Below, piece by piece: positions 1-38,586 of a DNA stretch of 38,586 bases (its first letter is position 1; each line of letters opens with the position of its first letter). The position numbers were made by a program, and so were the translations under genes. The DNA comes from Methylococcaceae bacterium (GTDB taxonomy: Bacteria; Pseudomonadota; Gammaproteobacteria; Methylococcales; Methylomonadaceae). The notes under the pieces were generated by a model. The model worked only from the letters and a program-made list of their open reading frames with translations, was not told where the DNA came from and searched no databases. The stretch is from positions 1 to 38,586 of the forward strand of contig JABFRM010000027.1 of NCBI GenBank assembly GCA_013141155.1. Reading direction: 5' to 3'.

Positions 1-50
1 ATCAATACATTTATAAAGCATTAATAACAATAGTTAAATATATATTTTTT

Positions 51-1157
51 ATAAAATTTATTATTAATAGAGAACACATTTTAAATCCTTTACAACAAAT
101 TGTCAGCGTCATTGAAAAAAGACAAACCATGCCAATTTTGTCCAACATATTAATTGTTATAGATGGAAAAAAATTAGTTTTAACGGGTACAGATTTAGAA
201 ATTCAAATTATTGCCCACATAGATATTGATTCTGCTGAGTCTGGAGCTATTACGTTAACGGCAAGAAAGTTTTTAGATATTTGTCGATTACTACCTTTGC
301 AAGCGGATATCAAAATTGAACAATTCGGTCAGGATGATAAGATCAAAATCTCATCGGGTCGCAGTCGTTTTTCACTCAGTTCTTTACCTGCTGAAAATTA
401 TCCTAAATTTATAGAAACTGAATTTAATAATCACTTTGTTATCAGTGCAGGAAAATTGAAAAAAGCCTTAGAAAAAACTGTTTTTTGTATGGCGAATCAA
501 GATGTACGATTTTACTTAAATGGTTTATTGTTGAATATTTCTAATCAAAAATTAAAAATGGTGACCTCGGACGGACATAGGTTGGCTATTTATGAAGATA
601 ACCTGCAAGAACCTGCCGGTTTTGAAGCTAAAATTGTGTTGCCTCGTAAGGGTGTTATTGAGTTAATGAGATTATTAGATGACTCTGATACTGAATTAAA
701 GATTGAGTTTTCGGATAATAATATTCGAATTTACATTAATAATTTAATCTTCTCGGCTAAATTGGTGGATGCCAAATATCCAGATTACTCAAAAGTATTT
801 AATCAACCTTTTTTAAATACACTTCTTGTACCGAAAATGCTGTTAAAAGAAACATTATCACGCGTTGCAATTTTGTCGAATGAAAAATTTAAAGGCGTTT
901 CATTTGATATTTCAACAGATAGTATTAAAATTAGTGCGCATAATCCTGAGCATGAAGAAGCTGAAGAGGAATGTTTGTGCGAGTATACTGGCGAGCCGTT
1001 GTCGATTGCCTTCAATATTCAGTATATGTTGGATGCCGTATCTAATCTTAATTCAGATGTCGCGGCTTTAAATATTGCCAGTAATGCAAGCACTTGTTTT
1101 ATTGAAGAACCCAATCAACAATCGTATAAATTTATTGTAATGTCCATGCGGTTGTAA
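51..1157 (+). CDS. dnaN: DNA polymerase III beta sliding clamp, probable ATA start
   Basis: Ring-shaped processivity clamp that tethers DNA polymerase III to DNA in the cytoplasm. The internal sequences GRSRFSLS, DVRFYLNG, TSDGHRLA, PRKGVIELMRLLD, AILSNEKFKGV and the C-terminal MSMRL match the DnaN family over its whole length. The first ATG is at 129, but the conserved N-terminus continues upstream in the same frame: codons 51-128 read IKFIINREHILNPLQQ and onward, aligning with the family start MKF-x-x-x-REHLLKPLQQ. This puts residue 1 on an ATA codon at 51 and gives 368 residues, the family norm (366 in E. coli). No ATG, GTG or TTG occurs in frame between the window edge and 129, and no clear ribosome binding site precedes 51. 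The gene is followed 8 bases later by recF. A window-edge artefact or base error at the start codon cannot be excluded. Identity is certain; the start is inferred. Confidence 0.95.
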   Translation: MKFIINREHILNPLQQIVSVIEKRQTMPILSNILIVIDGKKLVLTGTDLEIQIIAHIDIDSAESGAITLTARKFLDICRLLPLQADIKIEQFGQDDKIKISSGRSRFSLSSLPAENYPKFIETEFNNHFVISAGKLKKALEKTVFCMANQDVRFYLNGLLLNISNQKLKMVTSDGHRLAIYEDNLQEPAGFEAKIVLPRKGVIELMRLLDDSDTELKIEFSDNNIRIYINNLIFSAKLVDAKYPDYSKVFNQPFLNTLLVPKMLLKETLSRVAILSNEKFKGVSFDISTDSIKISAHNPEHEEAEEECLCEYTGEPLSIAFNIQYMLDAVSNLNSDVAALNIASNASTCFIEEPNQQSYKFIVMSMRL

Positions 1158-1165
1158 TACATAGC

Positions 1166-2251
1166 ATGAGCTTGCAAAAGTTGGATATTTATGGCGTTAG
1201 AAATATCCAACAAACGTCTATTATTCCATCGCCTGCGCTTAATTTTATTGTCGGCCATAATGGCAGTGGAAAAAGTTCAATATTAGAAGCTATTTTTATC
1301 TTAGGTAGGGCAACATCTTTTCGTAGCAGTCATATTAAAAATGTCATCAATCATGATGCAACGGATCTTGTTGTTTCAGGACAAGCGCTTCAAAAAAACG
1401 GGTTTTACGCGCACCTAGGAATACAATTAAATTCAAAAAATTGTGAGATTCATATTAATCAAGCGCCTAAACAAAAGCGCTCTGCATTAGCTTACGCCTT
1501 ACCTATTCAACTTATTCATCCTATTAGTTATCATTTATTAGACGGTAGCTCTTCAATTAGGCGTGAATTTATGGACTGGGGGATTTTTAATCACGATGAG
1601 CAATTTTTGCCCCTATGGCGCCGTTTTAAAAAATCGTTATTACAACGGAATGCTTTATTAAAATCTAATACATTTCGACAGATTCAGGTTTGGGATAAAG
1701 AGTTCTTGGCACATGCTATTCCGGTTGCACAATTTAGGGTTGAGTATATTCAAAAATTACAGCCAGTTTTTTTGGAGATTTGCCGGAAATTTTTAACGTT
1801 TGATATGATTGAATTAAAAATATTTTCCGGATGGAGTGAGCAAAAATCATTACAGCAATTGCTGTGTGAAAATTTCGATAAAGATTGTCGACAAGGCTTT
1901 ACTCAATATGGCCCACACCGTGGCGATTTTCAACTATTAATTAATAATAAGATGGCCAAAGATTTTGTTTCAAGGGGACAATTAAAATTATTGGTATTAG
2001 CTTTAAAACTGGCGCAAGTACACTTACTGCATCAAAAATTTAGTAAAATAGGGTGCATTTTGATTGATGATTTGGCAGCAGAGTTGGATTTTGAAAATCG
2101 CAGCAAGCTTTTACAATACCTTACATCTATGGATTTTCAGGTTTTTCTTACTGCAACTGAATTACAAAATTTTGGAGACTTACAAGGCTTAAAGGAGTTT
2201 AAAATGTTCCACGTGGAACATGGGAATGTCAAACAAACGAATGTTCTTTAA
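1166..2251 (+). CDS. recF: DNA replication and repair protein RecF
   Basis: SMC-like ATPase that binds single-strand gaps and, with RecO and RecR, loads RecA. The Walker A motif GHNGSGKSS is at residues 30-38, followed by ILEAIFILGRATSFR. YGPHRGDF and the signature SRGQLKLLVLALKLAQ come later, and the Walker B region ILIDDLAAELD is near residue 300. The length of 361 residues is normal for the family. It lies 8 bases after dnaN and 36 bases before gyrB, the usual gammaproteobacterial order. The last codons (MFHVEHG) are dictated by an embedded parS palindrome, so the C-terminal tail is shaped by a chromosome segregation site rather than by RecF function. Confidence 0.96.
   Translation: MSLQKLDIYGVRNIQQTSIIPSPALNFIVGHNGSGKSSILEAIFILGRATSFRSSHIKNVINHDATDLVVSGQALQKNGFYAHLGIQLNSKNCEIHINQAPKQKRSALAYALPIQLIHPISYHLLDGSSSIRREFMDWGIFNHDEQFLPLWRRFKKSLLQRNALLKSNTFRQIQVWDKEFLAHAIPVAQFRVEYIQKLQPVFLEICRKFLTFDMIELKIFSGWSEQKSLQQLLCENFDKDCRQGFTQYGPHRGDFQLLINNKMAKDFVSRGQLKLLVLALKLAQVHLLHQKFSKIGCILIDDLAAELDFENRSKLLQYLTSMDFQVFLTATELQNFGDLQGLKEFKMFHVEHGNVKQTNVL
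2205..2220. promoter_or_regulatory. parS centromere-like site (ParB binding)
   Basis: The 16-base sequence TGTTCCACGTGGAACA is a perfect palindrome and matches the bacterial parS consensus bound by ParB. It sits inside the recF coding sequence, where it is read as part of MFHVEHG. A position next to the origin-linked dnaN-recF-gyrB genes is where chromosomal parS sites are expected. parA and parB are not in the window, so function is inferred from the exact motif match. Confidence 0.93.
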
Positions 2252-2260
2252 TGGAACATT
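2240..2260. repeat. Inverted repeat over the recF stop codon
   Basis: AATGTTC (2240-2246) and GAACATT (2254-2260) form perfect 7-base arms around a 7-base spacer that contains the recF stop codon. It lies 20 bases after parS and 28 bases before the gyrB start. The arms resemble the outer part of a parS half site, but the spacing is wrong and the CACGTG core is missing. It could be a weak ParB-related site, a gyrB leader hairpin or chance. Confidence 0.4.
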
Positions 2261-2275
2261 GTTGCAGTGATTTAG

Positions 2276-4699
<2,424 letters not shown>

Positions 4700-4701
4700 T
4701 T

Positions 4702-5484
4702 ATGCTGACCTACCCTCAAATTGATCCTGTCGCATTGGCGCTTGGACCGCTTAAAATTCACTGGTACGGCTTAATGTATTTAATAGGCTTTGCCGGAACT
4801 TGGATCATTGGCAAGAAAAAGGCCGAACAAGCGCAATCCCCCTTAACGCCGTTAGCTGTAGAAGACTTAGTGTATTACGGGGCATTAGGTGTAGTTTTAG
4901 GTGGAAGAATTGGCTATGTACTGTTTTATAACTTTAGCCAGTTTTTAGCCGAACCGCTCATGATTTTTAAAATATGGCAGGGTGGGATGTCTTTTCATGG
5001 CGGAATGTTGGGCGTATTTTTAGCGATGTGGTTGTTTGCAAAAAAACAGCGCTGCACCATGTTTGAATTAACCGATTTTATTGCCCCGATGGCACCGATT
5101 GGATTGTTGGCCGGACGCATTGGTAATTTTATTAATTCAGAATTATGGGGAAGGGTAACCGACGTGCCTTGGGCGATGGTATTTCCTAATGGTGGGCCGT
5201 TACCCAGGCATCCATCACAATTATATGAAGCTTTTTTAGAAGGTATCGTTTTGCTGGTGATTATGTGGCTCTATACCCGCAAACCAAGACCGGTTATGTC
5301 GGTCACAGGCTTATCCTTGTTAGGGTATGGCATCTTTAGATTTATTGTGGAGTTTTTCAGAATGCCAGATGCACATTTAGGCTATTTGGCTTTAGAGTGG
5401 GTCACTATGGGGCAAATACTGTCCATACCCATGATCATAATTGGTGGCGCACTAATTTATTTCGCGTACGCAAAAAAAGCATGA
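4702..5484 (+). CDS. lgt: Prolipoprotein diacylglyceryl transferase
   Basis: Inner-membrane enzyme that transfers diacylglycerol from phosphatidylglycerol to the lipobox cysteine of prolipoproteins, the first step of lipoprotein maturation. Family motifs are clear: [11 protein letters not shown] near the N-terminus, [22 protein letters not shown], the signature [14 protein letters not shown] and [14 protein letters not shown]. Several hydrophobic segments are spread along 260 residues, the usual size. It follows gyrB by 2 bases and its stop codon overlaps the thyA start (ATGA at 5481-5484), which indicates translational coupling. Confidence 0.97.
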
Positions 5485-6314
5485 AGCAATATCTGGATCT
5501 ATTACAAAACATCCTCGATCAAGGGTATACCAAAAGCGACCGTACCGGCAGCGGTACTTTATCTTTATTTGGTACGCAATTACGCTTTCCGTTACAAGCT
5601 GGATTTCCTCTAGTAACGACCAAAAAAGTTCATTTCAAGTCTATTGTTCATGAACTCTTATGGTTTTTAAAGGGCGACACCAACGTTGCTTATCTGCAAG
5701 AACATAATGTCAGTATTTGGAATGAATGGGCTAATGCGGAAGGGGAATTGGGTCCCGTGTATGGTAAGCAATGGCGTTCCTGGCCTACCCCTCATGGTCA
5801 ACTCATTGATCAAATAAAAACAGTGTGTCAACAAATCAAACAAACCCCTCACAGTCGCCGCTTAATCGTATCAGCATGGAATGTTGCCGACTTGCCGGAT
5901 GAAGGACTTAGTCCACAAGAAAATGTACTGCTAGGTAAAATGGCACTCGCGCCTTGCCACGCTTTATTTCAATTTTATGTCGCTGATGGACATTTATCCT
6001 GTCAATTGTATCAACGTAGTTGCGATACCTTTTTAGGCCTGCCCTTCAATATTGCCAGTTATGCCTTACTGACGCATATCTTGGCAGATCAGTGTAATCT
6101 ACAGGTGGGTGACTTTATCTGGACGGGGGGAGATGTGCATCTTTACTTAAATCATTTACAACAAGCTAAACTACAATTGGGTCGCCAACCTTTAAACTTA
6201 CCAACCCTCCAAATCAAACGTAGACCGAACTCAATTTTTGATTATTGCTATGAAGATTTTGAGTTAAATAATTACCAGTCGCACGAAGCCATAAAAGCAC
6301 AAATTTCAGTGTAA
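5481..6314 (+). CDS. thyA: Thymidylate synthase (ThyA type)
   Basis: Makes dTMP from dUMP using methylenetetrahydrofolate. The start at 5481 gives [15 protein letters not shown], the normal ThyA N-terminus, and overlaps the lgt stop by four bases; an in-frame start further upstream would lie inside lgt and adds non-homologous sequence. [12 protein letters not shown] (phosphate-binding arginine) and [12 protein letters not shown] are present. The nucleophile is Cys159 in [11 protein letters not shown], and [19 protein letters not shown] and the dUMP-binding [10 protein letters not shown] follow. At 277 residues it is slightly longer than E. coli ThyA (264), because of an insertion before the catalytic cysteine (around [15 protein letters not shown]). 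Confidence 0.97.
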
Positions 6315-6336
6315 ATATTAAATCGAGAATATTTAC
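6311..6336. terminator. Possible shared terminator hairpin between thyA and the convergent dehydrogenase gene
   Basis: GTAAATATT (6311-6319) and AATATTTAC (6328-6336) pair perfectly with an 8-base loop, starting at the thyA stop codon. The stem is AT-only apart from its outer pair and no long T tract follows on the plus strand, so termination would be weak. It lies between two convergent genes, where a bidirectional terminator is expected. Confidence 0.35.
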
Positions 6337-6343
6337 CATTGCT

Positions 6344-7201
6344 TTAAGTTTTTACCTTCAGACGATACAGTGCTGAAATATCTTCATCCCCATAACCATC
6401 CGTAATCAGTTGCGTATAATCCTTGACAGTTACATCAATCAACGGCAAAGATGCACCATTTTGTTTTGCCATCGCCTGACAGATTTTTAAGTCTTTATGA
6501 TGTAAAGCCAGTTTAAAACCGGGTTTAAACACGCTTTGGGTCATCGATAAACCACGATGTTCTAAAAACCAATTACCTGCCGCCCCTCCACCTATCACTT
6601 CAATCACCTTGGGTAAAGGTAATTGTTGTGCGGCTGCAAAAGCCAGCGCTTCGGTAACCGCTTGATTAATACCCGCCGCCATTATTTGGTTGACTGCTTT
6701 GGTGCCTTGCCCTGTACCCGTAGGCCCCATGTGAATGATACGTGTTGCCAGTGTTTCTAAGAGTGGATGCACTCTACATAAAGTTTTGGTTTCACCGCCA
6801 ACCATCATAGATAATGTACCTTTTTGGGCGCCTTCAACACCACCTGAAACGGGTGCATCTAAAAATGCCACCTGTTTTTCTGCCAATTTTATGGCCGCCA
6901 GTATCGCGGTAGCGCTGCTAACGGTAGACATATCCACCACAATACTATCGGGTTTGATCGTATTAACGATAGCATTGATAATGTCTATCACATCTTGATC
7001 CGCCGAAACACAGATAAAGACCACTTCGACTTTTGCGGCAAGTGCCTCTGGCGAGTCATAAGCCAGCACTTGTAATTCTTTTGCCAAGGCAGTCGCTTTG
7101 GCTGGCGTACGATTATAAACAGCACTTAAAAATCCGGCTTGCGCTAAATTTCTTGCCATCCACTCGCCCATACTACCGAGTCCAATGAAGCCAGCTTGCA
7201 T
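6344..7201 (-). CDS. NAD(P)-dependent beta-hydroxyacid dehydrogenase family protein
   Basis: Member of the 3-hydroxyisobutyrate / tartronate-semialdehyde / glyoxylate reductase family. The N-terminal Rossmann fingerprint GFIGLGSMGEWMARNLAQAGF begins at residue 4. The substrate-binding stretch DAPVSGGVEGAQKGTLSMMVGG is near 118-139, the catalytic lysine segment GTGQGTKAVNQIM is near 161-173, and the C-terminal LALHHKDLKICQAMA is typical of the family. The length of 285 residues is standard. It begins 2 bases after the speA stop codon, so the two genes form an operon. The substrate cannot be fixed from sequence: glyoxylate, tartronate semialdehyde, succinic semialdehyde and 3-hydroxyisobutyrate are all handled by close relatives. 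Confidence 0.9.
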   Translation of the reverse strand: MQAGFIGLGSMGEWMARNLAQAGFLSAVYNRTPAKATALAKELQVLAYDSPEALAAKVEVVFICVSADQDVIDIINAIVNTIKPDSIVVDMSTVSSATAILAAIKLAEKQVAFLDAPVSGGVEGAQKGTLSMMVGGETKTLCRVHPLLETLATRIIHMGPTGTGQGTKAVNQIMAAGINQAVTEALAFAAAQQLPLPKVIEVIGGGAAGNWFLEHRGLSMTQSVFKPGFKLALHHKDLKICQAMAKQNGASLPLIDVTVKDYTQLITDGYGDEDISALYRLKVKT

Positions 7202-7203
7202 GG

Positions 7204-9060
7204 CTATTTCTCCAAATAGGTGTAAGTAGTTAAACCCGCAGTCAACTCCTGCAAATAGGCTACCCGTTGTGTTTCACTTAAGGGGCTTTGTGCTAATTTT
7301 TGTTGATAGGCTTGCTTTAGTTCGCTGCTGTCAATATGTACATACGCCAATAGTTCATCCACATGCTCGCCTTCGCTGAAGTCTGAAAAATGGTAAGTTT
7401 GATCAGCGCCTAAGCGGATATTAATGGCGTGCGTATCACCGAATAAATTGTGCATGTCGCCGAGAATTTCTTGGTAAGCACCCAATAAGAAGAAGCCAAT
7501 CAAGTAAGGCTGTGCCGAATCAATTTTATGCAAAGCCATGGTTTTTTCAATATTTTGGCCATCCACATACTCATCAATACGCCCATCCGAATCACAGGTT
7601 AAATCTTGTAACACCGCGCGTCGATCCGGCTGTTCGTGCAAACGGTGGATAGGCATGATTGGGAAAATTTGCTCAATCGCCCAGGAATCAGGCATGGATT
7701 GAAACAACGAAAAGTTACAAAATATTTTATCCGCCAACTTTTCTTTTAATTCCTCCATAGTTTTTTGATGGCTGTGAATATCTGGGTTTAAGCGTTCAAC
7801 GGTATAGCGACACAATTGCAGATAATGACTTTCAGCATCTGCCAGTGCTTGTAAACTCACCTCGCCTTGAATAAAACGGTTGCGCGCTTCTTGCACGGTA
7901 AATTGTCCATCATGGTACTGTTCCAGCACGTTTTTCTGCTTGAATTGCTGCACGCTGGCTGCTTGCAACTCAGGTATTGCTTCTGTATCTGTAACATTGG
8001 TGATTAACACCGCATGATGTGCGGTAATCGCGCGGCCGGACTCAGTAATAATGTTCGGTTGCGGCAATTGATGTTGTGCGCAGACTTCCGTAAAACTACG
8101 CACAATATTATGGGCATATTCATCCAGACTGTAGTTGATTGAACAATCACGTCGAGAAGCACTGCCGTCATAATCCACCCCTAGCCCACCGCCGGTATCG
8201 ACCACTTGAATAACTGCGCCTAAGTGATGCAGTTGTACATAAAATTGCCCAGCTTCTTTCAGCGCCATTTTAATATCATGGATATTTGCAATTTGTGAAC
8301 CCATGTGGAAGTGCATGAGCTTTAAAGTATCCAATAAATTCGCTGCCCGCAAATCGGTTAGTAATTGCAAAATATCACTGGCGTGGAAACCAAATTTAGA
8401 TTTTTCACCGCCGCTGTTTTGCCATTTACCCGCACCCAAACTCGATAAACGCACGCGTACGCCTAGCTGGGGTTTTATCTGCATTTTAGTGGATTCTTCG
8501 ATAATCAGGCTTAGTTCTGACGGCTTTTCAATGACGATGAAAACATTTAAACCCATCTGAATACCAATCAGTGCCAGCCTTATATACGCGCGGTCTTTAT
8601 AGCCGTTACACACGATGGTGGATTGCAATCCAGATTGTTGTTTCGCCAAACCCAATATTGCCAATAATTCCGGCTTGCTGCCTGCTTCCAGACCAATGGT
8701 GTCTGCCGCTAAAATGCCTTCAACTACTTGCCGTTGCTGATTGACTTTAATCGGATAAACTGGCGTGTAACACCCTTGATAATGCTCAGCCAGCATCGCT
8801 TTTTTAAACGCTGCATGTAATTGATCGACCCGATCTTTTAAAATATCCGTAAATCTAACTAACACGGGCAATGAGTGCCCTTGCGCGGTTAACGTTTCGG
8901 CAATGTCATATAAATCCAGCTCAAGGTCGCTGTCGGGAGATGGCTTGACCGCCACATGTCCATGGGTATTGATCGAAAAATACCCACCACCCCAGTTATT
9001 AATGGCGTAGATTTGTGCAGATTGTGCAATTGTCCAAGAATTGGAAGGGTTAGAACTCAC
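7204..9060 (-). CDS. speA: Biosynthetic arginine decarboxylase
   Basis: PLP enzyme converting arginine to agmatine, the first step of the agmatine route to putrescine. Motifs in order: NWGGGYFSINTHGHVAV; the PLP lysine segment PVYPIKVNQQRQVVEG; GLEAGSKPELLAIL; IVCNGYKDRAYIRLALIG; GEKSKFGFHASDILQLL; LMHFHMGSQIANI; VDTGGGLGVDYDG; and NIITESGRAITAHHAVL. GTG at 9060 is preferred over an upstream ATG at 9099: GGAG lies 7 bases before it, and the protein then begins near the family start. That gives 618 residues, close to E. coli SpeA (658). The gene downstream encodes a dehydrogenase 2 bases away. Confidence 0.96.
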   Translation of the reverse strand: MSSNPSNSWTIAQSAQIYAINNWGGGYFSINTHGHVAVKPSPDSDLELDLYDIAETLTAQGHSLPVLVRFTDILKDRVDQLHAAFKKAMLAEHYQGCYTPVYPIKVNQQRQVVEGILAADTIGLEAGSKPELLAILGLAKQQSGLQSTIVCNGYKDRAYIRLALIGIQMGLNVFIVIEKPSELSLIIEESTKMQIKPQLGVRVRLSSLGAGKWQNSGGEKSKFGFHASDILQLLTDLRAANLLDTLKLMHFHMGSQIANIHDIKMALKEAGQFYVQLHHLGAVIQVVDTGGGLGVDYDGSASRRDCSINYSLDEYAHNIVRSFTEVCAQHQLPQPNIITESGRAITAHHAVLITNVTDTEAIPELQAASVQQFKQKNVLEQYHDGQFTVQEARNRFIQGEVSLQALADAESHYLQLCRYTVERLNPDIHSHQKTMEELKEKLADKIFCNFSLFQSMPDSWAIEQIFPIMPIHRLHEQPDRRAVLQDLTCDSDGRIDEYVDGQNIEKTMALHKIDSAQPYLIGFFLLGAYQEILGDMHNLFGDTHAINIRLGADQTYHFSDFSEGEHVDELLAYVHIDSSELKQAYQQKLAQSPLSETQRVAYLQELTAGLTTYTYLEK

Positions 9061-9190
9061 TATTACTCTCCGTATAGACTTCATAAATGCCCATATCATA
9101 GCCTTTTTTACATTGACTACAGAAATTCTGCCGCTTGATGCAAATAGGTAAGGAGGGGATTTTAGTTGACGTGCGATGATTCAGTTTTAG

Positions 9191-9218
9191 CTGGTTGCCA
9201 AGCGCCTGTGGCAACCAG
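9191..9218 (-). terminator. Hairpin downstream of the dienelactone hydrolase gene
   Basis: CTGGTTGCCA (9191-9200) and TGGCAACCAG (9209-9218) pair perfectly over 10 bases with an 8-base loop. It lies just past the stop codon of the minus-strand hydrolase gene and before speA. The following minus-strand sequence (CTAAAACT) has no good T tract, so this may be a transcript-stabilising or Rho-assisted end rather than a strong intrinsic terminator. Confidence 0.5.
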
Positions 9219-9240
9219 TGTAAAATGAAGATGTTTTAAT

Positions 9241-10032
9241 TTAATGGCGACTTTCAGCAGCCACGCCATCTGCGAGTACGTCAAGATCGCCCCAACCTAA
9301 GCGACGATGAAACAACTCCAGTAACAAGCCCCAACTTTGTAAAGCTAATGCCGGATCGTAGCGTGGGCCTTCATCGCGCATGAACGCATGTTGACCATTG
9401 ACCTCATGCCAAGTAAACCGCGCGCCCACTTCTTCAAGACGGGCTTTGAGCAGATTGCGGCCTTCCAATGGAACGTGTGGATCTTGGCGTCCCCAAATGT
9501 GCAAGAGTTCACCTTTTATTTCACTGGCGCGATCCATAGAATTGTCATTTGTGCCTAAACCTAAGCCTTTTTTATGAATATCCGTGGCATAGAAGCAGGT
9601 TGTCGCCAATACGTCTGGATTCATAGCGGCGCGGAATGCCAAGTGTCCGCCGATGCAAATACCCATTACCCCAAGACGTCCCGTGCAATCTTCGCGTGAT
9701 TTTAGATAATCCAGCACGGCGCGGGCATCGCTATCATAAGCTGACAGCTCCTTAGTAATCTTATGTGAATTGCCACGCGTGGTGCCTTCCTCGTCATACG
9801 CAAGCACCGTCCCTGCTGGTTCCAGCTCATGGTAAATTTCTGGGCAAGCCACAATAAAGCCATGTCCGGCTAGCATCGCTGCGGTGCGACGGATAGGGCC
9901 TGTTACTTGAAATATTTCTGAAAACATCAAGATACCTGGATATTTTCCAGGTGCTGCTGGGCGAAAAATATGCGCGCGCATATCACCGGTAGGGGTATTG
10001 ATGTCCGCAATTTCATGGTCTTTGATAATCAT
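9241..10032 (-). CDS. Dienelactone hydrolase family alpha/beta hydrolase
   Basis: Predicted cytoplasmic alpha/beta hydrolase with a cysteine nucleophile. FSEIFQV carries the family glutamate, MGICIGGHLAF the nucleophile Cys, GRQDPHVPLEG the Asp and NGQHAFMRDEGPRYDP the His, completing the dienelactone hydrolase catalytic set. The start at 10032 (MIIKDHEIADINTP) is chosen because AGGA lies 8 bases upstream and family homology begins there; in-frame ATGs at 10101 and 10092 would add a non-homologous lead. Size is 263 residues. The real substrate is unknown, since many members act on esters unrelated to chlorocatechol breakdown. It is transcribed toward speA from a 530-base intergenic region it shares with the multicopper oxidase locus. 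Confidence 0.88.
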   Translation of the reverse strand: MIIKDHEIADINTPTGDMRAHIFRPAAPGKYPGILMFSEIFQVTGPIRRTAAMLAGHGFIVACPEIYHELEPAGTVLAYDEEGTTRGNSHKITKELSAYDSDARAVLDYLKSREDCTGRLGVMGICIGGHLAFRAAMNPDVLATTCFYATDIHKKGLGLGTNDNSMDRASEIKGELLHIWGRQDPHVPLEGRNLLKARLEEVGARFTWHEVNGQHAFMRDEGPRYDPALALQSWGLLLELFHRRLGWGDLDVLADGVAAESRH

Positions 10033-10564
10033 AGCGTGTCCTGTTAGGTGAGCTGAAACAAATAATGCAAAACAGTGATTATACGCAATCATCTGATGCA
10101 AAAGAACTATAACACCATGCGTTTGGCTTTCATTTTGTCAGTGATGATGTTTTTTGCCGTAGCGTTTTGCGTATGGCCTGCGGGTAATTGCGTGTGAACA
10201 GTTTTGTTATGCAAGTTTTTTGTGGACTGCGTCACAGATTATTTGTCAGTTGTGTGATACGCCCTATTTTTTAAAGCAGCAGTATTAGACTGGAAATACG
10301 GAATATTTTTAATTTAACTATATGATTATAAAATAAAATTAATAAATAACCGCCCCGTAAATTCAGCAAAATAGTAATGCCAGGTAGTCGAATTAGGTAT
10401 TTGCACTAGGTATTCGTACGGATATTTTCTTTATTCCCCTGAAAGTATCATGCGTCCAGCTAATTAAGAACTTAGCCAAATGTAACTTGCATGAATAGCT
10501 CGGCGAATAACCCGTTAGAAACAACTTTTATAAACTTTTAGAAAGTAAAAATAGGAAGGATGAA
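10033..10564. other. Intergenic region between the hydrolase and the multicopper oxidase locus
   Basis: About 530 bases separate two divergently transcribed units and should hold both promoters. AT-rich stretches occur at 10300-10345 and 10520-10550, but no hexamer pair is good enough to call. A 26-codon hydrophobic reading frame (10117-10197, plus strand) is present without a good ribosome binding site. A strong ribosome binding site, AGGAAGG, at 10554-10560 serves the gene starting at 10565. Nothing else is recognised. Confidence 0.6.
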
Positions 10565-10837
10565 ATGCAAAAAAATAAACTTGTAATTGGATTGTCTTTG
10601 ACAATTCTTGTTGGGCTTTGGGGAGGAGGTTTGGCTTATGCTGAAAGCGCCAGTTCATCATCTCAGAATTCGAAAAATAACGTTGACACTGTTAAGACCC
10701 AGAACAAAAGACAAAATGCGCAGCAATCTGCCCGAAAATTAGCGGCAGCTCACCTCAAAGCCAAATATAAAGCTGCTCGCGCCAATGAAATCGCACAGCA
10801 AGTAATTGAACATGGGCACCAAAGGAGTTCAAAATGA
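10565..10837 (+). CDS. Small exported basic protein, first gene of the multicopper oxidase locus
   Basis: Unrecognised 90-residue protein. Residues 1-26 form a signal peptide: a lysine-containing start, a hydrophobic core (LVIGLSLTILVGLWGGGL) and a probable cleavage after AYA. The mature part is short, rich in Ser, Asn, Gln, Ala and Lys, strongly basic and probably helical in its second half (ARKLAAAHLKAKYKAARANEI), ending in HGHQRSSK with two histidines. AGGAAGG lies 4 bases before the start. Its stop overlaps the oxidase start (ATGA at 10834-10837), so the two are translationally coupled. A role as periplasmic partner, copper carrier or assembly factor of the oxidase is inference from position. 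Confidence 0.8.
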   Translation: MQKNKLVIGLSLTILVGLWGGGLAYAESASSSSQNSKNNVDTVKTQNKRQNAQQSARKLAAAHLKAKYKAARANEIAQQVIEHGHQRSSK

Positions 10838-13800
10838 ACATCAGCTTAAAACGATCTATTCAACAACTATTATTAGCAAGTGGCACCGCTTTTGCCGCAA
10901 GCGCTTTAGCTGTCGTAGGACAACAAAATCCACCACCAGGTCCCGGTCAGATTCCAGATTACTTTGGTGTCACACCTAACTACGCCACCAGTCCACAGCC
11001 AATAATGGCGACTGTGACCATTACCGATCCAAGTGGGTTCGGTACAGGTGCTGTTGCTGCAGCGACTACCTATGATTACGCTACTGATGTTCAAACTGAC
11101 AAAATCATGGATGTCCAGGTGCTTAATCCCGGTAGCGGATACGTCGCAGGTACCACGGTAACTGTCACAGGTGGACCAGGCAGTTTACCTGTATCGTTAA
11201 CACCCATCATTGAATCTGGTCTTATTACCGGTTTTCAGGAAATACCCAGCGCAACTAACTTAGTTGCAAATTTTTCGGGGTTGGGTGGCAGTTTTAAAAT
11301 CCCTGTTGTAGGTTCCGGTATCCGTAAATTTGTTGACTCCTTGCCAGGACTTAATACGCCAAACAACTTGGGGCAACAAATGCCATTGGCTGTGGCTGAC
11401 CAGGCTACTTTTACGGGGTCTGATTACTACGAAATCGCTGAAGTTGAATATACCCAAAAATTGCATTCCGATTTACCCGCAACACATCTACGCGGTTACG
11501 TTCAGATTAAAACCGGAGGTTTTACCATTGCAGGCTTTAATGCAGCGGCCGATAAATTAGCCTATGCTAGCCAATATGCGGGTTACTTAGGCCCTGTCAT
11601 CGTGGCGCAAAAAGACCTGCCAGTACGTGTCAAGCTAGTTAACCTGCTCTCAACTGGCGCGGCTGGGAAATTGCCTGTCCCCGTCGATACCACTTACATG
11701 GGTGCTGACGGCGCTACCGATACTGACAACCGTACTTCTATGCACTTACATGGCGGTAATACCCCATGGATCAGTGACGGTACTGCACGCCAGTGGACTA
11801 AACCTGCCGGTGAAGTAGGCCCTAATAAAGGCGAATCTGCGCGTAGCGTACCGGATATGTGGTTCGATGCGTCAGGTGCTTTGTTACCTAACTCAGCTAC
11901 ATGTACGCAAGGCAGCACTATTTGCACGACCCCTGGCGCTACCAACTACCCAGGCGACGGCGCATTAACGTTCTTCTATACCAACGAACAAAGCGCCCGC
12001 TTGATGTTCTATCACGATCACGCTGAAGGCACGACGCGTCTGAATGTCTATGCGGGCATGGCTGCTGCCTATGTATTGCAAGATCCAACCGAACAGGCTT
12101 TGGTTACTGACGGCACACTGCCTTCTCTGGCTGATACGATCCCATTGGTTATTCAAGAAAAAACCTTTGTACCGGATCAAACCAAACCGGTATTAAACTT
12201 CTATGGCCCGTTTGCTTCACAACTGCAATCCCAAGATCCAACCTGGCGTTGGGGTACAGGTACAGTCGCTACCGGCGTAATGGGTAATGGTGATTTGTGG
12301 GTTCCGCATGTATTTATGCCTAACCAAAACCCAGGCGATATTTCTGGTGCCAATGCCGTAGGACGCTGGGATTACGGTGCGTGGTTCTGGCCTCCATTTG
12401 CTAACCTGCAAAATGGTCCGATTGCCAATCCCTATTTCGATCCTGCCTGTAATACCACGACCAGTTATTGCGAAGGCCCCGAAATTCCAGGTGTACCAAA
12501 TGGTAGTTTGCAAGCGGTATTAAGTAATAGTGTCGCAGGTGGTGTTCATGATGCAACCAAAGGCGGCGCAATTACCGAATCACCTTCTGCCACACCTGAA
12601 GCGTTCAACGACACCCCGTTGGTTAACGGTACTGCGTATCCGTACATAAACGTTGATCCTAAAAAATACCGTCTGCGTATTCTCAGTGTCGGCAACGACC
12701 GTATGCTTAACCTGTCTTTAGTAGTGGCGGCAAGCAAAAACTCGGTGACTACTGCGGAAGCCAATGCTGGTGCAACTGGTGTGGCTGCCATGTGTAACGG
12801 TACCACAGCAGTATCGAATAACCCTGCGGAATGTACCGAAGTGAAAATGGTACCGTTTACTGCAACACAAAATGCGGCTACCAACACACCTTTCCCAAGC
12901 CATTGGTATACCCAACAAAAAGGCGGGGTGACTTTTGATGGTCGTCCTTCAGGTGTTTTTGATCCAAAAACACGCGGCCCAGCCATGGTACAGATTGGTA
13001 CCGAAGGCGGCTTCTTATCGTCACCGGTCACGATCAAAAACCAGCCGGTTAACTACGAGTACAACCCTAAAAACATCCTGATCGGTAACATCAAGGAACA
13101 TGCCTTATTGTTAGGGCCAGCAGAACGTGCCGATGTCCTGGTGGACTTCAGCCATTTTGCCGGTTCCACACTGATCCTGTACAACGATGCTGGCGCCCCG
13201 GTTCCCGCTTGGGACTTACGTCTGGATTATTACACTGGCAACTTTGATAACACCGATACTGGTGGTGCATTCTCAGTTATCCCTGGTTACGGTCCTAACA
13301 GCCGCACCTTAATGCAATTTCGGGTAGCTGCCAATGGTGCTGGTTCAAACAACACCCACCCTGTGGATGATCTAGGCAGCATTAACATGGCTACTTTGAC
13401 GCCTAAGATACAAAATGCGTTCAAAACCAGTCAAGAGCATATTGTCGTTCCACAGTCTGCGTATAACGCTGTTTACGGTATCAACGCAACGGATGCGGTA
13501 GGCAAAGACTTGTCATCGATCTTCAGCACCCGGCTTAGCTATAATCCGCTGGTAAAAAACCTAGATGGTACCTTTGGCCTATCGGCATTAGTCAATCTGG
13601 AACTGGAACCTAAAACGATTATCGAAGACTGGACCATGAACTGGGGTCGGATGAACGCCTTATTGGGTACTGAAGTGCCACATACCACGGCGATTAACCA
13701 AACTTCTATACCCCAAGCGTTTGTTGATCCACCGACCGATTTAGTTAAGATCACACCTAACGACAATATGGTTCCAGTATCAGGTACTTTAGCGGATGGC

Positions 13801-15900
13801 ACACAGTTGTGGAAAGTAACCCATAACGGGGTGGATTCACATTCTATCCACTTCCATTTGTTCCATGTGCAGCTGGTTAACCGTGTGGGTTGGGATGGTG
13901 CGATCTATCCACCAGAAGCTAACGAACTGGGCTGGAAGGACTCTGTGCTGATGCATCCTCTATCTGATGTTATCGTGGCGATGCGTCCGATGGTTATGAA
14001 AGGCTTACCGTTTAAAGTGCCTAACAGCCATCGTTTACTGGATCCAGCAAAACCAGCTGGCGGTCCTTCGGAGTTCTTCAACTTCAATCCGCTAACCGGT
14101 AATGCATCAAACGTGACAAACGTACAAGTCAATTACGGTTGGGAATATTTGTGGCACTGTCATATTCTGGGTCATGAAGAAAACGACATGATGCGCTCTA
14201 TTGCGGTTGCCCAACCACCGGAAAAACCAACGGCGTTAGCTGCAACCACAGCAGCAACGGGCGTTAAACTGGACTGGACGGATAACTCTATTATCTCCAA
14301 CTCAGTGACCATCCAACGCTCTACCTCGCCAACGTTTGCAACTGTAGACGCCTACTTTAATGTTGTTGAAGAAGAGTGTGCCGTACAAGCAGGCTGTGCC
14401 AGAACCTATATCGATACCACCGCGCCAGCAGCTACCGATGTGTACTACCGCATTATGGCTAACAACACGGTAGGGGCAGGTGACGGCAAACTGGATGCAC
14501 CACGCAATGCTGATGGCTCTTATGGTGGCACATTACCTGTTGAATTATCTACATTAACACCTGGTTTAGCCGGTTATGCTAACGTAACCGCTAACTCAGA
14601 TTGGTCTGCTCCGGCTTTACGAATGACCAGTCCAACAGCTACGGTAACTGCTGGGCCTCTGGCATTTGGTAATCAAGTAGTTAACACAACCAGTGCAGTG
14701 CAAAACGTAACGGTAACCAATACGGGTACAGCTAATCTGGCTATTGCAAGTGTAGCGTTATCCGCTCCTACTAGCTTTGCCATTACCAACGGCTGCCCTG
14801 CAAGTCTGGCACCTGCGGCGAGCTGTAATATCGGCGTGACATTCACCCCGACTGTGGCAGGTGCTTTAGCTGATACTTTAACCATCACTGATAATACCGG
14901 TGGTGTAGCAGGTACTCAGCAAACAGTACAATTGTCAGGTAACGGTACGGTTTCTACACCTATCGCTGGTGTGTTGCCTGCTGGACCCTTAACATTTGGT
15001 AACGTGAATGTTGGCTCAATCAGTGCTATACAAACGGTAACTCTGTCCAATTCGGGTACGGCACCATTGGCTATCACCAGTATCGTAGCACCGGCGCAAT
15101 TCGCTCAAACAAATACCTGCGGCGCTTCCTTGGCAGTTGGTACAAACTGTGCGATTAACGTAACCTTTAATCCAACGGTTGCAGGCACTGCTACGGGTGA
15201 CTTAACCATCACCGACAACACCAATGGCATCGCAGGTAGCACACAAATGGTGGCAGTGTCCGGTACCGGGGTGGCAGTCGTGCCAGTGGTTCCTGCAGTT
15301 CCAACCGTGGTTCGGGATACTTTTAACCGCGCTAATGCCATTACTTTGGGTGCTACTTGGCAGCAGACTAACCTCCCTTTGGTAGGGGCGGTGCTGCGGA
15401 CGAATAACAATCAAGCTAGAGCAAATTTGGCAGGTACTACCGGTTACGCTTACTTCAATACCGTTGGAGCAGCAACTCAAGGTGCAGGCTTCACTTTCGC
15501 TAACACGACAGTCAATAACACTGCCCTGTTCTTGAAAGCAACCGGTCCTATAGGTGTTCTTGCCGTAAGTGGTCAGTTACAAAATGCCATCCGAGTGCAA
15601 TATAACGCCGGCAACGTGACCATAGCCACAACCAACAATGGTGACGCATTAGTACCTACCTATACTACTGTAGGGGCTGCAATCCCTACCGGCGGTAATT
15701 TGGTCAATGGTAATGGATTGCGGACTGCGGTAGATAACACCGGTAAAGTATGGGTTTGGAAAGTAGTAGGTGCTACAACCACTCTATTAACACCAGCCGG
15801 TGTGCAATTGCCTAACGTCGCTTTATGGACAACAGGCGGCGGCAAGGTGGGTATGCAACTTCCCAATGGTGCAATAGTAGACAACTTCGTCGCCTACTAA
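10834..15900 (+). CDS. mofA: Giant MofA-like multicopper oxidase (putative Mn(II) oxidase)
   Basis: Exported multicopper oxidase of 1688 residues, far larger than laccases (about 500) and near the size I recall for Leptothrix discophora MofA (about 1660). A signal peptide spans about residues 1-26 (cleavage near SALA). Copper ligands are complete: HLHG at 304-307, HDH at 394-396, HSIHFHLFH from 1003 and HCHILGHEENDMM from 1108, giving the type 1 Cys1109 with Met1119 as likely axial ligand. The last two motifs lie about 600 residues after the first two, so large insertions sit between. After the oxidase come a fibronectin type III-like domain (about 1128-1220), two Ig-like choice-of-anchor D repeats (about 1270-1370 and 1380-1475, each with GPLxFGN and ASCNI/TNCAI patterns) and a C-terminal beta-rich domain (1494-1688) beginning RDTFNRANA. 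PPIase and cytochrome genes downstream match the mofABC order. Substrate is unproven; iron or copper oxidation is possible. Confidence 0.88.
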   Translation: MNISLKRSIQQLLLASGTAFAASALAVVGQQNPPPGPGQIPDYFGVTPNYATSPQPIMATVTITDPSGFGTGAVAAATTYDYATDVQTDKIMDVQVLNPGSGYVAGTTVTVTGGPGSLPVSLTPIIESGLITGFQEIPSATNLVANFSGLGGSFKIPVVGSGIRKFVDSLPGLNTPNNLGQQMPLAVADQATFTGSDYYEIAEVEYTQKLHSDLPATHLRGYVQIKTGGFTIAGFNAAADKLAYASQYAGYLGPVIVAQKDLPVRVKLVNLLSTGAAGKLPVPVDTTYMGADGATDTDNRTSMHLHGGNTPWISDGTARQWTKPAGEVGPNKGESARSVPDMWFDASGALLPNSATCTQGSTICTTPGATNYPGDGALTFFYTNEQSARLMFYHDHAEGTTRLNVYAGMAAAYVLQDPTEQALVTDGTLPSLADTIPLVIQEKTFVPDQTKPVLNFYGPFASQLQSQDPTWRWGTGTVATGVMGNGDLWVPHVFMPNQNPGDISGANAVGRWDYGAWFWPPFANLQNGPIANPYFDPACNTTTSYCEGPEIPGVPNGSLQAVLSNSVAGGVHDATKGGAITESPSATPEAFNDTPLVNGTAYPYINVDPKKYRLRILSVGNDRMLNLSLVVAASKNSVTTAEANAGATGVAAMCNGTTAVSNNPAECTEVKMVPFTATQNAATNTPFPSHWYTQQKGGVTFDGRPSGVFDPKTRGPAMVQIGTEGGFLSSPVTIKNQPVNYEYNPKNILIGNIKEHALLLGPAERADVLVDFSHFAGSTLILYNDAGAPVPAWDLRLDYYTGNFDNTDTGGAFSVIPGYGPNSRTLMQFRVAANGAGSNNTHPVDDLGSINMATLTPKIQNAFKTSQEHIVVPQSAYNAVYGINATDAVGKDLSSIFSTRLSYNPLVKNLDGTFGLSALVNLELEPKTIIEDWTMNWGRMNALLGTEVPHTTAINQTSIPQAFVDPPTDLVKITPNDNMVPVSGTLADGTQLWKVTHNGVDSHSIHFHLFHVQLVNRVGWDGAIYPPEANELGWKDSVLMHPLSDVIVAMRPMVMKGLPFKVPNSHRLLDPAKPAGGPSEFFNFNPLTGNASNVTNVQVNYGWEYLWHCHILGHEENDMMRSIAVAQPPEKPTALAATTAATGVKLDWTDNSIISNSVTIQRSTSPTFATVDAYFNVVEEECAVQAGCARTYIDTTAPAATDVYYRIMANNTVGAGDGKLDAPRNADGSYGGTLPVELSTLTPGLAGYANVTANSDWSAPALRMTSPTATVTAGPLAFGNQVVNTTSAVQNVTVTNTGTANLAIASVALSAPTSFAITNGCPASLAPAASCNIGVTFTPTVAGALADTLTITDNTGGVAGTQQTVQLSGNGTVSTPIAGVLPAGPLTFGNVNVGSISAIQTVTLSNSGTAPLAITSIVAPAQFAQTNTCGASLAVGTNCAINVTFNPTVAGTATGDLTITDNTNGIAGSTQMVAVSGTGVAVVPVVPAVPTVVRDTFNRANAITLGATWQQTNLPLVGAVLRTNNNQARANLAGTTGYAYFNTVGAATQGAGFTFANTTVNNTALFLKATGPIGVLAVSGQLQNAIRVQYNAGNVTIATTNNGDALVPTYTTVGAAIPTGGNLVNGNGLRTAVDNTGKVWVWKVVGATTTLLTPAGVQLPNVALWTTGGGKVGMQLPNGAIVDNFVAY

Positions 15901-15966
15901 GCATCATACAGGTTGGGTTGCAGCGGTATCGCAATCCAACCATTCCTTTAACTTTATAGCTAAATT

Positions 15967-15993
15967 CTGGTCAACTGAAGTTCAGTTGACCAG
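15967..15993. repeat. Perfect 13-base-arm palindrome after the oxidase gene
   Basis: CTGGTCAACTGAA and TTCAGTTGACCAG are exact reverse complements around a single G. As RNA this makes a stem of about 11 pairs with a 5-base loop. It lies 67 bases past the oxidase stop and is the first of three hairpins in the gap. It could protect the oxidase mRNA 3' end or be an operator for the next gene. Confidence 0.6.
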
Positions 15994-16009
15994 ACCAAAA
16001 AGAAACAAG

Positions 16010-16034
16010 ATCGCCAAGGATGGCGATTTTTTTT
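16010..16034 (+). terminator. Intrinsic terminator after the multicopper oxidase gene
   Basis: ATCGCC (16010-16015) pairs with GGCGAT (16022-16027) across a 6-base loop, followed by a run of T to 16034. This is a standard Rho-independent terminator for the plus-strand oxidase transcript. It should reduce read-through into the PPIase gene, which either has its own promoter or is expressed at a lower level. Confidence 0.82.
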
Positions 16035-16071
16035 GGATTAAGCCGGTTGCTTTTCGACTTAATCCAAAAAA
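16027..16071. repeat. Third hairpin after the oxidase gene
   Basis: The T tract of the terminator plus GGATTAAG (ending 16042) pairs with CTTAATCC plus an A tract (16058-16071), an inverted repeat of about 14 bases with a 15-base loop. Read on the minus strand it also resembles a terminator, so the gap between the oxidase and PPIase genes is insulated in both directions. Bases 16072-16270 hold no further feature that I recognise. Confidence 0.55.
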
Positions 16072-16270
16072 ATAATAACATTCCGCAGAATACTTTTAAT
16101 AAAAAACCAAGCGCAATATTTATTGCAGCTTTGGCATTATCAACTACACTTAAAAAACTTAACTCAGCACGGTTTGATTAAAGCCAGTCAAACTTATCGC
16201 TGCCTCACAACACCAAACTGCTTGTTAACGCAGAGGTTATCCGCAACTACCATTAATTATGAAGGTAAAA

Positions 16271-17035
16271 ATGACCGTAAAAACGCAATTGAACGGATTG
16301 GCAGCCTTATTCATCGGCTGCACTTTGATGCCAATGGCGCATGCCGCACCCAAACAACTAAAATCTGTAGCGCAGCCCACGCCTGCTAAGGCTGAAAAAC
16401 AAGACAAACAAAAAGTCAGCTACGGTATTGGCGTTGACATGGGTAGAAATTTCAAGCGCCTGGGTCTTGATCTGGATTTGAATCTGATAACCGAAGGGCT
16501 CAAAGATGCCTATACAGGTAAGAAACTCAGCATTCCCGATAACGAGCTACGCAACATCATGAGCGCGTATCAAAATGAACTTAAAGAAAAACAGACCAAC
16601 GCAATAAAAAACATCGGTGCAGAAAATCAAAAGGCCGGTGAAGTTTTTCTGGCCAATAATGCCAAACAAGCAGGCGTAGTAAGCCTACCTAGCGGATTGC
16701 AATATAAAATAGTCAAAAAAGGTGACGGTAAAATACCGGTTGAATCAGACACCGTGGAATGCAACTACCGGGGGACACTGATCGACGGCACCGAATTCGA
16801 TAGTTCAACGCGTATCGGTAAACCTGTGCAATTCAAAGTAGGTGCCATTATGCCAGGCTGGCAGGAAGCATTGAAGTTAATGCCAGTAGGCTCAAAATGG
16901 CAGCTCTTTATTCCGTCACAACTGGCCTATGCTGAACGAGGTGCTGGTCGAGACATCGGCCCCAACTCAACCTTAATTTTCGAGGTCGAACTAATCAGTA
17001 TTCAAGCAGGCGGCGCCAAACCGGCTGCACTATAA
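16271..17035 (+). CDS. Periplasmic FKBP-type peptidyl-prolyl isomerase (MofB-like)
   Basis: FkpA/Mip-type folding catalyst. ATG at 16271 is preferred over ATG 16259 because GAAGG at 16261-16265 is a ribosome binding site placed 5 bases before it. The 254-residue product has a signal peptide (LAALFIGCTLMP, cleavage near AHA) and an N-terminal helical dimerisation domain (VSYGIGVDMGRNFKRLGLDLDLNLITEGLKDAY, then SIPDNELRNIMSAYQNELKEKQ). The C-terminal FKBP domain begins at LPSGLQYKIVKKGDG and includes VECNYRGTLIDGTEFDSS, MPGWQEAL and IPSQLAYAERGAG. Its position after the giant oxidase matches mofB of Leptothrix discophora, also described as an FKBP-type isomerase. A role in folding the oxidase is inferred from position. 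Confidence 0.93.
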   Translation: MTVKTQLNGLAALFIGCTLMPMAHAAPKQLKSVAQPTPAKAEKQDKQKVSYGIGVDMGRNFKRLGLDLDLNLITEGLKDAYTGKKLSIPDNELRNIMSAYQNELKEKQTNAIKNIGAENQKAGEVFLANNAKQAGVVSLPSGLQYKIVKKGDGKIPVESDTVECNYRGTLIDGTEFDSSTRIGKPVQFKVGAIMPGWQEALKLMPVGSKWQLFIPSQLAYAERGAGRDIGPNSTLIFEVELISIQAGGAKPAAL

Positions 17036-17107
17036 ATTAAGTAAAAATTCATAACTAAATTAAAACCTGAGTTAGGGAACTATATTGGTAACTGAAGCAA
17101 AAAAGTG

Positions 17108-17204
17108 CGTCATACCCGCCGGGAAGCGGGTATCCAGTGCCAAGGATGGCAAGCTCCGAGACATCCCTGTAGCCTGGATTCCGGCAATCCCTGCCGGAAT
17201 GACG
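17108..17204. repeat. Palindromic intergenic repeat element (MITE/REP-like)
   Basis: A block of about 97 bases with imperfect inverted ends. The left end reads CGTCATACCCGCCGGGAAGC and the right end, as reverse complement, CGTCATTCCGGCAGGGATTG; each end also contains its own smaller hairpin (ACCCGC/GCGGGT and TTCCGGCA/TGCCGGAA). Pieces of this form (CATTCCGGCAGGGATTGCCGGAA) are, from general knowledge, dispersed in many gammaproteobacterial genomes. It lies between the PPIase and cytochrome genes. A reading frame passing through it from TTG 17085 is an artefact. No second copy occurs in this window. Confidence 0.72.
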
Positions 17205-17276
17205 ACTTTTAAAAACAGTTGCACGTACTTACTTAACTATTCGATCTGCCCGATTCAATTTAATAAGGAGAAATAC

Positions 17277-18959
17277 GTGCTTTTACACCCTGCCTCTGTT
17301 CCAGGTACACGCCAGGAATTTTCATGGTTTTTATCCAGCCAACGCTTGTTATTGTTATGTCTGGTTACGCTGGTCTCTGTCGTGCATGCCGAACTCCCTG
17401 CGCCAGATAGCACGGAAGTGGAACTGGGCAGGCGTATTTATATGGAAGGCGTTTCAGCTTCCGGCGCACCCTTACAAGGTAACCGTGCCAATTCTGGTCA
17501 AATTGAAGGGGCAGCAGCAGCCTGTGAAACCTGCCATCGCCGCAGCGGCATGGGCAGTTTGGAAGGTAATGTTGTGGTTACGCCCATCACCGGTAATTTT
17601 TTGTTCGCCACCGAAGAAAATCGTCCGATTGCTTTAGTAGATCAACGCGCGCCTAAAAACATATCCCGGGCACATGCGCCTTATACTGAAGCTTCCCTTG
17701 CCAAAGCCATTCGCGAAGGCATTAATGTCAGTGGCCGTAAACTCAGCCCATTGATGCCGCAATACGCATTAACCGATGTTGAGATTAAGGCGGTTGCCGC
17801 ATACTTGAAACGACTGTCTGCAAAATTGTCGCCCGGTGTTGGCGAAGACACCCTGCATTTTGCAACTATCGTAACACCCGGTGTCGATCCAAAAGCACGG
17901 GAAGTGATGGTAAACATGATGCGCGCCGCATTTTCACAACGTAATGCAACCCAGGAAAACTACTCTGGTCGTATGCGTATGCCTATCGACCTTATTCCGC
18001 GCACCTTACGCAATTGGCAATTATCGGTTTGGGAATTGCAAGGCGCACCGGAAACTTGGGGCGCACAATTAGCAGAAAAATACCGTCAAGAACCGGTTTT
18101 TGCGGTTATTTCCGGACTTTCAAACGGCAGTTGGACGCCTGTGCATAATTTTTGTCAGCAAGAAAAACTACCCTGCTTGTTACCCAATGTTACTTCACCG
18201 CCTGCGGAAACAGCTTTTTATTCCCTCTATTATTCTCGCGGTGTAGCACTCGAAGCAGACGTTCTAGCCAGGCATTTACGCAATCAGGAAAAAAAGGCGC
18301 CGCAACGCGTGTTACAAATATATCGGGATGATGAGCTAGGAAAAGGTGCGGCAGAGGCATTAACTAAATCTTTGCATGATTCAGGAATTCAGGTTGAAAA
18401 TCGGGTGTTACAAGGACAAGACCCATCAGGCTTGAAGCAAGCACTGAAAGGTGTTTCCAGTAAAGATGCCGTGATGTTGTGGCTAAATCCAACCGATTTG
18501 GCAGCGCTTAAAAAAGCAGCCCCAAAACAAGTACCTGCCATCGCCTATGTTTCCGGCTTTTTAGCAGAGGAAAGCTATAGCGTTGTTCCTAAAAAATGGA
18601 ACGCTCATACGCGCGTCGTTTATCCGTATGAATTGGGTGAAAAACGCCAGAAAAATGCGCAATCCCTGAAAAAATGGTTACAGACCTGGAATTTACCACT
18701 GGTTAACGAAGCATTACAAACAGAAGTTTTTTTCAACCTGCTGTTCTTAACTGATCTTACTTCGCAAATGCTGGATAACCTCTACCGTGATTATATGATA
18801 GAGCGTGCAGAGGATATGTTAAGCCTGGGTTCCAATGTGTCGGCCTATCCGCACTTAAGTATGGCGCGCGGACAACGCTTTGCTTCCAAAGGTGCCTATA
18901 TTGCGCGCTTAGCCAAAGATGGCAAATTGGTGGCTGATTCAGAATGGATCGTACCGTAA
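17277..18959 (+). CDS. c-type cytochrome domain fused to a periplasmic-binding-protein-like domain (MofC-like)
   Basis: Exported 560-residue protein. GTG at 17277 is the start because AAGGAG ends 6 bases before it; the in-frame sequence further upstream translates the repeat element. A signal anchor or peptide (LLLLCLVTLVSVVHA) is followed by a cytochrome c domain with the single haem motif CETCH (Cys83, Cys86, His87) and a likely axial methionine in SPLMPQY. The rest (from about residue 200) resembles a type I periplasmic binding protein of the branched-chain amino acid receptor class: FAVISGLSNGSW, a two-lobed alpha/beta pattern, and ends with FASKGAYIARLAKDGKLVADSEWIVP. Leptothrix mofC is also described as a haem-binding protein after the isomerase gene. 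It could take electrons from the oxidase or sense a ligand; both are inference. Confidence 0.87.
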   Translation: MLLHPASVPGTRQEFSWFLSSQRLLLLCLVTLVSVVHAELPAPDSTEVELGRRIYMEGVSASGAPLQGNRANSGQIEGAAAACETCHRRSGMGSLEGNVVVTPITGNFLFATEENRPIALVDQRAPKNISRAHAPYTEASLAKAIREGINVSGRKLSPLMPQYALTDVEIKAVAAYLKRLSAKLSPGVGEDTLHFATIVTPGVDPKAREVMVNMMRAAFSQRNATQENYSGRMRMPIDLIPRTLRNWQLSVWELQGAPETWGAQLAEKYRQEPVFAVISGLSNGSWTPVHNFCQQEKLPCLLPNVTSPPAETAFYSLYYSRGVALEADVLARHLRNQEKKAPQRVLQIYRDDELGKGAAEALTKSLHDSGIQVENRVLQGQDPSGLKQALKGVSSKDAVMLWLNPTDLAALKKAAPKQVPAIAYVSGFLAEESYSVVPKKWNAHTRVVYPYELGEKRQKNAQSLKKWLQTWNLPLVNEALQTEVFFNLLFLTDLTSQMLDNLYRDYMIERAEDMLSLGSNVSAYPHLSMARGQRFASKGAYIARLAKDGKLVADSEWIVP

Positions 18960-18995
18960 ACCCACTACAAATAAACACTATAATTTACTGGAAAT

Positions 18996-19622
18996 ATGAT
19001 GGTTCACTGTAATCAAATGCACGATTTAATGGGTAAATGGATTGCACAAACACTGTTTTGCTGTGCAATTTTGGTTTCGTCAACGCCCTTGATGGCGGAG
19101 GAAATGAATAAGGTAGCTGAATTTAATCGTTCCGTTGCCAATTATGAGGTACCCAAGCTTACAGTGGTGCGCAATGATGGGCAGAAACTACCTTTTATCA
19201 AGGAGCTGGATGATGGCAGGCCGGTAATCATGAATTTTATTTTTGCCTCCTGTTCGGCAATTTGCCCGATGATCACGCATGTGTTTGCCAAAGTGCAAAG
19301 CAAATTAGAAACAGACAGCCAAAAAGTTCACTTAGTGTCAATTTCTATTGATCCAGAAAACGATACGCCAACAAAACTAAGCGAATATGCCAAAAAATTT
19401 GGGGCAGGGCCAAATTGGAATTACTACACCGGCACAGTAGAAACCAGTATTGCCATCCAAAAAGCCTTTAATGCTTATCGCGGTGACAAAATGAACCATG
19501 CTTCCCTTATTTTAATGCGTGCGGCACCAGGTAAACCCTGGTTACGCTTAGAGGGTTTTGTGAGTCCTGATACCGTTGTCAATGAATACCATAATATGAT
19601 GCAACAGGCTGTTGTAAAATAA
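18996..19622 (+). CDS. Sco1/SenC/PrrC family copper chaperone
   Basis: Thioredoxin-fold copper protein, 208 residues, exported or membrane-anchored (hydrophobic IAQTLFCCAILVSSTPLM near residues 16-33). The copper-binding motif C-x3-C-P is at Cys86 and Cys90 (FASCSAICPMI), and the third ligand is His168 in MNHASLIL. SISIDPENDTPTKLSEYAKKFG is the other family signature. It starts 36 bases after the cytochrome gene, probably in the same transcript. Sco proteins supply copper to cytochrome oxidase CuA or act as thiol reductants; here the neighbours suggest delivery to the giant multicopper oxidase. Confidence 0.92.
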   Translation: MMVHCNQMHDLMGKWIAQTLFCCAILVSSTPLMAEEMNKVAEFNRSVANYEVPKLTVVRNDGQKLPFIKELDDGRPVIMNFIFASCSAICPMITHVFAKVQSKLETDSQKVHLVSISIDPENDTPTKLSEYAKKFGAGPNWNYYTGTVETSIAIQKAFNAYRGDKMNHASLILMRAAPGKPWLRLEGFVSPDTVVNEYHNMMQQAVVK

Positions 19623-19651
19623 TAAGTGGCGGATTAAGTGCCGAAGCACCA

Positions 19652-22138
19652 TCAAAGCGCCTGCAATACCTGCATCGGCGCTTTTTTAACCACATCCCGC
19701 AACCCCCAGTAACCCGTCACACCGATCACGGCCGCCGCAGCAACTGGCACAATCAGCCACAGCCAAAAGCTGGGATGATAAGTTAAATGCAGCACGTAAT
19801 GGTACAAAACTACCGTGACCACTTCCGCCAAAATAATCGCCAATACGCCAGAAATGAACCCCAACAAACAAAACTCCAAGATATGCGCCTTGTTCAATAG
19901 ACCACTGCTCGCACCCAAGGTACGCATCAACGCCCCTCTGTAGATGCGTTGGTCTAAAGTCGCATAAACGGCGGCGAACAGCACCGTAAACCCAGCGCCT
20001 AACGCCAAGTAAAACAGGTAATTAATCGCGGTGGTCAATTGCGCCAGAATAGTTTTAAATTGCGTCAAAATCAAATCAACTTCCAACACGGTAATGCTGG
20101 GATAATTTTTCACCAAGGTATTCAGGAAGTTTTTCTGCGGCGGACTCAGATAAAAACTGGTCATAAAGGTATGCGCGTACTGCTCCAGACTGCCCGGCGA
20201 AAAAATCATGTAAAAATTCGGCTGCATGGTTTCCCATTGCACTTTACGCAAGCTACTCACCCGCGCGGTGAACTGTTCGCTGCCGATGCTAAAAGTCAGC
20301 ACATCATCCAGTTTGATTTGCAGGTTTTCGGCCAGTTTTTGTTCGACCGACACCAAGCCCGCTTTAACGTCTTGCGCCCACCAATCACCGCCCGTTAGCT
20401 GATTGTCTTTAGGCAAATCGGCCGACCACGTAAGGCTTAGGTCACGTTCGGTGGCTTCTTTACCCGCTGATTCTTTCGACACCCGTTGTTGCACGGGCGT
20501 GTCGTTGATTTTGATTAAACGCCCACTCACCACCGGATAAAAAGGGTTGTCATTGTGCGTCTCATTTTTTAAATCTTGCTGCATGGCGGGCAGTTGTTCT
20601 TTAAAAATGTTCAGCGCAAAATGGTTGGGGGCGTTGGCAGGCAAATGCTGTTGCCAATCGTCCACCAAATCATCTTTCACCGTCAGGCTCAACACCATCG
20701 CCATGATGGTGATACTAAACGCCAGAATTTGGCTGATGCTGGCTTGGCGTTCTTGCAATAAATTTTGCAAACCAAAACGCCAAGTGAGCGATAAACGCGG
20801 CAGTTGAGAGCGGCTTACTGTGAGTAGCCCATAGACCAGTAGCATGAGCAGCAACAAGCAACCTAAACCACTGCCGATGATGGTGACCGTCATACGCAGG
20901 TCATGAGTATAACGCCAAATCAGGATGCCGATAATCGCTGTCGCTAAGCCATACACAAACCAAGCACTGGCAGGCAGCGGTTGTAACTCGCGGCGCAACA
21001 CGCGCAATGCGGAAACATGCTGCAAGCGCAAGATCGGCGGCAAAGCGAAGCCTAACAAAATCGCCATGCCAGTGATAAAGCCAAAACTCAGTGCCAATAA
21101 ACTGGGCGGCGCGAGTTGTTGGGGCAATAGCGCATATAAGACTTGCATTAATAACGCTTGCGCCATCCAGCCAAACAAGCAGCCAATGCTACAAGCAACA
21201 ATGCCTAACACCAGAATTTGAATGGTATATAAACTTAAAATTTGCGATTGGGTACAACCTAAGCAGCGCAAAATGGCGGCTGCATCAAAATGCCGTTCGG
21301 TGTAACGGCGGGTGGTCATGGCAATTGCCACGCCCGCAATCAATACCACCACAATGCTGGACAACCCCAAATATCGTTCTGCGCGGGTAAGCGCGCCACC
21401 GACTTCAGGGCGATCTTCATGGATGTCTAAAACACGCTGCGAGGGATTCAACTGCGGCTTTAACCATGCCTTAAAATCCGCTAACGGCTTCACATCACCC
21501 GCGTATTGAAAGAAATAATGCACATGACTGCCTGGCTGAATGATATTGGTGGCGGGCAAATCAGCCGCATTCATCATCACCCGTGGCGACAGGCTGTACA
21601 TATCGCCACGTTTGTCGGGTTCGTAAGTAATTACATGCGTGACCTTTAAGGTTTTTTCGCCGACGGTTAAGTCATCGCCTAATTTTAGGCCCAAGGCAGA
21701 CAACACCCGTTTTTCCACCCACACCGTATGGGGTTCTGGACCTTGATACAATTTTTGTTCGGTAGCGTAATCGCTATTGCTATGTTTTAAGTAACCACGC
21801 AGGGGATAGTGGTCACTCACCGCTTTGATCCCCGCTAAGAGCAACTGCTCATGTTCAATCAAGACGCTGGTGAATTCAACTGTTTGAGCTTGCTTCAAAC
21901 CGAGTTGTGTGGCTTTTTCTTGCCAACTATTGATCTGTGGCGCGGGGCTGCTCACCACTAAATCTGCCGCCAAAAATTCCGCCGCTTGCGTGGTCATGGT
22001 GTTTTGTAAACGGTCAGCAAACAGGCTGATGGCTGATGAACCTGTCACCGCGATAATCAACGCCAACAATAGAATGGTCAATTCACCGGAACGATAGTCG
22101 CGTTGCAGCAAACGCAACGCCAGCTTGAAGGTGTTCAT
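19652..22138 (-). CDS. ybbP: FtsX-like ABC transporter permease, YbbP type
   Basis: Large inner-membrane permease of 828 residues. The start at 22138 ([31 protein letters not shown]) overlaps the stop codon of the ATPase gene by four bases (ATGA); an upstream in-frame ATG at 22177 would extend into the ATPase gene. A first membrane helix is followed by a periplasmic domain, then FtsX cores (SSIVVVLIAGVAIAMTTRRYTERHFDAAAILRCLGCT and ALGAGFTVLFAAVYATLDQR) with RTLGAS-type coupling sequences. It belongs to the MacB-like mechanotransmission group and forms a complex with the adjacent ATPase. E. coli has the same ybbA-ybbP order beside tesA. The substrate is not known. Confidence 0.93.
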   Translation of the reverse strand: MNTFKLALRLLQRDYRSGELTILLLALIIAVTGSSAISLFADRLQNTMTTQAAEFLAADLVVSSPAPQINSWQEKATQLGLKQAQTVEFTSVLIEHEQLLLAGIKAVSDHYPLRGYLKHSNSDYATEQKLYQGPEPHTVWVEKRVLSALGLKLGDDLTVGEKTLKVTHVITYEPDKRGDMYSLSPRVMMNAADLPATNIIQPGSHVHYFFQYAGDVKPLADFKAWLKPQLNPSQRVLDIHEDRPEVGGALTRAERYLGLSSIVVVLIAGVAIAMTTRRYTERHFDAAAILRCLGCTQSQILSLYTIQILVLGIVACSIGCLFGWMAQALLMQVLYALLPQQLAPPSLLALSFGFITGMAILLGFALPPILRLQHVSALRVLRRELQPLPASAWFVYGLATAIIGILIWRYTHDLRMTVTIIGSGLGCLLLLMLLVYGLLTVSRSQLPRLSLTWRFGLQNLLQERQASISQILAFSITIMAMVLSLTVKDDLVDDWQQHLPANAPNHFALNIFKEQLPAMQQDLKNETHNDNPFYPVVSGRLIKINDTPVQQRVSKESAGKEATERDLSLTWSADLPKDNQLTGGDWWAQDVKAGLVSVEQKLAENLQIKLDDVLTFSIGSEQFTARVSSLRKVQWETMQPNFYMIFSPGSLEQYAHTFMTSFYLSPPQKNFLNTLVKNYPSITVLEVDLILTQFKTILAQLTTAINYLFYLALGAGFTVLFAAVYATLDQRIYRGALMRTLGASSGLLNKAHILEFCLLGFISGVLAIILAEVVTVVLYHYVLHLTYHPSFWLWLIVPVAAAAVIGVTGYWGLRDVVKKAPMQVLQAL
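19655..19687 (+). terminator. Terminator of the oxidase/cytochrome/Sco transcript
   Basis: AAGCGCC (19655-19661) pairs with GGCGCTT (19677-19683) and the T run continues to 19687. It ends the plus-strand transcript of the Sco gene, and lies inside the last codons of the convergent ABC permease gene, so termination signal and coding sequence overlap. Confidence 0.65.
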
Positions 22139-22827
22139 AGCATACATCCCGCTTCTAGCGTAATGGCACGCTGGCAACGCGCGGCTAAAGCGGGGTCATG
22201 CGTGACTAAAATCAGCGTGGTTTGGTTTTCAACATTCAGTTGAAATAACAATTCAATGATGTGCGCCCCCGTTTTTTGGTCAAGATTGCCGGTGGGTTCG
22301 TCTGCGAACAGAATCTTTGGTTGGGTGACGAACGCACGCGCCAATGCCACCCGCTGTTGCTCGCCTCCAGACAGTTGCTTAGGCGTATGTGTTAGCCGAT
22401 GCCCCAGTTCTACGCGCTGTAAAAACTCAGTGGCAATACTTTTAGCCTTTGGGTTACCGCCCAATTCCAATGGCAACATCACATTTTCTAACGCAGTCAA
22501 CCCCGGCAACAATTGAAAAGACTGGAACACAAAACCAATCAATTGATTGCGGAGTTTCGCGCGACCGTCTTCATTCAATGCGGTGAGCGATTGCCCTTGC
22601 AAAAATACTTCACCGATACTGGGTGTATCTAATCCTGCCAGCAACCCTAACAAGGTAGATTTACCAGAACCAGATGCGCCGATAATCGCCAGACTTTCAC
22701 CCGCATTGATGTTTAAGTTGATATCTGTCAGGATGGTTAAAGCACCTGATGAAGTCGCCACGGTTTTGCTTAAGTGACGGGTTTCAAGCAGGCTATTATT
22801 TGAATGATGGGTTTGAGGTTTCAGCAT
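22135..22827 (-). CDS. ybbA: ABC transporter ATP-binding protein, YbbA type
   Basis: LolD/MacB-class ATPase partner of the permease. Walker A is [12 protein letters not shown], the Q-loop lies in [24 protein letters not shown], the signature is [15 protein letters not shown], Walker B is [12 protein letters not shown] and the switch histidine is in LILVTHD. The start at 22827 gives 230 residues, normal for the class. An in-frame ATG at 22932 would overlap the divergent esterase gene by about 100 bases. The chosen ATG shares the palindrome CATG with the esterase start on the other strand, and no clear ribosome binding site precedes it, so the start is less certain than the identity. Confidence 0.93.
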
Positions 22828-23425
22828 GTTAAAAGTGATATGGGCAGTATTAATGGTGATGGTGTCAACCGGCGCAGTAGCGAAAAATATTCTGGTGGTC
22901 GGCGATAGTCTCTGTGCAGCGCACGGCATCAATGCCGAACAAGGCTGGGTGACGTTATTACAGCATAAATTGCAGGTTGAAAATAAGTCTTTTCAGGTCT
23001 TCAATGAATGTATCAGCGGCGACACCTCCGCAGGCGGTTTAGCCAGGATTGATGCGATTTTAAGCAAACACAAACCAGATATTCTGTTATTGGAATTGGG
23101 CGCGAATGATGGTTTACGCGGTTTGTCGCCTAAAATCATGCAGGCTAATTTAACTGAAATCACCCAGCGCGCCCAAAAACTCGGTGCGAAAGTGTTGCTA
23201 TTAGGTATCCGTATTCCGCTAAATTATGGCAAACGTTATTCGGATATGTTCTATGCAGTATACCCAGCTTTGGAGAAAAATCTAAAAGTGGGTTTAGTGC
23301 CGTTTATGCTGGAAGATGTGGCACTGAATAAAGAGTTGATGCAAGCCGATGGGTTACATCCCAACGCTGCCGCGCAACCCATTTTGTTGGAAACGATTTG
23401 GGGGCATTTGAAGGGGTTGTTGTAG
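22826..23425 (+). CDS. tesA: TesA-like GDSL esterase / lysophospholipase
   Basis: Periplasmic SGNH hydrolase (thioesterase I / arylesterase / lysophospholipase L1). The signal peptide spans about residues 1-18 (VIWAVLMVMVSTGAVA). Block I is VVGDSLCAAHG with the nucleophile Ser, block II has SGDTSAGG, block III is LELGANDGLRG and block V is DGLHPNAAAQP with the catalytic Asp and His. GDSLCAAHG differs from the common GDSLSAGYG beside the nucleophile. The length of 199 residues fits. GAGG lies about 10 bases upstream of the ATG. It is divergent from ybbA, as in E. coli. Confidence 0.94.
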   Translation: MLKVIWAVLMVMVSTGAVAKNILVVGDSLCAAHGINAEQGWVTLLQHKLQVENKSFQVFNECISGDTSAGGLARIDAILSKHKPDILLLELGANDGLRGLSPKIMQANLTEITQRAQKLGAKVLLLGIRIPLNYGKRYSDMFYAVYPALEKNLKVGLVPFMLEDVALNKELMQADGLHPNAAAQPILLETIWGHLKGLL

Positions 23426-23437
23426 GCGGTTCAAGCA

Positions 23438-23755
23438 TCAAATCGTATCACGCTGGTAAAACGCTTGGCCGACACGCGCAATGTGATCCAACAAGTCAGC
23501 ATTGTCAATTTGAGCGTATAACGATAAATCAAAGCTATAAGGCAACAACAAGTCATCAATTTCAGTTTCAATACGGTTGAGGGTCGCATACGTCAAACCA
23601 TCACCCAAGAGCGTCAGGTCAATGTCTGAGCCGTTGCGGTAATTGCCTTTTGCCCGCGAACCGTACAGCAATGCTTGCTGTACCTCATGATGCTGCTTAA
23701 GCACATCCTGTATTGCACTAATGGTGCTTTCCTTGAGTCCGTAACGATTGCCCAT
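23438..23755 (-). CDS. mntA: MntA-type minimal nucleotidyltransferase antitoxin
   Basis: Small nucleotidyltransferase of the polymerase beta superfamily, 105 residues. GSRAKGNYRNGSDIDL contains the exact GS-x10-D-x-D motif (Gly32-Ser33, Asp44, Asp46) that binds Mg-ATP. In characterised MntA-HepT pairs it AMPylates a tyrosine of HepT and so neutralises it. The start at 23755 (MGNRYGLKES) fits family length; the in-frame ATG at 23851 would overlap the toxin gene. It follows hepT by 13 bases, the usual toxin-first order. Confidence 0.9.
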   Translation of the reverse strand: MGNRYGLKESTISAIQDVLKQHHEVQQALLYGSRAKGNYRNGSDIDLTLLGDGLTYATLNRIETEIDDLLLPYSFDLSLYAQIDNADLLDHIARVGQAFYQRDTI

Positions 23756-23768
23756 AGTCGTTTTGCAA

Positions 23769-24179
23769 TTATGGGTTATCGAGCAAGTTTCGCATGGTTT
23801 TTTCCAACTCGGCAAATAGTGCAAAAAAGCGCTCTTTAATGTTGTAAGCAATAGACTCCGCTGTTTCTTGATTGTATGTGTGACTGGTGCGGTTGCGGTC
23901 TTTGATCATATCCATCCAACTGTCGCCATCTTGAAGCAAGTCAAGCTTAAATGCTTCCCGCGTTGCGTCGCGTGAACCGTGAATATCTTGTTGGCCTTTT
24001 TCAATCAAGTAATCACGTAAAACATTCCAAGCGAGTTCATGCGTATATTCAAAAGCCTGAATCAGGCCTTGTTCTTCCAGTTCATTAAGTTCTTCTTTTG
24101 CAATAAACTTGGTCAATTGTTGCAATGCTTTTTGATAGTTTGCAAAACGTTGTTTCCAACGGACATCATCGTTATTCAT
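23769..24179 (-). CDS. hepT: HepT-type HEPN toxin
   Basis: HEPN-domain protein of the HI0074 / HepT family, 136 residues and mostly helical. DRNRTSHTY carries the RNase motif R-x4-H-x-Y with Arg95, His100 and Tyr102; Tyr102 is the predicted target of AMPylation by MntA. FEYTHELAWNVLRDYLIEKG is typical of the family. The motif is intact, so the toxin is predicted to be active. It forms a type VII toxin-antitoxin module with the downstream gene and lies beside an unusual tRNA gene, consistent with a mobile or stabilising role. Confidence 0.9.
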   Translation of the reverse strand: MNNDDVRWKQRFANYQKALQQLTKFIAKEELNELEEQGLIQAFEYTHELAWNVLRDYLIEKGQQDIHGSRDATREAFKLDLLQDGDSWMDMIKDRNRTSHTYNQETAESIAYNIKERFFALFAELEKTMRNLLDNP

Positions 24180-24330
24180 CTGTTACAGGCCTTTTATTGG
24201 TGTCAGTAATTTTATCGAGATGTTTGTGTGGCAGCAGCGCTTATACTTACGTTCGAGACGGCATGGTGGAGATTGCATGCCCAGACATTGCTGATACTGG
24301 ACAAGCCGTCATCTATTGCTTTGAATTATT

Positions 24331-24406
24331 TGGAGCCAATCTTCGGAGTTGAACCGACGATCTACTGATTACGAATCAGTTGCTCTACCAACTGAGCTAC
24401 ATCGGC
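24331..24406 (-). tRNA. tRNA-Thr(CGU), structurally abnormal at its 3' half
   Basis: Read on the minus strand from 24406 it gives a cloverleaf starting GCCGATG with D arm GCTC..GAGC, anticodon stem ACTGA/TCAGT, loop TTCGTAA (anticodon CGT, plus-strand bases 24371-24373), T loop TTCAACT and an encoded CCA at 24333-24331. Three defects are visible: position 7-66 is G-G, 49-65 is G-A, and the discriminator base is T where threonine tRNAs normally have A. Position 4-69 is a G-T wobble. The fold is still recognisable. It may work poorly, be a pseudogene, or be altered by past recombination at the 3' end. Confidence 0.8.
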
Positions 24407-24543
24407 AAACGGATAATACCGAGACTGGATAAGATTTGCAATCTTAATGTTAACGGTTGAAGTTGGTCGTATTTCTAGCCTTTCTTGCTGATATTAAATG
24501 TTTTTTGCTTCGAATTATATAATCGTTGATTTTTGATAACAAT

Positions 24544-25716
24544 TCATTGGCGGCGATCAGATATTGCAATGGATTTAATGTCTTGAGTGCGAACAGTGTT
24601 ATGTTTTTTCACAAGTTGGTAAAAATCAAATCCACCACCACCTTCCCAGCATATATCCTTCGAAATTCCGCCATCTTCACCTTGAACAACTAACTGGAGT
24701 CGTTTTACTGCATAGTCAATTATATGATCTCCAATATCAATTCCTATATATTTTCTATTCATCTTGTGAGCCGTTGACAACGTACTCCCAGAACCAAGGA
24801 ATGCGTCTAAAACCAAATCGTTTTCATTAGTTGCTATATCTAAAATTCTTTGAATAAGTCGTTCTGGTTTTGGTGTATCAAAGACAGGCATGTTGTGAAA
24901 TAGTTTTAGAATATGTTTTTTGGCTTCTTTGGTAGTTCCTACATCCTTGCCAAGCCAAATTGTTTCTGGAGTAACGCCTGCTTTGGCTGTTACTAAAAAC
25001 TTCTTAATTCTTGGGACGCAATTACCATTTGTACCAAACCAAATATTTTTATCATCTATTTCTTTTAACATTCTGCTTTCGTTATAAACCCAACATCTTC
25101 CGTTTGGGGGTAAGTGTTTTTTCCCGGAAGGGGATGTAATTTCATAAAATTGTGATGCTACTGCATGACCTGCTTGAACATTAGCCGAAACTGACTGCCA
25201 TAACCCTCTAGGGTCATTATCAGGATTCTTATATCTTGCAAGAATTTCCTCAGTAATTGGTAATAAGTTTCTGGTTTTTTCAAAAAGTTTCTTGTTTGCC
25301 GCATAGACTAGAATATACTCATGATTATTAGAAAATACTTTTCGATTTTCACGAGTCGTTCTTTGTTGCCAAATTATTGTAGTAACAAATTTTTCTCTCC
25401 CAAATATTTTATCTGCAGCTACTTTTAAATAATGCACCTCGCTGTCGTCAATAGATATCCATATACTGCCATTATCGCTTAATAGTGGTTTAAGTTTATA
25501 TAAAATTTCTGAAATATTATTTATCCAATCTTCATGACTGGATTGATCATCATAATGCGTATATTTCTCGCCATTGTTATACGGAGGATCAATATATATA
25601 CACTTAACTTTATTATTATACTGACTGAGCTCGTCAAGTACATTGAAACTATCACCATGTATAATTTTGTTTTCGGTGTCGACAAAAACCGAGTACTTAT
25701 CAATTTTTTCAAGCAT
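24544..25716 (-). CDS. Beta-class DNA methyltransferase (second methylase of the R-M operon)
   Basis: SAM-dependent amino-methyltransferase of 390 residues. The catalytic motif IDPPYNNG (Asp43-Tyr46) comes first and the SAM-binding motif VLDAFLGSGSTLSTAHKMNRKYIGIDI comes near residue 305-330, so motif order is IV then I, the beta class (as in type III Mod subunits and many type II enzymes). DPPY is more usual for N6-adenine than N4-cytosine, but does not settle it. The recognition region would lie between the motifs. It is the last gene of a minus-strand operon, 22 bases after the D12-class methylase. Confidence 0.9.
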   Translation of the reverse strand: MLEKIDKYSVFVDTENKIIHGDSFNVLDELSQYNNKVKCIYIDPPYNNGEKYTHYDDQSSHEDWINNISEILYKLKPLLSDNGSIWISIDDSEVHYLKVAADKIFGREKFVTTIIWQQRTTRENRKVFSNNHEYILVYAANKKLFEKTRNLLPITEEILARYKNPDNDPRGLWQSVSANVQAGHAVASQFYEITSPSGKKHLPPNGRCWVYNESRMLKEIDDKNIWFGTNGNCVPRIKKFLVTAKAGVTPETIWLGKDVGTTKEAKKHILKLFHNMPVFDTPKPERLIQRILDIATNENDLVLDAFLGSGSTLSTAHKMNRKYIGIDIGDHIIDYAVKRLQLVVQGEDGGISKDICWEGGGGFDFYQLVKKHNTVRTQDIKSIAISDRRQ

Positions 25717-25738
25717 TTATAAAAAATCCAATTCAACT

Positions 25739-27118
25739 TTAGTTACTGCATACTAGGATTAACTCGCCATTATCACTTGCTTTAAGATGTTTTTCTGTGT
25801 GATTTAGCTTGCTATGTAAAAATACGCCGGGAGAATAAGATTTGGTATTTTTAAAATGTTGTTTTGCTAATGATAATAAATCATCTAATTGCATGACTCT
25901 CGGATGAGCATTATTATCTTTCTCATAAGGTGAATAAGACAGCATTAATGTTTTTCCTTTTTGAGCGACTTTTTTAAATAAATTACTAAATGCATCAGGA
26001 GCTTGAGATTTAATACAAAAAGCTGACTGATGGCGGTTATCGCGATATAACCCTCGGCTTAGCCTAATTGTTCCGCCAATGTTTGTCTTTGAAATTTCAG
26101 GAAAATCATTACGGCAGATTGTCTCAAGACCATGATAAAACCTACTATAGTGGTCTCGTGTATAAGGGGGGTCTGCATAAACAATGCTTACATCTTCAGG
26201 CAGTAAATCAAGTGCAACATTGTAATCCATACATAGTACTTCATGAGCGTGGGTAGAATTATTCACACCAATATATTTATGCAGCCAACTTTCAAAAGTA
26301 TCAAATACACAAAGCTCTCTATCTTTGTTTAGTTGTTGAATCAATTTTGCTTTTGGTTCTCCACTTTTATTTCTAGGTCTAATTGGTTGAGCGAATTGTT
26401 TGCCAACTGTGTTTACAAGATCACTTGCGGTACTTAATAATGCTGCCATTAATGTATTCCGAAGCTCCATTGGGGCTTGCTCAATTTCATACAAAATCAC
26501 ATCAATATTCACTGCTTGCTTATAAGAATAGTAAATGCCTCCAAAGTACCTTGTTGCAAGGAGTGTTACGCTTTCAAAATATTTCAAATTATTTATAGTT
26601 TCAGACAAAGCTACCTTTAAACCTTCGGCACCTTGAGCGGGAAAGTCAACAATTGCTCCATAAAGTGAACCATTTTCTAAGAAATCACAGACAGGTTCTA
26701 GGTCACCAACTGCCCCATTCTTGATAACTTCAATTTCATAATCAATTATCGATTTTAGCGATTTTTCCAAAGAGTTCTTAATCGTTGATGCTCTAGAATA
26801 ATCGCCATACTTAAGTATATTTTTATCTGAACAGGGATTAAGAAGTGCATTACAAATAATCTGAGAATATTTTTGAATATCTACAGAAACTACACGACGA
26901 TCTTTAGAGAGATATTGTGAAACAGCACCTGATCCAGCAAATAGATCACAAATCGCGCCGCGATTTGGGTCAGCTTCATCTGCGACATTTTTTATAAATT
27001 CTAGCAACCTTAGCTTGCTTCCAAGGTAATGTATTGTTCGGAATGGTTTACAAATAATATTCTCGACAATATTTTCTTGAGATGAAATGGAGGAAATTTC
27101 TAATTTATGTAAATGCAT
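25739..27118 (-). CDS. D12-class DNA adenine methyltransferase (first methylase of the R-M operon)
   Basis: N6-adenine methyltransferase of the Dam/D12 class, 459 residues. HYLGSKLRLLEFI (residues 30-42) and the SAM motif ICDLFAGSGAVSQYLS (56-71) are followed much later by the catalytic motif VSIVYADPPYTRDHYSRFY (DPPY near 337). The long spacer between them is the probable target recognition region. It starts 2 bases after the stop of the nuclease gene (TAA-TA-ATG), implying translational coupling. Having a different methylase class from its neighbour suggests that each modifies one strand of an asymmetric site. Confidence 0.92.
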   Translation of the reverse strand: MHLHKLEISSISSQENIVENIICKPFRTIHYLGSKLRLLEFIKNVADEADPNRGAICDLFAGSGAVSQYLSKDRRVVSVDIQKYSQIICNALLNPCSDKNILKYGDYSRASTIKNSLEKSLKSIIDYEIEVIKNGAVGDLEPVCDFLENGSLYGAIVDFPAQGAEGLKVALSETINNLKYFESVTLLATRYFGGIYYSYKQAVNIDVILYEIEQAPMELRNTLMAALLSTASDLVNTVGKQFAQPIRPRNKSGEPKAKLIQQLNKDRELCVFDTFESWLHKYIGVNNSTHAHEVLCMDYNVALDLLPEDVSIVYADPPYTRDHYSRFYHGLETICRNDFPEISKTNIGGTIRLSRGLYRDNRHQSAFCIKSQAPDAFSNLFKKVAQKGKTLMLSYSPYEKDNNAHPRVMQLDDLLSLAKQHFKNTKSYSPGVFLHSKLNHTEKHLKASDNGELILVCSN

Positions 27119-27120
27119 TA

Positions 27121-28245
27121 TTACACCATAAAAAAACTATAGACTGGGCTATTTTGTAATAGCCCTCTAATTTCACCTACAGGTTTCACAATTCGTTTCA
27201 TCCTATCGGTTCTACCAGTCCAATTAGCATTCATCCAATCCGCAATATCTAAGTATTTTTCGTCCATTTCTGGCATAAATAGTTTATAAATGAACATCCG
27301 AGTAGAAAGTCGGACAAATACGCCAATTGGTCTCCCTATTTGAGGATATTCAAGACCTGCCGCAGCTTCTAGTTCGAATCTATAATTTTGACTGACCACT
27401 GAAACACTTGGCCTTACTTCTATATTACCTAAGACTCTGTTAGATATAATGCTGCGTAATAAAATTCTTTGGCTATTATCTCCAGCAGTTGCGCCAAAGA
27501 AATTTTCGAATGTATTAATATCAAAATTCGCTTGATTCCAGCGATCACCGCTTCTAGGTATTTCCGCAAGCAATACAAGGTTGCTTTCTTGGAAACTCCA
27601 TTCTTGCGACTCATCTGTGCCTTGATCGTCGCTCCCAATTGCTTCATCTGCATAAATTTGCTGTGTTGGTGATATTGGATAATCTTGTCTGGCTCGCGCT
27701 CGCGCGCTATTTGCTCCTACTCTCTCCAAAACATCAACATCATTAAGTGGCTTGAGATAGCTATCTGACTGAACTAACCATTCATTCCAATAAGCTTCAA
27801 TTTTTAACAGTTCATCTTGAGATAAGTTTATGATTGCAAAAGCTTCACGATTTTTTCTTAATCCTCCAGCAGTTAAATTGCCAGAGCCAATCACTAAATC
27901 ACCGCCACCATCAGATTTTGTGAAGTAGCTAAGTTTTGGATGAAATAATGAGTTATTTGAATTATGCAAGAAAGCACGTATTTCAAGTGATTGATAAATA
28001 TCCTGAAAATCAGAAAGTCTTTCGATTGTGGATGTGTTTGTTATCTCATCAATCCCAACAATCAAATTATATATCCCTCTTTCTAACATTTTTTCAAACT
28101 CAACATCTGCTAGAAAAAGCTCTGCCCCTGTCCTTGAAACAAAAGCATACGCTCCTTTTCCTCCATTAGCTGAAGAACAAGATTTAATTAGAGCTTCATG
28201 TAAAGAGTAAGAATTAGAATAATTTGGATCTTGTATATGTAGCAA
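27121..28245 (-). CDS. BfiI/NgoFVII-like PLD-fold restriction endonuclease
   Basis: 374-residue protein with one phospholipase D active-site set: His102-Pro-Lys104 (LFHPKLSYF), then GSGNLTAGG with Asn123, and Glu134 in RKNREAF. From memory the metal-independent type IIS enzyme BfiI uses His105, Lys107, Asn125 and Glu136 in a chain of about 358 residues, so spacing and length agree closely. The C-terminal half (from about 205, including LLAEIPRSGDRWNQANF) would be the DNA-recognition domain, of B3-like fold in that family. The start is TTG at 28245 with GGAG 7 bases upstream; an ATG at 28249 is out of frame. The two methylase genes follow at once. Confidence 0.85.
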   Translation of the reverse strand: MLHIQDPNYSNSYSLHEALIKSCSSANGGKGAYAFVSRTGAELFLADVEFEKMLERGIYNLIVGIDEITNTSTIERLSDFQDIYQSLEIRAFLHNSNNSLFHPKLSYFTKSDGGGDLVIGSGNLTAGGLRKNREAFAIINLSQDELLKIEAYWNEWLVQSDSYLKPLNDVDVLERVGANSARARARQDYPISPTQQIYADEAIGSDDQGTDESQEWSFQESNLVLLAEIPRSGDRWNQANFDINTFENFFGATAGDNSQRILLRSIISNRVLGNIEVRPSVSVVSQNYRFELEAAAGLEYPQIGRPIGVFVRLSTRMFIYKLFMPEMDEKYLDIADWMNANWTGRTDRMKRIVKPVGEIRGLLQNSPVYSFFMV

Positions 28246-28264
28246 ACATAATCTCCTTGCAGTA

Positions 28265-28284
28265 TTGCTTTATCATCAAAGCAA
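28265..28284. promoter_or_regulatory. Inverted repeat upstream of the R-M operon
   Basis: TTGCTTT (28265-28271) and AAAGCAA (28278-28284) form a 7-base inverted repeat with a 6-base spacer, just upstream of the ribosome binding site of the nuclease gene. It may be an operator or leader hairpin limiting nuclease expression. No controller-protein gene is visible. Confidence 0.35.
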
Positions 28285-28558
28285 AATTAAATATCTGAAT
28301 ATTCTACACTTATCTTTGAAATTTAACTGATACCTGAGTAGCAACATTGTTATTTAATATAGTTGCATACCCGTTTATCAACGTTGTTTTCATGCGATTT
28401 TAGTCGCTCAGTGACAAAACTACTGCGTTAAAGCACTATCTTCAGCAATGTAAGGCATGCTCGCATACCAAAATTGCTATGTTCGCAAAAAAGCCCATTA
28501 TAAAAGGTATGCGATGCTTACCCGGCACTACTTTTAAAATCACACTCACTCAAAACTG
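28285..28558. other. Intergenic region between the R-M operon and the zeta-like remnant
   Basis: AT-rich, non-coding sequence expected to contain the promoter of the minus-strand R-M operon. A spaced inverted repeat, CGCATACC at 28462-28469 and GGTATGCG at 28506-28513, is present with a 36-base gap. I searched it for the missing 5' part of the zeta-like gene and found no P-loop in any plus-strand frame. Confidence 0.5.
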
Positions 28559-28846
28559 GTGGAACAATTACAAACTTACAGACTGATCAGTGCAGAAATG
28601 TCTCGATTACGGGTAGCTGAGCGGGTTGCCCACGGTGGGCATCGTATTCTTGATGCAGATATAGTGCGCCGTTTTCCTTGTAGCCTGTACAATTTGTTCA
28701 ATGAATTTGCACCCAAAGTAGATCAAGCTAAGTGCTACATGAACAGAAGTACAATTCCTAAGCTAGTATTTCAGCAAGAAGGCGCTACATGCAACATTTT
28801 TCATTCCGATTTTTTTGATCTTTTACAACAAGAGGCTCAAGCATGA
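28559..28846 (+). pseudogene. C-terminal remnant of a zeta-toxin-like P-loop ATPase
   Basis: A 95-codon fragment. RVAERVAHGGHRILDADIVRRFPCSLYNLFNEFAPKVDQAKCYMN resembles the C-terminal part of zeta-toxin-like kinases / predicted ABC-type ATPases (COG4185 type), which have RVAxRVxxGGHxIPxxxIxRR followed by a helix and a short strand. The N-terminal half with the Walker A P-loop is missing, and no such motif is found upstream. An apparent GTG start at 28559 lacks a ribosome binding site. It is therefore interpreted as a 5'-deleted pseudogene. Its stop overlaps the next small gene by four bases. Confidence 0.65.
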
Positions 28847-29055
28847 ATATCAATTTAAACCCCACACCAAACGCAGATACTTTGGCTACGCTAGATTGCT
28901 TGCAATTAGCCGTCAGCAAAGCCCTAGAACGCAAACGCCGCCTTGGGCAATATTCCGTGCAATGGACAGGCGATGCCCCATTCGCGGTTGGAGATGATGC
29001 CCCAGAACATTTGCGGAAAGCAACTCACCTCGAAGCAACAGAGCCAAATAAGTAG
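28843..29055 (+). CDS. Small hypothetical protein paired with the zeta-like remnant
   Basis: 70-residue soluble acidic-to-neutral protein, not recognised by name. ATG at 28843 overlaps the preceding stop (ATGA), and AGAGG lies 8 bases upstream. The sequence LDCLQLAVSKALERKRRLGQYSVQWTGDAP suggests one amphipathic helix followed by a short strand. Small genes of this kind are, as far as I recall, found next to zeta-like ATPases, so an antitoxin or accessory role is possible. If the ATPase is dead, this may be an orphan. Confidence 0.6.
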   Translation: MNINLNPTPNADTLATLDCLQLAVSKALERKRRLGQYSVQWTGDAPFAVGDDAPEHLRKATHLEATEPNK

Positions 29056-29088
29056 CTTGCACCATCCCCAACCCAATACGCTATAAAT

Positions 29089-29526
29089 CTAAATAAGCGC
29101 CCATGCGGCACTTGCAACCAGCCACGCGCCACTTAAATAGCCGATGGTGGTCATTGAGCAACTCAACGTCATGCCAAGACGAAACGGAACAGTCATTGCC
29201 TCTTTTAAGCTGGGATTCATGGCGCGGATCAAAAAAAGCAGGGCATTCCCAAATGAGCCAACGCACATACAAAACAAAATAAAACCTGCGGGTTTGAGCT
29301 GAAAATGATTGAACAGCATGTAAAAAATAAACAAGAACTGTGACATCATCAGGTAATCAATGTGTGACTTAAGTAAATCCTGCATGCACGGTATCTTTTT
29401 AGCCAGCGCACCGTCTGGCGCGGTTACTATTGTTACCAGCATCCACGCTTAGATTAAAGCGGTGATAAGGCAAATACTGCCGGTTATCACCAAAAATTCA
29501 CTTGTGCCCAGTGGGGTATTGACCAT
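29089..29526 (-). pseudogene. Small membrane protein gene interrupted by one in-frame stop
   Basis: From ATG 29526, preceded by AGGAG at a 7-base distance, the frame reads MVNTPLGTSEFLVITGSICL and reaches a TAA at 29451-29449 after 25 codons. The same frame then continues without shift as AWMLVTIVTAPDGALAKKIP and three more hydrophobic segments to 29089. The joined product would be about 145 residues with four membrane helices, the first straddling the stop. Re-initiation at ATG 29442 would remove that helix and has no ribosome binding site. A single nonsense mutation is the simplest reading. It is divergent from the AraC-family regulator gene, its possible regulator. The family is not recognised. 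Confidence 0.75.
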
Positions 29527-29547
29527 CGTTTTTCTCCTGTTAAAGTC

Positions 29548-30387
29548 ATGACGGGTTTTTCAATTCATTACCGGATCATTTTAACGATGTCATTCAATAA
29601 TAACTTGTATAAAGCGGCTGCTCCCGATAGACCTTATCGTTTCAGGGCTAATGTTTTTATATGGCCGAACCGCACTTTATTTTTTGGTCCATTACAAAAG
29701 CTGGAGGTTCATGCGATGGGTGCAGTCACCATCAACATAGGGCTTTACCAACCGTTTTACATGAAAACGGCAACGGGCGACTATCAAGCTTATCGGTGTG
29801 TGGTGATTCCGGCGGGTTGTAGGCATGAGTTACAGGCAAACGGTAATATAGTCGCGTGCTTAATGATCGAAAAAAATTCTATTGATTTTCTGCGCTTTAG
29901 GGAACGGGTTCAGTTTTACACATCGACTTTCACCCCTATTATGGATAGGCAGTGGATTGACTGTTTTCAAAAAATTTACGAAGAGAAACCTTCAAAAGTG
30001 GACATTAATCTGATGATTAACCAGTTATTGGCGGTGGATGCAGGGGCTGAAAACAGCGTCGATGCGCGTATTGAGCAGATTATGCAGATGATCCGGTTGG
30101 ATCCAGGTAATGATTTTAGTCAGGCACATCTGGCTGATTGCGTGGGGCTTTCTACCTCTCGTTTTAGGCATTTGTTCAGTGAACAGTCCGATATTCCCTT
30201 TCGTCGCTATAGGATGTGGCGGCGGGTGATCGCGGCGATGGCGGTTATCCATAAAGTCGATCATTTGACTTATGCCGCTATGGAAGCAGGATTTACCGAT
30301 TCCGCCCATTTTAACCGCTGTTTTCGGGATTCGTTTGGTGTGAATCCATCACTGGTGTTTAAAAATGTTGATCGGTTTGAGATATAA
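29548..30387 (+). CDS. AraC-family transcriptional regulator
   Basis: 279 residues from ATG 29548; ATG 29587 (MSFNNNLYKA) is an alternative start giving 266, and neither has a strong ribosome binding site. The N-terminal portion looks like a small-ligand cupin-type sensor (FFGPLQKLEVHAMGAVTINIGL). The C-terminal two-helix-turn-helix DNA-binding domain spans about residues 180-277: FSQAHLADCVGLSTSRFRHLF, then LTYAAMEAGFTDSAHFNRCFRDSFGVNPS. It probably controls the divergent membrane-protein gene, now broken. The ligand is unknown. Confidence 0.9.
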   Translation: MTGFSIHYRIILTMSFNNNLYKAAAPDRPYRFRANVFIWPNRTLFFGPLQKLEVHAMGAVTINIGLYQPFYMKTATGDYQAYRCVVIPAGCRHELQANGNIVACLMIEKNSIDFLRFRERVQFYTSTFTPIMDRQWIDCFQKIYEEKPSKVDINLMINQLLAVDAGAENSVDARIEQIMQMIRLDPGNDFSQAHLADCVGLSTSRFRHLFSEQSDIPFRRYRMWRRVIAAMAVIHKVDHLTYAAMEAGFTDSAHFNRCFRDSFGVNPSLVFKNVDRFEI

Positions 30388-30394
30388 TTATTTT

Positions 30395-31060
30395 CTACCC
30401 GCCTGCACTATCCAATAGATTGACCACCTTCATTCTAATGGCCCAATGTGTCAATTCAATATCATTGGCAACCCCCAATTTTCGTTTAATCAAATAATGA
30501 CAATTCGATACGGTTTTGGGGCTGATATGCAGTATCGCGGCAATTTCTTCGGTTGAACGGGGTTCGACTAGCAAGCGTAAAATCTCAAACTCTCTCACCG
30601 TCAATTGCTCTAGTGCGAAGCTTGCACCGCTTATTTTTTCTAACGCCAAGGCTTGTGCAATATCGGCACTTAAAAAATGATGTCCGTGATAAACATCCTG
30701 TATAGCGCATATCAATTCTGCGGGTGCGCTGCTTTTGGTTACATAACCCAATGCCCCCGCACGGGTTGCCTGCACGGCAAAAGCAGGGTTTTGGTGCATA
30801 CTGAATACTAATATTTTCGCTGTCGCAGCGTATTGCTTGATGCGACTGATTGCTTCCAAACCACTTTGACCTGGCAACGTAATGTCCATAATGACCACAT
30901 CGGGTTGGTGGGTTTTGAAACAAGTGTAAGCCTCTACCGCATTAACGGCTTCTGCAACCACTTGCATACCTGGTTGTTTGTCCAATAGCGAACGATAGCC
31001 TTCACGCACAATGGCATGATCATCAACCAATAAAATACGGATGGCAGTTGGATGGATCAT
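30395..31060 (-). CDS. NarL/LuxR-family response regulator
   Basis: 221-residue two-component regulator. The receiver domain has the acidic pocket Asp13-Asp14 (LLVDDHAIVREGY), the phosphoacceptor Asp59 (VVIMDITLPGQSG) and the conserved lysine in GYVTKSSAP. A LuxR-type helix-turn-helix follows at about 150-215 (LTVREFEILRLLVEPRSTEEIAAILHISPKTVSNCHYLIKRKLGV). The start overlaps the stop of the sensor kinase by four bases, so the pair is cotranslated. With a MoxY-like partner it would be a MoxX-like regulator; its targets cannot be read from the window. Confidence 0.94.
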   Translation of the reverse strand: MIHPTAIRILLVDDHAIVREGYRSLLDKQPGMQVVAEAVNAVEAYTCFKTHQPDVVIMDITLPGQSGLEAISRIKQYAATAKILVFSMHQNPAFAVQATRAGALGYVTKSSAPAELICAIQDVYHGHHFLSADIAQALALEKISGASFALEQLTVREFEILRLLVEPRSTEEIAAILHISPKTVSNCHYLIKRKLGVANDIELTHWAIRMKVVNLLDSAGG

Positions 31061-32418
31061 GCTGCTACCGTTGCCTGTGAATGCAAGGGTAAACTTGCTT
31101 GCACCATTAAGCCACTGGGTTTAACAATGTCTAAAACAAGCTGTCCGCCCAATGCGTCTAGCCGTTCACGAATGCCGAGCAAGCCAATACCTGATGGATT
31201 GGTGAAGGGTAATTGTTTGGCGCTACCGTTATCGGTAATCGTCAGCGTGATTTGATTAGATATCACCAACGTAACAACAACCTGACCTGCCGCCGCATGT
31301 TTGGCAATATTGGTCAGGCATTCTTGCACAATCCGAAACAAAGTAATGGGCAAAGGTTCGGGCAATGATTCAATAGCCCCTTGCAAATCTAGCGTAAAAA
31401 TAGTTTTGCCGATACTTCTCGCGTTCCAGTCATTGATTAGGCTCTTTAAGCTGATTGCCAACCCCAATTCATCTATGGCAGTTGGTCGTAAGCGTAATAA
31501 CAATTCACGTAAAAGCACCAAAATATGATTGCTAATGCGGCTAATATTTTCGCTTTCTGGCACGATTGCAGGGCATGACAATTCTGCTGTCTGGCTAATT
31601 GAGGCAGAAAGGGCGTTAATCGCCGCCAAGCATTGCCCAAATTCATCATGTAATTCGCGCGCCAAATAACGCCGTTCTTCTTCTTGCACAGTCATTAATT
31701 GCAAAGCCAATTTTTTGCGTTCTAACAAAAGTTGTTCTTGGCTTGCAACCAATTGGTTAATCGCCTCGCCAGTGTGTTGCCATTCCTGCAATTCAAAGGT
31801 CGGCAGTCGAAATGATAGTTCACCGCACCGTATTTTCTGCAAACCGTTCACAATCACCTGCGCGGGTGCTAAAGCACGATGAATACTGAGTGTGATCATT
31901 AAGCAAAGCGCTAACGTGGTACTCACCGAAAGCGCCATTAAGCTTTTGAAACTCTGCCACGCCTCAGCAATAGCTAAGGTATTACTGGGCGTTACGGTTA
32001 CTGAACCCTTAACAATACCCTTGAAAGCCACCGATCGCACGATTTTAAAATGCGGATTAAATACCCATTGATAAAAGCCTTTAAACCAACGCGGTACGAC
32101 AGCCGCAGTCATATTTTCGCCTTTACAAACACTGCGTTGCTGTCTACCGTTCACGTCCATAAACTGCACACACAACCCATTAGCGTTACTGGTTTGTTTC
32201 CACAAATCAAAATCAGGAAAACGCTCAGCTTGACCGAAACCAGCATCAATCCGAAATAATTGCATTTCTAATTGTTTATCAATAGATTCAACAGTCAACA
32301 AGGCTTGCTGTTGCGCTTGTTGGTTTTCTTGGTACAAAACAATAGCCGCAGTGGTGATTAAACCAACCAATGCGATAAAGACAATGCGGATGAGTAAGTG
32401 ATGTTTTAGATTCATCAT
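31057..32418 (-). CDS. MoxY-like sensor histidine kinase (HPK7 / NarX class)
   Basis: 453-residue inner-membrane kinase. The first helix is at about 9-28 (LLIRIVFIALVGLITTAAIVLY). A periplasmic domain follows (about 30-155) with CVQFMDVNGRQQRSVCKG and PRWFKGFYQWVF, which resembles the LapD/MoxY periplasmic domain. A second helix (about 160-178), HAMP-like linker, and DHp domain with phosphoacceptor His257 (YLARELHDEFGQCLAAINAL) come next. The HATPase_c domain has LFRIVQECLTNIAKHA, LTITDNG and GIGLLGIRERLDALGG. In Paracoccus, MoxXY regulates methanol dehydrogenase expression; a similar role here is inference from the sensor domain only. Confidence 0.9.
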   Translation of the reverse strand: MMNLKHHLLIRIVFIALVGLITTAAIVLYQENQQAQQQALLTVESIDKQLEMQLFRIDAGFGQAERFPDFDLWKQTSNANGLCVQFMDVNGRQQRSVCKGENMTAAVVPRWFKGFYQWVFNPHFKIVRSVAFKGIVKGSVTVTPSNTLAIAEAWQSFKSLMALSVSTTLALCLMITLSIHRALAPAQVIVNGLQKIRCGELSFRLPTFELQEWQHTGEAINQLVASQEQLLLERKKLALQLMTVQEEERRYLARELHDEFGQCLAAINALSASISQTAELSCPAIVPESENISRISNHILVLLRELLLRLRPTAIDELGLAISLKSLINDWNARSIGKTIFTLDLQGAIESLPEPLPITLFRIVQECLTNIAKHAAAGQVVVTLVISNQITLTITDNGSAKQLPFTNPSGIGLLGIRERLDALGGQLVLDIVKPSGLMVQASLPLHSQATVAA

Positions 32419-32490
32419 GGCGGTTGTTTAGTGTGATGCTGAGTGCATTTTAGGCGCGAATGATCGGTTTAGAAATAGCGCCAAAAACAT

Positions 32491-32505
32491 CGGGCAATTT
32501 GCCCG
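32491..32505. promoter_or_regulatory. Palindrome between the kinase and cupin genes, operator candidate
   Basis: CGGGCAA and TTGCCCG are perfect reverse complements around one central T. It lies 72 bases upstream of the divergent kinase start and 80 bases upstream of the cupin start, in the only gap between the two units. This is a plausible dyad operator for one or both; the protein is unknown. Confidence 0.45.
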
Positions 32506-32584
32506 TGTTTATCGGGTGAATATCAGGTTACTAAAAGTACCTTACGCGTTACGCTATCAGCATATTTATTCAGGAGCTAAACAC

Positions 32585-33019
32585 ATGACACACTATCAGT
32601 TTGATGATCGCATTACTCAATGGAATACCTTACCAGGCATTGAGCATCTTGCTTACCACATTTTGCATATTGATGAGCCCGCAAAAATCATTGATGTGCT
32701 GTTTAAGTTTTCAGCCAATCAGCAAATTCTCTTACACCGGCATTTAGCTTTGAATAACACCTTTGTGATTCAAGGCGAACATCGGCTGTATGAGCCAAAT
32801 GGTCGCTTAAAAGAGGCTAGACCTGTCGGTCGATATACCGCTACACCTGCCAGTGATGAACCACATCGAGAAGGTGGTGGCGATGAAGATGCCATCGTTT
32901 TTTTCAGCATTCGCGGCAGTGATGGGGTTTTGTATGAGATTTTGGATAATGCACAAGCTGTTATTGGCACGTTGAGTATGCAAAATTTTATTGATCTGTA
33001 TAAGGCGCAAGCTGCATAG
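32585..33019 (+). CDS. Cupin-domain protein
   Basis: 144-residue small beta-barrel protein. ATG at 32585 is preceded by AGGAG 8 bases upstream; ATG 32516, in frame, lacks one and adds an unconserved lead. The two cupin motifs are LLHRHLALNNTFVIQGEHRLY (metal-ligand histidines, early) and EGGGDEDAIVFFSIRG (later). This layout resembles the ChrR-type / acetylacetone-cleaving and dihydroxyacetophenone dioxygenase-like cupins. Function could be a metal-dependent dioxygenase or a sensor; I cannot decide. It is convergent with the antiporter gene with 7 bases between. Confidence 0.82.
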   Translation: MTHYQFDDRITQWNTLPGIEHLAYHILHIDEPAKIIDVLFKFSANQQILLHRHLALNNTFVIQGEHRLYEPNGRLKEARPVGRYTATPASDEPHREGGGDEDAIVFFSIRGSDGVLYEILDNAQAVIGTLSMQNFIDLYKAQAA

Positions 33020-33026
33020 TGGTTTT

Positions 33027-34457
33027 TTATGATTGACCCAAAATCCCAAATACCGTAAATAACACGACCGAGCCAGCCGCCGCCAATAACGCATACGGCA
33101 GTTGTGAATGGGTGTGTTCGATCACATCGCAACCCGCAGCTAACGAGGCGATAATGGTGGTATCTGAAATGGGTGAGGCATGATCGCCAAACACGCCGCC
33201 GGAAATCACCGCGCCGACCACTAAAGTGGCTTCAGCGCCGGTTGCGCTACTCAACGCCATGCCAATGGGCATCATGATGGAAAATGTCCCCCAACTGGTG
33301 CCGGTTGCAAAAGCGATGATGGCGCTGAGTGAAAAGACTAACATAGGGATCAACGCCGGCGATAACCAGCCTTGGGCTAATGCGGCGAGGTATTGCCCAG
33401 TGTGCAATTCTTTGGTCATATTGCCCATCAGAAACGCCAAAATTAAAATCACCACAATCGGCAGCAATTCCCCTGCCCCCGTAAACACGCTGTCAAAATA
33501 CTGTTTGCGGGTCATTTTGCCGATGAAGACATATTGCACAAAAGCCACCAACAGCGCAGTAAAAACGGCATAAAAAACCGCACTCGTGCCGCTACCGGAA
33601 AAAAGCTTATCCAGCCAAGACGTACTGCCCAATACACTGGGTGACAAGTCTAAATTGCCAGAACCAGTGTAGTACAGCGCCACCGGAATCATCCCGACCA
33701 GCACCGTTAAAGGCACGAGCATGTGCCAAATATGCCCGCCATCCGCCGGAATGGGAATTTCAATAGGTGTGGTATTGGTTTCATAATGCGTCATCGAGCC
33801 GATATTCCAATCGCGCCAAATCACCCAAAACACGATCAGTAACGACAGCCACGCATAAAAATTGTAGGGGATCGACTTAATCAGGATCTCAACCGCATTG
33901 CCATGTAGCGTACCATTGTTAATCTGCGCTGCGAGCAAGCCTAATAATAACGCACCCCAACCATTGAGCGGAAACAAGGCACAAACTGGCGCAGAGGTGG
34001 CATCACAAATGTAGGCCAATTTTTGACGCGAAACACCGTATTGGTCAAACAACGGACGCGATACTGTGCCCGCCACCAACGAAGTAATCGAAGACTCAAT
34101 AAAAATCGCCAAGCCAATCCCGAAAGCCAACAATTGCGCCGAACGTGCGGATTTTACCAATTGACTGCGTTGCGTTAAAAAATGTACCAGCCCTGCGACA
34201 CCACCGCTATCGACCAACAAGCGCATCACTGATCCGACCAACAAGGAAAAAATCAGCGTTTTAACCACCCAAGCCTCGGCAAAGAGCTTTACGATATTGT
34301 CCAACAACGCGATTGCGGCGGTGAGCGGATGACCGGCGTGGATAATCAATAAGCCAGCAAAAATGCCTATCAATAAAGATAGTAAGACATCTTTGGTGGT
34401 GATGGACAATATAATCGTCAGTACAGGGGGTAGGATAGCAAGCAGACCATAGTCCAT
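33027..34457 (-). CDS. NhaC-family Na+/H+ antiporter
   Basis: Polytopic inner-membrane protein of 476 residues from ATG 34457; an upstream in-frame TTG at 34478 would add seven residues. About eleven to twelve hydrophobic segments are visible. Family features include PPVLTIILSITTKDVLLSLLIGIFAG, FIESSITSLVAGTVSRPLFD, YICDATSAPVCALFPLNGWGA, FATGTSWGTFSIMMPIGMAL and GGVFGDHASPISDTTIIAS, the last matching the NhaC/YuiF/TetB(P)-like ion transporter signature. It may exchange sodium for protons or carry an organic anion, as some members do. Confidence 0.9.
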   Translation of the reverse strand: MDYGLLAILPPVLTIILSITTKDVLLSLLIGIFAGLLIIHAGHPLTAAIALLDNIVKLFAEAWVVKTLIFSLLVGSVMRLLVDSGGVAGLVHFLTQRSQLVKSARSAQLLAFGIGLAIFIESSITSLVAGTVSRPLFDQYGVSRQKLAYICDATSAPVCALFPLNGWGALLLGLLAAQINNGTLHGNAVEILIKSIPYNFYAWLSLLIVFWVIWRDWNIGSMTHYETNTTPIEIPIPADGGHIWHMLVPLTVLVGMIPVALYYTGSGNLDLSPSVLGSTSWLDKLFSGSGTSAVFYAVFTALLVAFVQYVFIGKMTRKQYFDSVFTGAGELLPIVVILILAFLMGNMTKELHTGQYLAALAQGWLSPALIPMLVFSLSAIIAFATGTSWGTFSIMMPIGMALSSATGAEATLVVGAVISGGVFGDHASPISDTTIIASLAAGCDVIEHTHSQLPYALLAAAGSVVLFTVFGILGQS

Positions 34458-34583
34458 AAATTGGTATTTAATAATCAACGGTTAAGAGTTACAACAGCAG
34501 AGCGTGAAAAACTGCGGCGGCTTCGTCGTCAGAGTGCCAGACTAAGCGCTAATGGTCAATACGTTGGCTCGTTTAAAAAGCAT

Positions 34584-34615
34584 TTGTAACACGCACTATA
34601 GTTATGCCGTATAAT
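34584..34615 (+). promoter_or_regulatory. Promoter of rnpB
   Basis: A consensus -10 box TATAAT is at 34610-34615, about 8 bases before the start of the RNase P RNA. Upstream TTGTAACA (34584-34591) offers either TTGTAA with a 20-base spacer or GTAACA with an 18-base spacer as the -35 element. Sigma-70 type. Confidence 0.7.
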
Positions 34616-34624
34616 GCCCACCGA

Positions 34625-34967
34625 AGAGTCGGCTGAGCAGTCACTGTTCTATTGTAAGGATAGAAGAGAGGAAAGTCCGGGCTCCACTGGGCAGGGTGCC
34701 AGGTAATGCCTGGGAGGCGTGAGCCTACGGCAAGTGCCACAGAAAATATACCGCCAATCTATGATTGGTAAGGGTGAAAAGGTGCGGTAAGAGCGCACCG
34801 CGCAACTGGTAACAGGTGTGGCAGGGTAAACCCCACCCGGAGCAAGATCAAATAGGGGGACAGACGCGTGGCCCGCGCGGTTCCCGGGTAGATTGCTTGA
34901 GCTGTAGGGTGACCTACAGCCTAGATGAATGACTGTTCTCGACAGAACCCGGCTTATAGGCCGACTC
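34625..34967 (+). ncRNA. rnpB: RNase P RNA, bacterial class A
   Basis: Catalytic RNA that trims tRNA 5' leaders. Ends pair as the P1 stem: AGTCGGC at the start and GCCGACT at the end. Universal blocks are present in order: GAGGAAAGTCCGGGCTCC, GGGCAGGGTGCCAGGTAATGC, GGTAAGGGTGAAAAGGTGCG, TAAGAGCGCACCGCGC, CCACCCGGAGCAAGATCAAATAG, and TAGATGAATGACTGTTCTCGACAGAACCCGGCTTATAG. The length of about 340-350 bases is typical. It lies upstream of the mraZ division cluster, as in several gammaproteobacteria. Confidence 0.98.
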
Positions 34968-34974
34968 TTTTTTT
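34958..34974 (+). terminator. Terminator of rnpB
   Basis: The 3' half of the P1 stem is followed directly by seven T (34968-34974), so P1 doubles as the hairpin of an intrinsic terminator or processing end. Confidence 0.6.
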
Positions 34975-35560
34975 ATAGCGTTGATTATTGCCCGGTCATT
35001 AAATGGCCAGATATTGTGTTTTTTATGCCCTCGTTTTTTATTCTTATTACCCCCCCTCCTTGTATAGCCGCGATTTCAGATAAGCATTTTTTGAAATATT
35101 CATAGCACACTCCCCATTGCTTCTTTCTTTATAGGCTTTTCTGGCGAAAAGCATTTTTTCCCCCTTCCTGTTTACATGAATTGTTTTCGTCAATGCAGCA
35201 ATATTAATTTCTCTTTGTTTCAGCATATTACGTGGTTGTAAAAATAGGCCTAATGGCACATCGACATCCATTTAGCGGACGCAGGTTCAGTTAAAAAACA
35301 CCCCGTTTTGCATCAATGTGCAACTTAATTGAATCTGCTAAAAACTTGAGGGATAAAGAATGCCGACCATTGCCGGATTGGCAAATTTTTTTTTGAAAAA
35401 ATTCTAACGCATTTTTTAACTAATAGTAGAGGTAAATTCTGAGATATAACCCTTAACATAATGAAAAAAGACACTTGTATTTATTATTTAGCGTTAAATT
35501 TTTTTATTTTTACAGATGCTATTTAAGTTATTGTCTAAAAACAGAAGTTTATATTGCCAT
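34975..35560. other. Long intergenic region between rnpB and the mraZ promoter
   Basis: Nearly 600 bases without a convincing gene. A minus-strand frame of 74 codons (35271-35047) lacks a ribosome binding site and recognisable homology. A plus-strand terminator-like hairpin with nine bases of A/T-rich tail occurs at 35370-35394 without an obvious gene before it. The stretch 35394-35560 is very AT-rich. Confidence 0.5.
35370..35394 (+). terminator. Orphan intrinsic terminator candidate
   Basis: TTGCC (35370-35374) pairs with GGCAA (35380-35384) across GGATT and is followed by A then nine T. It could end a short plus-strand transcript such as a small RNA encoded between rnpB and mraZ, or be a backup terminator for rnpB. 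Confidence 0.5.
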
Positions 35561-35565
35561 GACAC

Positions 35566-35594
35566 TTGACTAAGTGTGAATTGAAATTTATAGT
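35566..35594 (+). promoter_or_regulatory. Promoter of the mraZ/dcw cluster
   Basis: TTGACT at 35566-35571 and TATAGT at 35589-35594 are separated by exactly 17 bases, a strong sigma-70 promoter. Transcription would start near 35601, about 55 bases before the mraZ start codon. A small inverted repeat, ACACTT-GACT-AAGTGT (35562-35577), covers the -35 box. Confidence 0.8.
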
Positions 35595-35615
35595 GAATTC
35601 AAATGTGATGTAAAG

Positions 35616-35639
35616 TGGAAAAAAATGGATTTTTTGGGA
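35616..35639 (+). promoter_or_regulatory. MraZ operator: three phased TGGRN repeats
   Basis: TGGAA (35616), TGGAT (35626) and TGGGA (35635) are direct repeats spaced 10 and 9 bases apart between the promoter and the mraZ start. In E. coli MraZ binds TGGGN repeats with 5-base spacers (10-base period) in front of its own gene. Autorepression of the division cluster by MraZ is therefore likely. Confidence 0.7.
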
Positions 35640-35655
35640 AATTATAGGTCATCGT

Positions 35656-36123
35656 TTGTTTAGAGGCATTAGCGCACTTAATTTAGATCCGAAAGGACGG
35701 CTTGCTATTCCTACGCGTTATCGTGAGGAGTTACAGGGTTGCTGTGACAGCCAGTTGATCGTAACGGTGGCGGTTAATGAGCGTTGCATAGGTGAGCCTG
35801 GCTGTTTATGGCTATATCCTTTAGCGGAATGGGAAAAACTTGAGCAAACCATTAGTAAATTGCCTACCCTGAATAAAATGGCCGGAAAATTGCGCAGATT
35901 TGTGATTGGTAACGCGACAGAATCTGAAATGGATAGTCAGGGGCGTTTGTTGTTGCCAGAAAAATTAAGGGAATTTGCGCAAATGGATAAAAAACTGATT
36001 TTGATCGGTCAGTTGAATAAGTTTGAAATCTGGAATGAAGTGGCTTGGCAGGCAAAAGAACGTGAATGGTTGGATAGTGACGATACTGAAGGTTTGGAGG
36101 AATTAGATTCGTTGGCATTTTAG
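35656..36123 (+). CDS. mraZ: Transcriptional regulator MraZ
   Basis: First gene of the division and cell-wall cluster. It encodes a ring-forming DNA-binding protein of the AbrB-like fold with two SpoVT/AbrB-like repeats: FRGISALNLDPKGRLAIPTRYREEL at the N-terminus and GNATESEMDSQGRLLLPEKLREFA near residue 85-108, each with the D-x-(K/Q)-G-R core. The start is TTG at 35656 (AGGT 6 bases upstream); no ATG or GTG is available at the conserved N-terminus. The length of 155 residues is normal. TGGRN repeats just upstream fit autoregulation. Confidence 0.96.
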   Translation: MFRGISALNLDPKGRLAIPTRYREELQGCCDSQLIVTVAVNERCIGEPGCLWLYPLAEWEKLEQTISKLPTLNKMAGKLRRFVIGNATESEMDSQGRLLLPEKLREFAQMDKKLILIGQLNKFEIWNEVAWQAKEREWLDSDDTEGLEELDSLAF

Positions 36124-36194
36124 GGTTAGCTTAGGGTTAAGTGCTGATGCCCGCTTTTATTCATTGGGCGTATGCCAATTACGGAGTGGTGGTT

Positions 36195-37112
36195 ATGGTG
36201 CATTTGCCAGTCATGTTAAAGGAGGTTTTGGAGCAGTTAGCAATTCGCCCAGACGGTTATTATTTAGATTGTACCTTTGGCCGCGGCGGACACAGTACCG
36301 GTATTTTAGAGCAGTTAGGGGATGCTGGGCGGTTATTGGCGCTTGATCGCGATGTTGATGCAATTAATTCCGAGGCTGCGGCCCCTTTATTACAAGATCC
36401 ACGTTTTCAATTGCAACACAGCCAGTTTTCTGATCTTACCAAGGCGGTAGGGTCGGTTGATGTATTGGATGGTGTGTTGATGGATTTGGGCGTGTCATCG
36501 CCGCAATTGGATGATGCGCTGCGCGGGTTTAGTTTTTTAAGAGATGGTCCCTTGGACATGCGTATGGACAGCAGCTCGGGTCAGTCCGCCGCGCAATGGT
36601 TGGCGGCCGTTACTGAAGTGCAGTTAGTGAAAGTGTTATTCGAGTATGGTGAAGAGCGGTTTGCACGGCGCATTGCGGCGGCTATCATCGCTGAGCGAGT
36701 GATTAATCCGCTAACGACGACGCGGCAACTGGCGAAGCTGATTGAAAATGCCGTACCTTACAAAGAACTGCACAAACACCCTGCCACGCGCAGTTTTCAG
36801 GCGATACGCATTGAGATTAATCAGGAGCTGGAAGAGCTAAAAATGGCTTTGCAGCAAGCATTAAGGGTTTTAAAGCCCGGTGGGCGATTGGTGGTGATTG
36901 CCTTTCACTCTTTAGAGGATCGATTGGTCAAACGCTTTATTAATAATGAAGCGGGAGCTAAATATAACCCCGGTAAATTACCGATTAGAGAAGTCGATAT
37001 TAAAAAAGGCGACTTGAAAAAAATGGGTAAGGCAATTAAGGCAAGCGCGGAAGAAACTCGACATAATTTACGCGCACGGAGTGCGGTTATGCGTGTAGCA
37101 GAGAAATTATAG
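36195..37112 (+). CDS. rsmH: 16S rRNA (cytosine-1402-N4)-methyltransferase RsmH
   Basis: Methylates C1402 of 16S rRNA in the ribosomal P site. HLPVMLKEVLEQLAIRPDGYYLDCTFGRGGHS contains the N-terminal HxPVML element and SAM motif. LMDLGVSSPQLDDALRGFSFLRDGPLDMRMD, RSFQAIRIEINQELEELK and LVVIAFHSLEDRLVKRFI are family signatures. ATG at 36195 is chosen (GGAG 8 bases upstream, homology starts here), giving 305 residues; an in-frame ATG at 36141 adds a non-homologous lead. Its stop overlaps the ftsL start by one base. Confidence 0.97.
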   Translation: MVHLPVMLKEVLEQLAIRPDGYYLDCTFGRGGHSTGILEQLGDAGRLLALDRDVDAINSEAAAPLLQDPRFQLQHSQFSDLTKAVGSVDVLDGVLMDLGVSSPQLDDALRGFSFLRDGPLDMRMDSSSGQSAAQWLAAVTEVQLVKVLFEYGEERFARRIAAAIIAERVINPLTTTRQLAKLIENAVPYKELHKHPATRSFQAIRIEINQELEELKMALQQALRVLKPGGRLVVIAFHSLEDRLVKRFINNEAGAKYNPGKLPIREVDIKKGDLKKMGKAIKASAEETRHNLRARSAVMRVAEKL

Positions 37113-37384
37113 TGATTTTTATTCGAAATATAAGTTTAGCGTTGTTATGGCTGGTGTTACTGGCAAGTTCAGTGTTGGCGATTTATTACAAATACGAAAC
37201 GCGGCTGTTGTTTATTGAGCTGCAAAAAATGGAACGTGATTTAGATGGATATGAGATTGAATGGGGACAATTGCAATTAGAGCTGACCACCCTGACCGAA
37301 CAAAATCGTATTGAACAATTTGCCAACAAAAAATTAAAACTGGTCATGCCGATTCGTGACCAAATTATTTATATAAAACCTTAA
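37112..37384 (+). CDS. ftsL: Cell division protein FtsL
   Basis: 90-residue bitopic inner-membrane protein of the divisome. A GTG start at 37112 shares its G with the rsmH stop codon. The membrane helix is ISLALLWLVLLASSVLAIYY (about residues 6-25), followed by a periplasmic leucine-zipper coiled coil (RLLFIELQKMERDLDGYEIEWGQLQLELTTL) and a C-terminal KLKLVMPIRDQIIYIKP. It forms the FtsQLB complex that activates FtsWI. Sequence conservation is low in this family, but size, topology and place between rsmH and ftsI are decisive. Confidence 0.93.
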   Translation: MIFIRNISLALLWLVLLASSVLAIYYKYETRLLFIELQKMERDLDGYEIEWGQLQLELTTLTEQNRIEQFANKKLKLVMPIRDQIIYIKP

Positions 37385-38586
37385 ATGTACAAGCCCTATC
37401 AATACCGAGCGCCCAAATACCAGCCAGCCGATTTGGTTAAGCGGCGCAAGGTTTTACTCTATTGCATGCTGGGTGGTATGGGGCTGTTGGTGTTGCGCAG
37501 TATTGATTTACAGGTTGTCGAAAAGCAGTTTTTGCAAGAGAAGGGTGCCATGCAACAAGTGGATGTACTGTCAGTTTCAGCTTATAGAGGGCGTATTGTT
37601 GATCGTAATGGTGAAGCGCTTGCGGTGAGTTCTCCGGTGCAATCCATTTGGTCTAATCCGCAAGAGTTACGTGCGGCTGATCCTAAGCAGTTACAACAGT
37701 TGGAAGCGTTGTTGGGGCTGGTGCCTGGAAAGGTGGCCAAGCTGCAAAATACAACTGAAAAACGCCGTTTTGCTTACATTATGCGCAAAATTAACCCGCA
37801 ATTGGCCGTTAAAATAAAAGCCATGAAATTGCCTGGTGTTTATTTTGAGCGTGAGTTTAAGCGCTATTACCCAGCGGGGGCCATTTCTGCACAGGTAGTT
37901 GGCTTTACTGATATGGAAGATGTTGGACAAGAAGGCTTGGAGCTGGGTTTTGAAGAAGCGCTAAAAGAGCATCCTGGTAAGCAGCGCGTAATTCGAGATG
38001 GTATACAACGTATTATTGCTGAAGTTGAGAATGTCCGCGAACCTATTGACGGGCAAGATGTGCAATTAAGTATTGATCAACGACTGCAATATCTCGCCTT
38101 TAGGGAATTACAAACAGCCTTGGTTGAGAATCGCGCCAAAGCCGTCACAATGGTGGTATTGGATGCCAAAACCGGTGAAATATTAGCTGCTGCCAATCAG
38201 CCGTCATTTAACCCCAATAGTCGTAAACATCCCAAAGGCACCTCATTCAAAAGCAAGGCAATTACGGATGTGTTTGAACCGGGGTCAACCGTTAAGCCTT
38301 TTATAGTGGCGGCGGCGTTAGAAGGGAACTTTATTGATCCGGGTATTGAAATTGAAACCCATGGCTCATTTGTCATCGGCCACAATGTCGTCACTGATAC
38401 GCATAACTACGGAACTTTGACGTTAACGGAATTACTGAAAAAATCCAGTAATGTCGGTGCCAGTAAAATTGCTTTACAGATGCCAGCAGAATATCAATGG
38501 GGTATTTATCATAAGCTCGGGTTTGGTGTAGCCCCGGAATTGGATTATCCAGGAGAAGCCACGGGCATTTTATCCGATTACCATAC
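37385..38586 (+). CDS. ftsI: Septal peptidoglycan transpeptidase FtsI (PBP3), 3' end outside the window
   Basis: Class B penicillin-binding protein that crosslinks septal peptidoglycan with FtsW. ATG at 37385 directly follows the ftsL stop. A cytoplasmic tail and one membrane helix (VLLYCMLGGMGLLVLRSIDL) precede the pedestal domain, which begins YRGRIVDRNGEALAVSS and includes REFKRYYPAGAISAQVVGFTD and GLELGFEEAL. The transpeptidase domain has the nucleophile motif S-T-V-K in FEPGSTVKPF and the SxN motif in KKSSNVGASK. The KTG motif lies beyond the window edge. 400 codons are present of an expected 560-600. Confidence 0.96.
   Translation, partial: MYKPYQYRAPKYQPADLVKRRKVLLYCMLGGMGLLVLRSIDLQVVEKQFLQEKGAMQQVDVLSVSAYRGRIVDRNGEALAVSSPVQSIWSNPQELRAADPKQLQQLEALLGLVPGKVAKLQNTTEKRRFAYIMRKINPQLAVKIKAMKLPGVYFEREFKRYYPAGAISAQVVGFTDMEDVGQEGLELGFEEALKEHPGKQRVIRDGIQRIIAEVENVREPIDGQDVQLSIDQRLQYLAFRELQTALVENRAKAVTMVVLDAKTGEILAAANQPSFNPNSRKHPKGTSFKSKAITDVFEPGSTVKPFIVAAALEGNFIDPGIEIETHGSFVIGHNVVTDTHNYGTLTLTELLKKSSNVGASKIALQMPAEYQWGIYHKLGFGVAPELDYPGEATGILSDYH

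Follow-up and report, generated by a model that had tools for sequence, protein, structure and literature searches.

The window, by which we mean the whole 38,586-nucleotide stretch of DNA analysed here, carries five genes on the forward strand that encode, in this order, a small basic leader protein, a very large multicopper oxidase, an FKBP isomerase, a cytochrome and an SCO copper protein. By a modest degree, we favour reading these genes as a mof/OmpB-type locus, in which an exported metal oxidase would be served by FKBP, SCO and MofC helpers and the leader would be a detached N-terminal segment of the oxidase. The leader is probably such a segment or a subunit, and not part of a copper-loading arm as an earlier note on this DNA had supposed. 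All five reading frames reported in that note exist, on the forward strand and at or close to where it had placed them; only the start of the cytochrome gene had to be moved. The features of the locus are as follows.

10565 to 10837, forward strand: leader, a 90-residue exported basic protein with an RKLAAAHLK segment, signal peptide to about residue 26, mature pI 10.5
10834 to 15900, forward strand: MofA/OmpB-family multicopper oxidase of 1688 residues (~173 kDa), Sec-type signal peptide without twin arginine, mature pI 5.0
11743 to 11754, forward strand: copper motif A, HLHG, oxidase residues 304-307
12013 to 12021, forward strand: copper motif B, HDH, residues 394-396
13840 to 13857, forward strand: copper motif C, HSIHFH, residues 1003-1008
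14155 to 14190, forward strand: copper motif D, HCHILGHEENDM, residues 1108-1119, type 1 copper with axial Met
14653 to 15264, forward strand: two ASH/HYDIN-type Ig-like (choice_anch_D) domains, about residues 1274-1477 (Pfam/NCBIfam)
15436 to 15891, forward strand: C-terminal module, residues 1535-1686, which recurs in other large exported ORFs
16007 to 16038, forward strand: terminator-like hairpin and T-run between the oxidase and FKBP genes
16259 to 17035, forward strand: MofB-like exported FKBP peptidyl-prolyl isomerase, 258 residues (Pfam/NCBIfam FKBP_N and FKBP_C)
17096 to 17185, forward strand: one of 18 copies of a dispersed repeat in the genome, taken by mistake into the earlier cytochrome ORF
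17277 to 18959, forward strand: MofC-like exported protein of ~560 residues, GTG start, single-haem cytochrome c and Peripla_BP_6 domains
18996 to 19622, forward strand: SCO1/SenC copper protein, 208 residues, motif CSAIC (Pfam/NCBIfam)

The sequence comes from a Methylococcaceae bacterium (GCA_013141155.1, contig JABFRM010000027.1, draft genome of 3.55 Mb). Given that this genome contains two PmoA/AMO-family genes and that the closest relatives of the oxidase belong to Methyloglobulus and other Methylococcaceae, both in the tree and among the best 80 of 563 relatives from a contig search, the host is a type I methanotroph. No Burkholderiales were found among these best 80. At a threshold of 1e-20, 17 of 201 family genomes had an oxidase match; the oxidase core was matched in about 13 besides the host, and the remaining matches concerned C-terminal modules only. 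Thus, being present in only ~13 of ~200 family genomes, the mof locus is an accessory trait. Elsewhere in the window, chromosome-core genes lie near the mof locus (dnaN and gyrB, then lgt, at 129-5484), and a low-GC region at 24544-28245, which encodes a PLD-like protein and two DNA methyltransferases (N6_N4 and D12), is possibly a restriction-modification island.

The leader and the oxidase are tightly linked. In the window the stop codon of the leader overlaps the start codon of the oxidase as ATGA, an arrangement found in 14 of the 17 loci with a leader/oxidase junction, the acidobacterial locus L058 included; a one-base overlap occurs in two others and a three-base gap in one. A leader lies directly 5' of every oxidase of the methanotroph clade whose 5' side is complete. 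The leaders are basic, whereas the window oxidase is acidic. It should be noted that no Pfam family matches either the leader or the corresponding fused segment described below. A chance ORF was considered and ruled out by the homologues at the same site and by their conserved junction with the oxidase.

To map the operon genes across loci, we used HMMs built from the methanotroph proteins. The neighbours that the earlier note expected of relatives, mofB- and mofC-type genes, are indeed present. The complete leader-oxidase-FKBP-MofC-SCO set occurs in L043, L044, L047, L050 and L127, and the oxidase-FKBP-MofC-SCO order in these same methanotroph loci, in L130 and L144, and in L124 from another gammaproteobacterial family. 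A second methanotroph clade (L130, L143 and L144) and other gammaproteobacteria (L124, L139 and L142) have oxidase-FKBP-MofC(-SCO) arrangements that lack a leader. Conversely, L045, L048, L053 and L054 carry the leader and the oxidase without FKBP, MofC or SCO genes downstream within the available sequence; since the pair occurs without these genes, no other gene is as closely associated with the oxidase as the leader. In the tree, the window oxidase falls within a clade of methanotroph and Thiodictyon sequences (support 100), the second methanotroph clade lies apart, and the Geomonas oxidases are located elsewhere than the window clade; both methanotroph-containing clades show the mof-type gene order. 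An additional MofC and SCO pair lies upstream of the mof operon in Methyloglobulus (L043, 6215-8734).

Relatives from other phyla for the most part lack a leader gene, but their oxidases have a longer N-terminal extension. An unsupervised motif search was carried out on 52 N-terminal extensions from other loci, from the signal peptide to PDYFGxxPNYANSP. The first de novo run had returned PDYFGxxPNYANSP itself, the start of the mature oxidase, and the run upstream of it returned the leader motif. The top motif, RITxADRQAAAxRA, reached a log-likelihood of ~475, as compared with best values of 186-209 in five shuffled sets, and has good sites in 27 of the 52 extensions. The held-out leaders L057 (Thiodictyon), L058 (acidobacterial), and L048 and L050 (both methanotroph) matched it with p<=0.0015 against composition-preserving shuffles; most other leaders scored between p 0.003 and 0.03, and four were not significant. 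The window leader itself matches the fused motif weakly (p=0.05) and is tied to it through relatives, L057, L058, L064, L048 and L050 having strong matches. Moreover, in oxidases of the split type, the N-termini themselves give low scores for the motif.

A matrix made from the fused sites only was then scanned against 9,103 ORFs. Ten non-oxidase ORFs reached the threshold, six of which are small ORFs directly 5' of an oxidase (L057, L064, L058, L074, L050 and L048); the others are one frameshifted oxidase N-terminus (L078) and three unrelated ORFs. These matches indicate a separate leader form in at least three distant lineages. In L078 (9701-13905), from a Sulfotelmatobacter MAG, the oxidase is spread over two ORFs by a frameshift. 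Related loci yield p-values that depend on one another, and it was inspection of these very loci that gave the first hint; we therefore rest the case on the motif found de novo and on the scan of ORFs. Taken together, the motif match to the fused extensions and the scan indicate that the leader is probably a detached oxidase segment. The structure model of a fused homologue (pLDDT 49) was too poor to place the segment. Many family members, including those of Neobacillus, Geomonas and the second methanotroph clade, carry neither the leader nor the fused segment, which is thus not essential to every oxidase.

As described in the earlier note, the oxidase is a giant four-motif enzyme: HLHG, HDH, HSIHFH and HCHILGHEENDM are all present in the usual A-B-C-D order. 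Among solved structures, its nearest are CotA laccases, which are also the closest by sequence, and bilirubin oxidases. For the core, an AlphaFold2 model (993 residues, mean pLDDT 75) matched CotA laccase in Foldseek with an E-value of 5e-38 and a target TM of 0.78, and about half of the 993 modelled residues are insertions without a counterpart in CotA. As modelled, the oxidase is an enzyme of CotA-laccase fold with intact copper motifs. Together with the signal peptide, the four motifs bear out the idea of an exported copper enzyme in a gammaproteobacterium. The lack of a twin arginine in the signal region suggests that the oxidase is exported unfolded via Sec, which would fit a need for folding help from the FKBP and for copper delivery by SCO. 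Tat export was ruled out for the window oxidase on the same ground; a twin arginine does occur in a few relatives.

The same genome harbours a second copper-oxidase cluster (L128, contig C95, 1-19000). Here, three adjoining multicopper oxidase ORFs (1378-2790, 2814-4148 and 4136-6613) are followed by a subtilase (7234-9933) and a MofC-like cytochrome (9946-11610), and an ORF at the contig edge has its C-terminal module in common with the window oxidase.

The three downstream products are what they had been taken for, an exported FKBP, an exported single-haem protein and a Sco protein, as indicated by their Pfam/NCBIfam domains, by a single haem motif (CETCH) in the MofC-like protein and by CSAIC in SCO. 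The start of the cytochrome gene is GTG 17277 and not TTG 17085, because relatives of the cytochrome begin at the corresponding position, AAGGAG precedes the GTG, and 17096-17185 is the dispersed repeat, which lengthens the frame on the 5' side and misleads start calling. A single five-gene transcript is not certain given the terminator-like hairpin at 16007-16038. Because of this hairpin, the genes downstream may be transcribed separately or unevenly, but this is a suggestion only, as the number of terminator-like sites in the region does not exceed that in shuffles.

Could the likeness between the leader and the N-terminal segment be a convergence on a short, Ala-rich basic helix, the leader being an unrelated secretion or regulatory peptide? 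The motif is indeed short, with many Ala and Arg residues; taken alone, the window leader reaches only p=0.05, and neither form is covered by a Pfam family. We nevertheless hold this unlikely: six of the ten best non-oxidase matches among 9,103 ORFs are exported ORFs immediately 5' of an oxidase, in several separate lineages, shuffles of the same composition stay far below the real scores of L057, L058, L048 and L050, and the motif is poorly scored precisely in the N-termini of the oxidases that have a separate leader. A detached oxidase segment remains the reading that we retain for the leader.

As for the function of the enzyme, methanotrophs depend on copper, and a copper-handling or general laccase-type oxidase (acting on Cu(I) or phenols) could serve this high need; the adjoining SCO gene and the closeness to CotA laccases and bilirubin oxidases point that way. 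Such a role is rather improbable, as the sporadic presence of the locus (~13 of 200 family members) is a poor fit to a core copper function and the relatives described in the literature have been linked to bacteria that oxidise or reduce metals. Instead of oxidising Mn(II), the enzyme might, like OmpB, be an outer-surface copper protein that exchanges electrons with Fe(III) or Mn(IV) minerals, for instance while methane is oxidised under oxygen-poor conditions. OmpB of Geobacter sulfurreducens, a MofA homologue, is needed for the reduction of insoluble Fe(III) oxides and is clustered there with a MofC homologue and SCO (PMC5566968); relatives of the window oxidase also occur in Geomonas and other anaerobes. 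However, the window has an FKBP gene, as in Leptothrix, while the OmpB cluster of PMC5566968 has none, the Geomonas relatives sit in a different part of the tree, and the PmoA genes mark the host as an aerobic methanotroph. We regard this role, too, as rather improbable.

We thus return to an exported metal oxidase, for which Mn(II) or Fe(II) would be the likeliest class of substrate, Mn(II) oxidation itself being put forward as a hypothesis. In the mechanism that we infer, Sec would export the oxidase unfolded, the periplasmic FKBP would aid its folding and SCO would help to load copper. Outside the cytoplasm, the enzyme would then take electrons from Mn(II) or Fe(II) and hand them to O2, and the MofC fusion of cytochrome and binding protein may carry electrons or sense the substrate. 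The leader, made by translational coupling, would bind the oxidase as a small basic subunit or an assembly factor. More tentatively, we propose that the leader serves the MofA/OmpB family as a dedicated small subunit, required for assembly or activation of the enzyme, and that its separation from the oxidase, or fusion with it, took place several times in evolution; methanotrophs that possess both proteins would oxidise Mn(II) or Fe(II), thereby linking the methane and metal cycles. MofA is the long-proposed, unproven Mn oxidase of Leptothrix. A conserved partner, translationally coupled to the oxidase here and part of the same protein in other phyla, offers a family marker and a concrete candidate for what may be missing when the oxidase is produced alone. 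Moreover, the presence of a mof operon in bacteria that live on methane hints that the methane and metal cycles may be connected in lakes, wetlands and groundwater filters.

The oxidase-FKBP-MofC-SCO set is a cluster of an already published kind. As the earlier note had recognised, the window follows mofABC of Leptothrix discophora SS-1, and likewise mof of Rubrivivax sp. A210 (PMC8218464), in gene content and order, with a very large multicopper oxidase, then mip/FKBP, then a cytochrome c; it is by this content and order that we liken it to L. discophora, whereas the host here is a methanotroph. In the open-licence literature we found no report of a mof operon in methanotrophs. The five-gene mof operon of A210 includes a copper chaperone and an exported protein (PMC8218464), but the latter, judging from locus numbers, is not directly 5' of mofA as the leader is here. 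Even in Leptothrix the role of MofA is still open, including whether its substrate is Mn or Fe (PMC11412304, PMC13386937). In He et al. 2017 (PMC5566968), the OmpB/MofA clusters of iron oxidisers and Geobacter comprise SCO1/SenC together with homologues of MofB and MofC, and MofC there combines the same cytochrome c and periplasmic-binding domains as in the window; these clusters belong to another host group, and the available text mentions no coupled leader. The Geobacter OmpB cluster, having MofC and SCO without MofB, does not match the window, where the FKBP gene is present. SCO, which the earlier note took for a new element, is not one, since PMC5566968 and PMC8218464 describe a copper chaperone in clusters of the mofABC type.

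With CotA laccase and bacterial bilirubin oxidase, the window enzyme shares the three-cupredoxin fold and the copper motifs. Unlike CotA, of ~500 residues, it has a core of ~970 in a protein of 1688, long insertions doubling the core and the Ig-like and C-terminal modules being added to it. In Bacillus, the small proteins MnxE and MnxF are encoded directly 5' of MnxG, a large Mn-oxidising copper enzyme with a domain make-up different from that of the window oxidase; the parallel concerns the way of working only. Set against the mof and OmpB accounts, as far as their available text extends, what is new here is the leader family and its split and fused behaviour.
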